DNA of 48,650 bases from Nitrospirota bacterium. GTDB lineage: Bacteria > Nitrospirota > JACRHL01. Of the stretch, positions 1 to 48,650 are shown piece by piece. The position numbers and the translations under genes were made by a program. The notes beneath the pieces are model-generated. The model saw only the letters and a program-made list of their open reading frames with translations. It did no database searches and had not been told where the DNA came from. Every line of letters begins with the position of its first letter. The stretch's first letter is position 1. The stretch is taken from assembly GCA_029858285.1 (NCBI GenBank), contig JAOUFN010000018.1, forward strand, positions 1-48,650, written 5' to 3'.

Positions 1-226
1 AGCCCCGGCGGGCGTATTCGCGTAAAACATATGGCGCGGCCAGCTTCATCGCGAACCAGACCGCGTCTTTTCTTCCGCCCCCCGCAAGGGCAACGCAAGG
101 GGCTGAACGCCGCTTCTGCGCCCTTGAAAGGGTCTTCGCCAATGCGGTGGGGACGGGGGCGAAAACCGCATATTCGCCCCCTGAAAGGGCCGCAATCGGC
201 CCACGGCGACTGCCACGCAAAAATCG
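1..226. other. Non-coding left edge
   Basis: This stretch lies downstream of the leftmost minus-strand gene. Open frames exist on the plus strand but are Arg/Pro-rich GC artefacts without a ribosome binding site or recognisable domain. Apart from one short hairpin at 187-202 I see nothing functional here. Confidence 0.5.
187..202 (-). terminator. Weak hairpin terminator candidate
   Basis: A 6-bp perfect stem (GGGCCG/CGGCCC) with a 4-nt loop lies 25 nt past the stop of the FN3 gene. On the minus strand it is followed by only three T residues. It could end the giant-protein/FN3 transcript, but the U-tract is poor. Confidence 0.3.
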
Positions 227-1171
227 CTAGGGGGAAAGCAGAACCGCTTCGGAAGGCGCCGACTCGCAGCCGCTGCCGGAGACGGCGACTATGCGATAGG
301 CCACCGCAGCGCCGTTCATGGGCTCCGCATCCAGCCAGCGCACCTCGGTGATCGGGCGCTGGGTAAGGCGACGATAAACCGGGGGGGCGCCGCCGGAACT
401 GTCTCCGGGGTTGTCGCTGCGTTCCACCTGATAGCCCGCCACACGCCCGCCAGCCACCGGCTGCCACACCACCAGCACGCCGCGCCGCGTGACGCGCGGA
501 ATCATCGGCGCGTCCGGCGCCGCTACCGTTCCCGCAGGGGCCGTGCCCAACGGGCCGATGGTCACCTGCAGGACGTGGGTAGCCAACGCCGTCCCGCTGG
601 AAATCACCGGGGCCGGAAACTGGAACTGACGCGCCTGCGTCATGTCCAGTTCCGTGCCGGTGGCCGGATCGGCCAGCAGCAGGGCGCGGCCGCCGCACAC
701 GTCGCCGGAGGACGGCATGTCCCACGTCAGGGTGACGGTGGCGCCGGGCGCCACGGCCGCCCCCAGACCACTGGGCGGCGTGGCCACATGCAGTTCCCAC
801 ACGTCGGCGTCGCCGCGCACGTCCCGACGCAGATCCGCCGCCGCGGGACCGCCGCTCGGCACCGGTGGCCGGAACCAGGCCTGCACCGGCCCGGCCTGCA
901 CCGCCGGACTGTCCACGCCGGGGTCAAAGGCGGTGCTGGCGCCGGTCTGGATGGCGGCGGTCACCCGCGCGGCGGCCACCGAGGCCCCCCAGGGTACCGA
1001 CGCGGTCAAATTCAGGGCCACGGACGGGGACGCGGGGGACTGGGCCAGCACCGGAGACCCCGCCGAGACGACCAGCAGGCCACATGCCAGGGCCAGCCAC
1101 GCTCCGGCCCGCCATAACCGGCGAGGGGGCATCTGAAGCGGAGCGGGCTGAAGCGGAGCGGGCAGCATCAT
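227..1171 (-). CDS. Secreted protein with C-terminal fibronectin type III domain
   Basis: A 314-residue protein. An N-terminal Arg pair followed by a hydrophobic stretch (about residues 17-43, ending near VLAQ) looks like a Sec signal peptide. Residues about 45-215 form a beta-rich region of unknown family, with a pattern of Trp, Gly-Asp and Leu-Leu-Asp motifs like beta-sandwich accessory domains. Residues about 219-314 look like one FN3 domain (a VVWQPV strand, a GYQVERS strand and a YRIVAVSG strand). The ATG overlaps the stop of the 4152-residue gene as ATGA, and a GGAGGT sits 9 nt upstream of it, so the two are probably co-translated. FN3 domains are binding or spacer modules, so a surface or partner protein of the giant protein is the likely role. 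No enzyme motif is seen. Confidence 0.7.
   Translation of the reverse strand: MMLPAPLQPAPLQMPPRRLWRAGAWLALACGLLVVSAGSPVLAQSPASPSVALNLTASVPWGASVAAARVTAAIQTGASTAFDPGVDSPAVQAGPVQAWFRPPVPSGGPAAADLRRDVRGDADVWELHVATPPSGLGAAVAPGATVTLTWDMPSSGDVCGGRALLLADPATGTELDMTQARQFQFPAPVISSGTALATHVLQVTIGPLGTAPAGTVAAPDAPMIPRVTRRGVLVVWQPVAGGRVAGYQVERSDNPGDSSGGAPPVYRRLTQRPITEVRWLDAEPMNGAAVAYRIVAVSGSGCESAPSEAVLLSP
1133..1162. repeat. 15-bp direct repeat, two copies, in the FN3 gene
   Basis: The unit ctgaagcggagcggg occurs twice, head to tail and perfectly. Read in the gene it encodes a duplicated Pro-Ala-Pro-Leu-Gln just after the start codon and before the hydrophobic signal segment. It is in frame, so copy changes would only lengthen the N-terminus. 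Confidence 0.9.
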
Positions 1172-4100
1172 GGCCGGGGCACCTCCACGCTGTAACCGGA
1201 GCCGGGCACCGGAACGGTCAGGCGGATGAAGTAGGAACGCCGCGGCAGCAACATGTCGGCACTGCCCACCGGCTGGAACAGCACTGCACCGGCGCTGTCG
1301 TCCAGGAACAGCAGGGAACCGTCCACGATGCCTGCGGCCACCGCCTGGGCGAAGCTCCAGTTGGCTCCGGCGGGGCCGCGCACCACCAGGCTGGAGACCG
1401 GCGCCGGTTTGGTGAACGGGCTGGAAATCAGCGTCAGGCCGGTGCCCGACAGGGGGATGGGCGGATAGCTGCCCAGGTCGGCCCCCGCCAGGTTCAACAC
1501 CGAACTGGAACCGGAAGCGGCCACGAACACGCCGCCGCCCGGCACAAAATTGGCGAGCGTCGCAGTCAGGGGCACAAAGTCGCCATCCGGGAGGCCGTCG
1601 CCGTTGGCGTCCACGCCGCGCGTCGGATCCCAGCCCCAGGCGCTCACGCCCTTTGTCTGGCCGGGCCCGCAGGCGCCCACCGCGCCGCTGCCCGAGGCGG
1701 CCACGCCACCGGAGACACAGCTTCCGACAATCGGCAACAGGTTGCTTTGCAGGTCCGCCGGGCTCAACTGGCCGGGCACCGAAATGGCGTTCAGGCCGTT
1801 CCGCAGCGCGCTCTGGAACACCACCTCGTTGGAAGTCACCGAAACCCGTCCGGCGGCGTCATAGGCCAAAAGCACCACATACACGCCGGCATTTGCGGGC
1901 AGACCGGTGAGGGTGAACTCCTGCCGCGTACCAGGATCGGCGGGCAGCAGCGGCACCCACACGCGGCTCACCGACACCGGCGGCGCCAGCGCATTGGGCT
2001 GCAACGCCCAGCGGAACTCATAGCGGGCGGCGCGGCCACCGGCGGACTGTGGCGCGGTCCAGAACAGCCGGGCCTCGTGGGTGCGTACCGATCCCGTCAC
2101 CAGTTGCAGGTCGCCCACCCCGTCCGGCCCGGAAGAGCCCGGCACCGCATCCACCGTGGTGGTGAACGACACCACCGCGTCGGTGACGCGGAACAGCTCC
2201 ACCGGGCGCCGCTCGCGCACGCCGTTGACCCAATCCCAGCGTACCGGCACCAGCGCCACGTGGTAGGTGGTGCCGGTGGCCAGGCCGTACACGGTAAAGG
2301 TTTGGCGGCTGCCCGCCAGGGTCGGCAACGGCACCCCCTGCACCGGCGTGGCCAGTGCGAAGCTGGCGGCATCGGTGATCGGGAGGGTGGCCAGACGCAT
2401 GTCGTAGCTCTCGGCGCCACCCGCAGGAACGGTCCACACCAGCGTGGCGCTGCCACTGCCGATCTGGTTCACGCTCAGGTCGGTCACCGGGGCCAGGGGC
2501 GCCAGGGCCGTGGTGAAGCTTACCACGTTGGAGATCGGCGCGTAATGGCCGGGATTGGCGTCGATGCCCTTGACCGCAAAATGATAGGTGATGCCAGGAG
2601 CCAGGCCGGTCACCAGCCAGGTGGTGGCGGTGCCACGGGTCTCTCCGGCCACCACTACCGGCGCCACAAACTCGGAACGCTGCACCTTGTCGAACGGAAT
2701 CGCAAAGTTGTTGTTGCCGCCCACTTCGGAAATGGGCAGCGTGGCAATGCGCAGGTCGTACCCCAGCACCGCGCCGCCCGGGGTCACCCCGGCATCATTG
2801 CCGACGCCGGTCCAGGTGAGGCGAACCGTGGTGCGGGGATCGGGGCCCGCCACCACCGCCAGGTTGGTCACCGCCTCCGGCGCGACGGCGTCGTTGCTCA
2901 GAATCACCGCCAGGGTGGCCATGGGTGACAGGTTTCCGTGCAGGGTCTGGGCGCCGCTGGCGGCATCCACGGTGTTCGGGCGGTCCCCGGCGCGCAGCGC
3001 CACATACCACGTGCCCGGCGCCTCGCCGACCAGGGTGCGGGTGAAATCAATGAGGGCGGATTCGGCACTGCCAGAGGTCGCGGGCACCGGCAGCGGAAGC
3101 ACCTGCTCGGCATCGGCAAAGCACACCTGGGTAGCGGCCGGATCGGCCAGCAGGGCGGCGCAATCCACCGCGCCGCTGCCGTCCACGATCTGGCGGTTCG
3201 ACCAGCGCAGATCATAGCCGCCCGCACGGCCCGTGTTGCCATCGTCGCCGGGAGCATTCCAGCCGACGCGCACGCCGGTGGCGGTGCGCCCGGTCTCTGT
3301 CAGGAGCATGCCCGCGGGGGCCACCAGATCGGCCTCGTAGGCCACGTCCACCGCGCCGCCAAAATGGCGCGACACGCCGTTGGCGGCAAACGTATCCGCG
3401 CGTTCGGCCCAGCGGGTCACACTGCCCGAATCGGCGATGACGCTCTGCCCCGCCCACCCCCGGCCATCCCAGCGGTACATCGCGGTGGCCATCTGAATGC
3501 TGTAGTAGATACTGGACGGAGACGCGCCATCCACGATGGTCATCAGCATTTCGTCCGACCACGGATCCGCCACGATTTGCATCGCCGCCGGCACCGTCTG
3601 CACTCCCAACTCCGACGTCCCGAGTATCGCCCTGGACGGCACCAGTTGTGGAAGTTCCTGAACTTCCGCCGACCAGCCACCGGCGGCGGTCCAGGTGCGC
3701 GAAAGGATTCGGGACGAATCGGAATAAACCGTGACCAGTCGGCCCCGACCGTCCCACGCCAGATCAAAATTCCGCCCGGCCGCCACGCTGGTGCCGGAAA
3801 CATAAGAGGAGGCGGAGGCACGCAATCCCGGCGCGCTCCATGCGCCATTCCAGAAGGCGCTCACCAGCGCGTGCTGGCCACTCGACTCCAGTTGGGCAAA
3901 CACCGCCACCCGGTCGCTGGTGCGATCCGCTTCGGCCTCGATAAACACCGGGCCGCCGCTCGAGGACACCGCGCTGACACTGCTGGTGCCGCTCCAGGTC
4001 ACGCCGTTCCAGGTTGTCGCATACAGGCTGCCGCTGCTGCCCTGCCCCCACACCACCACGGCGTTGCCGCTGAGTGCCTGCCAGGCGCCGTCAAAGGACG

Positions 4101-7100
4101 GCTTCAACACGCCGGCGAAATACTGCCCGCCGTTGGACGGCACCAGGACACCGGGACCGAACTGGGTGACAAACGCCCCGCTGGCGCCATCCCACACGGC
4201 GGCATGAATCTGCCGGGCCTCGGTGGAATAAACCAGCAGCATGCGCCGGGTACCCGACTGGGGAATCAGGCGCACCCAGCGCACCGGAGAGGACGTGGTG
4301 GCCAGCGGCTGCCCGGCGGGCTGCACCACGAAGGGGCCGGTCACCGCACCGGTGGCGCCATTGATGAACTTGTAGTAAAGCCGGTTGTCGGTGGCGCCGT
4401 AAACCAGCAGGGCGTCGCCGTTGCCCCCCTGCTCGAAGGCCAGGTCGAAGGCCTGGGTCAGCGTCGAGGAGGTGGAACCCAGAACATCCGCCAGCGTCCA
4501 GTTTGTACTGCCCGCCACGGAACGGTACAGGCGCACGCCGCTGGCGGAGGGCACCGCGAGGGTGCCTGCGGCGCCGACCGCCATCAGGTACTGGCCGGGC
4601 TGCATCGGGTTGCTGCGCACCACATTCCACAGGTCGTTACGGGTGGTGGTGTGGGGGATCGCGCTGGAGGGGCCGCCGGAAAGCACCGGCTCGGCCACCG
4701 GGGCGGCGCCCAGCCAGTCACGGACCTTCAGTCCCTGGGTGCTGTTTTCCGCCAGATAGGCAACCTTGCCCCGCGTGCCCTGGCTCTGCGCCACCAGACT
4801 GATCCGCGCCGGGGACTGGCCGCCATCCGGGTTGGTCACGCTCAAAATGTACCCCCCCTGCGCGGTGGCGGCGACGCTCAGCACCGTCTGCATCGACGTG
4901 CCGCTCACCCACCCGGCCTGCACTCCGGCAATGCCCGGATCCAGGTCGAACACCGTGATGCCGCCCACGCTCCCGGTGCCGTCGGAAACCACGGCGACAT
5001 CGGCCCCCGGCTGGAACAGGGCGCCGTCGATGCGCACGGTCTGGCGCGAGGCTCCCGGTGCGAGGGTGGCCGGGTTCAGCCCGGTGATTGTCGGCGCGGC
5101 GTTCACCTTCAACAGTGCGGCACGCGTATCCGTGGCCGCCCCGGAGGTGACCTTGACCGCCACCCGGCCGATCGGAGTGGATGGGGCAAGGGTAAGATCG
5201 AAAGTCGCGCTGCGACCGTCCACCGCCACCACCGGTGCGGTGAGGGAAATACCTGGCCACGGGCTGCCGGTGGCGGCATCCACGAACTGCATGGAGAAGC
5301 TGGCCGGGTTGAACCCGACACCCGCCAGCACCACCCCGGACACGGTGCGGGCCGTGGGCAACAGACCCAGGGCGTCCGCCACCCGGGTGGCCGAAGACGG
5401 CAGTTGCAGCTTGCCGATGGTCGGCCCGCTCCCGGTGACCAGCAGGAAGTCGGCGATTTCGATCTTCGCCCCGTCGCCGTTGGTGACGCGCACGGTCCGG
5501 TAGCCGAGGGGCGCGCCCGCCGTAACCGAGAGGGACAGGTTGATGGCGCCGGCGGTCGCCCCCGACACGCTGGCGGTGATCGCGGTGTCGACCACCATGT
5601 TGCCACTGCCGTCGGCGCGCAGGAAGGCCACCGCCGGATTGGCCGGGGTGGTCACAAAATTACTGCCGGTGATGGTCCGCGCCGCGGTGGCGCCAGCGGC
5701 GATTTCCGGGGCCGGGGTCAGGGTGGTGGTGTCCACGATGCCGGTGACGGCAAAGCCCGCCAGCACGCGCACCGCGCTGGACAGGGTGAAGCGGCCGCCA
5801 TCCGGGTTTTCCACCGTCAGCGGGTGCCACCCCAGTGACGCCAGGGGGTCTACGGTGACCGTGAGCTCCAGCCCGCTGCTGTTGAGCGAAACTTTCGTCA
5901 CCCGCACATCGGAACCACCGCTCGCCACGCTGCATCCGGAGCCCGCGCAGACGCGGGGCGTGTCTACAAAATTGAACCCACCCACCGCCAACCGGGCGCC
6001 CGTCGCGCCGCGCACCAGCACCGACGGCGCCACCGTGGCCACCACCGGGCGCGGATTGACGGTGAAGGCGTGGGACGCATAGGCACCGGACCGGGACAGG
6101 GTCACCGTGCCGGTCCCCGGCGCGGCGCCCGCATCCACCCGCACCGGCACCGTCACCGTGCTGATGGTGATGCCGCCGATGGACGCAGAACGCACCGCCA
6201 GTGTCGTCTCGGCAGAGGGATAGCTCTGGCTCTCGTCATACACCGAGCCGGTCTTCGAGGTCAGGCGATGAATTCCGGGGTTGCTGAAATGAATGTTCCC
6301 CAGGCTCAGGCTGGAACCGAATTCCGTGCCGGTGAGGGTCACCGCAGCCGTTTCCGCCCCGGCGCCCACCGCCGCCTGGCCGGTGGAGCCCACCGTCACG
6401 TTGGAAAGCTTCAGTACCCGGGGCAACACCACGGAAAGGGACGACCGCAGGATGACCGTGCCGCCGTTGGGGTTGGTGACGACAATGTCCATGGCGGTAA
6501 TGTTGGCGGTGCTCGCCACGCTCACCTGCGCCAGGAGGGTGTTGACATCGGTGCGCTGCACCTGATTGACCAGGAACCCGTTACTGCCATAAAGGGCGTT
6601 GGAAACCGCCACCGCCGACTGCGGGTGGAAGCCGCTGCCGGTGAGGGTGATCCACGCCGTCTCACCCCGCGCCACCGAGGTGGGCGAGATGCTGGTCAGG
6701 GTCGGCGCCGGGTTCAGATTCAGCGCTGCGGGCAGCACCCCGGTGCCGCCGTCCGGATTGGTCACCCGCACCCCCACCAAGGTGCTCGCCTTGAGGCTCG
6801 GCACGGTCACGCTGGCCGTGATGCTGGCGGTGCCGACACCCGTCGTCACGCTGCCGGCCCCGACCACTGCGGGCAGGCCATCGCCCGAGGCATCGTCCAG
6901 GGAAATCACCGCGCCGGGGACGATCTGGGTCCCCTGCACCGTCAGGGTGAAGGTGGCGGTGCCGCCAGCCGGGGCGCTGGAGGTCAGCGCCGGGCGCGGA
7001 TTGACGGTCAGGCCACCCCGCACGGTACTGGCGCCGGTAGCGCCGGTCACGGTCACGTCCGCCGCCGTGGGCGCGGTGCCGCCCAGCACCGCCGTGGTCA

Positions 7101-10100
7101 CGGTCACCGCCACCTGTTGCAACCCGCTGGCGGTCGTCTGGCACTGCGCGGGAACACTCAAACAGCCCCCCGGCACCGCCGTGATGACGGCATTGGCGCC
7201 CAGGGAGGTGGCGATGCCGGTCACCTGCGACGCGCCCACCGGCGAAACAAAATCGTATCCCCACAACACCGCAGGCCGCCCGCTGACCCCTTCGCCGATC
7301 ACGGCGGGAGTCAGGTCCGTCACCACCGGCACGCTGCCGTCGGCGCTGAGTACCGCAAGGCCCCCGCGCAGCAACGCGATGCCACGCCCCTGAACCAGTT
7401 GCAGGTCGTACAACCCCAGGGGGGCCGAGGCCGCCACGCTCAGGGACGAAATCACCAGTTGATTGACGGAAGAGGCCGCCCCGTCCACCGTGGCGGAGAC
7501 GCACGGCACGCCAAGGCACATCGGTTCGACACCGCCCTGCAGAAAGTGCAGCACGGCACCCGCTTCAAAGTTGGTGCCGCCCGCCGTCCCGGTCACGGTT
7601 TGCCCAACCACCACCTTCGCGGGGGACAGGCTCAGCAGCGTGACCTGGGGATGCACCGACACACCGCCGAACAGGATGGCGCTGCCACGGGATTCCCTGG
7701 GCACCGCCACGTCTCCCCCCAGCGCCACCAGGTCTCGCGCCCCCAGCGCCGCGTCGGCGGCCACCGTGAACGGCGCGCTGAAGCCGCCCGTCGCGCTGGC
7801 CAGAAGGCCACCGCTCACACCGGTTCCCAGCACCTGCAGGAAGTCACCGGCGGCCAGCCCCCCGGTCAAGGTGAAATTGCCCGCATCCCCCGGATACAAC
7901 AGGGCGGGAGTGATCGAGGCGATGTCGCGCTGTGGCTGGTGGAGACAGGTTCCGGCACTGCCAATGTAGAGTGGATCGGTGACTCCCGACGTCCCCCCCG
8001 GACCGCCGGAACAGTCCAGCGTGCCCGCGAACGGCAACCCGCTGCGGTAGTACACCGCCACCCGGCCGCCACCGCCGCCCGAGCCCTGGTATCCACCCGA
8101 GCCGGTATTGGACGAGCCCGCGCCACCACGTGCCGCGATCACCCCGGTTCCCCCCACGCTCCCGGCACGAATCAGCACCGAGCCGCCGGAGCCGCCACCC
8201 GCGCCGTTGCCGCCCGGTACGGTGGCAAGGACAGAGCTGGTGGTGCTGCTTTCCGCCGCGACGCTGCCGGCTCCACCGTTGGAACTGATGGTGCCGTCGT
8301 TGACCAGCCCCAGGCCCACGTCCAGGACCATGGCGCCGCCCCCGGAACCCCCGAAGCGCCACCATCTTTCACCGGAGCCGTTCAATGCCACATAGGCCAG
8401 CCCGCTGCCGCCGCCGCTGCCCGCCATCAGCGGGGCGCCGCCGATACAGTCGGGGCTGACACACTTGCCGTTCAGGTCGTTGGCGGAGCCGCCAAGCCCG
8501 GTGCGCGAGCCGTCGGCGCCGCGCCCGCCATAGCCGCCGCCGGTAGCGCCGGAAGCGGCCAGAAGATCCAGCCGCCCCGACTGCACGCCGCCTCCGAAGC
8601 CCGTCCCCGGGGCGCCCTTGTGTCCCCCGGACTGGCCGTAGGAATTGGCCGAGATCAAACCACCGGCTTGCACCGTCAGGTTGCCCCCCACCTTAAGGCG
8701 CGCAAAAGAGTTGGCCGAATCCACCAGCAGGATGCCGCCACCCCGCACCAGCACGTCACCCGAAACCACCACCTGAATGTCGCCAAGCAGGGCCAGCACC
8801 GCACCCGTGTCCACGGTAATCGAGGAGCAGGCCAGGGGCGACCCGGTGGAACTCAGGTCCACCCGCGTTCCGCTGCCGATCGCGTCGCACGCGCCGGGCG
8901 CGGCCACCGGCACCAGCAGCGGAGGAGACGTCAACTGGCCGTCCGGATTCAGCACCGCAATGGAAATGTCCGCCAGCGCCGTGACGTCCAGGGTCAGGTT
9001 GATCTGCGTCTGGGACACCACCTGCTGGGACACCAGCACACCCCCACCCCTCACCTGCACCGATGCGCCGGACATGAAGCCGGAGCCCGACAGCGTAAAC
9101 AGCTTGCCCGATTCGCCCAGCGTGGCGGAAACCGGAACGATGCCGGAAATGCGCGGCACCGGCCGCACCGTAATGGCGGAGGCCAGAACTCCCCGGCCGC
9201 CATTGGTGTCCGTCAGTGTCAGGCTGCGGGCCGTATCGAAGGGGGCGTCCGGGGCGACGGTGAGGGTCATCTGCAAGGCGGTGTCGCCGAGCACCGTCAC
9301 GCCGGAGACCCCGATGCCGGTACCGCTCAGGGTCACCGCCGTGGCCGGATTCAGCAGCGTAAATCCACTGCCGGCCACCTGCGCCGTCACCACGCCGCCC
9401 TGCGCCACCGTGGTCGGGGTGATGGCCGTGATCGTGGGGCCGGAAATGACCCCGAAGAAACCGGGGGTGGTCACCGTCGTGGTGCCACCATCCGCATTCG
9501 TGGCGGTGACCGGGCGCGCCCCCGGCGCCGCAGCGGCGGCCACGTCGACGGTCACCAGGGCGCGGTTGGTGGCGGACAGGGTGACCGACTGCACCGCAAT
9601 GCCCACACCGAACGCAAATTGCACCCCACCCTGGAAATTGGCGCCGTCCACCACCAGAAGCTGGGACACCGCGCCAGTGGAAACCGTGGCCGGGGACACC
9701 GCCGTCACGACGATGTAAGGCAGAACGTTCATCAGGCCGTTGCCGACTCCGGTGCTGCTGTCGGTGTTGACCACCGTCACATCGGAAAGGCCGGGGGCGG
9801 CGTTGCTGTCCACCCCGACGGTCAGCGACAGACGGTCCACGCCACCTGCGGAGGAAAACACCGGTGCGGCCGCCGCGTGAATGCCCGGATTGGAAAAAAC
9901 AACCACCGCGCCGGGGGCAAAGCCGCTTCCCTCCACCTGAACCTGGACCGCCCCGGCGGTCTGCACCCCGCAACCGGCAGGGGCGACGGGAACGCAGGCG
10001 GGATCCCCGACACCGGGGGTGGTCAGAACCCTTGTGATCACGGGGCGGGGCAATACGGTCAGGCCACTGCCCAGAGCCGCCGTGGCACCCCCCGGATTGA

Positions 10101-13100
10101 TAACTTGCACCCCCTTGCTGCCGGGCTGGGACGCGGCGCCGATGTCCAGCGTCACATCCAGCAGTGAGGGGGTGCGGTAACGCGTGCCGGTGACCGTCAC
10201 GGCGGCATCGGACACCACAACCCTGGGCGGATTGATGAAGCCGGAACCCGTCACCTGGATCACCTGCCCGGTGGAGTTGGCGCGGACTGCCGCCGGCTGC
10301 ACCCCCTTGTAGGCGGTGCCGGTAACCTGCAACGGTTGAGGAACGCCCGCGCCGAACTGAATGGACTGTCCCTGCCGGGCCACCGGGGTGCCGTTGGCCG
10401 ACGTCCTTCCTTCACTCCAGACCAGGCCGTCCCACACATAGGTGGAAAGGGTCGTGGGCCGGGCCGGGTCGCCATTCCAGTCCACCGCCGCCACCAGCAG
10501 CATGGTGGTGGTCGGGTCGGCCACGGCGGTGATGCGCAACGGTCGCGGCATGGATGCCGGCAGGGGGGACAGCACGGGGGGCACAAGCGCGCTCGGCAAG
10601 CCCCATCCGGTCAGCGGCGTCCACCACCGGGCCTGCGGCCCATATTGACCATCCAGCCCGTACACCACCGCCAGCCGCTCCTCGAGGGACGACCAGACAA
10701 TATCGAAAGGCACCACGCCCGCCACCGTCGGCAGTACGTCCGGCGCGGTAACCAGGGGCTGGGGCAACTCCTGCGCGAACAGTCCCCAGATGGTCCCGGA
10801 CCAGAACTGGGCGAAAAGCTCCCCGCCTTCGGTGGAATTCACCAGCACCACCCGTTCGGAGGTTCCCGCAGCGGCCAGGCGCACGGTGCGCAACACGGCG
10901 GTCGGGGATCCGGCGGCGAACAGGGCCGGGATTACCGTCCAGGTGCCTCCGGTGCTGTCCCACACCGCGGAGTCGGGGACCACGGAACCCGCCTTGCCCC
11001 ACGCCACCATGCCACGCTGCCCCGCCCCCCAATAGGTGACGTCAAACGCCCGCGCGGCCACCGTGGAAAGCCCCGGCCCGGTCAGCGGATCGGCCAGCAG
11101 GCGCGGCCCGGAGAAAACCCCGGAAGCCCCGGTGGCGTTCCATTCGGCGGCGCACAGGGTGCGGTCCTGGCGCGCGAAGGCCAGCAACACCCGGTTGCCG
11201 GCGCGGTTGGCCGCCAGACGCACCCAGGCCACCGGGCTGAGGGCGTTGTCGCACTGGGCAATGCCCGGCGGGAACACGCCGTCCGGCGTGCCGTTGAACG
11301 CGGTCCGGAAATACAGTTTGCCGTCCGCGCCGCCAAAGGCCGCAAAGAACCCGGCGCCACTGCCGGCAGCGGACACCGCGGCCACGTCAAACGGCTGGCT
11401 TGCACCGGCAGGCAGGGTCACCGGCGGGGTATCGGCCCACACCCCGGCGCTGCGCCTGCGGAAGCTCAGGGTGTCACCCGTGTCCCGCAACCCCACCATC
11501 AAGTCACCCGACGGCAGCCGGGCGAACACCAGCGCTGCGGCGGTCTGCGGCAAGACGCCCCCCACCCCGGCCGGACTGCTCCAGCCAAAACCGTTCCAGC
11601 GCCGCGACAGGGGTTGCACGCTTCCATCCAGCAGCAGCATGTCGGCGCTGTTGGTGCCGGGCGGGACCGGCATGATGTTCAGGGGCACAGGCGTGGAAAC
11701 GGCACCGGCCACATCGTTGTTGTTGATCCACAAATCGCGGCACGGGGTGCCGGGTGCAGGGGTGCTGGTGCAGGTTTCGGTGAGGTTCACCTCGCCCTCG
11801 ACGGGCACGCTGACCCACGCGGTCATTTGGGTAAAGCTGTCGTAGCGCGAGGTGAGGGTCACCCCCGTGCCGCCCGGGATGACCGTGGCGCCAGGAATGA
11901 ATCCGGTGCCGAGAACCGTGACCGGCACCGAGGTTTGACCGGCGAACAGCGACGCCGGGCTGATGGAGGAGATCACCGGGAGAGACTGCACGACCAGAAT
12001 TCCGGGGGTCTGGGCCACGCCGCCGTCCGGATTGGTTACATCGACCGCAACGTTGCCCGCGGTGGCGGACGCAGAGATGAAGATCGGCACCGACAGGGTA
12101 CCCAGTGCGGTGTCCACGGTAGCCGGGCCGGTGGCGGACACCGCCAGGTCACCAAACGCGACACCCGCGCCGACCTGGAAGTTCTGTCCCGCCAGGGTCA
12201 GGGTGTAGTTGAAGCCTCGCGGCGCCGGGGCGCCCGCCACGCCGTTCACCCGCACCTGGGTGATCACCGGGCCGGGAGAAACGCTAAACGCGGACACCGG
12301 AGTGGAGGCGGAGCCGTCGGCATTGATCACCCGCACCGGCTTGGGTCCGGGAATTGCCCCCGCACCGATGGACACAAACGCATCCAGCCGGTTGGGCGGC
12401 GTGACCGTGACACTGGTGATGGTAATGCCGTTCTTCGTCAGTCCGGGCCGGGCGCCATCAATCTCCGGCACGGCTGCGGTACGGAAGTCCGCCCCCGTCA
12501 CGGTGATCGGAACCGCCGGGCTCCCCTGACCGCGAACCGCCGGTGTAATGGCGGTAAACGTCGGCGCCACGCTCCGCAACGTAACGTGGCAGCTCCCCGC
12601 CGCCCCGTTTTCGACATATTTCGGGTCACTCGGGAGCCCCGCATTGCCACGTGGGCCGCCGGGGCAGCTCAGGGCAGTGGCATCCACCAGCGTTGGATCG
12701 CGGTAATACACGGCGATACGGCCACCACCACCGCCCGCGCCCGCGGAACAGCCATATCCGGAACCGCCATATCCGGAACCGCCAGCGCCGCCCTGGGCGC
12801 TCAGGTGCACACCCGCCGGCGCCTGAAGCCCGGCGGTGATCAGTCGCACCGTACCGCCCGAGCCACCGCCGCCGCCACCGCCGTCGCTCTGGAAAACGCT
12901 GAATATCCCCGGCCCCCAGGTCTGCCCACCGGTGCCGTTGGCGGTGATCAATCCGTTGAGGGTGGAGATGCCCCCGACCTGAATGAGGATGCTGCCGCCG
13001 CCCTTGCCACCGGCCATCTTGTTGACGTTGAACGCATTCCGCCCCATGCCGCCGGAACTGCCCGGCAGTTGGGGGCCGAGGGATTCCTCGTAGGCAAGCC

Positions 13101-13626
13101 CCCCCGGAAGCAATATGGCCCCCCCCTTGCTGGCTCCTCCCCCGACACCGCCGTGGCCGCCACCGGAACCGCCACAACTGGCGCTGATGGAGTTGTTCCC
13201 CACGCCTCCGGTACCGGCGGGCTGGGACAACGCCGCCTGGCCGTCGAGATCGATGCGGGCGCTGGTGTCCAGCAAAAAGTTACCACCGGCGTCCAGCACC
13301 GCCATCTGGGTGACTGCGGTGACCTTCAGCACTGCCCCCGGCTCGATGGTCAGGTTGCCGACGGCGGACACGGAGCCGCCATTGCGGATGATGCCCGCCA
13401 CGGTAAGCGCGGCATTGTCGGGGTCCGGCGGATCGCCCGCAGCCTGACGGATGAACAGATTTCCCGCACAGACGGTGCCTTCGAGAGCGGCGGCATTCAG
13501 CGGTGTCGAGATGGCCCCCACCACGCACACGGCCTCTGCCTGGGCATCGCGCAGTTCCGCGCCGAGAACCGCCAGACTGGCGGCCACACACAGGAAAAAC
13601 AGGCGCAATGGTGAGGTCAAACGCAT
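1168..13626 (-). CDS. Giant secreted IPT/TIG-repeat protein (4152 aa) with Gly-rich, propeller-like and FN3 regions
   Basis: I start it at the ATG at 13626 because a clean signal peptide follows (MRLTSPLRLFF, cleavage near AQA-EA); an upstream in-frame ATG at 13743 would add an implausible Cys-rich tail. Approximate layout: Gly-rich, beta-helix-like region 30-330 ending GGGGGRIAVYYR; three IPT/TIG domains; an irregular Trp-rich, propeller-like region 662-1085; five more TIG domains; a second Gly-rich region 1590-1860 ending GGGGGRVAVYYR; about ten TIG domains; a second propeller-like region 2950-3425; four FN3 domains 3430-3930; a C-terminal domain of about 220 residues. TIG copies carry the typical xxxITxxxPxxxxxG starts and NPDGG turns. 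No enzyme signature and no LPXTG, T9SS or PEP-CTERM sorting signal is visible. It lies just below the cytochrome cluster but has its own promoter. An adhesin, surface scaffold or matrix protein fits, and that is inference. Confidence 0.8.
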   Translation of the reverse strand: MRLTSPLRLFFLCVAASLAVLGAELRDAQAEAVCVVGAISTPLNAAALEGTVCAGNLFIRQAAGDPPDPDNAALTVAGIIRNGGSVSAVGNLTIEPGAVLKVTAVTQMAVLDAGGNFLLDTSARIDLDGQAALSQPAGTGGVGNNSISASCGGSGGGHGGVGGGASKGGAILLPGGLAYEESLGPQLPGSSGGMGRNAFNVNKMAGGKGGGSILIQVGGISTLNGLITANGTGGQTWGPGIFSVFQSDGGGGGGGSGGTVRLITAGLQAPAGVHLSAQGGAGGSGYGGSGYGCSAGAGGGGGRIAVYYRDPTLVDATALSCPGGPRGNAGLPSDPKYVENGAAGSCHVTLRSVAPTFTAITPAVRGQGSPAVPITVTGADFRTAAVPEIDGARPGLTKNGITITSVTVTPPNRLDAFVSIGAGAIPGPKPVRVINADGSASTPVSAFSVSPGPVITQVRVNGVAGAPAPRGFNYTLTLAGQNFQVGAGVAFGDLAVSATGPATVDTALGTLSVPIFISASATAGNVAVDVTNPDGGVAQTPGILVVQSLPVISSISPASLFAGQTSVPVTVLGTGFIPGATVIPGGTGVTLTSRYDSFTQMTAWVSVPVEGEVNLTETCTSTPAPGTPCRDLWINNNDVAGAVSTPVPLNIMPVPPGTNSADMLLLDGSVQPLSRRWNGFGWSSPAGVGGVLPQTAAALVFARLPSGDLMVGLRDTGDTLSFRRRSAGVWADTPPVTLPAGASQPFDVAAVSAAGSGAGFFAAFGGADGKLYFRTAFNGTPDGVFPPGIAQCDNALSPVAWVRLAANRAGNRVLLAFARQDRTLCAAEWNATGASGVFSGPRLLADPLTGPGLSTVAARAFDVTYWGAGQRGMVAWGKAGSVVPDSAVWDSTGGTWTVIPALFAAGSPTAVLRTVRLAAAGTSERVVLVNSTEGGELFAQFWSGTIWGLFAQELPQPLVTAPDVLPTVAGVVPFDIVWSSLEERLAVVYGLDGQYGPQARWWTPLTGWGLPSALVPPVLSPLPASMPRPLRITAVADPTTTMLLVAAVDWNGDPARPTTLSTYVWDGLVWSEGRTSANGTPVARQGQSIQFGAGVPQPLQVTGTAYKGVQPAAVRANSTGQVIQVTGSGFINPPRVVVSDAAVTVTGTRYRTPSLLDVTLDIGAASQPGSKGVQVINPGGATAALGSGLTVLPRPVITRVLTTPGVGDPACVPVAPAGCGVQTAGAVQVQVEGSGFAPGAVVVFSNPGIHAAAAPVFSSAGGVDRLSLTVGVDSNAAPGLSDVTVVNTDSSTGVGNGLMNVLPYIVVTAVSPATVSTGAVSQLLVVDGANFQGGVQFAFGVGIAVQSVTLSATNRALVTVDVAAAAAPGARPVTATNADGGTTTVTTPGFFGVISGPTITAITPTTVAQGGVVTAQVAGSGFTLLNPATAVTLSGTGIGVSGVTVLGDTALQMTLTVAPDAPFDTARSLTLTDTNGGRGVLASAITVRPVPRISGIVPVSATLGESGKLFTLSGSGFMSGASVQVRGGGVLVSQQVVSQTQINLTLDVTALADISIAVLNPDGQLTSPPLLVPVAAPGACDAIGSGTRVDLSSTGSPLACSSITVDTGAVLALLGDIQVVVSGDVLVRGGGILLVDSANSFARLKVGGNLTVQAGGLISANSYGQSGGHKGAPGTGFGGGVQSGRLDLLAASGATGGGYGGRGADGSRTGLGGSANDLNGKCVSPDCIGGAPLMAGSGGGSGLAYVALNGSGERWWRFGGSGGGAMVLDVGLGLVNDGTISSNGGAGSVAAESSTTSSVLATVPGGNGAGGGSGGSVLIRAGSVGGTGVIAARGGAGSSNTGSGGYQGSGGGGGRVAVYYRSGLPFAGTLDCSGGPGGTSGVTDPLYIGSAGTCLHQPQRDIASITPALLYPGDAGNFTLTGGLAAGDFLQVLGTGVSGGLLASATGGFSAPFTVAADAALGARDLVALGGDVAVPRESRGSAILFGGVSVHPQVTLLSLSPAKVVVGQTVTGTAGGTNFEAGAVLHFLQGGVEPMCLGVPCVSATVDGAASSVNQLVISSLSVAASAPLGLYDLQLVQGRGIALLRGGLAVLSADGSVPVVTDLTPAVIGEGVSGRPAVLWGYDFVSPVGASQVTGIATSLGANAVITAVPGGCLSVPAQCQTTASGLQQVAVTVTTAVLGGTAPTAADVTVTGATGASTVRGGLTVNPRPALTSSAPAGGTATFTLTVQGTQIVPGAVISLDDASGDGLPAVVGAGSVTTGVGTASITASVTVPSLKASTLVGVRVTNPDGGTGVLPAALNLNPAPTLTSISPTSVARGETAWITLTGSGFHPQSAVAVSNALYGSNGFLVNQVQRTDVNTLLAQVSVASTANITAMDIVVTNPNGGTVILRSSLSVVLPRVLKLSNVTVGSTGQAAVGAGAETAAVTLTGTEFGSSLSLGNIHFSNPGIHRLTSKTGSVYDESQSYPSAETTLAVRSASIGGITISTVTVPVRVDAGAAPGTGTVTLSRSGAYASHAFTVNPRPVVATVAPSVLVRGATGARLAVGGFNFVDTPRVCAGSGCSVASGGSDVRVTKVSLNSSGLELTVTVDPLASLGWHPLTVENPDGGRFTLSSAVRVLAGFAVTGIVDTTTLTPAPEIAAGATAARTITGSNFVTTPANPAVAFLRADGSGNMVVDTAITASVSGATAGAINLSLSVTAGAPLGYRTVRVTNGDGAKIEIADFLLVTGSGPTIGKLQLPSSATRVADALGLLPTARTVSGVVLAGVGFNPASFSMQFVDAATGSPWPGISLTAPVVAVDGRSATFDLTLAPSTPIGRVAVKVTSGAATDTRAALLKVNAAPTITGLNPATLAPGASRQTVRIDGALFQPGADVAVVSDGTGSVGGITVFDLDPGIAGVQAGWVSGTSMQTVLSVAATAQGGYILSVTNPDGGQSPARISLVAQSQGTRGKVAYLAENSTQGLKVRDWLGAAPVAEPVLSGGPSSAIPHTTTRNDLWNVVRSNPMQPGQYLMAVGAAGTLAVPSASGVRLYRSVAGSTNWTLADVLGSTSSTLTQAFDLAFEQGGNGDALLVYGATDNRLYYKFINGATGAVTGPFVVQPAGQPLATTSSPVRWVRLIPQSGTRRMLLVYSTEARQIHAAVWDGASGAFVTQFGPGVLVPSNGGQYFAGVLKPSFDGAWQALSGNAVVVWGQGSSGSLYATTWNGVTWSGTSSVSAVSSSGGPVFIEAEADRTSDRVAVFAQLESSGQHALVSAFWNGAWSAPGLRASASSYVSGTSVAAGRNFDLAWDGRGRLVTVYSDSSRILSRTWTAAGGWSAEVQELPQLVPSRAILGTSELGVQTVPAAMQIVADPWSDEMLMTIVDGASPSSIYYSIQMATAMYRWDGRGWAGQSVIADSGSVTRWAERADTFAANGVSRHFGGAVDVAYEADLVAPAGMLLTETGRTATGVRVGWNAPGDDGNTGRAGGYDLRWSNRQIVDGSGAVDCAALLADPAATQVCFADAEQVLPLPVPATSGSAESALIDFTRTLVGEAPGTWYVALRAGDRPNTVDAASGAQTLHGNLSPMATLAVILSNDAVAPEAVTNLAVVAGPDPRTTVRLTWTGVGNDAGVTPGGAVLGYDLRIATLPISEVGGNNNFAIPFDKVQRSEFVAPVVVAGETRGTATTWLVTGLAPGITYHFAVKGIDANPGHYAPISNVVSFTTALAPLAPVTDLSVNQIGSGSATLVWTVPAGGAESYDMRLATLPITDAASFALATPVQGVPLPTLAGSRQTFTVYGLATGTTYHVALVPVRWDWVNGVRERRPVELFRVTDAVVSFTTTVDAVPGSSGPDGVGDLQLVTGSVRTHEARLFWTAPQSAGGRAARYEFRWALQPNALAPPVSVSRVWVPLLPADPGTRQEFTLTGLPANAGVYVVLLAYDAAGRVSVTSNEVVFQSALRNGLNAISVPGQLSPADLQSNLLPIVGSCVSGGVAASGSGAVGACGPGQTKGVSAWGWDPTRGVDANGDGLPDGDFVPLTATLANFVPGGGVFVAASGSSSVLNLAGADLGSYPPIPLSGTGLTLISSPFTKPAPVSSLVVRGPAGANWSFAQAVAAGIVDGSLLFLDDSAGAVLFQPVGSADMLLPRRSYFIRLTVPVPGSGYSVEVPRP

Positions 13627-13881
13627 TCGTTTACGATCCGGGACCACTCCCTGAACTGCAGGCGACACGGCGCACACCACAACGGGCGGTTCGCAGGCGA
13701 CGCCTCCCCGATGACATGCATGGACTTTGCCGCATCGACGCACAACGCCATCAAATTTCGTAAATTCCTATAAATGCTGGCGATTCTACCTGTTTTTTCA
13801 CTTTTTTTCAAACCTTGCACCCCATGATCCGGAGGGGGAAACGGTGCCAGTAAGGGTAAATATTTGCCGAAAAACAGGTCG
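13627..13881. other. AT-rich intergenic spacer carrying the giant-gene promoter
   Basis: This 255-bp gap separates the second SUMF-like gene from the giant gene. It contains an unusually AT-rich stretch (about 13755-13810) in an otherwise GC-rich window. The promoter called separately implies a leader of about 150 nt. I found no clear terminator for the upstream operon, so read-through from the cytochrome genes remains possible. Confidence 0.6.
13783..13811 (-). promoter_or_regulatory. Sigma70-like promoter for the giant gene
   Basis: On the minus strand, TTGAAA (13806-13811) and TAGAAT (13783-13788) are separated by exactly 17 bp. The spacer and upstream sequence are A-rich. Transcription would begin near 13776 and run into the gene starting at 13626. 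It is the best promoter match on the minus strand in this locus. Confidence 0.65.
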
Positions 13882-14652
13882 TCATGGCTGCGATTTTGCG
13901 CATCGGAAACCAAACGCCGGGGCCCCCAGTTCCGGCAGCGAGGCGTGCCGGTTGGCGGACCTCAAAAACACCTCGGGAGCCCCCCAGGATCCCCCCTTGA
14001 GCACCCGGTACTGCTCCCCGAAGGCAACACGTTGCAGGTCGGAGCCGGGGTGCGCCCGGTACCAGGTGGCGGTCCACTCCGCCACGTTGCCCGCCATGTC
14101 CAGCGCCCCGTAGGGGCTGGCGTTATCCGGGTGGCTGCCGACCGGATCGGGAAAATGCCCGTTCTCCACCGACACCACGCGGGCCGCGTCGAACCGGTTG
14201 CCCCACGGGTACAGCCGCCCGTCCTTCCCCCGCGCCGCCTTTTCCCACTCCGCCTCGGTGGGCAGCCGCTTGCCCGCCCAGGCGCAGTAGGCCGCCGCAT
14301 CGTCATATTTCACCGCGATCACCGGCTGGTCTTCGCGCGGCGTGGTGTTGCTCCACGCCCAGTCCGAAAACGGCTGGTGCCCGCTGGCGGCCAGAAAAAC
14401 CCGGTAATCACCCACGGTCACCTCGGTGCGGTCGATCCAGAATTCCGGCAGCACCACCCGGTGCCTGGGCATGGAGTCGATGCCCACCTCCACCCCCACC
14501 TCGCCATCCGCGGCATCCTGCCCCATGATGAACGCCCCTGCCGGAACCCGAACCATCCCCTCCACGGCGGGTGCGGCCAGCCGTTGCGGGGCAGCGCACG
14601 CAGCCAGTAACAGTACGGCGGCCCACCCGAATACAACCAGGGCAGAACGCAT
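13882..14652 (-). CDS. SUMF1/FGE-fold lipoprotein lacking the catalytic cysteines (copy 2)
   Basis: A 256-residue protein. The start at 14652 gives a lipoprotein signal ([16 protein letters not shown]) and overlaps the preceding stop, arguing against the longer frame. The rest is one SUMF1/formylglycine-generating-enzyme domain: GMVRVPAGAFIMG at the front, [14 protein letters not shown], a central [39 protein letters not shown] and a final GFRCA. Known FGEs have active-site Cys residues after the GGSW segment; here that segment reads KGGSWGAPEVFLRSANR with none, so oxidation of sulfatase cysteine is unlikely. The family also includes non-catalytic or alternative members such as PvdO- and EgtB-type proteins. 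It is a tandem duplicate of its upstream neighbour and sits at the end of the cytochrome operon, suggesting an envelope role in maturation or binding. Confidence 0.8.
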   Translation of the reverse strand: MRSALVVFGWAAVLLLAACAAPQRLAAPAVEGMVRVPAGAFIMGQDAADGEVGVEVGIDSMPRHRVVLPEFWIDRTEVTVGDYRVFLAASGHQPFSDWAWSNTTPREDQPVIAVKYDDAAAYCAWAGKRLPTEAEWEKAARGKDGRLYPWGNRFDAARVVSVENGHFPDPVGSHPDNASPYGALDMAGNVAEWTATWYRAHPGSDLQRVAFGEQYRVLKGGSWGAPEVFLRSANRHASLPELGAPAFGFRCAKSQP

Positions 14653-15467
14653 CAGGGTTCCCCCCCCTCCTGCGCCGAACGGGCACAGCGAAACCCCATG
14701 GAACGGTGACGCTTGTCCGGTTTCGACGCCATGGTGCGGTTGCTCACCCGTCCATAGGGTTGTCCCGGCATCAGCCAACTGCCGCCCCGGGACACCTTGA
14801 GCACCTCGCCGAAGGAATTGCGCTGCAGGTCCGATCCCGGATACGCGGCGTACCAGTCGGCCACCCATTCGGCGACATTGCCGCACATGTCCATCACCCC
14901 GTAGGGGCTGACATCGCCCTCCAGTGTGCCCACCGGGGTGGTCCAGGCGAAGTTGGCGTCCTGGGTGTTGCAGTTTCCCGCCCGGTAGTCATCGCCCCAC
15001 GGATAGTTGCGGCCGTCGGTGCCGCGCGCGGCCTTTTCCCATTCCGCCTCGCCGGGCAGGCGCTTTCCCGCCCAGACGCAGAAGTCATTGGCATCGTCCC
15101 AGGTGACGTACACCACCGGATGATTGGCCAGGCCCTGGGGATAGTCCCCGTCTTTCCAGGCGAAGAACTCCTTGAAGCGCGGATCGGCGGGGGCCTCTCT
15201 CCCGGTGGCGGTCACGAATTCCCGATACGCCACATTGGTCACCTCGGTGCGGTCGATCCAGAACCCGGGCAGGGTCACCGCGTGACGCGGCAGAGAGTCC
15301 ACCCCCACCTCGGTTCCCACCTCGCCATTACTGGCATCCGCGCCCATCTGAAAGGGACCGGGGGCGATCCAGACCATGCCCTGCGGCGCCCCGGCGGCGG
15401 CGCTTTCGCCCCCCCCCGGCCACGCCAGCAGCAGGGCAAGCCCCACCGCGGCCCTAGCCGGGAACAT
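14652..15467 (-). CDS. SUMF1/FGE-fold secreted protein lacking the catalytic cysteines (copy 1)
   Basis: A 271-residue protein. I chose the ATG at 15467 because it opens directly onto a signal peptide ([16 protein letters not shown], cleavage near GES-AAAG) behind a G-rich ribosome-binding region; a longer frame begins at 15500 inside the cytochrome gene. The SUMF1 domain has [73 protein letters not shown] and GFRCA. As in copy 2, the Cys pair expected after GGSW in true formylglycine-generating enzymes is absent. It overlaps the large cytochrome gene by 14 nt and copy 2 by ATGA, so the three are one transcription unit. The strong similarity of the N-terminal 60 residues of the two copies shows a local duplication. 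Confidence 0.8.
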
Positions 15468-18234
15468 CCCCCCCCGCACACCACAGGACGGTGGTGCCAT
15501 CCGGAGTCAAGGTGGTCGCCACGTCAGGGGACTGGTAGCTGCAGAAGTCCATCACCTCGCCGTGGCAACGCACCGCGCAACTGAAGCGGTTGTTCTGATA
15601 CCTCCATACCGGTTTGGCCGCCAGGGTGCCTTCGGCCTGGGGACCGAAGTTGATCAGGTGGGTGTTGACCACCCCGTCCAGGGCGCCGTCCGTGGCGTCC
15701 GGCGGCAGCAGTCCGCCCGCGCCGTTGCCGTAGATGGTGTTGGTGGCCTCCACGTTGGAGTGCACGTTGTAGTGACATTCGTGGCAATAGGCGCCGGTCC
15801 ACTGCAGGTGATACATGTGCAGGTTGCCGTTCCACCAGTTCGTTCCCTGTCCTGGCACCCCGCTGGGGTAGGCGGGGGAGCCGAAGAAGCGCGTCCAGCT
15901 CGGGTCCACCCGGTCGGCCCCCGGCCAGTTGGGATCGAAGGCGCGCCGGTCGTGGCACTGGAAGCAGAGCAGGAAGTTGTTCCAGTGGTTGGCGCTGGCG
16001 CCGTCGCTGGCGGTACATCCCAGCTTGCTGCCCGGCGGCACGCCGCCCACGGCGGGGTTGCCCTCGTAGCAGCGGTCCGGATTGAGGATGTCGGTGTTGT
16101 AGTTGTTGCGCAGCAGCCGCAGTTTGGTGGAACCGTGCGGCCCGATCGCCGGGTAGTCCGGGAACACCGGTTTGAGCGGCAGGAACCCCGAAGGGGTGTC
16201 GGTGGCGCGCAGGTTGGACTCGGTCACCGGCCCCGCCACCACGCTGGTCTGGTCGGAATTGTGGCAGTCGGTGCACTGGATGGTGCTGTTCACCGTCAGC
16301 CCGGAACCCGACATCTGCAACTGCTTGTCGAGTTGCGGCGAGCGGTTGCGGCCCGGCGACGCCACCGGGTGAAAGGCGGCGTTGACCGGTTGCTGGGTGT
16401 GATCGATGGCGGTGTCCGGGGTGTTCGGGTCGAACTCCTTGCGCTTGTTGGAAAATCCCCGGTAGCTGAAGGACGGCTTGGTGGGCAACAGGTCGCGCGG
16501 GTCGGAACGGTGCGTCGTATCGTCCGGGAAGCGGTCGCCGACGAACACGTTCACATAGCTGTTGCCGTGGCAGCGCAGGCACACCTCGAACACATACGCC
16601 TCGCGGTCGTTGCCCGGCACGCCGGGCCCCACCACGTTGCCGTTGATGTCGATGCCGCGCATTCCCTTCAGCCGGTTGCCGGGCACCACTTGGTGCGGGT
16701 TGTGGCAGTCGGTGCATTCGATGTGGGCGTTGTCGGGTTTGCCCAGGCCGATGATGCCCTCGTTGCCCGCAGGCGGGTTCGGCGACGCCAGTTCCACCCC
16801 CTCGCCGGGATTGGCGATAAACACCGGATCGTGCCCGGTGGCCAGCTTCAGGTTCATGGCGGACCCGCAATGGGTGCTGGCGGGACTGTACACCGGCGGC
16901 ACGCTGCCGTTGGCGGGCTGGCAGTTCTGCTGCAACTGGTCCTTGGCAAAATGGCTGTAGATGTCCGGCGCCACGGTGGCGGTGGTAAAGCGCGGATTGG
17001 CGGCGTTGGTGGGGTCACCCGCGGCCACGGTATAGCCTGCGGCGTTGGCGCCGATGGCGCTCTGGTTGGGGGCGTGGCACAGGAAGCAGGTGCTTTCCAC
17101 CGCGTCCTCGGCGTTTGCCGCATAGGCTCCCACCCCCTCGCGGTGCAGGCGCTTGGCGCCCTGGGCGGTGTGCGGATCGTGACAGTTGCGGCAGGCGGTC
17201 TGCGCCACCGTGTGGGTGCCGTCAAAGTCGTAACCGTCGGTGCTGGTGCCGCGCTTGGGATACTGGCTGCGCACCGCCGGACTGACCGCGTGGGTGCTGC
17301 CCGCCCAGCCGGGCTTGTTGTGACAGTTGAGGCACAGAATGTCGGAGCCGGCCGGGTCGTTCTGCCAGATCGGCGCACGCAGGAATTTGGGATAGGTGAC
17401 CGCGTGCGGGTTGTGGCAACTGGTGCACTGCACCGAATCGAACACCCCCTGGGTGGTGCCTTCGGCGCGGCGCAACGGAGAGATCGGGCTGCCCCCGGCG
17501 ATGTTGGCCAGCGGTGGGCCCGGATCCACCAGTTCGGCGTCCTTCTGGGCCAGCAGCGAGTCGAAGCGGAACGACACCGGGTGGTCGTTGGTCAGGTCGG
17601 TGCCCAGACGCCGGGTATCGCCGCCGTAGGCGTTGGCGTTGGGGTCGTCCGCCAGCCCGGCGGGCATGGTGATGCCGGAGGGGCCGCCGCTGACCGCCCC
17701 CGGGGCCTGGGTGCCCGAGGTGGTGCGCTGCTGTACCGGAACACTTTCCTGGGTGGTGGAGTTGAAGCCGCCGGAGCCGGGGGCGTTGATCATGCTGCCC
17801 AGGGCGATGGTGCCGTCGTGGCACGACAGGCACAGGCGCGAATAGCCGGTGGGGGCGCCGGGGTGAACCTCGCCCTCGAAGGAGCGCGACCACACCTGAT
17901 CGTACAATTTATAGCCGCCGGGGACATTGGACAGGTGGCGGTTCCACAGCGGGCCGTTGACCTGGGTACCCTCGGTGCCGCCGTGCGGGGTGTGGCAGAA
18001 CACGCAGATCTCGCCGCTGGCCGAATACACCGTGTATCCCGCCTGACCGCTGGCTGCGGGGCCGTGGGTGGACAGGTTGTGCTTGGTGCTGGCGATGTCT
18101 TCCACCGCCTCCACCGCCGGAGGCACCTGGGCCCCCGCGATCAGGACATGCATCAGGACCCCCGCCCAGGCCCCCCCCAGGATGCCGAGCGCGACCTTGC
18201 CAAACGTTTTCCGGGACATCTGGATTGCTCTCAT
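15454..18234 (-). CDS. Large multiheme c-type cytochrome (11 CXXCH + 1 CX3CH) with N-terminal OmcE-like module
   Basis: A 926-residue exported cytochrome; GTG 18237 or ATG 18219 are alternative starts, and the ATG at 18234 overlaps the preceding TGA. It has a hydrophobic N-terminus (MSRKTFGKVALGILGGAW..). There are eleven CXXCH motifs (CVFCH, CLSCH, CTSCH, CLNCH, CRNCH, CFLCH, CTDCH, CLRCH, CTDCH, CFQCH, CHECH), and near the C-terminus CAVRCH, a CX3CH that could bind a twelfth haem. Residues about 45-310 align by eye with the tetraheme protein at 22521-23621: TKHN, CVFCHTPHGG, PLWNR, CLSCHDGTI, MINAPGSGGF, NDHPVS, CTSCHNPH, CLNCH. The remaining 600 residues are a separate 8-haem extension. 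It is translationally coupled to the NHL gene before and overlaps the SUMF gene after it. A plausible role is the terminal, basal or outer-membrane-associated partner of filament subunits (inference). Confidence 0.88.
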   Translation of the reverse strand: MRAIQMSRKTFGKVALGILGGAWAGVLMHVLIAGAQVPPAVEAVEDIASTKHNLSTHGPAASGQAGYTVYSASGEICVFCHTPHGGTEGTQVNGPLWNRHLSNVPGGYKLYDQVWSRSFEGEVHPGAPTGYSRLCLSCHDGTIALGSMINAPGSGGFNSTTQESVPVQQRTTSGTQAPGAVSGGPSGITMPAGLADDPNANAYGGDTRRLGTDLTNDHPVSFRFDSLLAQKDAELVDPGPPLANIAGGSPISPLRRAEGTTQGVFDSVQCTSCHNPHAVTYPKFLRAPIWQNDPAGSDILCLNCHNKPGWAGSTHAVSPAVRSQYPKRGTSTDGYDFDGTHTVAQTACRNCHDPHTAQGAKRLHREGVGAYAANAEDAVESTCFLCHAPNQSAIGANAAGYTVAAGDPTNAANPRFTTATVAPDIYSHFAKDQLQQNCQPANGSVPPVYSPASTHCGSAMNLKLATGHDPVFIANPGEGVELASPNPPAGNEGIIGLGKPDNAHIECTDCHNPHQVVPGNRLKGMRGIDINGNVVGPGVPGNDREAYVFEVCLRCHGNSYVNVFVGDRFPDDTTHRSDPRDLLPTKPSFSYRGFSNKRKEFDPNTPDTAIDHTQQPVNAAFHPVASPGRNRSPQLDKQLQMSGSGLTVNSTIQCTDCHNSDQTSVVAGPVTESNLRATDTPSGFLPLKPVFPDYPAIGPHGSTKLRLLRNNYNTDILNPDRCYEGNPAVGGVPPGSKLGCTASDGASANHWNNFLLCFQCHDRRAFDPNWPGADRVDPSWTRFFGSPAYPSGVPGQGTNWWNGNLHMYHLQWTGAYCHECHYNVHSNVEATNTIYGNGAGGLLPPDATDGALDGVVNTHLINFGPQAEGTLAAKPVWRYQNNRFSCAVRCHGEVMDFCSYQSPDVATTLTPDGTTVLWCAGGDVPG

Positions 18235-19397
18235 CACCTGTTACCGCCTTCTGCAGATTCCTCCGCCTGTGTCGGGTCCGTTGCCTGCTCCGTCCCTGCC
18301 GGCTGCCCGGCTTCCGCCGGCTGCGCGGGAGGCGGCAGTCGCCGGAACACCTGAATCCGGTTGTTGTGGGTGTCGGCCACGAACACGTCGTCGCCCGCCA
18401 CCGCCACGCCGATCGGCAGCCACAGTGCCCCCGGACGGCTGCCCGCCTCGCCAAAATGCATCAGCAGGCCACCGTCGGCGCCGAACATCTGCACCACATC
18501 ATAGATGCCGTCCACCACGAACAGGGTGCCGTCGGCGGCCAGCGCCACCCCCTTGGGCTTGGCGAAGCTGCCCACCGAATCCCCCAACTGGCCCACGTGG
18601 CGCAGGTAATCGCCCTCCGAACCGAACACCTCCACGCGGAAATTCAGGGAATCGCTGACAAAAATATTGCCGTCGCCGTCGAGTGCCACATGAGTCGGAA
18701 AATTGAATTGTCCCTCGCCATCGCCGCGCTGGCCGATCGCCCGTAACAGATGGCCGTCGCCATCGAACACCAGCACCCGGTGGTTGCCGGTGTCGGCGGC
18801 GATCAGACGGCCCCGGACCGCATCCCAGACCAGCCCGGAAGGGCGGACCAGCCCCTCGCCGAACCAGCCGATCAGGCGGCCGTCGGTGCGGTACAGAAAA
18901 ATTTTGTTCAGGATCGAATCGCTGACAAAGATGCGCTGCCCGGCCGCGTCGAAGGCCACCCCCACCGGTGACGCCAGCCGGTCGTCCCCGACAATGCGGA
19001 AGGCCTGGGCGTAGGACGGCTTTTTCAGGTTGAAGATGTGCACCACCTGCAGCCCGGTATCCGCCACCAGCAGCCAGCCGTCGGCATCGGCGTACAGCCC
19101 CGTGGGGTTCTCCACCCGGGGCGGCTTTTCCTTGCCGACCACGGCGCGGAACAGGCGCCTGGCGCCACGCTCCTGAATGCCGATGTCGGCGGGCACGGCG
19201 ATCTGGCGCAAAAATGCCACCCGGGGGGCGTCCGGCGGCACCGGCCACACCCGTTGCATGTCCGGCACCGGCTCGGGCAGGGGTTTGGGGGCCGAGGCGC
19301 ACCCGGCGGCCAGCAGCAGGGCCGCGCAGGCCGCTGCCAGCAACCCGGAAGCGGGCCGCTGCCAGAGGCGTGGGGTGATGCGGAAAGGGGTGCGCAT
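18234..19397 (-). CDS. NHL-repeat beta-propeller lipoprotein (copy 2)
   Basis: A 387-residue protein with a lipoprotein signal (MRTPFRITPRLW.. LLLAAGC) followed by VWPVPPDAPRVAFLRQI and six NHL repeats (about residues 105-360). Each repeat has the sequence style PxGVAxDxxGxxFVSDSxxxRVxVF, so a six-bladed propeller is expected. The start overlaps the beta-barrel stop by one base (TGATG) and its stop overlaps the large cytochrome. It is a paralogue of the protein at 23719-24879; both carry the same WPxPPxxPRxxF lead-in. NHL propellers are binding or scaffold domains, and genes for them are often found near Geobacter-type outer-surface cytochromes, which suggests a role in presentation, anchoring or assembly. 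Confidence 0.85.
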   Translation of the reverse strand: MRTPFRITPRLWQRPASGLLAAACAALLLAAGCASAPKPLPEPVPDMQRVWPVPPDAPRVAFLRQIAVPADIGIQERGARRLFRAVVGKEKPPRVENPTGLYADADGWLLVADTGLQVVHIFNLKKPSYAQAFRIVGDDRLASPVGVAFDAAGQRIFVSDSILNKIFLYRTDGRLIGWFGEGLVRPSGLVWDAVRGRLIAADTGNHRVLVFDGDGHLLRAIGQRGDGEGQFNFPTHVALDGDGNIFVSDSLNFRVEVFGSEGDYLRHVGQLGDSVGSFAKPKGVALAADGTLFVVDGIYDVVQMFGADGGLLMHFGEAGSRPGALWLPIGVAVAGDDVFVADTHNNRIQVFRRLPPPAQPAEAGQPAGTEQATDPTQAEESAEGGNR

Positions 19398-21295
19398 CAG
19401 AAGCTCCGCGTCACGTTCAGGCGCACGTTGTTGACGTTGTCGCGGCCATAAAAGCTGCCCTCGTTGCGGAACGTGGTGTCGGCGTTCAGGCTGGCCCGCA
19501 GCAGGCCGATGGAATAGCCAAGCTCATAGGCCAGCCCGGCTTCCTGCACCTGATACCCGCCCCCCGCCCAGGTACGCCGCGCATTGCCCTCCAGCCGCTG
19601 GGTGCCGCGCAGGAAGGCGGTGCCGTTCCAGGCCAGGGTACTGTGCGCCTCCTGGTGCGCCCCCTGCATGTCTTCGGAACTGCGCGCGATGCTGTAACCG
19701 CTGCGCGCCTCCAGCCCGGACCAGAAGCGGTAGGTGCCGTCCAGTGTGAAAATGGAGGTGGAAATATCCTGCTGCGTCCAGAACAGGCGGCTGCGGGACT
19801 GGGTCATGGAAAAATCCCCGGACAGCACGTCGCTGGGCAGCAGCAGGGCGGTGCGCGGCTGAAAATTGCCGTTCAGCGTCAGGTAGTGCTCCTGGGTATA
19901 GGGCGACATGCCGTGCCCCGGCGGCGCCTCGCGGATGTCGGTGAACTGGTAAAAGCTGGTCAGGCGCACCCAGTCCACGGTGTGATCCGCGAGGGTCAGG
20001 TTCAGGGTGTCGGTCAGGCGGTCGCTGGCAGTCCCCCCGGACGACACCACATAGCCGGTGGTGACCCCCCAGCCGAAGGTGAGGGGTTGAAACTCATGGC
20101 GGGCGGTGAAAAAGGCGCCGCTGTTGTAGGCGCCAAAGCGGTGTTCCTGCCCCAGCGAATTGCGCGTGACGTTCTGCGCCACACCCAGATTCAGGCCGGT
20201 GCTCCAGCCCAGCCGGGGCCGATGGACCACCCCCATGCTGGCGCTGCCGGTGTCCAGCTGCGAGGACTGAATGTCCAGACGGCGCACCGCAACGCTGCCG
20301 TTCACGTCGGTGCGGGTGCCCAGACGCCGGGTGCCGCGCCCGTACATCTGCTGGCTGGTGAGCGGATCGGTCTGCTCCTGGGGTATTTCGGAAAAGTCGT
20401 AAGCCAGCGAGCCGCTGGAAATGGCCTTGTTGCGGTAATTGACCAGCCCGCCGTAATTGTTGGACAGGAAGATGGACCGGCCCCCGGCGATCCGCGTCGA
20501 GGTGCTGTCGCGGGTGGTGCGGTTGGCATAAAGGTTGGACGAAATCCGCTCCGACCAGTCCGTGGCGGACGACAGGGACAGCCCGTGGGCGCTGGTCTCG
20601 CTGCCTGCGGCGCGGAACTGCGAAAAACGGTAGGCGCTCTGCAGGCGCGTGGCGCTGCCCAGGTCAAAGCGCTTGTCCAGGCTGGCCATGCGCCCGATGC
20701 CGGTGGCGGCCGAATCCACCGTCTGGGAGGTCTGGCGCAGGGACACGCCCAGGGGATTGCCGTCCGGCATCGGCACCCGGGTATTGAAGTCCACGCTGGT
20801 TCCCAGCGCGGAGCGGTCCACCGGCCGCCCGTTGCCGTTGTCGGTAATGGAACGGGTGAGGGTCAGGTTCATCGGCACCCGGGTGGGGAACAGGGTGAGG
20901 CCGAAGTTCAGGTCGGTGGTGCGGTAATTGTTAGCCCGCGCGCCGCCGCCGGTGCCGTGGTCGTCGCTTTTGGTGTCCCGCAGTCCGGCGCCGAACGTCC
21001 ACATCCCCAGTTCCCGCCGCAGCACATTGCCGGACAGGTTGAAGCGGTATACCTGCTGGAACTCGGTGCGCACGGAGTTGGAGGAGGGGGTGTTCACCTC
21101 GGTGCGGCCATAGGACCAGCTCAACGCCCCGCCCAACTGCATGGCGGCGGCGGGCTGCGGGATGGCCAGCGCGGCGAAAATCGCCAGCGCGGCCGGCAAA
21201 AAAAGCCCCGGCCACCGGGACTTGCCGTCCCCTCCCGGCCAGGCACCCCGCCTCAGGGGACGCTGGCCGGGTCCAATGCAACGCTGACGCGGCAT
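19397..21295 (-). CDS. Outer-membrane beta-barrel protein of a cytochrome/filament locus
   Basis: A 632-residue protein. After a long Arg-rich start comes a hydrophobic signal segment (about residues 29-51, LFLPAALAIFAALAIPQPAAA). The mature part alternates polar and aromatic residues in short strands with Asn/Ser/Thr turns, and ends NVRLNVTRSF; a terminal Phe is the usual signal for outer-membrane barrel insertion. The size would suit a barrel of more than 20 strands, comparable with MtrB/PioB-type or Pcc porins of metal reducers, but I see no N-terminal CXXC of the MtrB type and cannot assign a family. It begins 14 nt after the PPIase and is coupled to the NHL gene. Likely role: a pore through which a cytochrome or filament contacts the outside (inference). 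Confidence 0.75.
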   Translation of the reverse strand: MPRQRCIGPGQRPLRRGAWPGGDGKSRWPGLFLPAALAIFAALAIPQPAAAMQLGGALSWSYGRTEVNTPSSNSVRTEFQQVYRFNLSGNVLRRELGMWTFGAGLRDTKSDDHGTGGGARANNYRTTDLNFGLTLFPTRVPMNLTLTRSITDNGNGRPVDRSALGTSVDFNTRVPMPDGNPLGVSLRQTSQTVDSAATGIGRMASLDKRFDLGSATRLQSAYRFSQFRAAGSETSAHGLSLSSATDWSERISSNLYANRTTRDSTSTRIAGGRSIFLSNNYGGLVNYRNKAISSGSLAYDFSEIPQEQTDPLTSQQMYGRGTRRLGTRTDVNGSVAVRRLDIQSSQLDTGSASMGVVHRPRLGWSTGLNLGVAQNVTRNSLGQEHRFGAYNSGAFFTARHEFQPLTFGWGVTTGYVVSSGGTASDRLTDTLNLTLADHTVDWVRLTSFYQFTDIREAPPGHGMSPYTQEHYLTLNGNFQPRTALLLPSDVLSGDFSMTQSRSRLFWTQQDISTSIFTLDGTYRFWSGLEARSGYSIARSSEDMQGAHQEAHSTLAWNGTAFLRGTQRLEGNARRTWAGGGYQVQEAGLAYELGYSIGLLRASLNADTTFRNEGSFYGRDNVNNVRLNVTRSF

Positions 21296-21309
21296 GGACC
21301 CGCCGCCCC

Positions 21310-22440
21310 CTACTCGGGGAACTCCAGCTTGGCCCCGCCCATCAGGCCCTTGAGCCAGGCGTCACGGGCTTCCATACGGCGCGCAGCCAGCCATTCCGAG
21401 GCAAACAGTTCAAGTTTGAGTCCGTCAAATGCCATCAGCCGCCCCTCCACGCGCCGCGTCACATGCACCAGCGCATATCCGAACAGCGTAAACACCGGTT
21501 CGCTGATCTCCCCCGGCTTCAGGGCAAAAGCCGCCTTGCCCACTTCATCCAGGTCCGCCTGACCCTCGTGGATCAGCCCCAGATCCTCGGCGCGCACCCC
21601 CTTCCGGGTGGCAGCCTCCTGCCACACCACGTCCAGCGGCTCGCCGTCGGTCACCCGCTGGCGGATGGCCGCCACCTGTTCGCGGGCGGCCTCCCACACA
21701 TCCTGCGGGGAGCTGGCCTCCACCTCTACCAGCAGGTAGCGCACCTCCGCCTGGGGCGGAATGCGGAACTTGTCCGGGTTGGCGGCGTAATATTCCCGCA
21801 ACTGCGCCTGGGTGGGGGGGGGCACGCTGCCCTCCACCTGCTCCTCCACCTTGCGCACCAGCACATAATCCCCAAGGCCCTCGCGGATGCGCTCGACATC
21901 CAGCCCCCGAGCCGCCACCGCCTTGAGATAGGACGCCTCGTCCCGGAAGCGGTCACGCAGGGCCTTTTCCTCCTGGTCAATCTCGGCGTCGGTCGCCCGG
22001 ATGCCCTTTTTGCGGGCATCCTGCAACATCAGGCGGAAAAACACCATTTCCTGCAACAGTTCACGCTGATACCTCGCCACGCGCTCTGGCGACAACTCGC
22101 CGTGGCTGCCCGTCGCGGGCAGGCGCAGGACGATGCGGGCGTTGAACTCCGAGGTCAGGATCGGGTCGCCATTGACCCGCACCAGCACCGGGTCTTCCTC
22201 TGCTTTTCCCGCGCCCGCCGCCTCGGGGGCGGCGCTTGCGGCGTCCGCCCCGGCAGCCGGAGCCGCGGCGCTTTCAGTCGCGGCTGGCCCCGCGGCGTCG
22301 GCCGCAAGGGCGCGACCACACCACGGCGCAGTGGCGGCGGCCCACAGGACCGCCGCCACCCATACCGGCATGAACCACCGGCCGGGCCGGTGCCATGTCT
22401 TGCCTAAACAGGCTTTACCGCAGGAAGACACCAACATCAT
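21310..22440 (-). CDS. Periplasmic parvulin-type (SurA/PpiC-like) peptidyl-prolyl isomerase
   Basis: Up to 376 residues; ATG 22440 or 22371 are both possible and neither has a strong ribosome binding site. The latter gives a tidy signal peptide (MPVWVAAVLWAAATAPW..ALA-AD). An Ala-rich linker leads to a SurA-N-like segment (DPVLVRVNGDPILTSEFNAR, residues about 85-230) and one parvulin domain (about 237-340) with VRYLLVEVE, LDVVWQEAATR, EDLGLIHEG, AAFALKPGEISEPV and FGYALVHV. SurA has two parvulin domains; this has one. It lies directly between a tetraheme cytochrome and an outer-membrane barrel, so a dedicated chaperone for one or both is the simplest reading. PPIases are encoded next to several cytochrome-filament genes in other bacteria as I recall it. 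Confidence 0.85.
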   Translation of the reverse strand: MMLVSSCGKACLGKTWHRPGRWFMPVWVAAVLWAAATAPWCGRALAADAAGPAATESAAAPAAGADAASAAPEAAGAGKAEEDPVLVRVNGDPILTSEFNARIVLRLPATGSHGELSPERVARYQRELLQEMVFFRLMLQDARKKGIRATDAEIDQEEKALRDRFRDEASYLKAVAARGLDVERIREGLGDYVLVRKVEEQVEGSVPPPTQAQLREYYAANPDKFRIPPQAEVRYLLVEVEASSPQDVWEAAREQVAAIRQRVTDGEPLDVVWQEAATRKGVRAEDLGLIHEGQADLDEVGKAAFALKPGEISEPVFTLFGYALVHVTRRVEGRLMAFDGLKLELFASEWLAARRMEARDAWLKGLMGGAKLEFPE

Positions 22441-22453
22441 TTTCCAGAGACTG

Positions 22454-22480
22454 GGGCCGCCGGCACGTGGCCGGCGGCCC
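22454..22480 (-). promoter_or_regulatory. Strong intercistronic hairpin
   Basis: A perfect 11-bp G+C-only inverted repeat with a 5-nt loop (left arm 22454-22464, right arm 22470-22480) sits 40 nt after the tetraheme cytochrome stop and 14 nt before the first PPIase start. No U-tract follows on the minus strand. It is better explained as a 3' stabiliser or partial attenuator that makes the tetraheme mRNA more abundant than the downstream genes. Confidence 0.6.
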
Positions 22481-22520
22481 GGTTACAGATGACTCTCTGT
22501 CTCCGTCCCTTCCGCACCAG

Positions 22521-23621
22521 CTATTTCTGGTGGCAGGAGAGGCAGATCGCGCTCTGGAAGTTCGGGTTGTTGCTGAGGTTCTGGGTGTCGGCAGCGACCC
22601 CCGTCACAGCAGCCCACGCCGTGACACCACCGCCGGAAGGCAGCGGCAGCGGCAGCCCGGTGGCAGCCGCCTTCACGTTCGGCAACCGCAGGAACAACGG
22701 ACGCGGGGTGTGCGGGTTGTGGCACGAGGCACACTCCACAAACTCACCCGTGGTGCCGGTGGTCGGATCCGGGTAGGCCCGGATGCGGTCGCGAATGTCT
22801 GTGTTGTAGTCCGCTTCCAGCGCCGAATTGCGGTTCAGGTAGGTGACGAAACTGCCGGCCGGCTTGTTGAAGTTGGCGATGATTTCGGCGAACTGCGGAT
22901 CGGTGGTCGGAATCTGGATGCTGATCGGGTGATCGTCACTCAGGTCCTTGGTCAGGTTGGGGAACGGCGCCATACCCCAGGTACCGGTGGTCGGCACCGC
23001 ACCGGTGTTGTCCGCACCCGCAAAGAATTGCGAAGCGGTCTGCGGGCCCAGCACGGTCTGGAAGCAGGCCACCGTGGTCGCGGTGCCGCAGGCATTGCGC
23101 AGCGCGCCGCTGAGCACGCCGGCGGCGCCCACACCCAGGGTGTTGGGGGTCAGCATGCCCATGCTGGTGACGGTACCGCCCACAGTCTTGTTGCCGGGCA
23201 GGAAGCCACCCGAGCCGGGGGCGTTGATCAGGGCATCAATCCCGATGGTGCCGTCGTGACACGACAGGCAGGCCAGGGATACGCCCTGGGGCTGCAACGC
23301 GGTGGCGTTGAAGTTGGGGCTCGAGTACAGGGTGTACCCGGCGCTCGCCGGCAGCGCGCGGTTCCACAACGGCGCGGCGGCGTTGTCGGTGCGGCCACCG
23401 TGCGGGGTGTGGCAGAACACGCAGATCTCGGTGGTGGGCGCCGCGGCGGTCGGCACCATGATGTCCGGATTGCGGAAGAAGTTGTGCTTGGTGTTCTTGA
23501 CGTCCTCGGCGGGCAACGTCGCGTTCGGCCACGCCTGGGCGTGGGCCTGTTTGGTCGGCATCGCCAGCGCCAGCCCCACCAGGGCCAGTCCGACGGTTGC
23601 AAAAGTCAGTTTGCGAAACAT
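22521..23621 (-). CDS. Exported tetraheme cytochrome, OmcE-like filament-subunit candidate
   Basis: A 366-residue protein with a signal peptide (cleavage near QAHA-QA, residue 28) and four CXXCH motifs: C67VFCH, C118LSCH, C297ASCH, C360LSCH, the last ending the protein. Family-like landmarks are TKHNFF (His46), CVFCHTPHGG, PLWNR, GYTLYSSPNF, CLSCHDGTIGIDALINAPGS, DDHPIS (His231) and CASCHNPH. This order and spacing resemble Geobacter OmcE, a tetraheme cytochrome that polymerises into extracellular filaments with one haem ligand coming from the next subunit. His46 and His231 are candidate distal ligands. It has the best ribosome binding site of the locus (AAGGAGG, 5 nt spacing) and a hairpin after its stop, both fitting high expression. 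Filament formation here is inference. Confidence 0.9.
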   Translation of the reverse strand: MFRKLTFATVGLALVGLALAMPTKQAHAQAWPNATLPAEDVKNTKHNFFRNPDIMVPTAAAPTTEICVFCHTPHGGRTDNAAAPLWNRALPASAGYTLYSSPNFNATALQPQGVSLACLSCHDGTIGIDALINAPGSGGFLPGNKTVGGTVTSMGMLTPNTLGVGAAGVLSGALRNACGTATTVACFQTVLGPQTASQFFAGADNTGAVPTTGTWGMAPFPNLTKDLSDDHPISIQIPTTDPQFAEIIANFNKPAGSFVTYLNRNSALEADYNTDIRDRIRAYPDPTTGTTGEFVECASCHNPHTPRPLFLRLPNVKAAATGLPLPLPSGGGVTAWAAVTGVAADTQNLSNNPNFQSAICLSCHQK

Positions 23622-23625
23622 GGTT

Positions 23626-23633
23626 TCCTCCTT
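23626..23633 (-). promoter_or_regulatory. Strong Shine-Dalgarno of the tetraheme gene
   Basis: AAGGAGGA on the minus strand is placed 4-5 nt before the ATG at 23621. It is close to consensus, while most other genes of this operon rely on overlapping stop/start codons. This supports the chosen start and suggests the tetraheme protein is made in excess. Confidence 0.85.
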
Positions 23634-23718
23634 GTTGTCTTCCCAAAACGGGGGCGCCCCTGCACGGGCAACCCCGCCCCTGTCGAATCACACCACTCCC
23701 GGTCCATTGTCGTCGGCA

Positions 23719-24879
23719 TCAGGGCGCCGAAGGCGCCACTGGCGCCGGGGGGGGTGTGTCAGCCTTGATTTCCCCTGCGGGTTCCCCCGCAGGGTCATCC
23801 GGATAGCGGATGTACTCGTACACATTGATGCGGCGGTTGAACTGGTCCGCCACGTAAATCCGGTCGTCCGGCCCGACGGCCAGCCCCGCCGGCATCCAGA
23901 ATTGCCCTGGGCCTGCGCCCATCTCGCCGAAAAACAGGAGCAGGCGCCCCTGAGAGTCGAAAATCTGCACGTTGTTGAAGGCGGCGTCGGTCACATAGAT
24001 GTGCCCCGCGGAGTTGATGCCCAGGCCCTTGGGCTTGGAGAACTGCCCGAAACCGCGCCCCACGCTGCCCAGCTTCCACAGGAACTCCCCTTCCGGGTTG
24101 AACACCTGAATGCGGAAATTGAGCATGTCTACCACATAGACATTGCCGTCCGGCCCCACCGAGACGTTGGTAGGCCAGTTGAAGGCGCCGTCCAGGGAGC
24201 CGGGACCGCCGAAGGTCTTGATGAAATTGCCGTCCAGGTCGAACACCGCCACCCGTTGTTCGCGGGTGTCGGCCACGTAGACACGCCCGGCGGCGTCATG
24301 CACCGCCAGCCCCACCGGCTTGGCCAGATGGTCGTGACCGCCCATGGCGTTCACATAATTTCCGTCGTGGTCATACACCACCACCCGCGCCTGCTGGGCG
24401 TCGGTGACGTAGATCCGGCCCCGGGCGTCGGTGTCGATGGCCAGCGGTTGCGCCAGCACCCCCAGGCCGTCCACCCCCAGCATCCAGAATTTCTTGCCCG
24501 CCTCGTCGAACACCAGCACCTTGCGCCAGCCGGTATCGGCCACGAACAGGCGGCCCGAGGCGTCCACATGCACGCCGTACGGCTTGCTCAGGCCGGTGGC
24601 GGTGTCGCTCCCGGCAATCAGGCTCATCAGGGCGTTGGTGGCCTTGGCCGAGACATCGGCGCTGGACGAGATGCTCTTCACAAAGCGGATGCGCGGTTTT
24701 TCCGGCGGCAGCGGCCACACCACCTCGGGGGGGGGCTTTTTGGGGCCGGAGGCGCAACCGGACAACACCAGCATGGCGGCGCACGGCACCAGCAGGGCCG
24801 CCAGCAGGAGGCCGGCCGACAGGCGCCGCAGCGACGGGCGGCGGGCAGACGGATTCGATATGGCGTGTCTATTTTTCAT
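23719..24879 (-). CDS. NHL-repeat beta-propeller lipoprotein (copy 1)
   Basis: A 386-residue protein with a lipoprotein signal (about residues 20-43, LVLSGC) and the lead-in VVWPLPPEKPRIRFV. Six NHL repeats (about residues 93-362) of the form PxGLxVDxxGRxYVADxxxxRVxVFD should make a six-bladed propeller. A short Pro/Ala-rich tail follows. It overlaps the pentaheme gene by 11 nt and precedes the tetraheme gene by 97 nt. With its paralogue at 18234-19397 it gives a pattern in which each NHL gene is followed by a cytochrome carrying the OmcE-like module, so a one-to-one partnership is plausible. Confidence 0.87.
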   Translation of the reverse strand: MKNRHAISNPSARRPSLRRLSAGLLLAALLVPCAAMLVLSGCASGPKKPPPEVVWPLPPEKPRIRFVKSISSSADVSAKATNALMSLIAGSDTATGLSKPYGVHVDASGRLFVADTGWRKVLVFDEAGKKFWMLGVDGLGVLAQPLAIDTDARGRIYVTDAQQARVVVYDHDGNYVNAMGGHDHLAKPVGLAVHDAAGRVYVADTREQRVAVFDLDGNFIKTFGGPGSLDGAFNWPTNVSVGPDGNVYVVDMLNFRIQVFNPEGEFLWKLGSVGRGFGQFSKPKGLGINSAGHIYVTDAAFNNVQIFDSQGRLLLFFGEMGAGPGQFWMPAGLAVGPDDRIYVADQFNRRINVYEYIRYPDDPAGEPAGEIKADTPPPAPVAPSAP

Positions 24880-25672
24880 GGCACGTCAGGCACAGGGCGC
24901 TGCCCTGATTGGAGACCCGCAAAAACGGGTCGCGCCCCTCGGAGTTGTCCTCATCCGGGTTATGAATATCGTGACAAGTCGCGCATTGTACCTTATTCCC
25001 CTCGTAGGTCTGTATGCCGTTTTCAAAAGCCCTGCCGCCGTCGCCCTTGTCGAGGGGTGGCTGGTGGAACTGGGGATCGACGCGGCGGTTCGGGTAGACC
25101 ATGGAAATGGGGTGGTCGTCGCGCAGATTCTGGGTAAGGTAGCGGATGGAGGCGTCGTGGGCCGCGTTCACGCCGCCAATGCCCCCCTCGGCGCGGCTGT
25201 GGCACTTGGCGCACGATTCGGAGCCCCGCGCCGCATCGGTGGCGTCCATCTTGTAGTGCACCTGGGAGTCCGACCACTTGTGGTACTGCGGTTTGTTGCG
25301 CACGTCGTCCACCGCCACGGTGCCGTCGTGGCACGACAGGCAGGCCAGGGAAATACCGTCCGGCGCCGCCACCGGGCCGGAGTTGAAGTTGGGGCTGGAA
25401 TACATGCTGTAGCCGACGGTGTCCGACAGATTGCGGTTCCACAGCGGCGCCACCGGGCTGCCGTTGTGGGGAGTGTGGCAATAGATACACGCTTCGCGGT
25501 AGTCGTTGAAGGTGAAGCCCTGCATCGGACCCGTGGGAGAACCGCCGTAACCGCGCTGGTTGAAATGCGACAGGTCGTGGCGCGAGCCGATGATGGTGCC
25601 CGCGCCCGCCACGCCGACGGTCACCAGCGCCACCAGCGCCAACAGCAGAGGAGTCAGGCGCGCCGCCCTCAT
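24869..25672 (-). CDS. Exported pentaheme cytochrome with OmcE-like module
   Basis: A 267-residue protein with a signal peptide (cleavage near AGA-GT, residue 24) and five CXXCH motifs: C62IYCH, C111LSCH, C154AKCH, C230ATCH and C261LTCH, which ends the protein. It shares with the tetraheme neighbour SRHDLSHF (His32), CIYCHTPHN, PLWNR, YSMYSSPNFN, CLSCHDGTVAVDD, DDHPIS (His187) and the C-terminal CXXCH. The additional haem (C154, SCAKCHSRAEGG) lies between haems 2 and 4, where the tetraheme protein has a long haem-free insert. Its ATG overlaps the preceding stop (ATGA) and its end overlaps NHL copy 1. Alternative filament subunit, adaptor or periplasmic relay are all possible. Confidence 0.9.
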   Translation of the reverse strand: MRAARLTPLLLALVALVTVGVAGAGTIIGSRHDLSHFNQRGYGGSPTGPMQGFTFNDYREACIYCHTPHNGSPVAPLWNRNLSDTVGYSMYSSPNFNSGPVAAPDGISLACLSCHDGTVAVDDVRNKPQYHKWSDSQVHYKMDATDAARGSESCAKCHSRAEGGIGGVNAAHDASIRYLTQNLRDDHPISMVYPNRRVDPQFHQPPLDKGDGGRAFENGIQTYEGNKVQCATCHDIHNPDEDNSEGRDPFLRVSNQGSALCLTCHEK

Positions 25673-26892
25673 GCGCCCCCCTCAAGGCCGTCCAGGCGGC
25701 TGATGCCGGCCATGGTGCCAAACCACTTGCGCCCCCGGCCGTCCACCGCCAGCGCGAACACGGAGTCGGAAATCAGCCCGTCGCGGCTGGTCAGGGACTG
25801 CCAGCGGCCGTTCCGGAGCAGGCTCACGCCGCCGTCGCTGGTGGCCCACAGGGTGCCGTCGGCATCGGCGTAGAGGTCGGTCACAAAATTTCCCGCCAGC
25901 CCGTCGGCACGGGTGAAAGTCTGCCAGCTTTTGCCGTCAAAACGCGACAACCCGGCGCCCCAGGTACCGAACCACTTGTTGCCGTCGCGGTCGATGGCCG
26001 CCGACAGCACATAGTTGGGATTCGGCCCCTCCGCATCCTTGCCGGGGGTTTCCCGGTGGTGGCGGCTGGGGTTGCCCAGCGGCTCCTCGTCGGCCACCCG
26101 CGACGCTTCCGCCCCCAAGCCGTCGGAGTGGGTCCAGGTATGCCACAGCTTGCCGTCGAAGGAGCTCACCCCGCCCTCGGTGCCCAGCCACAGGGTGCCG
26201 TTTTTGTCCTGGGCCATGGCATAAACCCAGTCGTCGGCCAGACCGTCCGTGGTGTGAAAAGTATTCCAGCGCTTGCCGTCGAAGTGCGACAGGCCGCTCC
26301 AGGTGGCCACCCAGTAGCCCTTGCCGCTCACGTCGGCGAGCACCTGATAGACAAACGGATCGCCCAGCCTGGGCACGCTGGTGTGGGTCCAGCGCCCGTT
26401 CAGCACGTGGGTCAGGCCGCCGCCGTGGGTGCCCACCCACATGCCGCCGTCGGGGGCCACTTCCACCGCCATCACGTTGCTGGAGAGGAGCCCGGATTTG
26501 GTGTCGTAGCGGGCCACCACCTCGTCCCGCACCTGATTGTAGCGCAGCAGCCCGCCCTCGGTGCCCACCCACACCTCGTCGCCCTGAAAGGCCATGGCGT
26601 GCACGCTGGTGTTGAGCTCGAACTGGGTCCAGCGGGGGTGCAGCGCGGGAACGGCTGCCGACGCGGTGGCGGCTGCCGGAATCACGGCAGAGCGGCCGGT
26701 TTCCGGCATCGATCCAGAGCGGGCAGCATCCCCCTGGGAACCGCCCTGACGGTCACAGCCGGCCAGCAGCACGCCCACCACCGCGACCAGCGGGAGCAAG
26801 AGGGAAATCAGCCGGCAATGGGGCGGTACGGACAAACTGATTTTCGGAAAACCTTTTGCGCAGAAGACAAAAAACCCGGAAAAAAGCGCCAT
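25669..26892 (-). CDS. Reg_prop (two-component-regulator-type) beta-propeller lipoprotein
   Basis: About 407 residues. I take the ATG at 26892, with AGGGAGA just before it; an earlier in-frame ATG at 27081 gives an unlikely long leader, and a TTG at about 26838 would leave a shorter signal. The lipobox is LLAGC. The remainder has about seven repeats of the ligand-sensor propeller found in the extracellular part of hybrid two-component kinases: VWVGTEGGLLRY, MWVGTHGGGL, YWVATWSGLSHFDGKRW, LWLGTEGGVSSFDGKLW, KWFGTWGAGLSRFDGKSW, LWATSDGGVSLL, KWFGTMAGISRL. No kinase or DNA-binding domain is attached, so it is a free outer-membrane-anchored propeller. It is the first gene of the series and is coupled to the pentaheme gene. 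Confidence 0.82.
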   Translation of the reverse strand: MALFSGFFVFCAKGFPKISLSVPPHCRLISLLLPLVAVVGVLLAGCDRQGGSQGDAARSGSMPETGRSAVIPAAATASAAVPALHPRWTQFELNTSVHAMAFQGDEVWVGTEGGLLRYNQVRDEVVARYDTKSGLLSSNVMAVEVAPDGGMWVGTHGGGLTHVLNGRWTHTSVPRLGDPFVYQVLADVSGKGYWVATWSGLSHFDGKRWNTFHTTDGLADDWVYAMAQDKNGTLWLGTEGGVSSFDGKLWHTWTHSDGLGAEASRVADEEPLGNPSRHHRETPGKDAEGPNPNYVLSAAIDRDGNKWFGTWGAGLSRFDGKSWQTFTRADGLAGNFVTDLYADADGTLWATSDGGVSLLRNGRWQSLTSRDGLISDSVFALAVDGRGRKWFGTMAGISRLDGLEGGA

Positions 26893-27601
26893 TCTCCCTG
26901 CCGACAAGGGCGGGACAAACGGGGCCGCCCGGTGCGGGAGACACCGGCTCAGGGAAGTTTTTTTCACAGGTTCGGACACATCCGTCCTACATTTTTCCCA
27001 ACAACAACCGGGTTTTATAAACTGTGGGGGCGGGCGCGATGCTACCGGCCACGGAGCCCCCGCGTCAACCCACGCGGACATCTCCGCCCCGCAACACGGG
27101 CCGCATCACCACGCAAGCCACCGCAAAAACGCACCACGAGGGCCGCATCACAAACCCACCCCGCATCGCCCCCGCAGCCCTCCGGGCCACCGGAACGAGA
27201 CAACGCCCACCCCTGCGAAACGCCAGCATGAAGCCCCCGCGCTGCCTCCCCGGCAACGGCCCCGCCGGACACCCTCCGGCAGAACCGGTGCAAGGAACAT
27301 GCCGATGGGGCACTCCCCCGGGGTCCGAAAAAAGTCTCCGCAATCTTCCTCCCCCCGCCGGGGATCAATTCCACGTTTTTCGTCGTCGGATGACTTGACA
27401 TCCACTGGCCAGAATTGTTAAAAAACCTGCTCAGTTGATTCCGTCGTCAGGATGCGTTTGTTTAAAACCGGTGCCGCCCGGTGTTGCGGATTGTCCGGTG
27501 CGTCAGTTGATCCGGGGTTGCGTTTGATCCGGTGTAGCGTGGTTCCGGCCGGGCGTTCGGGCGCCTGCGGGATGTAGCGCAAGGCCACAATGAGGTTGAC
27601 C
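26893..27601. other. 700-bp divergent intergenic control region
   Basis: This gap separates the minus-strand cytochrome operon from the plus-strand triheme genes. Frames through it are Arg/Pro-rich artefacts without start signals. It contains a promoter facing right (27395-27423) and a locally AT-rich stretch near 26955-27015 where the leftward promoter may lie, but I could not find a convincing -35/-10 pair there. The 3' part (27430-27560) has several loosely repeated gatccgg/ccggtg words. This is the natural place for shared control of both arms. Confidence 0.55.
27395..27423 (+). promoter_or_regulatory. Promoter candidate for triheme genes
   Basis: A perfect TTGACA (27395-27400) is followed after 17 bp by TTAAAA (27418-27423), a weak -10. 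It would give a leader of about 170 nt before the ATG at 27602. A perfect -35 with a poor -10 often goes with activator control. Confidence 0.45.
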
Positions 27602-27991
27602 ATGAAAAAGCGGCCCATCGCCAGGCCCATCGTTCTGTTCCTTGCGCTGACAGCAATTGTCAGCGGCCTGTTTGTGTTCGGGGGCCAAAATACCTCGCGG
27701 GCGGAATACGGGGACATCACCCTGAACCGCCACGCCGAAAAGGCCGGCATGCCGCCGGTGGTGTTTCCCCACTGGTTCCACCGCATCCGCTTCAAGTGCA
27801 AGGTGTGTCACCCGGCCATTTTCGAGATGCGCGCGGGCTCCAACGACATCACCATGAAGAAGATCGTCAACAAGGAGTTCTGCGGCCGTTGTCACAACGG
27901 CACCATCTCCTGGCCGCCGCTCTACTGCGACCGCTGTCACGCGGGCAAGAGCGACATCACCATTCCGAAGGCCCGCGGCTTCGTGAAGTGA
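27602..27991 (+). CDS. c7-type triheme cytochrome (1)
   Basis: A 129-residue protein started at ATG 27602, which has GAGG 6 nt upstream; ATG 27590 lies before that site. A signal peptide or anchor spans about residues 9-33. Three haem motifs, CKVCH, CGRCH and CDRCH, follow the pattern PPVVFPHWFHRIRFKCKVCH, where His residues before the first motif should be distal ligands. This is the class III / c7-like triheme family that TIGRFAMs models as nanowire_3heme (TIGR04257, from memory). Such small cytochromes shuttle electrons in the periplasm. It is divergent from the OmcE-like operon and followed 58 nt later by a second triheme gene. Confidence 0.87.
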   Translation: MKKRPIARPIVLFLALTAIVSGLFVFGGQNTSRAEYGDITLNRHAEKAGMPPVVFPHWFHRIRFKCKVCHPAIFEMRAGSNDITMKKIVNKEFCGRCHNGTISWPPLYCDRCHAGKSDITIPKARGFVK

Positions 27992-28025
27992 CCCGGTGGC
28001 GCCGCGACTGATGCGTTGCGTGTGT

Positions 28026-28045
28026 AAGGATTGAGCAAGGATTGA
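28026..28045 (+). promoter_or_regulatory. Duplicated ribosome-binding element
   Basis: AAGGATTGA occurs twice (28026-28034 and 28037-28045) directly before the ATG at 28050. Each copy contains AAGGA, the second at workable spacing. It supports the chosen start of the second triheme gene. Confidence 0.6.
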
Positions 28046-28049
28046 TGCC

Positions 28050-28751
28050 ATGACCCATCTTCGGAAACTCCTCATTGTTCCGGCCCTGTGCGCGGCCGTG
28101 GTACTGGCGCTGTTCGCCCACGGCCCCGTGGTGCAGGCGCAGGACAAGCCGACCGCAGCCAAACCCGCCGACGGAAAGCCGACGGAAGACGCCTTCTTCC
28201 AGTCCCTCATCGACCCCAAGCAGGCGATCTGGATGGACAGCACCGGCCAGATTGCCGGCACCGGCGACCCCAACGGTTTCGCGGGCGAAGCCTTCAAGAT
28301 GGGGCGCGGCGCCCATCCCGAGGCGCTGGAACTGTCCAAACTGCCCACCGACGTCTACGGCCTGGTGGACTGGGCCCGCGCCATTCGCGAAGGCTATGTC
28401 ACCCCGCGCCATACCCTGGACCCGGCCAAGCAGGACAGCCCGGACGACAAGCCGTTCGGCCTCGCCCTGCTCATTCCGGCCAAGTCCGAGAGCATGCCGG
28501 ACGTGATCTTCCCGCACGACATCCACACCATGTGGCTGACCTGCAACAACTGCCACCCGGAAATTTTCGCCATGAACGGGGCCATGAACAACAAGGTCAT
28601 GACCATGCCGAAGGTGGCTTCCGGCGAGTACTGCGGCCGCTGTCACAACCGCATCGCGTTCCCGCTTTCGGACTGCAACCGCTGCCACGTGCACGACAAG
28701 GGCACCGGCGCCCCCGAGGGCGTGAAAGTGCCCGCCGACTACACCCCCTAA
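28050..28751 (+). CDS. c7-type triheme cytochrome with long N-terminal spacer (2)
   Basis: A 233-residue protein with a signal peptide (MTHLRKLLIVPALCAAVVLAL, cleavage near VQA-QD). A haem-free segment (about residues 35-150, with repeated FxxSLIDPKQAIW and DWARAIREGYVTPR features) precedes the triheme domain: DVIFPHDIHTMWLTCNNCH, CGRCH and CNRCH. The FPH..H element before the first haem motif matches its neighbour. The long leader segment may be a docking region. As the last gene before a large hairpin it probably forms a two-gene operon with the first triheme cytochrome, giving periplasmic carriers for the divergent conduit genes. Confidence 0.87.
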   Translation: MTHLRKLLIVPALCAAVVLALFAHGPVVQAQDKPTAAKPADGKPTEDAFFQSLIDPKQAIWMDSTGQIAGTGDPNGFAGEAFKMGRGAHPEALELSKLPTDVYGLVDWARAIREGYVTPRHTLDPAKQDSPDDKPFGLALLIPAKSESMPDVIFPHDIHTMWLTCNNCHPEIFAMNGAMNNKVMTMPKVASGEYCGRCHNRIAFPLSDCNRCHVHDKGTGAPEGVKVPADYTP

Positions 28752-28803
28752 GGGGAAAAAACCGGCCCCGGTCCGGGGTGGGACATTTCCGCTGCGTCGT
28801 CAT

Positions 28804-28838
28804 GGGGCGCGGGTCCGTACCACACGGGTCCGCGCCCC
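28804..28838 (+). terminator. Long hairpin after triheme operon
   Basis: A 15-bp stem including two G-T pairs (arms 28804-28818 and 28824-28838) with a 5-nt loop lies 53 nt past the triheme stop. There is no U-tract, so Rho-independent termination is not certain, but the position between two operons fits an end or processing signal. Confidence 0.5.
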
Positions 28839-28929
28839 TTGCCGCTTCCCCCGCGGGAGGCCCGCGGCGAGACACTCTCCCGCACCATGGCGGTTGCGCA
28901 ACCCCCCTCCGCCGGGCGATCCTGACACC

Positions 28930-30654
28930 ATGCACCCACTGCTCCGCACACTCTCCTACATCCGCCCCTACCGGCGCCTGGCGCTGGCCTCGCTGAGCCT
29001 GGCCGCCCTCACCACCCTGCTGGAGCTGGCGCCGCCGTGGATCCTCAAAACCGTGCTCGACGACGTCCTGCCCGGCTCTCGCCTGCACCTGTTTTATGGG
29101 CTGATGGCGGCTTTGGTGCTGGCCTACGCGGGGCGCGCCTGCTCCAACATGGGGCGCATCCGCCTCAACAACACCCTGGAGCAGCGCGTGGTGTTCGACA
29201 TGCGCGACCACGTTTACCGCCGCCTGCAACTGCTGTCCCTGGACTATTTTGACGACCGCGCCACGGGCGAAATCATGTCGCGGGTGAACAACGACGTGAA
29301 CAACATGGAGCGGGTGTTCATCGACGGTGTGGAACAGTTCCTGATCGCCGCCCTGACCCTGACCGGCGTCGCCACCATGATGTTCCTGCTCGACTGGAAG
29401 CTGGCGCTGGCGGCCCTGGCCCCCATCCCCCTGCTGGTGCTGGGGGGCGTCCTCTACACCCGCCGGGTGCACCTGCTCTACACCTTGATCCGCCGCAAGC
29501 TGGCGGTGATGAACGCCCAGTTGCAGGACAATATCTCGGGCATTCGCGAAATTCTCTCCTTCAACCGCCAGGATTTCGAACGCGGACGCTTTGCCGCCAC
29601 CAGCCAGGAGTACGCCGAAGCCAACCTCAAGGTGATGCGCCTGTGGTCGGTCTACTCCCCCTCCATGCTGTTCACCGGCGCCCTGGGCACGGTGTTGATC
29701 GTGGGGCTGGGCGGCCCGCGGGTGATGAACGGCAGCCTGTCCCTGGGCAGTCTGGTGGCCATGCTGCTCTACCTGGCGCTGTTTTACGCGCCGGTGAACC
29801 AGATTCACGGCATCAACCACATGCTGCAGCACGCCCTGGCCTCGTGCCGCCGGGTGTTCGAGATCATCGACGCCGAACCGATGATCGCCGACCGCCCCGG
29901 CGCCTTGCCCCTGCCCGCTCCGGTGCGCGGCGAGGTGATGTTCGAGGACGTCTCCTTCCGTTACCGGCCGCAGATTCCGGTGCTGGACCATGTGTCGCTG
30001 TCGGTGGCCGCCGGGGAGCACGTGGCGCTGGTGGGGGCGTCGGGCGCGGGCAAAAGCACCGCCGTGAAGCTGCTGATGCGTTTTTACGACCCCACCGACG
30101 GGCGCGTCACCCTGGATGGGCACGACCTGCGCGATATCCCCGTCGTCAACCTGCGCGATCAGGTGGCCCTGGTGTCCCAGGACCCGTTTCTGTTCAACGG
30201 CACGGTGCGCGAAAACATCCTCTACGGACGGCTGGAGGCCACCCCGGAGGAGATGCTGGAGGCCGCCCGCGCCGCCCAGGTGGACACCTTTGTGAGCCTG
30301 CTGCCGGAAGGCTATGACACCCGCATCGGCGAGCGCGGCATTCGCCTGTCGGGGGGCGAGCGCACCCGCATCGCGGTGGCCCGCGCCCTGCTCAAGAACC
30401 CCCCGGTAGTGATTCTCGACGAGGCCACCGCCAGTGTCGACACCGCCACCGAGCGGCTGATTCAGGACGCCACCGAACGGCTGATCGAGGGGCGCACCAC
30501 CTTCATCATCGCCCACCGCCTGTCCACCCTGCGCACCGTGGACCGCATCCTGGTGCTGGACGATGGTCACATCGTGGAGAGCGGCACCCACGACGAGCTG
30601 GTGGCCCGCCAGGGCGCCTACGCCAGCCTGTTCGAAACCCAGATCGCCATCTGA
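28930..30654 (+). CDS. MsbA-like ABC exporter (fused TMD-NBD)
   Basis: A 574-residue half-transporter; the ATG at 28930 begins MHPLLRTLSYIRPYRR, the usual amphipathic start, so the in-frame ATG at 28894 is rejected. Residues 1-320 hold six expected transmembrane helices. The nucleotide-binding domain has Walker A GASGAGKST, Q-loop LVSQDPFLF, signature LSGGERTRIAVARALL (LSGGE instead of LSGGQ), Walker B VVILDEATASVD and H-loop IIAHRLSTL. The family works as a dimer exporting lipids, peptides or drugs. Substrate cannot be told from sequence; the neighbouring cytochrome genes might suggest an envelope component, but the hairpin between argues for a separate unit. Confidence 0.92.
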   Translation: MHPLLRTLSYIRPYRRLALASLSLAALTTLLELAPPWILKTVLDDVLPGSRLHLFYGLMAALVLAYAGRACSNMGRIRLNNTLEQRVVFDMRDHVYRRLQLLSLDYFDDRATGEIMSRVNNDVNNMERVFIDGVEQFLIAALTLTGVATMMFLLDWKLALAALAPIPLLVLGGVLYTRRVHLLYTLIRRKLAVMNAQLQDNISGIREILSFNRQDFERGRFAATSQEYAEANLKVMRLWSVYSPSMLFTGALGTVLIVGLGGPRVMNGSLSLGSLVAMLLYLALFYAPVNQIHGINHMLQHALASCRRVFEIIDAEPMIADRPGALPLPAPVRGEVMFEDVSFRYRPQIPVLDHVSLSVAAGEHVALVGASGAGKSTAVKLLMRFYDPTDGRVTLDGHDLRDIPVVNLRDQVALVSQDPFLFNGTVRENILYGRLEATPEEMLEAARAAQVDTFVSLLPEGYDTRIGERGIRLSGGERTRIAVARALLKNPPVVILDEATASVDTATERLIQDATERLIEGRTTFIIAHRLSTLRTVDRILVLDDGHIVESGTHDELVARQGAYASLFETQIAI

Positions 30655-30747
30655 CCGGATTCACTCCGCCTCCACCGCCGCCTCCACCGTCAACGGCGCG
30701 CCGACCAATCACCACATCCCGGCGCGATAAGGTCCTCCTCCCACAGG

Positions 30748-30753
30748 TATAAT
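30748..30753 (+). promoter_or_regulatory. TATAAT box 8 nt before cbiD
   Basis: A perfect TATAAT ends 8 nt upstream of the cbiD ATG. No -35 match sits at 16-18 bp and there is no Shine-Dalgarno between it and the ATG. If used, it would give a leaderless or nearly leaderless mRNA. Confidence 0.35.
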
Positions 30754-30761
30754 CCCCGACG

Positions 30762-31886
30762 ATGGACCGGGAGCCCAAAGACAAATCCACCCTGCGCACC
30801 GGTTTCACCACCGGAGCCTGTTCCCAGGCGGCGGCGCGGGCGGCGGCAGAGATGCTGGCCAGCGGCGGGGACCGCGAACGGGTTACCGTGCGGCTGCCCA
30901 TGGGGCGCCGGGTGACCTTTGCCCTCGAGCGCCACGAACGGCATGCGGACGGTTCCGTCACCTGCTCCGTGGTGAAGGACGCCGGGGACGACCCCGACTG
31001 CACCCACGGCGCCCACCTCACCGCCACCGTGCGGCGCACCCCCGAAGCCGGAGTGACGCTGGAAGGGGGCGACGGCGTCGGCACCATCACCCGCCCCGGT
31101 CTGGGGCTGCCGGTGGGGGGACCGGCCATCAACCCGGTGCCCCGGGAACACATCCTGCGCGAGGTGCAGGAAGTCATCGACGCCACCCCGGAGTTCAGCG
31201 GCGGCATGCGCGTGACACTGGCCGTGCCCGGCGGCGGAGAAATGGCCAAACACACCCTCAACGACCGCCTTGGCATCGTGGGGGGCATTTCCATCCTCGG
31301 CACCACCGGCATCGTGCGGCCTTACTCCACCTCGGCGTTCCGCGCCTCGGTGACCCAGGCCATCCACGCGGCGGCGGCCCAGGGGTGTACCCACATCGCC
31401 ATCACCACCGGGGGACGCAGCGAAACGGCGGCCCGCGCCCTGCTGCCGCACCTGCCCGGCGGCGCCTTTGTGCAGATGGGCGATTTCGTCGGCCACGCCC
31501 TGCGCGAGGCGGCCCGCGCCGGTCTCCGCCGGGTGACCATCGTGGGCATGATCGGCAAATTGTCCAAACTGGCGGACGGCAAGCGCCAGACCCACGCGGC
31601 GGGCAGTCAGGTGAATACGAAAATGCTCGCCACCCTGGCGCGCAAGCTGGGGGCCGACCGGGTGCTGGCGGCGCAGATCGCGGTGGCCAACACCGGCCGT
31701 CACGCCATGGACCTGGCCACGGCGGCGGGCATCGCGGGATTGCCGGACGCAGTGTGTCGGCGCGCCGCCGGGCACGCCGGGCGTTTTGCCGGCGACACCG
31801 TGGCGGTGGACGTGGTGATGACCGATATGGAAGGGGTGGTGACGGGGCGCTCCCGGTATCCGGGGACTGTGGAGACTGCGGGCTGA
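30762..31886 (+). CDS. cbiD: Cobalt-precorrin-5B C1-methyltransferase
   Basis: A 374-residue protein of usual CbiD length. The diagnostic N-terminus LRTGFTTGACSQAAARAA is followed by VTVRLPMGRRV, VVKDAGDDPDCTHGAH, a Gly-rich VGTITRPGLGLPVGGPAINPVPR and GGISILGTTGIVRPYS. CbiD adds the C1 methyl group, using SAM, after ring contraction in the early-cobalt (anaerobic) route to vitamin B12. Downstream cbiC and cbiET on the same strand act later in the same pathway. No later Met gives a sensible N-terminus, so the start at 30762 is retained despite the missing ribosome binding site. Confidence 0.95.
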   Translation: MDREPKDKSTLRTGFTTGACSQAAARAAAEMLASGGDRERVTVRLPMGRRVTFALERHERHADGSVTCSVVKDAGDDPDCTHGAHLTATVRRTPEAGVTLEGGDGVGTITRPGLGLPVGGPAINPVPREHILREVQEVIDATPEFSGGMRVTLAVPGGGEMAKHTLNDRLGIVGGISILGTTGIVRPYSTSAFRASVTQAIHAAAAQGCTHIAITTGGRSETAARALLPHLPGGAFVQMGDFVGHALREAARAGLRRVTIVGMIGKLSKLADGKRQTHAAGSQVNTKMLATLARKLGADRVLAAQIAVANTGRHAMDLATAAGIAGLPDAVCRRAAGHAGRFAGDTVAVDVVMTDMEGVVTGRSRYPGTVETAG

Positions 31887-31920
31887 AGGCGCCGGCAGCC
31901 CATTCGTCCCGCTCAACACA

Positions 31921-31950
31921 TTGACCGTTCCACCCCGTCCCGCCTATCCT
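31921..31950 (+). promoter_or_regulatory. Promoter candidate for cbiC-cbiET
   Basis: TTGACC (31921-31926) and TATCCT (31945-31950) are separated by 18 bp in the 111-bp gap after cbiD. It would allow cbiC and cbiET to be expressed apart from cbiD. The leader would be about 40 nt. Confidence 0.4.
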
Positions 31951-31997
31951 CAACCCACCCCCTCCCGATGATTTGATCCCGCCCCCAAGGAGTCCCC

Positions 31998-32690
31998 GTG
32001 TCCACTTCGCCGCCCGTCAACGTCACCGAACAGCTCACCGCCAGGGGGCGTGCCATCGAAGAGGGCAGTTTTGCCATCGTCGATGCCGAGGCCCGGGGCC
32101 ACCACTGGGCCGAAGCGCCATGGCAGGTGGTGCGCCGCATCGTCCACGCCACCGCCGATTTCGACTTTGTCACCGCCACCGCCATGTCGGATGACGCGGT
32201 GACGGCAGGCATCGCCGCCATCCGCGCCGGGGCCCCCATCGTGTGCGACGTCGAGATGATCGCCGTGGGCCTTTCCAAACCGCGGCTGGAGCACTTTGGC
32301 TGCCGCACCCACGTGCACATTTCCGACCCCGACGTGATCGAGCAGGCCCGCGCCGAAAACTCCACCCGCGCGGTGATGGCCATGCGCAAGGCCAGAACAC
32401 AGTTGCACGGCGGCATCGTGGCGGTGGGCAACGCCCCCACCGCCCTCCTCGAGGTGTGCCGCATGGTGCGCGAGGAGGGCATCCTCCCGGCGCTGGTGGT
32501 GGGGGTGCCGGTGGGCTTCGTGTCCGCCGCCGAATCCAAGGAAGAGGTCCTCACCCTGCCGGTGCCACACATCGTCTGCCGGGGCCGCAAGGGCGGCTCC
32601 AGCATCGCCGTGGCCGCCCTGCACGCCCTGCTGGCGCTGGCCGAGGCCCAGGAAAACACGGAAACAAGGAAGGCCGTCGAGTCCGCATGA
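31998..32690 (+). CDS. cbiC: Precorrin-8X / cobalt-precorrin-8 methylmutase
   Basis: A 230-residue protein with a GTG start; AAGGAG lies 5 nt upstream (31987-31992). Family landmarks include the N-terminal IEEGSFAIVDAEA, RRIVHATADFDF, a central VCDVEMIAVGL, and GNAPTALLEVCRMV followed by PALVVGVPVGFVSAAESKE. CbiC moves the methyl group from C11 to C12 to make (cob)hydrogenobyrinic acid. Its end overlaps the next start as ATGA, so it is translationally coupled to cbiET, whose product makes its substrate. Confidence 0.95.
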   Translation: MSTSPPVNVTEQLTARGRAIEEGSFAIVDAEARGHHWAEAPWQVVRRIVHATADFDFVTATAMSDDAVTAGIAAIRAGAPIVCDVEMIAVGLSKPRLEHFGCRTHVHISDPDVIEQARAENSTRAVMAMRKARTQLHGGIVAVGNAPTALLEVCRMVREEGILPALVVGVPVGFVSAAESKEEVLTLPVPHIVCRGRKGGSSIAVAALHALLALAEAQENTETRKAVESA

Positions 32691-33952
32691 ACCCCACCAG
32701 CGAAGCCAGTCCGAACAGCCTCATCCGCGTCATCGGCATCGGCAGCGGCGCCCGCGCGGGCATCTGCCCCGGCCATGCGGAAACCATCCTCGGCGCGGAA
32801 CTGCTGATCGCCTCCCGGGAGCATCAGGAACTGTTCCCGGAGTTCCCCGGCAAGCGCCTGGCCATCACCAGCAACATGCAGGAGGTCACCGCCACCTGCA
32901 AGGCGGCGCTGGGCAAGTTCCGCGTGGTGGTGCTGGGTTCCGGCGACCCCAATTTCTTCGGCATCGGCCGTTACCTGATTTCCCAACTGGGGGCCGCCAG
33001 CGTGCGCATCGAGCCCGCCGCCAGCTTCATGCAGACGGCCTTTGCCCGCGCAGGGCTGCCGTGGCACGAGGCGGCGCTGGGTTCGGTACACGGCAAGCCC
33101 ATCGAGATCGCCTCGGCGCTGGCCCGCCACCACCCCATCGTGGGGCTGTTTACCGACCCCGACAACACCCCCCAGGCCGTCGCCCGCCACCTGATCAGCA
33201 CCGGGTTCAAGGGAGTCACCTGCCACGTGGTGTCGCGCATCGGCCATCCCGACGAGCAGATCAAAAGCGCCAATCTGGAAGAGACCGCCGGCCAGACCTT
33301 TCCCGAACCCAACGTGCTGATTCTGGTCCACCGCGAACCGCCCCGGCGGCGGCTGGTGCTGGGCCTTCCCGAGGAAACCTTTGTCCACCGCAAGCCCAAG
33401 GCCGGCCTCATCACCCGCCGCGAGGTGCGCGCCCTGGCGGTGGCCAACCTGCATCTGGCGGAGGATTCGGTGGTGTGGGACATCGGCGCCGGGTCCGGCT
33501 CGGTGGCGGTGGAATGCGCCCTGTTCGCCACCCAGGGGCATGTGTACGCCATCGAAAAAAACGCCGAGGACGTGCAGAACATCTGCGCCAACGTCACCGC
33601 GTTCGGGGTGCTCAACGTCTCTCCGGTCCACGCCACCGCCCCCGAGGGGCTGGCCGACCTGGCCGATCCGGACGCCGTTTTCATCGGTGGCACCGGCGGC
33701 CAGATGGGCTACCTGCTCAACGAGGTGCTGCCGCGCCTCAAACCCGGCGGAAGGCTGGTGCTGACCTTCGCCACGCTGGAAAATCAGGCCCAGGCCCAGG
33801 CATGGTTCAAGGAACGCGGCATCCCCATGGAGATCACCCAGATTCAGGTGTCGCGCGGAGTGCCGATTCTGGACCTGACCCGTCTGGAGGCCCAGAACCC
33901 GGTCACGCTGATGGCCATCACCCGTCCCCAGGTCGACCCGAACACCGCCTAG
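32687..33952 (+). CDS. cbiET: Fused cobalt-precorrin-7 C5- and cobalt-precorrin-6B C15-methyltransferase
   Basis: A 421-residue CobL-type fusion. Residues about 14-215 are the CbiE tetrapyrrole methylase domain (VIGIGSGARAGICPGH, VVVLGSGDPNFFGIG, PEPNVLILVHR). Residues about 235-405 are the CbiT decarboxylating methyltransferase with SAM loop VVWDIGAGSGSVAVE and AIEKNAEDVQNICANV. The fusion methylates C5 and C15 and removes the acetate carboxyl at C12 of the corrin ring. The start at 32687 overlaps the cbiC stop; a longer frame from 32243 runs through cbiC and is not real. The rest of the B12 pathway is not in this window. Confidence 0.93.
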   Translation: MNPTSEASPNSLIRVIGIGSGARAGICPGHAETILGAELLIASREHQELFPEFPGKRLAITSNMQEVTATCKAALGKFRVVVLGSGDPNFFGIGRYLISQLGAASVRIEPAASFMQTAFARAGLPWHEAALGSVHGKPIEIASALARHHPIVGLFTDPDNTPQAVARHLISTGFKGVTCHVVSRIGHPDEQIKSANLEETAGQTFPEPNVLILVHREPPRRRLVLGLPEETFVHRKPKAGLITRREVRALAVANLHLAEDSVVWDIGAGSGSVAVECALFATQGHVYAIEKNAEDVQNICANVTAFGVLNVSPVHATAPEGLADLADPDAVFIGGTGGQMGYLLNEVLPRLKPGGRLVLTFATLENQAQAQAWFKERGIPMEITQIQVSRGVPILDLTRLEAQNPVTLMAITRPQVDPNTA

Positions 33953-34001
33953 ACCACGCCCCGTCCCCCGCACGGTGGAGCGTGGCCGCATAAAATGTCC
34001 G

Positions 34002-34031
34002 TTGACAGCAGAGGGGGGCGCAGGCTAGGAT
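34002..34031 (+). promoter_or_regulatory. Promoter of tRNA-Asp
   Basis: TTGACA (34002-34007), an 18-bp spacer and TAGGAT (34026-34031) end 27 nt before the tRNA, a typical distance for a stable-RNA promoter. Confidence 0.75.
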
Positions 34032-34058
34032 TCTGCTCCTTTTCGGGGGTGTGTATCA

Positions 34059-34135
34059 GGGGCCGTAGTTCAGTCGGTTAGAACGCCTGCCTGTCACGTA
34101 GGAGGTCGCGAGTTCGAGTCTCGTCGGCCCCGCCA
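34059..34135 (+). tRNA. tRNA-Asp (anticodon GTC)
   Basis: A 77-nt cloverleaf with a GGGGCCG/CGGCCCC acceptor stem, G discriminator and encoded CCA (34133-34135). The anticodon GTC is at 34093-34095 within CCTGTCACG, and the T-loop GTTCGAGTC is present. The encoded CCA and the promoter just upstream mark an intact gene. Confidence 0.97.
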
Positions 34136-34302
34136 CACACCATCCAGTCCGCTCGGGGGTTCCCCTCCCGCGCGGTTCTTCCTGTATCATTACCCGCTGC
34201 GCGCCTCCCCCCCTGCGGGGCGGGAGTCGCCGCGCCGGAATGTCGGGAGCACAGGGCTCCCGCAGGGTCGGCGCGCAAACCCCGAACCGGAACGACATCG
34301 GC

Positions 34303-34998
34303 ATGAACGACAGCGTCCTGCAGATGGTGCTCTCCGCCGGATGGCTCACCAAACTGGTGTTGGCCACCCTGGTGGGGTTCTCCGTCGTCACCTGGGCCGT
34401 GATTTTTTCCAAATGGCGGACCACCCGCGCCGTGGGCATTGCCGACGGTAAATTCCTCTCCTCCTACCGCACCGCTCCGTCCCTCTCGGCACTGGCCGGA
34501 AGCGGCCTGAACCCGGAACGCGGCCTCGGCTATGTGTTCACCGACGCCATGCAGAAGGTGCGGCGTCATCAGGGCGAGTTTTCCTCCGACTGGCTGTCCA
34601 TTCTGGAGCGTCGCCTGCGCGGCTCCATCCGCGAGGAGGTTGCCAGCCAGGAGCAGTACCTGGGCATTCTGGCCACCACCGCCAACGTGGCGCCGTTCAT
34701 CGGCCTGCTCGGCACCGTGTGGGGCATCATCGACGCCTTCCGCGACATTGCCGCGCAGGGCAGCGCCAGCATCGCCGCCGTGGCGCCCGGCGTGGCCGAG
34801 GCCCTGGTGGCCACTGCCGCAGGCCTTTTCGCCGCCATCCCGGCGGTGGTGTTCTACAACTTTTTTATCAACGGCATCCGCTCCCGCGCCGCGCAGATGG
34901 AGGCGTTTTCGGTAGAAATGCTCGACCTGTTGCACGAGTTCGGTCCCGGTGGTTCCTCCGGCAATGCCTCCGGAGGGCAGGCGGGGGAACGGCAATGA
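34303..34998 (+). CDS. TolQ/ExbB/MotA-type proton-channel protein
   Basis: A 231-residue inner-membrane protein. TM1 lies about 15-36 ([21 protein letters not shown]); TM2 and TM3 follow about 130-200, with [22 protein letters not shown] and [26 protein letters not shown], which contain the conserved polar Thr positions of the family. Closest in style to TolQ (TolQ and ExbB are hard to separate by eye). ATG 34303 gives the usual MNDSV start; a frame opening at 34240 is less likely. Normally the next gene encodes TolR/ExbD; here the next one, overlapping by ATGA, is a coiled-coil lipoprotein. No tolR, tolA, tolB or pal is nearby, so the partner is missing or elsewhere. Confidence 0.88.
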
Positions 34999-35816
34999 CC
35001 CGCCTGCGCTGGCCGGGGCAAGCGGAGCGGCTCAGGACACCGGGGCGCCAGACCTTGGGGTGCCTGGCGCTGGCGGCGGCCTTGCTGGCCGGTTGCGCCA
35101 CCCAGCGCGACATGGACATGGCGGTGGCCGACCTGACCAGCCTGCGCCAGACCCAGGATGAACACTACCGCGCCCTGACCGCGCGCCTCGACCAGCGCGC
35201 CGGTGAACTGGCGGCCACCCAAAGCCACCTGTCGGCCTCCCAGAGCGAGTTCCGCGCCGAAAGCGAGTCCATCGCCAGTCAGGTGGCGCGCCTTGGCACC
35301 TCTCTGGCGGCGCTGGAAAAAGACATCGCCAGCCAGGACAACCGCCTCAAGGGCCTGCAGAACACCCAGGCCGTGGGCATGGGGGCGCTGTCGGAGCGCA
35401 TCGACACCAACCAGACCAAACTGGCAGGCCGTCTGGACGCCCAAACCACCACCCTGGACAAGTTCGCCACCGAGGTCGGCACCCGCGTGGACGCCGACCG
35501 CAAGGATCTGGATGCCCTGACCGTGCGCGTGGCCACCCTGTCCGACTCCCTCACCAAGCAGCAAAAGACCCTGGTCACCCTGGCCAAAAAGCTCGACGCC
35601 CTGGACAAGAAACTGGCCGCCGCTCCCGCTGCGGGCGCTGGCGAGGCGGGTGGCGGAAGCAGCGCCGACGTGGCCGCCCTGCGCAAGCAGGTGGACTTCC
35701 TCGGCAAGCAGTTGCCCACCCAGGTGGACGCCCAGAACAAGGCCATCAAGGACATCCAGACCCTGCTCTCCGATCTCAACAAGCGCATCAAGGCACTGGA
35801 GGGGCAGGGGCGGTGA
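34995..35816 (+). CDS. Coiled-coil outer-membrane lipoprotein
   Basis: A 273-residue protein. Lipobox LLAGC (Cys34) followed by Ala, so outer-membrane sorting is expected. From about residue 40 to the end it is mostly heptad-like (for example [19 protein letters not shown] and [15 protein letters not shown]), interrupted by an Ala/Gly-rich stretch near 210-220, and closes with an additional helix [19 protein letters not shown]. No TPR as in CpoB/YbgF is seen. Translational coupling with the TolQ-like gene (ATGA) and with mutL (GTGA) is clear. A long periplasmic coiled coil tied to the outer membrane could connect to the channel in place of TolA-Pal, which is speculative. Confidence 0.75.
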
Positions 35817-37732
35817 ACCCGGCAGCCCCGGCAGGTCCGGCAGCCCCGGCAGGTCCGGTGCCCTCCGCGCCACGCATCCGCCTCCTCCCCGACCCCCTGG
35901 TAGACCAGATCGCCGCTGGTGAGGTGGTGGAACGCCCCGCCTCGGTGGTCAAGGAACTGCTGGAAAACGCCCTCGACTCCGGCGCCACCCGCATCGGTAT
36001 CGACGTGGAGCACGGCGGCAAGCGGCGCATCCGCATCAGCGACGACGGCGGCGGCATCCACCCGGACGACCTGCCGCTGGCGGTCACCCGCCACGCCACC
36101 AGCAAAATCCGCAGCCTGGACGACCTGAGCGCCATCCGCTCCCTGGGCTTTCGGGGCGAGGCCCTGCCCAGCATCGCGTCGGTTTCGCACCTGACCATCA
36201 CCTCCACTCTGGCCGGTTCCGGCGAGGGGTGCTGCCTGACCGTGTCCGGCGGCAGTCGGCCCCAGGTCCGCCCCTCCCCCCCCGTTCCCGGCACCACCGT
36301 GGACGTGGTGGACCTGTTCTACAACACCCCGGCCCGCGCCAAATTCCTGAAGGGCGACACCACCGAGTGGGGCCACATCGTCGAGGCCGTCACCGAAACC
36401 GCCCTCGGCGCCCCCGGCGTGACCTTTGTCCTCACCCACAACGGCCGCCCGGCGCGCCGTCTGGAGGCCGTCGCCTCCTTCGCGGAGCGCGCCCGCCAGC
36501 TCTGCCCCGAAGAGGTGGCCGAGCAACTGCTTCCCCTGCAACAGACCGACGCCACCGGCGCCATGGCGCTGGAAGGGGTAATTTCCCGCCCCGGCTTCCA
36601 CCGCGCCACCCGCGAGCACCAGCGGCTGATCGTGGGCGGCCGCCCGGTACGCAACGCCACCATCGGCCACGCCGTTTACGCCGCCTGCGAAACGGCCCTG
36701 CCGGGGGGGCGTCACCCGGTGTTTTTTCTGTCCCTGAGCCTCGACCCGGCCCAGGTGGACGTCAACGTCCACCCCGCCAAGCGCGAGATTCGCCTGGCCC
36801 ACGGCAACGCCGTCCACCACTTTGTGCGCGAGGCCGTGCGCGAGGCCCTGGGGGGCTTCAGGGGCAACACCCTGCGCCTCACCCGCCTGCCCGCCGCCGA
36901 CGCCCCGGACGCCAGCCCGACGCCGGGCGGCGGCGACTGGGCCGAGCGGGTGCGCCAGGCGGCGGTGCGTTCCCTGTCCGTGGCGCGGGAACCGGCCACC
37001 CTGTTTGCCGCCCCCCCGCGCAGCCTCGCCGCAGGTGCGGCCATGGGTACTCCGGCGGGTACCCCGGCGCCGAGCGCAGGTGCCGATACTGACGCAACTC
37101 CATTCCCCCCCTTGCTCCCGGACACCGCTCCGGCGCGGGTGCTGGGGCAGATGCAACACACCTTCATCCTGGCCGAGCAGGGCGACCACCTGCGCATCGT
37201 GGACCAGCACACCGCCCACGAGCGCGTGCTGTTCGAGCGGCTGCTGGCGCGGGTGGAGCGTCAGGGTCTGCCCGGCCAGCGCCTGCTGGTGCCCATCGAC
37301 ATGGAACTGCCCGCCAGCGCCATTGCCCGGCTGCAAACCCACGCCGCCGACCTGGCCCGGCTGGGCCTTGAGGTGGAGCCCTTCGGCAGCGGCGCGGTGG
37401 TGATCCGCACCGTGCCCGAACCCCTGGCCGGACGCGATCCGCGCCACCTGCTCACCGATCTGGTGGACGAACTGGCGGAGCAGGACAGCGCGAACGCCGC
37501 TGGCGCCGCAAGCGCCGCGCTTTCGGGCATGCTGCACCGGTTGCTGGCCACCGTCGCCTGCCACGCCGCCGTCAAGGCCGGCGACCCGCTGACCCACCCG
37601 CAGATGGAGCAGCTTTTGGCCGACCTGGAACAAACCGCCAACCCCCACACCTGTCCCCACGGCCGGGCGGTGACGGCAGTGCTGGAACGGGGCGCCATCA
37701 AGGGCCTTTTCGACCGCACCTGGGGCCGCTGA
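35813..37732 (+). CDS. mutL: DNA mismatch repair protein MutL, endonuclease type
   Basis: A 639-residue protein with a GTG start overlapping the previous TGA. An extra Pro/Ala tail precedes the GHKL ATPase core: [62 protein letters not shown]. The C-terminal dimerisation domain keeps the nicking-site motifs: [12 protein letters not shown] (variant of DQHAX2EX4E with Thr for Ala), [10 protein letters not shown] and CPHGRAV. MutL with these motifs nicks the new strand itself, so MutH-type methyl-directed repair is not expected. It belongs to the operon starting with the TolQ-like gene. Confidence 0.96.
35821..35856. repeat. 18-bp tandem duplication at the start of mutL
   Basis: Two perfect copies of an 18-bp unit (35821-35838, 35839-35856) encode a repeated Pro-Ala-Ala-Pro-Ala-Gly right after the GTG codon. 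The period is a multiple of three, so changes in copy number stay in frame. Confidence 0.9.
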
Positions 37733-37770
37733 CGCCCCGCCTTTGCGGCCATCCCAGGGACGGGATCACC

Positions 37771-39135
37771 ATGCCACGCCAACCCCATCAGCCCCAAACC
37801 CCCGAACAGGCTCCTTCCGGACAGGCGCCTCGCGGGCAAGGCTCCCGCGCCCCCCGCCACGTCACCTTGCGGGCCGCCGGAGCGGTCACCGTGCTGGCGG
37901 CGGCAGCCGTGGCGCTGGGGGCGTTTTCATGGTTCACCCACGAGCAGACCGATCTGGCCCAGCACACCGAATTTGCCCGCCCCATCCAGACCGGTCCGCC
38001 GCCGGTCTCCGTCACCTCCCTGTCCGCCGAGGAATGCGGGCGCTGCCACGCCGCCATCTATGCCGAATGGCGCACCACCATGCACGCCCGCGCCTGGACC
38101 GATCCGCTGGTGCAGTCCTACTGGAAGAAGGAAGGGGAGCTGTGGGTGTGCCGCACCTGCCACACTCCCCTGGAGGCCCAGCAGCCGGTGACCGTCCTGG
38201 CCGTGGAAGACGGCCACATCGACCGCCCCGTCACCGAGCCCAACGAACATTACGACCCGGCGCTGGTAGACGAAGGGGTCACCTGCGCCTCCTGCCATGT
38301 GCGCGGTGGCACGATTTTCGGCCCCAACCGCACCCCTGCGCCGGGCGCCCCGCACCCCACCGCCTACGACCCCAATCTGCTGTCGCCGGAGGCCTGTTAC
38401 CGCTGCCATCAGGTGCCGGACGGCGCCATGCCGTTCTTCGCCGGCGGCCCCTGCGCCGACGATTTCCAGTTTCGCAACGGCCCCTACGCGCGCAACGGCT
38501 ATACCTGTCAAAGCTGCCACATGCCCACGGTGGACCGGGCGGTGGCCTCCGGTTCCCCGGTGCGCTCCACCCGCAGCCACATCTGGCGCGGCGGCCACGC
38601 CCCGGAGATGCTGCGCAAGGCGCTCACCGTGCGTCTGGCCCCGGATGTCCCCCTGTGGGGCGACGGGCAGCGGCTGGTGTTCACCGCGCGCCTGACCAAC
38701 AGCGGCGCCGGGCACCCAATCCCCATTGGCGACCCCAACCGCCATTTCACGGTGCACTGGGAGCTGATCAACGACAAGGGCCGGGTGGTGCGCCACCGCA
38801 CCGACAAGGTGATTCGCCGCATACTGTGGAAGCCGGTGACGGTGGAGGTCAAGGACGGCCGCATCGCCCCCCTGTCGTTCCGCGACTTTGAATACAAGGT
38901 GCGCTCCCGGCGCGGCTGGCGGCTGCGGGTGACGGTGAACTACCACATCCTGACCGCGCACCAGAAGAAGGGCCTGGTCAAACGCCATGGCCTGCCGCCC
39001 GCGACGCCGGACCACATCGACCTGTACCGGCAGGAGGTAGACCTGAGCCCCGGCGCCCTTGTCCCCTCCGAGATGATGCCGGTGCCGTCCCCCGTGGCGA
39101 CCCTTGGCGCGGGCCGCCTTGCCGCTGCGGAATGA
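37771..39135 (+). CDS. Membrane-anchored pentaheme cytochrome c (c554-like)
   Basis: A 454-residue protein. A cytoplasmic Pro/Gln/Arg-rich tail (1-32) precedes one uncleaved-looking transmembrane segment (about 33-54, RAAGAVTVLAAAAVALGAF). The five haem motifs CGRCH, CRTCH, CASCH, CYRCH and CQSCH lie within residues about 89-250, in the cytochrome c554 style (ECGRCHAAIYAEWRTTMHARAW). The C-terminal 180 residues are haem-free and beta-rich (LVFTARLTNSGAGHPIPIGDPNRHF). It could draw electrons from the inner membrane into the periplasm. It starts 38 nt after mutL, probably co-transcribed with it, and is the only clearly inner-membrane-anchored cytochrome of the window. Confidence 0.87.
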   Translation: MPRQPHQPQTPEQAPSGQAPRGQGSRAPRHVTLRAAGAVTVLAAAAVALGAFSWFTHEQTDLAQHTEFARPIQTGPPPVSVTSLSAEECGRCHAAIYAEWRTTMHARAWTDPLVQSYWKKEGELWVCRTCHTPLEAQQPVTVLAVEDGHIDRPVTEPNEHYDPALVDEGVTCASCHVRGGTIFGPNRTPAPGAPHPTAYDPNLLSPEACYRCHQVPDGAMPFFAGGPCADDFQFRNGPYARNGYTCQSCHMPTVDRAVASGSPVRSTRSHIWRGGHAPEMLRKALTVRLAPDVPLWGDGQRLVFTARLTNSGAGHPIPIGDPNRHFTVHWELINDKGRVVRHRTDKVIRRILWKPVTVEVKDGRIAPLSFRDFEYKVRSRRGWRLRVTVNYHILTAHQKKGLVKRHGLPPATPDHIDLYRQEVDLSPGALVPSEMMPVPSPVATLGAGRLAAAE

Positions 39136-39534
39136 CCGGGCGGTGTGGCGTCCAGGCACCGGCGCCACGCGGCGCGAAAATATTTATTTTGCCAAATTCG
39201 TGATTTTTCCCCCACGGAGGGAAAAACGCGGTACAGTACGCCCTGTCCCTCCCGCAGAAGGGAGGCACCGTTTCCCACCCTTCCGGCATCCTTCTGACAG
39301 CAGGCGACCACAGGTTGGAGACGCAACGGTGCGGTGCGTCGTGGCGTGCCGCCCGGGGATCCCGCGTTTTCCCCTGCCAGTGGAGTCGCGAGCGTCTGAA
39401 CGGTCAGACGCGGTTTCCTTCACTTCAGTCCACACCCTTCCCGTGACGGGCGGGCGCGGGCGTCGCATTGGCGCCCCGCTGGAACCGGCACGGCCAGACA
39501 ACGCTGTTGATTAATCCATGTTGAGAGAAAAGCG
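39136..39534. other. Long leader/spacer before RRM gene
   Basis: This 399-bp stretch has no plausible gene. It holds an AT-rich segment (39175-39215), a small CCTCCC/GGGAGG hairpin (39248-39265) and a better hairpin at 39392-39411. The RRM ATG at 39535 has GAGA about 10 nt upstream. A structured leader would suit a cold- or stress-controlled RNA-binding protein gene, but no promoter pair convinced me. Confidence 0.45.
39392..39411 (+). promoter_or_regulatory. 8-bp leader hairpin
   Basis: Perfect arms GCGTCTGA (39392-39399) and TCAGACGC (39404-39411) enclose a 4-nt loop. It lies 123 nt before the RRM start. It could be an element of the leader RNA or a dyad for a regulator. Confidence 0.45.
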
Positions 39535-39819
39535 ATGAATCTTTTTGTTGGCAACCTTTCCTTTGAAACCACCGACCGTGACCTGCGCGAAGCCTTCGAA
39601 CAGTTCGGTCAGGTGAACTCGGTGGCGGTGATCTCCGACCGCGAGACCGGCCGTTCGCGCGGCTTTGGCTTCGTCGAGATGTCCGACACCGATGCGCGTG
39701 CCGCCATCGAAGGTTTGAACCAGAAGGACCTGAACGGTCGCACCCTGAGCGTCAACGAGGCGAAGCCCCGTGAGTCGAACCGTGGTGGCGGCGGTGGTGG
39801 TCGTCGCGAGCGCTACTAG
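39535..39819 (+). CDS. RRM-domain RNA-binding protein, Gly-rich tail
   Basis: A 94-residue protein. One RRM (residues 1-80) contains RNP2 LFVGNLSF (residues 3-10) and RNP1 RGFGFVEM (about 42-49). The tail SNRGGGGGGRRERY is the Gly/Arg type. Such small proteins (Rbp family of cyanobacteria, also common in proteobacteria) bind RNA and are frequently induced by cold. It is monocistronic, with its own strong terminator. Confidence 0.95.
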   Translation: MNLFVGNLSFETTDRDLREAFEQFGQVNSVAVISDRETGRSRGFGFVEMSDTDARAAIEGLNQKDLNGRTLSVNEAKPRESNRGGGGGGRRERY

Positions 39820-39901
39820 CAGATTCCCTGCTTGGCGCCCGCTGACCCCTTTCCGGCCGGAGACATAACGTCTCCCGCCTGAAGGCGTCCGAAAAAATGA
39901 A

Positions 39902-39939
39902 CCGGGGGCAGGCCGTCAGGCCTGCCCCCGGTTTTTTTT
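39902..39939 (+). terminator. Intrinsic terminator of RRM gene
   Basis: A perfect 13-bp stem (39902-39914 and 39919-39931) with loop GTCA is followed by eight T residues (39932-39939). It is the clearest Rho-independent terminator in the window. A second small hairpin (GGAGAC/GTCTCC, 39859-39875) lies between the stop codon and it. Confidence 0.95.
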
Positions 39940-39988
39940 GTGCGGGGAAGGGGGACCAGGGGGGAGGTTGCTTAAAATTGCGGGGGGC

Positions 39989-40042
39989 GTTATTTTAGGA
40001 TTCGGCATTTTTGTAAAATAACATCGGGCACTATTTTAGGAT
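39989..40042 (+). promoter_or_regulatory. Operator-like repeats before the Fic gene
   Basis: Three copies of one half-site: GTTATTTTA (39989-39997), its exact reverse complement TAAAATAAC (40014-40022), and TATTTTAGGAT (40032-40042), which repeats 39991-40001 exactly, 41 bp (about four helical turns) on. The last ends 8 nt before the ATG. These AT-rich sites stand out against the GC-rich surroundings and overlap the expected promoter. The gene ends in a winged-helix domain, so autoregulation is the simplest reading. Confidence 0.6.
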
Positions 40043-40050
40043 CGGAACGG

Positions 40051-41220
40051 ATGAAGCGGGAACCGCAAGGACATTACGTGACCACATCCACCGTGGGTGA
40101 GGCGGTGCGGGCCTTCGTTCCCGCCCCCCTGCCCCCCGATCCCCCCGTGACCTGGAACCCGGAACTGCGCAACAAATTCGATCTGGCGCTGCTGGCCCTG
40201 GGTCGGTTGGACGCCATCTCCACGCTGCTGCCCGACACATCGCTGTTTCTGTACATGTATGTGCGCAAGGAGGCTGTGTTGTCGTCCATGATTGAGGGCA
40301 CCCAGTCGTCTCTCTCCGACCTGCTTTTGTTCGAACTGGATCAGGAGGCGGGGGTGCCGCTGGACGACGTGATGGAGGTCAGCCGCTACGTGGTCGCCCT
40401 GGACCACGGCCTGGCTCGCCTCTCGAAGGGCTTTCCGCTGTCGCTCCGCCTGCTGCGGGAGATCCACGACGTGCTGCTGTCTTCTGGCAGGGGCGCCGAC
40501 AAGGCCCCCGGGGAGTTCCGCCGCAGCCAGAACTGGATTGGCGGCACGCGCCCCGGCAACGCCGCGTTCGTGCCACCTCCGGCGGAGCGGGTGCCGGAGT
40601 GCATGGGCAGTCTGGAGATGTTTCTTCACGACCAGCCGGAACCGACTCCGGCATTGCTCAAAGCCGCCCTGGCCCACGTCCAGTTCGAGACGATTCACCC
40701 GTTTCTGGACGGCAACGGTCGTGTCGGTCGCCTCCTCATCACCCTGCTGTTGTGTGAGCAGAATGTGTTGCGGGAACCCATGCTCTACCTCAGCCTGTAT
40801 TTCAAGGCGCACCGCAACCGGTATTACGAACTTCTCAACCGGGTGCGGCTGGAGGGCGACTGGGAGGCGTGGCTGGAGTTTTTCGCCGACGCGGTTCTCG
40901 CCACCGCCACCCAGGCGGTGGAGACGGCCAACCAACTGATGTCCCTCGCCCGCGAGGACCGGGACAAGATCGGCGCTCTGGGCCGCCCCGCCTCTTCCGC
41001 CCTGCGGGTGCATCAATCACTGCTGGAGCGCCCCATCGCCACGGCGGGCGGGCTGGCGGACAGGACGGGGCTCACCCCGGCGACGGTGAATCGCTGTCTG
41101 GCGCACCTGACGCGACTCGGCATCGTCCGGGAACGGACCCGGCAAAGGCGCAACCGGGTGTTCAGCTATGCCGCCTACGTTGATGTGATGGAGCGCGGCA
41201 CCGAGCCGCCGGGGGTGTAA
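40051..41220 (+). CDS. Fic family protein with inhibitory helix and C-terminal winged helix
   Basis: A 389-residue protein. The Fic core motif is H216PFLDGNGRVGR227, complete for AMP-transfer (catalytic His, Asn-Gly-Arg). The N-terminal inhibitory motif (S/T)xxxE(G/N) is present as S78-S-M-I-E82-G83, so this is a class II Fic protein whose own Glu blocks ATP gamma-phosphate placement. The last 80 residues have a helix-turn-helix pattern (LADRTGLTPATVNRCLAHLTRLGIVRE). Targets cannot be read from sequence. It stands alone between the RRM terminator and convergent queC, with operator-like repeats before it; no Phd-like antitoxin gene adjoins. Confidence 0.93.
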   Translation: MKREPQGHYVTTSTVGEAVRAFVPAPLPPDPPVTWNPELRNKFDLALLALGRLDAISTLLPDTSLFLYMYVRKEAVLSSMIEGTQSSLSDLLLFELDQEAGVPLDDVMEVSRYVVALDHGLARLSKGFPLSLRLLREIHDVLLSSGRGADKAPGEFRRSQNWIGGTRPGNAAFVPPPAERVPECMGSLEMFLHDQPEPTPALLKAALAHVQFETIHPFLDGNGRVGRLLITLLLCEQNVLREPMLYLSLYFKAHRNRYYELLNRVRLEGDWEAWLEFFADAVLATATQAVETANQLMSLAREDRDKIGALGRPASSALRVHQSLLERPIATAGGLADRTGLTPATVNRCLAHLTRLGIVRERTRQRRNRVFSYAAYVDVMERGTEPPGV

Positions 41221-41247
41221 CGTCTCCGCCGGGACGAGAGTCCCCCC

Positions 41248-41934
41248 TCACCCCACCCCGGCCTCTGTAAACCCCTTCTGCCGCAGCACGCAGCTATCGC
41301 ACTGGCCGCAGGCGTGCCCCTGTTCATCCGGGTCGTAGCAACTGCGGGTCATGGAATAATCCACCCTCAGCCGTAACCCCTCTTTAATAATCTCCGCCTT
41401 GCTCATGCGCAGCAGCGGGGCGTGAAGGGTAAAGGGGCTGCCCTCCACCCCGGCTTTGGTGGCCAGATTCGCCAGCCGCTCGAAGGCTTCCAGATATTCC
41501 GCGCGGCAGTCGGGGTAGCCGGAATAGTCCAGGGCGTTGGCGCCGATAAAAATGTCCCGCGCCCCCAACACCTCGGCGTAGCCCAAGGCCAGTGACAAAA
41601 ACACCGTGTTGCGCGCCGGCACGTAGGTGACGGGGATGTCCGCGCCCATCCGGGCCGCGCTGCGCCCCTTGGGCACGGCAATGTCCGCCGTCAGGGCGCT
41701 GCCCCCCAGCACGTCCAGCCCCACCGGCACGATCACATGCCCCGCCGCCCCCAGGGCGGACGCCACCCGCCGCGCCGCCTCCAGTTCCACCCGATGCCGC
41801 TGGCCGTAGTCGAAGCTGATGCAGTGGCAGACATACCCCGCCTCCCGCGCCAGCGCCAGCACCGTGGCCGAATCCAGCCCGCCGGACAGCAGGATCACCG
41901 CCTTTCTGGAGGCCTTTTGCACCGTCGTCTGCAT
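41248..41934 (-). CDS. queC: 7-cyano-7-deazaguanine synthase
   Basis: A 228-residue protein of usual length. The ATP-pyrophosphatase P-loop is SGGLDS (residues 17-22), followed by FDYGQRH and [13 protein letters not shown], with the zinc site [18 protein letters not shown] near the C-terminus. QueC converts 7-carboxy-7-deazaguanine to preQ0 in queuosine biosynthesis. I chose ATG 41934 because the motif then lies at the normal distance from the N-terminus; frames extending to 42264 cross the divergent gene. queD and queE are not here. Confidence 0.95.
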
Positions 41935-42133
41935 GGGGGCGATTGTGGCCAGCCACGCCCGGGGCGTCAAGCCTGGGGGATTCGGCAGGGGGACGTCTGG
42001 CGCCGCTTCCGTTACAATGACCGACACATGGGGCCAACACATGGGCCGAAACCGGGCGGCGCGCCTCCCGGCCACGGCTGCCGTTGGTGTATGCCCCCCG
42101 TCCCGCTGTTTTTTTCTGGAAGGCCAATAACCC

Positions 42134-43144
42134 GTGACTGAACCCGAAAATCCCCTGGGCAAGGCCCAGTCCACCTTTGTGGACCGCCTGCCGCATCGTA
42201 CCACCGCCGCCGAGAAAATTCCCCTCGCCGACGCACTGGGTCGCACCCTGCATGCCGACGTCACCGCGCCGGAACCCGCCCCGCCCTACCCCCGCGCCAT
42301 CGCCGAGGGCTTCATCATTTATGCCGCATCGGCCCACGGCGCGTCGGAGGAGTCTCCCAGGTCCTTCAAGATTGTGGGCACCTGCCTGCCGGGGGACGCC
42401 ACCTTTCCACCCCTGCAACCCGGCGAGGCGGTAGAGGTCGCCTGCGGCAGTCTGGTGCCGGACGGCCCCGTGGCCCTGGCCCGCATGTGGGAGGCCAAAC
42501 GCGACGGCAACACCGTGCGCGTCAGCCGTCCGTTTCCGCCGCGCTTCTTCATCGAGGAAACCGGCTGCGACATGAGCCTTGGCGCCATGATCGCCCCCGC
42601 CGGCACCGTGCTCGGAGCGGACCATATCGGCCTGATCGCCACCCAGGGCATCGCCAGCGTGAGCGTCGCCCGCGCCCCCCGCGTCACCGTGTTCGCCTCC
42701 GGCGACGAGGTGGTGCCGTTCGATCAGCAACTCAGCCCCGGCCTCATCCGCGACTCCAACACCCCCATGCTGTGCGCGGCCATCGCCGCCGCCGGAGGGG
42801 TGGCCAACGCGGGCGGCATCATGCAGGACGACTTTGCCCGCTGTGTGGACATCATCCGCGAGGCCCTGAAGCACGCGGACATGATCGTCATCGCCGGGGG
42901 CACCGCCGTGGGCGGGCGCGACTTCGTGTCGGACCTGCTGCGCGAGGTGGGCGAACTGCTGGTGGACGGCGTGCCCATGAAATCCGGCCGCCCCCTGATC
43001 ATGGGCGTGGCGGAGGGCGGCCACAAACCCATCGTTTGCGTGGCCGGGCACCCCCCGGAGGCGTTGCGCGGCTTCCGCCTGTTCGGCGTGGCCGCCATCG
43101 ACCGGCTGCTGGGGCGCGACCGCCCCCTGCCCGCCGACGCCTGA
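42134..43144 (+). CDS. MoeA-like molybdopterin-binding protein, short form
   Basis: A 336-residue protein, GTG start with GGAAGG 10 nt upstream. It follows the MoeA order ([94 protein letters not shown]) but differs at known sites: MoeA SGGVSVG reads AGGTAVGG, and GLPGNPVSA reads [11 protein letters not shown]. It also ends before the C-terminal beta-barrel (domain IV), so it is about 70 residues shorter than MoeA. Molybdate insertion is therefore uncertain. No other moa or moe gene lies near. Confidence 0.78.
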
Positions 43145-43212
43145 GGCGCAAAAAACACCCCGCGCATGACGCCGATGCCGAAGTCGGCTATCGTCTTAGC
43201 GGGAGACTTGAT

Positions 43213-43239
43213 CCGGTGACCCGGTAACCCGGTCACCGG
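43213..43239. promoter_or_regulatory. 9-bp dyad next to the tandem repeat
   Basis: CCGGTGACC (43213-43221) and GGTCACCGG (43231-43239) are perfect inverted copies around a 9-nt centre that itself repeats CCGGT/ACCC words. It lies 8 bp before the repeat array. It could be a protein-binding dyad or hairpin. Confidence 0.5.
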
Positions 43240-43247
43240 ACCTTCGC

Positions 43248-43343
43248 AAATCGCCCGGCAAATCGCCCGGCAAATCGCCCGGCAAATCGCCCGGCAAATC
43301 GCCCGGCAAATCGCCCGGCAAATCGCCCGGCAAATCGCCCGGC
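43248..43343. repeat. Eight perfect 12-bp tandem repeats (minisatellite)
   Basis: The unit aaatcgcccggc occurs eight times without a mismatch. No spacer sequence separates the units, so it is not a CRISPR. It lies 243 bp upstream of the sdhA start and outside any credible gene. The perfect copies indicate recent expansion or active slippage; each copy shifts DNA by about 1.1 helical turns. Confidence 0.97.
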
Positions 43344-43586
43344 ACACCGGTCGGTGGCTCATCCCGAGGGCCGCTTCGACCGAAAAGGAGACCCCCGGCG
43401 GCCACCGTGGCCAGCGGGGGCACAGGGTCAGGACATCCGGGAAACGACATCGGGTAACCGGCTTCAGGAGAGGGGAGACCGTCACTTGCACCCACGCACG
43501 CGTGCGTTCCATCATGGACATCAGCCTGCCCGCGCCACCACCGCGGCGGCGCCGTCACACCTTGCCACGCCCCCCGGAGGCACCCC

Positions 43587-45260
43587 ATGAGCATGCTGTC
43601 CCACGACGTCATCATTGTCGGCGCGGGCCTGGCGGGCATGCGCGCCGCGCTGGAGTTCGCCCCCGGCGTAGACGTGGCGATGATCTCCAAGGTCCACCCC
43701 GTGCGCTCCCACTCCGGCGCCGCCCAGGGCGGGGTCAACGCCGCCCTGCACGAAGACGACTCGTGGGAGAACCACGCCTACGACACGGTGAAGGGTTCCG
43801 ACTACCTGGGCGACCAGGACGCCATCGAGATCATGTGCCGCGAGGCCCCCTCCGACATCCGCCAGATGGAGCACTGGGGGGTGATCTTTTCCCGCAATGA
43901 CGAGGAGCGCATCGCCCAGCGCCCCTTCGGCGGGGCCGGTTATCCGCGCACCTGCTACGCCGCCGACCGCACCGGCCACGCCCTGCTGCACGCCATGTAC
44001 GAACGGGTGATGCGGCGCGGCGTGAAGGTTTATGAAGAGTGGTTTCTGCTGTCCCTGATCATGGAGGACGGCGAGTGCCGGGGCATCGTGGCCCTGGACA
44101 TCCCCACCGGCCAGGTGGTGTCCATGCGCGCCCGCGCCGTGGTCATGGCCACCGGCGGCTACGGGCGGGTCTACCGCACCAGTTCCAACGGCCTGGTCAA
44201 CACCGGCGACGGCATGGCCGTGTGCTACGAGGCGGGCGCCCCGCTGATGGACATGGAGTTCGTCCAGTTCCACCCCACCACCCTCAAATCCAACGGCGTG
44301 CTCATCACCGAAGGCAGCCGGGGCGAGGGCGGCACCCTGATCAACGCCCTGGGCGAACGGTTTATGAAGACCTACGCCCCCAACGCCATGGAGCTGGCCA
44401 GCCGCGACGTGGTGTCGCGCGCCGAGCAGACCGAAATTCTCGAGGGGCGCGGAGTGGACGGCTGCGTGCTGCTGGACCTGCGCCACCTGGGACGCGAAAA
44501 GATTCTGGAACGCCTGCCCCAGATCCGCGAACTGGCCATCAAGTTTGCCGGTACCGATCCCATCGAGGTGCCGATCCCGGTGCGCCCCGGCGCCCACTAT
44601 TCCATGGGCGGCATCAAGGCCGATTTCAACGGCGCCACCCCCCTTCCAGGCCTGTTCGCCGCCGGAGAATGCTCCTGCGTTTCGGTGCACGGGGCCAACC
44701 GTCTGGGGGGCAACTCGCTGCTGGAAACCCTGGTGTTTGGCCGCCGCACCGGCGCCTTCGTCAACGACTATCTGGTGGGGCGGCCCATGCCGTCGCCCGC
44801 CGACACCCACCGGGTGGAACAGGAAAAACGCCTGGCGGAAATGGTAGCGCGCCCCGCCGGCGAACGCGGCTGGGCGCTGCGCGAGGAGCTGGGCACCATG
44901 ATGAACCGCAACGTCGGCGTGTTCCGCGACCGCGCCGGGCTGGAGGCCGCAGTGACGGTGGCCGCCAACGTGGCCGAACGCGCCAGACGCCAGTGGGTGA
45001 TGGACAAGGGGAAAATCTTCAACACCGACCTCACCGAAGCCCTTGAATTGCAGCACGTCACCGAGCTGGCGCGGGTCATCATCGCCGGGGCGCTGGCGCG
45101 GGAAGAGTCCCGCGGCGCCCACTTCCGCAAGGATTTCACCACCCGCGATGACGCCAAATGGATGCGCCACACCCTGGCCCACCCCGACCCGGACGGCCCA
45201 AAGCTGAGCCACGCGCCGGTAGCGTTCACGCGCTTCGAACCCAAGGAGCGTACTTACTGA
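43587..45260 (+). CDS. sdhA: Succinate dehydrogenase/fumarate reductase flavoprotein subunit (type E complex)
   Basis: A 557-residue protein with GGAGG 6 nt before the ATG. FAD-binding [16 protein letters not shown] (N-terminus) and the covalent-FAD loop [10 protein letters not shown] (His42) are present, with the capping-domain and active-site segments [40 protein letters not shown] and [19 protein letters not shown]. The enzyme interconverts succinate and fumarate. No twin-arginine signal is present, so unlike the periplasm-facing Mfr enzyme of Wolinella the site should face the cytoplasm. First gene of a three-gene operon; 42 bp separate it from sdhB. No cytochrome b membrane subunit accompanies it, as expected for type E. 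Confidence 0.94.
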
Positions 45261-45302
45261 GGCGGGGCCGGGACAGGCATTTTACCGACAGGCAACCAGA
45301 CC

Positions 45303-46301
45303 ATGCGCATCGAGATCGAAATAGAACGTTCCTGCCCCGGCGAGGGACAGGCGGCCCGCTTCCAGAGCTTCCATGTAGAAGTGCCGCGCCACGCCACGGT
45401 GCTGGACACCCTGATGGCGGTGAAAAATCAGGAAGACGGCTCGGTCACCTTCCGCCGCTCCTGCCGCAGCGCCATTTGCGGCTCCTGCGCCATGCGCATC
45501 AACGGCCGCTCCGGGCTGGCCTGCGACACCCAGGTGGAAGGCGAACTGCGCCGTCACGGCAAGCTGCGCATCCAGCCCCTGGCCCATATGCCGGTGGTGC
45601 GCGACCTGGCGGTGGAAATCGACCCCTTCTGGGCCCGGGTGCGCGCCGTGCAGCCGTGGGTGGAGCGCCCCCGCGAGGCGGAGCCCTCCTGGCCGGTGGA
45701 GCAGGAAACCCGCATGCCCCAGTCCGCCGCCGAGGAGATGGACGACACCTCCAAATGCATCATGTGCATGAGCTGCTTTTCGGCCTGCGAGGTGGCGGAG
45801 GTGGACACGCGCTTTCTGGGCCCTGCGGCGCTGGCCAAGGCCTATCGCTTTGTGGCCGACCCGCGCGACACCAACACCCAAAACCGGCTGGCCACCCTCA
45901 ACGGCGGCGGCGGCTACTGGGACTGCACCCGCTGCAACCAGTGCGTGGAGGCGTGCCCGAAGGACGTCAAACCCATGGAGGCCATCGTGCACCTGCGCCG
46001 CGAGGCAATCCGCGCCGGGTTCACCGGCACCATCGGCAGCCGCCACATCACCGATTTCCTGAGCATCGTGCGCCAGGAAGGGCGCCTCAACGAAGGGCGC
46101 ATGCCCATGCAGATGAAGGGCTTCAATCCCTTCAAGCTGCTGCCGGTGCTGCCTTTGGCGTGGCGCATGTGGCGCAAGGGAAAACTGCCCCTGCCGTGGC
46201 ACTGGCCGATCCCCGGAGTGTCCCAGGTGCGCCGCATCATGGACCGCAAGGGCGGGGCGCGCCGCAAGAGTTTTGTCGTCGGAAAGGGTGACCTCAAGTG
46301 A
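45303..46301 (+). CDS. sdhB: Succinate dehydrogenase/fumarate reductase iron-sulfur subunit (type E)
   Basis: A 332-residue protein, longer than classical SdhB (about 240) through a C-terminal extension. The [2Fe-2S] Cys are C54, C59, C62 and C74 (SCRSAICGSCAMRINGRSGLAC). The second set is C152IMC155MSC158FSAC162. The third set is C208TRC211NQC214VEAC218P. In classical enzymes position 211 is not Cys and the centre is [3Fe-4S]; the extra Cys here is the mark of archaeal/type E enzymes with a second [4Fe-4S]. It passes electrons from FAD to the CCG subunit, whose start overlaps its stop (GTGA). Confidence 0.94.
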   Translation: MRIEIEIERSCPGEGQAARFQSFHVEVPRHATVLDTLMAVKNQEDGSVTFRRSCRSAICGSCAMRINGRSGLACDTQVEGELRRHGKLRIQPLAHMPVVRDLAVEIDPFWARVRAVQPWVERPREAEPSWPVEQETRMPQSAAEEMDDTSKCIMCMSCFSACEVAEVDTRFLGPAALAKAYRFVADPRDTNTQNRLATLNGGGGYWDCTRCNQCVEACPKDVKPMEAIVHLRREAIRAGFTGTIGSRHITDFLSIVRQEGRLNEGRMPMQMKGFNPFKLLPVLPLAWRMWRKGKLPLPWHWPIPGVSQVRRIMDRKGGARRKSFVVGKGDLK

Positions 46302-47191
46302 GTTTCAAATACGCCTACTACACCGGCTGCGCCGCCAAGGGGGTGTGCCCGGAACTGCACCAGTCCACACTGGCCGTGGCCCGTGCCCTGGGCATCGAAC
46401 TGGTGGAACTCAAATCCGCCTCGTGCTGCGGCGCCGGGGTCATCGGCGAGCTGGAATACGAAACCCAGTTGGCCATGAACGCCCGCAACCTGGCGCTGGC
46501 GGAGCGCATGGGCACCGACATGCTCACCGTGTGCGGCACCTGTCAGGGGGTGCTGTCCCGCGCCAACCACGACCTGAAGGGCGACGACCTGCGCGGCCGC
46601 ATCAACGAGGTCATCTCCGACAGCGGCGGTCCCTACGGCGGCACCATCCAGCCCAAGCACCTGCTGTGGGTGCTGATTCAGGACTACGGAATCAAGCGCC
46701 TTGAGGAGCGCATAAAAAACCCCCTCACCGGGCTGCGGGTGGGGCCGTTTTACGGCTGCTACATCCTGCGCCCGTCGGAATACCTGGGGTTCGACGACCC
46801 TTACAACCCCAAGAGCCTGGAGCAGGTGATACGCGCCCTGGGGGCGCAGCCGGTGGACTATTCGGGGCGCACCAAGTGCTGCGGCTTCCCCATCGTGCTG
46901 GAGCAGGAGTCCTCCGCCATGCGCATGGTGGGCACCAACCTGCTGGAGGCCATGGACAAGGGCGCCGACTGTCTGGTGACCCCCTGCCCCTTGTGCCACA
47001 TGAACCTGGACATCTATCAGGGGCGCGCCGAGAAGGAGATGGACCGCAAGATCGGTCTGCCGATCCTGCACCTGCCGCAACTGGTGGGGCTGGCGCTGGG
47101 CATCGAGCCTCGGGAACTGGGGCTGGAAAAGAACATGGTGGACACCGGCCGCCTGCTGGAGCTGGCCTCCCGAGGCGGGGTCCGGGTCTGA
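46298..47191 (+). CDS. sdhE: CCG-domain (HdrB-like) membrane-associating subunit of type E SQR/QFR
   Basis: A 297-residue protein with a GTG start. Two cysteine-rich CCG domains are visible: C11..C43C44GAG..C79GTC82 and C154..C194C195GFP..C230PLC233. This arrangement, shared with heterodisulfide reductase HdrB, binds an unusual [4Fe-4S] cluster in the C-terminal domain. In type E enzymes (Sulfolobus, Campylobacter, Wolinella) this subunit replaces the cytochrome b anchor and contacts the membrane by amphipathic helices to react with quinone. It is translationally coupled to sdhB and closes the operon. It is not the unrelated SdhE/YgfY flavinylation factor. Confidence 0.93.
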   Translation: MSFKYAYYTGCAAKGVCPELHQSTLAVARALGIELVELKSASCCGAGVIGELEYETQLAMNARNLALAERMGTDMLTVCGTCQGVLSRANHDLKGDDLRGRINEVISDSGGPYGGTIQPKHLLWVLIQDYGIKRLEERIKNPLTGLRVGPFYGCYILRPSEYLGFDDPYNPKSLEQVIRALGAQPVDYSGRTKCCGFPIVLEQESSAMRMVGTNLLEAMDKGADCLVTPCPLCHMNLDIYQGRAEKEMDRKIGLPILHLPQLVGLALGIEPRELGLEKNMVDTGRLLELASRGGVRV

Positions 47192-47226
47192 CGCGGCCGC
47201 CCGCCCGCCACGCCCTGATTCGCCGC

Positions 47227-47484
47227 ATGTCCTGCTATGTCTACATACTGGGCGCCACCGGCGGCGACCGCCGCACCTACGTGGGGTGGACGGTTGACCT
47301 GGAGCAGCGGCTGGCGGCCCACAACAGCGGCAGCGGGGCCAAATCCACCCGTGGCCGCAGGTGGGAGCTGCTCTACGCCGAGCAGTTCGAAACCCGCTCC
47401 GAGGCCATGCGCCGCGAGTGGTTTTTGAAGCGCGACCGGGGCTTCCGCAAGCAGGTGCGGGCCGACACCGCGCCCCAGGGGTGA
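47227..47484 (+). CDS. GIY-YIG domain protein (UPF0213/YhbQ type)
   Basis: An 85-residue single-domain protein. The GIY-YIG core is seen as CYVYIL and TYVGWT, followed by DLEQRLAAHNSG, KSTRGRRWELLYAEQF and an EAMRREWFLK helix with the conserved Arg and Glu. The family is small, widespread and of uncertain function, related to UvrC/intron nucleases. It begins 36 nt after sdhE and may be read from the same transcript. Confidence 0.9.
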   Translation: MSCYVYILGATGGDRRTYVGWTVDLEQRLAAHNSGSGAKSTRGRRWELLYAEQFETRSEAMRREWFLKRDRGFRKQVRADTAPQG

Positions 47485-47486
47485 GG

Positions 47487-47524
47487 GGGAGCGGCTTCCG
47501 ACCGCTCCTGCCGACCGCTCCTGC
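47487..47524. terminator. Hairpin and 13-bp duplication between convergent genes
   Basis: GGAGCGG/CCGCTCC (47488-47494, 47502-47508) forms a stem with a 7-nt loop in the 40-bp gap between convergent genes. The unit cgaccgctcctgc is present twice in tandem (47499-47511, 47512-47524), so the right arm is duplicated. No U-tract on either strand. Confidence 0.4.
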
Positions 47525-48388
47525 CTACCCCGCCGCCACGCACTCCTGAAAGCGTTTTTCCAGTTCCCGGAACACCGGTCCGGGGCAATTGCGCAGGCGG
47601 CGACCATCCACCTCGGCCACCGGCAGCAACCCGGTGCCGGTGCCGGTCAAAAAGCACTCGTCCGCCGTGTACAGATCATAGCGGGTCAGGGATGCCTCGC
47701 GGGCCGGAATGCCCGCCCCGGCGGCCAGTTCCAGCACGACATCACGGGTCACTCCGGCCAGCGCGCCATCCACCGTGGGCGGGGTAAACAGGGTGCCGCC
47801 CCGCACCGTGAACACGTTCTGCGCCGCCCCCTCCGCCACCCGCCCCTCGCGGTTCAGCAGCACCGCCTCGTCCGCCCCGGCGTGGTTGGCCTCCATGCGC
47901 GCCAGGATGTGGGTCAGGTAATTGAGGCTCTTGATGCGCGGGTCCAGACCGTCCAGCGGCGTCTTGCGGGTGGCGGCGACAATGACGCGCGCGCCGCGCT
48001 GCCGCGCCTCGGCCCCGGCCATGGACAGGTGATCGGCGATGATGAACAGTCCCGGCGTGGCACAGCCGCGCGGATCAATGCCCAACGGCCCCGCCCCCCG
48101 CGTCACCACCAGCCGCAGGTAGCCGTCCGCCCCGGAAAAGGCCGCCACCGTCTGCTCCACCGCGCGATTCATCTCCGCCAGGGGCATGGGCAGATCCAGG
48201 CGAATGGCCGTGGCCGAGTGCGCCAGCCGCTCCAGGTGTGCCACCAGCCGGAACACCCGGCGGTTGTAAAAGCGGATCCCCTCGAACACACCGTCGCCAT
48301 ACAGCAGCCCGTGGTCCATCACCGGCACGGCCGCCTCCGCCGCCGGGACCACCCGGCCATTGATCCAGCACACCGCCTCCGCACTCAT
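47525..48388 (-). CDS. ilvE: Class IV PLP-dependent aminotransferase (branched-chain type)
   Basis: A 287-residue protein. The ATG at 48388 has GGAGG about 7 nt upstream, favoured over an earlier Met at 48439. Fold-type IV features are VPVMDHGLLYGDGVFEGIRFYN, the catalytic Lys in RIKSLNYLTHILARMEA, AVLLNREGRVAEGAAQNVF, the phosphate loop LAGVTRDVVLELA and ADECFLTGTGTGLLPVAEVDG. EGIRFY and KSLNYL favour branched-chain aminotransferase over D-amino-acid aminotransferase or aminodeoxychorismate lyase, but these are close relatives. It stands alone, divergent from a MarR-type gene. Confidence 0.82.
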   Translation of the reverse strand: MSAEAVCWINGRVVPAAEAAVPVMDHGLLYGDGVFEGIRFYNRRVFRLVAHLERLAHSATAIRLDLPMPLAEMNRAVEQTVAAFSGADGYLRLVVTRGAGPLGIDPRGCATPGLFIIADHLSMAGAEARQRGARVIVAATRKTPLDGLDPRIKSLNYLTHILARMEANHAGADEAVLLNREGRVAEGAAQNVFTVRGGTLFTPPTVDGALAGVTRDVVLELAAGAGIPAREASLTRYDLYTADECFLTGTGTGLLPVAEVDGRRLRNCPGPVFRELEKRFQECVAAG

Positions 48389-48478
48389 CGTCGGTCCTCC
48401 ACCCTCCCGCGTCCACGCGGGGGACACATAGGTAAACAATTATTGACCTTTTACAGAATAGCCACCCCAAGGTAATAT

Positions 48479-48493
48479 GTCAACATGGTTGAC
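48479..48493. promoter_or_regulatory. Palindrome enclosing the MarR-type start codon
   Basis: GTCAAC (48479-48484), ATG (48485-48487) and GTTGAC (48488-48493) make a perfect 6-bp inverted repeat whose centre is the start codon. A further ATTGACC word lies at 48442. In a 96-bp divergent gap before a MarR-type gene this is a good candidate operator. Confidence 0.5.
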
Positions 48494-48650
48494 CTGACAT
48501 CCCCCTCCAGCCCACATCCCCCCACCCCCCCCGCCGACCCGCGTGAGGCAGAGCTGAACCGGGCCCTGGAGGCCCTGCACTTCGCCTTCCGGGCGGTGAC
48601 CGCGCGCCCGGACGCCATGCTGGGAGAACTGGGCATGGGCCGCATCCACC
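48485..48650 (+). CDS. MarR-type regulator, N-terminal fragment (runs off the window)
   Basis: 55 residues are visible before the window ends. After a Pro/Ser-rich start, EAELNRALEALHFAFRAVTARPDAMLGELGMGRIHH matches the first helices of MarR/winged-helix regulators, where xGxGRxHHR precedes the wing region. It is divergent from the aminotransferase; the start codon sits in a palindrome, so self-repression is possible. The DNA-binding part is not in the window. Confidence 0.7.
   Translation, partial: MVDLTSPSSPHPPTPPADPREAELNRALEALHFAFRAVTARPDAMLGELGMGRIH

Follow-up and report, generated by a model that had tools for sequence, protein, structure and literature searches.

The window analysed here is a 48,650-nucleotide stretch of a 2.56 Mb Nitrospirota genome, and the locus under study occupies its middle part. 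Minus-strand genes encode, in order of transcription, a Reg_prop protein, a pentahaem cytochrome, an NHL protein, a tetrahaem cytochrome, a peptidyl-prolyl isomerase (PPIase), a barrel, a second NHL protein, a 12-haem cytochrome and two PF03781 proteins, and this series is faced by two plus-strand PF14522 c7 trihaem genes (Table 1). Most neighbouring genes overlap or abut, with gaps ranging from -47 to +97 bases. Open reading frame, motif and Pfam checks confirmed, gene by gene and position by position, the gene list of an earlier sequence-only reading. For the last SUMF gene, the GTG at 14886 extends the reading frame too far upstream, an ATG at 14652 preceding the lipobox, and the true start of the Reg_prop gene is probably internal, before lipobox LLAGC.

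Table 1. Genes of the locus, with positions in the window, strand and supporting evidence.
Feature	Position	Strand	Evidence
Reg_prop (two-component-regulator propeller) lipoprotein	25669-27081	-	PF07494 E=4e-25
Pentahaem cytochrome, OmcE family	24869-25672	-	5 CXXCH; 7TFS E=1.6e-22
NHL propeller lipoprotein 1, paralogue of NHL2, UetH/I-like	23719-24879	-	PF01436 E=6e-31
Tetrahaem cytochrome, OmcE family, UetA positional counterpart	22521-23621	-	4 CXXCH; 7TFS E=1.3e-17
SurA/parvulin-type periplasmic PPIase (UetB)	21310-22440	-	PF13145 E=4e-14
Outer-membrane beta-barrel (UetC)	19397-21295	-	AlphaFold2 model, Foldseek, profile match
NHL propeller lipoprotein 2 (UetI position)	18234-19397	-	PF01436 E=4e-26
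UetJ-type conduit cytochrome	15454-18237	-	11 CXXCH + 1 CX3CH (CAVRCH) = 12 haems
FGE/SUMF-fold protein without FGE cysteines	14652-15500	-	PF03781 E=1.5e-56
Second FGE/SUMF-fold protein, lipobox LLAAC, without FGE cysteines	13882-14652	-	PF03781 E=2.9e-56
c7-type trihaem cytochrome, UetD/E/G family	27590-27991	+	PF14522
c7-type trihaem with N-terminal extension, UetD/E/G family	28050-28751	+	PF14522

The sequence-only reading did not recognise this gene set as described, an assessment that has to be revised, the set being largely that of the published undecahaem electron transfer (Uet) cluster, which was reportedly defined in Eddie 2022. As far as the accessible text of the Uet papers extends, the cluster comprises an undecahaem UetJ, an extracellular tetrahaem UetA, trihaems UetD/E/G, a PPIase UetB, a barrel UetC and NHL proteins UetH/I (PMC10734462), is written uetABCDEFGHIJ (PMC12575090), and is known from Ca. 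Tenderia electrophaga, Gallionella and Leptothrix (PMC10734462, PMC12575090). Scanning a genome collection with a UetJ alignment returned 80 loci, spanning Nitrospirota, Pseudomonadota, Myxococcota, Verrucomicrobiota, Planctomycetota, Calditrichota, KSB1, Bacteroidota and Acidobacteriota. Ca. Tenderia electrophaga is absent from the 80 loci returned, and the Uet identity therefore rests on gene content and on loci from Gallionellaceae (L090, L112), Sphaerotilus (L099) and other Proteobacteria. The proteobacterial order is OmcE-like gene, PPIase, barrel-sized ORF, three or four c7 genes, NHL, NHL and UetJ, and tblastn comparison with these loci gave 23-35% identity for most window proteins and about 30-58% for the trihaems. 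The window shares with Uet the UetA tetrahaem, the UetB PPIase, the UetC barrel, c7 trihaems, an NHL pair and UetJ, in the order A-B-C..(NHL)-J. It differs in the twelfth haem (CX3CH) of its UetJ, in an extra pentahaem OmcE-like protein with an NHL gene between pentahaem and UetA, in trihaems moved to the facing position, and in added pseudo-FGE and Reg_prop genes; two trihaems are present instead of three, and neither a third UetD/E/G-type trihaem nor UetF was found within the window.

The grouping of the partner genes seen in the sequence-only reading is conserved: the same order recurs in other Nitrospirota families and in other phyla, and the gene set is thus not a matter of chance. A UetJ match at 1e-60, in some cases partial, was present in 49 of 396 Nitrospirota genomes. 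Where the sequence upstream of UetJ extended for at least 8.5 kb (63 loci), the partners comprised NHL (53), OmcE-like (46), barrel (45), PPIase (43), c7 (38) and Reg_prop (11) genes, counts that are not independent events, since some loci come from related species or from the same contig fetched twice, and that for the barrel rely on an HMM trained partly on the counted loci. In 22 of 89 loci a SUMF protein is encoded no more than 3.5 kb downstream of UetJ. Nitrospirota loci commonly carry a pentahaem and tetrahaem OmcE-like pair with an NHL gene between them and trihaems facing.

Comparison of the cytochromes with solved structures confirmed that they are, as proposed, strongly related to OmcE. 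Phmmer searches of the PDB ranked OmcE of Geobacter sulfurreducens (GSU0618, PDB 7TFS) and 9YUQ first for all three proteins, the 7TFS values for the two small cytochromes being those in Table 1, with 9YUQ at 1.9e-19 for the pentahaem and 9e-12 for the tetrahaem, and the 12-haem protein matching 7TFS at 2.9e-16 and 9YUQ at 2e-15. A profile built from 19 small cytochromes matched OmcE at 2.6e-47 and 9YUQ at 8.4e-35; a specific link to OmcS was rejected, the match (9.4e-5) being confined to short stretches round haem motifs. Homology with OmcE and 9YUQ extends over the full length and includes four CXXCH motifs, four distal histidines and a C-terminus just past the last CXXCH. These distal histidines, H32, H69, H187 and H237 in pentahaem numbering, are invariant in all 19 small cytochromes, and a simple pattern search across 63 members of the OmcE family, among them OmcE and 9YUQ themselves, recovered the motifs in 59 to 63 of them. 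The fifth haem (His158) and His139 co-occur in the same 10 of the 19 relatives, and H139 is therefore the probable ligand of the fifth haem of the pentahaem protein. Unlike OmcE, the window proteins carry insertions, including a long one ahead of the last haem of the tetrahaem protein; a fifth haem is present in one of them, and UetJ contains one copy as a fusion. OmcE and 9YUQ nest inside the family in a tree of 83 rows, for which both sequences were rebuilt from printed alignments, OmcE minus 12 residues; the window tetrahaem and pentahaem belong to two separate Nitrospirota clades, and the UetJ modules cluster, imperfectly. Elsewhere in the same genome, a further protein with four CXXCH motifs and a THDFS start motif (L173:6704-7462, contig G000:C38), possibly OmcE-like, sits downstream of a gene that by eye resembles phosphoglucosamine mutase.

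The 12-haem protein differs in architecture from the two small cytochromes. A profile of 22 large cytochromes gave one unbroken match to OmcE residues 13-232 (1.7e-45), and since nearly all of OmcE is matched in one stretch, the N-terminal part of UetJ (residues ~45-308) is a complete OmcE tetrahaem module. H53, H85, H219 and H278, the counterparts of the distal histidines in the small cytochromes, are invariant in 22 of 22 UetJ proteins. Over most of its length the window protein is homologous, at 27-33% identity, to the proteins that occupy the UetJ position in proteobacterial loci. Among the UetJ proteins of loci L046-L143, the CX3CH twelfth haem occurs in long Nitrospirota UetJ and in most short, mainly non-proteobacterial UetJ, and is missing from nearly all proteobacterial UetJ. 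An AlphaFold2 model built from a 22-sequence alignment was discarded because of its mean pLDDT of 36, so the path of UetJ through the barrel is one that we only infer.

These data bear on the original proposal that the 12-haem protein is a filament cytochrome, which is better replaced by that of a conduit cytochrome, UetJ, with an OmcE-like module. In its full form the proposal takes an OmcE-like extracellular filament as the main product of the locus, the 12-haem protein as another of its subunits and the rest as export or assembly factors. The OmcE homology of all three cytochromes, together with a PPIase and secreted partners, is in keeping with it, but UetJ with a barrel and trihaems matches the described conduit, and no polymerising subunit with 12 haems and of this size is known to us; we regard this account as unlikely.

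The remaining conduit components were compared with known systems. The AlphaFold2 model of the barrel (pLDDT 84) has 30 predicted strands, the sequence ends in a C-terminal Phe, and Foldseek with this model retrieved outer-membrane barrels, among the best MtrB (6r2q_B). These matches show the class of the predicted barrel and no close family, the TM-score to MtrB being only 0.37. The MtrB family gave no Pfam match for the barrel or its relatives, and a Nitrospirota-only barrel HMM reached no proteobacterial barrel at 1e-5; profile-profile comparison aligned the window barrel family with the proteobacterial barrels at a probability of 98.5 over 529 columns. The locus thus shares with MtrCAB and Pcc an outer-membrane barrel and a multihaem cytochrome, but differs from them in the barrel just described, and its cytochromes match MtrA and MtrC models only weakly, round haem motifs. 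The PPIase is 23-31% identical to those at the same position in proteobacterial loci, and the tetrahaem gene lies directly upstream of it, as it does there.

A combination of PPIase, propeller and large cytochromes also occurs in the Oet cluster, which encodes a propeller, a PPIase and two large cytochromes (PMC5539420). The OetABI conduit of ANME-partner sulfate reducers resembles the locus in holding such genes in one operon, and an Oet/Omc-type conduit for interspecies electron transfer was accordingly weighed. The core cytochromes of Oet carry 16 and 26 haems, against 12, 5 and 4 haems here, the cluster is differently organised, and the genome has no DsrA over cut-off; on haem numbers above all, this assignment was judged very improbable.

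Among the accessory proteins, NHL lipoprotein 1 shares 28-35% identity with UetI-position proteins of proteobacterial loci, and NHL lipoprotein 2 directly precedes UetJ, as in other loci. Trihaem 27590-27991 has best matches 44-58% identical to proteobacterial Uet-locus trihaems, and trihaem 28050-28751 shares 30-43% identity with such proteins. A Reg_prop homologue adjoins the Uet genes in many Nitrospirota loci, and the same holds for L079, L096 and L099 (Sphaerotilus mobilis); as these last three are proteobacterial, the Reg_prop partner may predate the Nitrospirota variant. Alignment of the FGE-fold protein 14652-15500 to 6muj/2q17 placed no Cys at the catalytic region, and only 1 of 48 relatives has two Cys there; true FGE function was rejected on the missing catalytic cysteine pair. 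With the PF03781 proteins PorK/GldK and PvdO the window pair shares the fold family only, besides being secreted or lipoproteins, and unlike FGE/SUMF family proteins it lacks the catalytic cysteines and is located next to UetJ. Tandem UetJ pairs followed by two FGE-fold proteins were seen in Proteobacteria (L108, L117, L119). Beyond the cluster, positions 1168-13743 (minus strand) encode a secreted-looking protein of 4191 aa with IPT/TIG-like repeats recognised by eye and an fn3 match; a homologue adjoins UetJ in genome G001 (L046), and L051 gave a weak match. On the other side, an ABC exporter and the cobalamin genes CbiD and CbiC (28894-32690, plus strand) directly follow the trihaems and are probably unrelated.

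Considering these comparisons together, the locus is probably a Nitrospirota variant of the Uet trans-outer-membrane conduit, with the small, secreted OmcE-like cytochromes perhaps docking on the OmcE module of UetJ. The c7 trihaems would shuttle electrons between the conduit and carriers of the inner membrane, the later UetJ haems would line the UetC barrel, and the OmcE-like module of UetJ would present a haem end at the cell surface. The tetrahaem protein, the pentahaem protein or both could dock there through the OmcE subunit-subunit contact, extending the haem chain outward, while UetB may assist the folding of these loop-rich cytochromes, and roles as envelope scaffold or assembly factors may fall to the NHL, Reg_prop and pseudo-FGE proteins.

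Whether this chain extends into a filament is a separate matter. Kinship with OmcE is no proof of a filament, which is plausible, at about even odds. A plain porin-cytochrome conduit would dispense with it, the small OmcE-family proteins sitting singly on UetJ as capping or terminal cytochromes, as MtrC caps MtrAB. Consistent with this, related modules exist as parts of UetJ, a fusion that prevents free polymerisation, and some UetJ loci have no OmcE-like gene in the fetched flank. The Uet descriptions, in their accessible text, also present UetA as an extracellular tetrahaem, with no word of a filament (PMC10734462). Against it, 7TFS, the nearest relative of known structure, is the subunit of a filament (PMC9473688, PMC12954529), the 9YUQ entry contains 16 copies, and every OmcE haem ligand is kept. 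We rate the plain conduit a serious contender, a little short of an even chance. A more specific proposal, which we advance only tentatively and hold to be possible, makes UetJ a nanowire socket, its N-terminal OmcE-like module serving as the first filament subunit, fused to a barrel-spanning conduit cytochrome, with the small cytochromes polymerising on that module.

For the Uet-type conduit, the likely direction of transfer would be electron uptake from an extracellular donor, since uptake is the role assigned to Uet in Tenderia and in iron oxidisers and, as a weaker point, the genome encodes a cbb3-like CcoN, which falls below the CcoN family's own cut-off, and an ATP-citrate-lyase-like gene. 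Such a gene set agrees, weakly, with oxygen respiration and reverse TCA alongside electron uptake. Searching the genome returned neither CdhC nor RuBisCO, and no DsrA above the cut-off, leaving sulfate reduction, the acetyl-CoA pathway and the Calvin cycle unsupported.

These results place the Uet system in Nitrospirota and several further phyla. The link between Uet and the OmcE family, and the fusion itself, were not found in the accessible text of the Uet papers (PMC10734462, PMC12575090), and the novelty of the fusion is not certain. In Geobacter, the passage of electrons from extracellular cytochrome filaments to the inside of the cell, or the reverse, is described as not well understood (PMC10553843). 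The fusion of an OmcE module to a conduit cytochrome is the most useful point here because it suggests a way in which the filament could join the conduit, and a conduit cytochrome with a built-in OmcE module beside free OmcE-like subunits provides a concrete, testable docking model. If UetJ does serve as a socket, filament and conduit would form one continuous haem chain.
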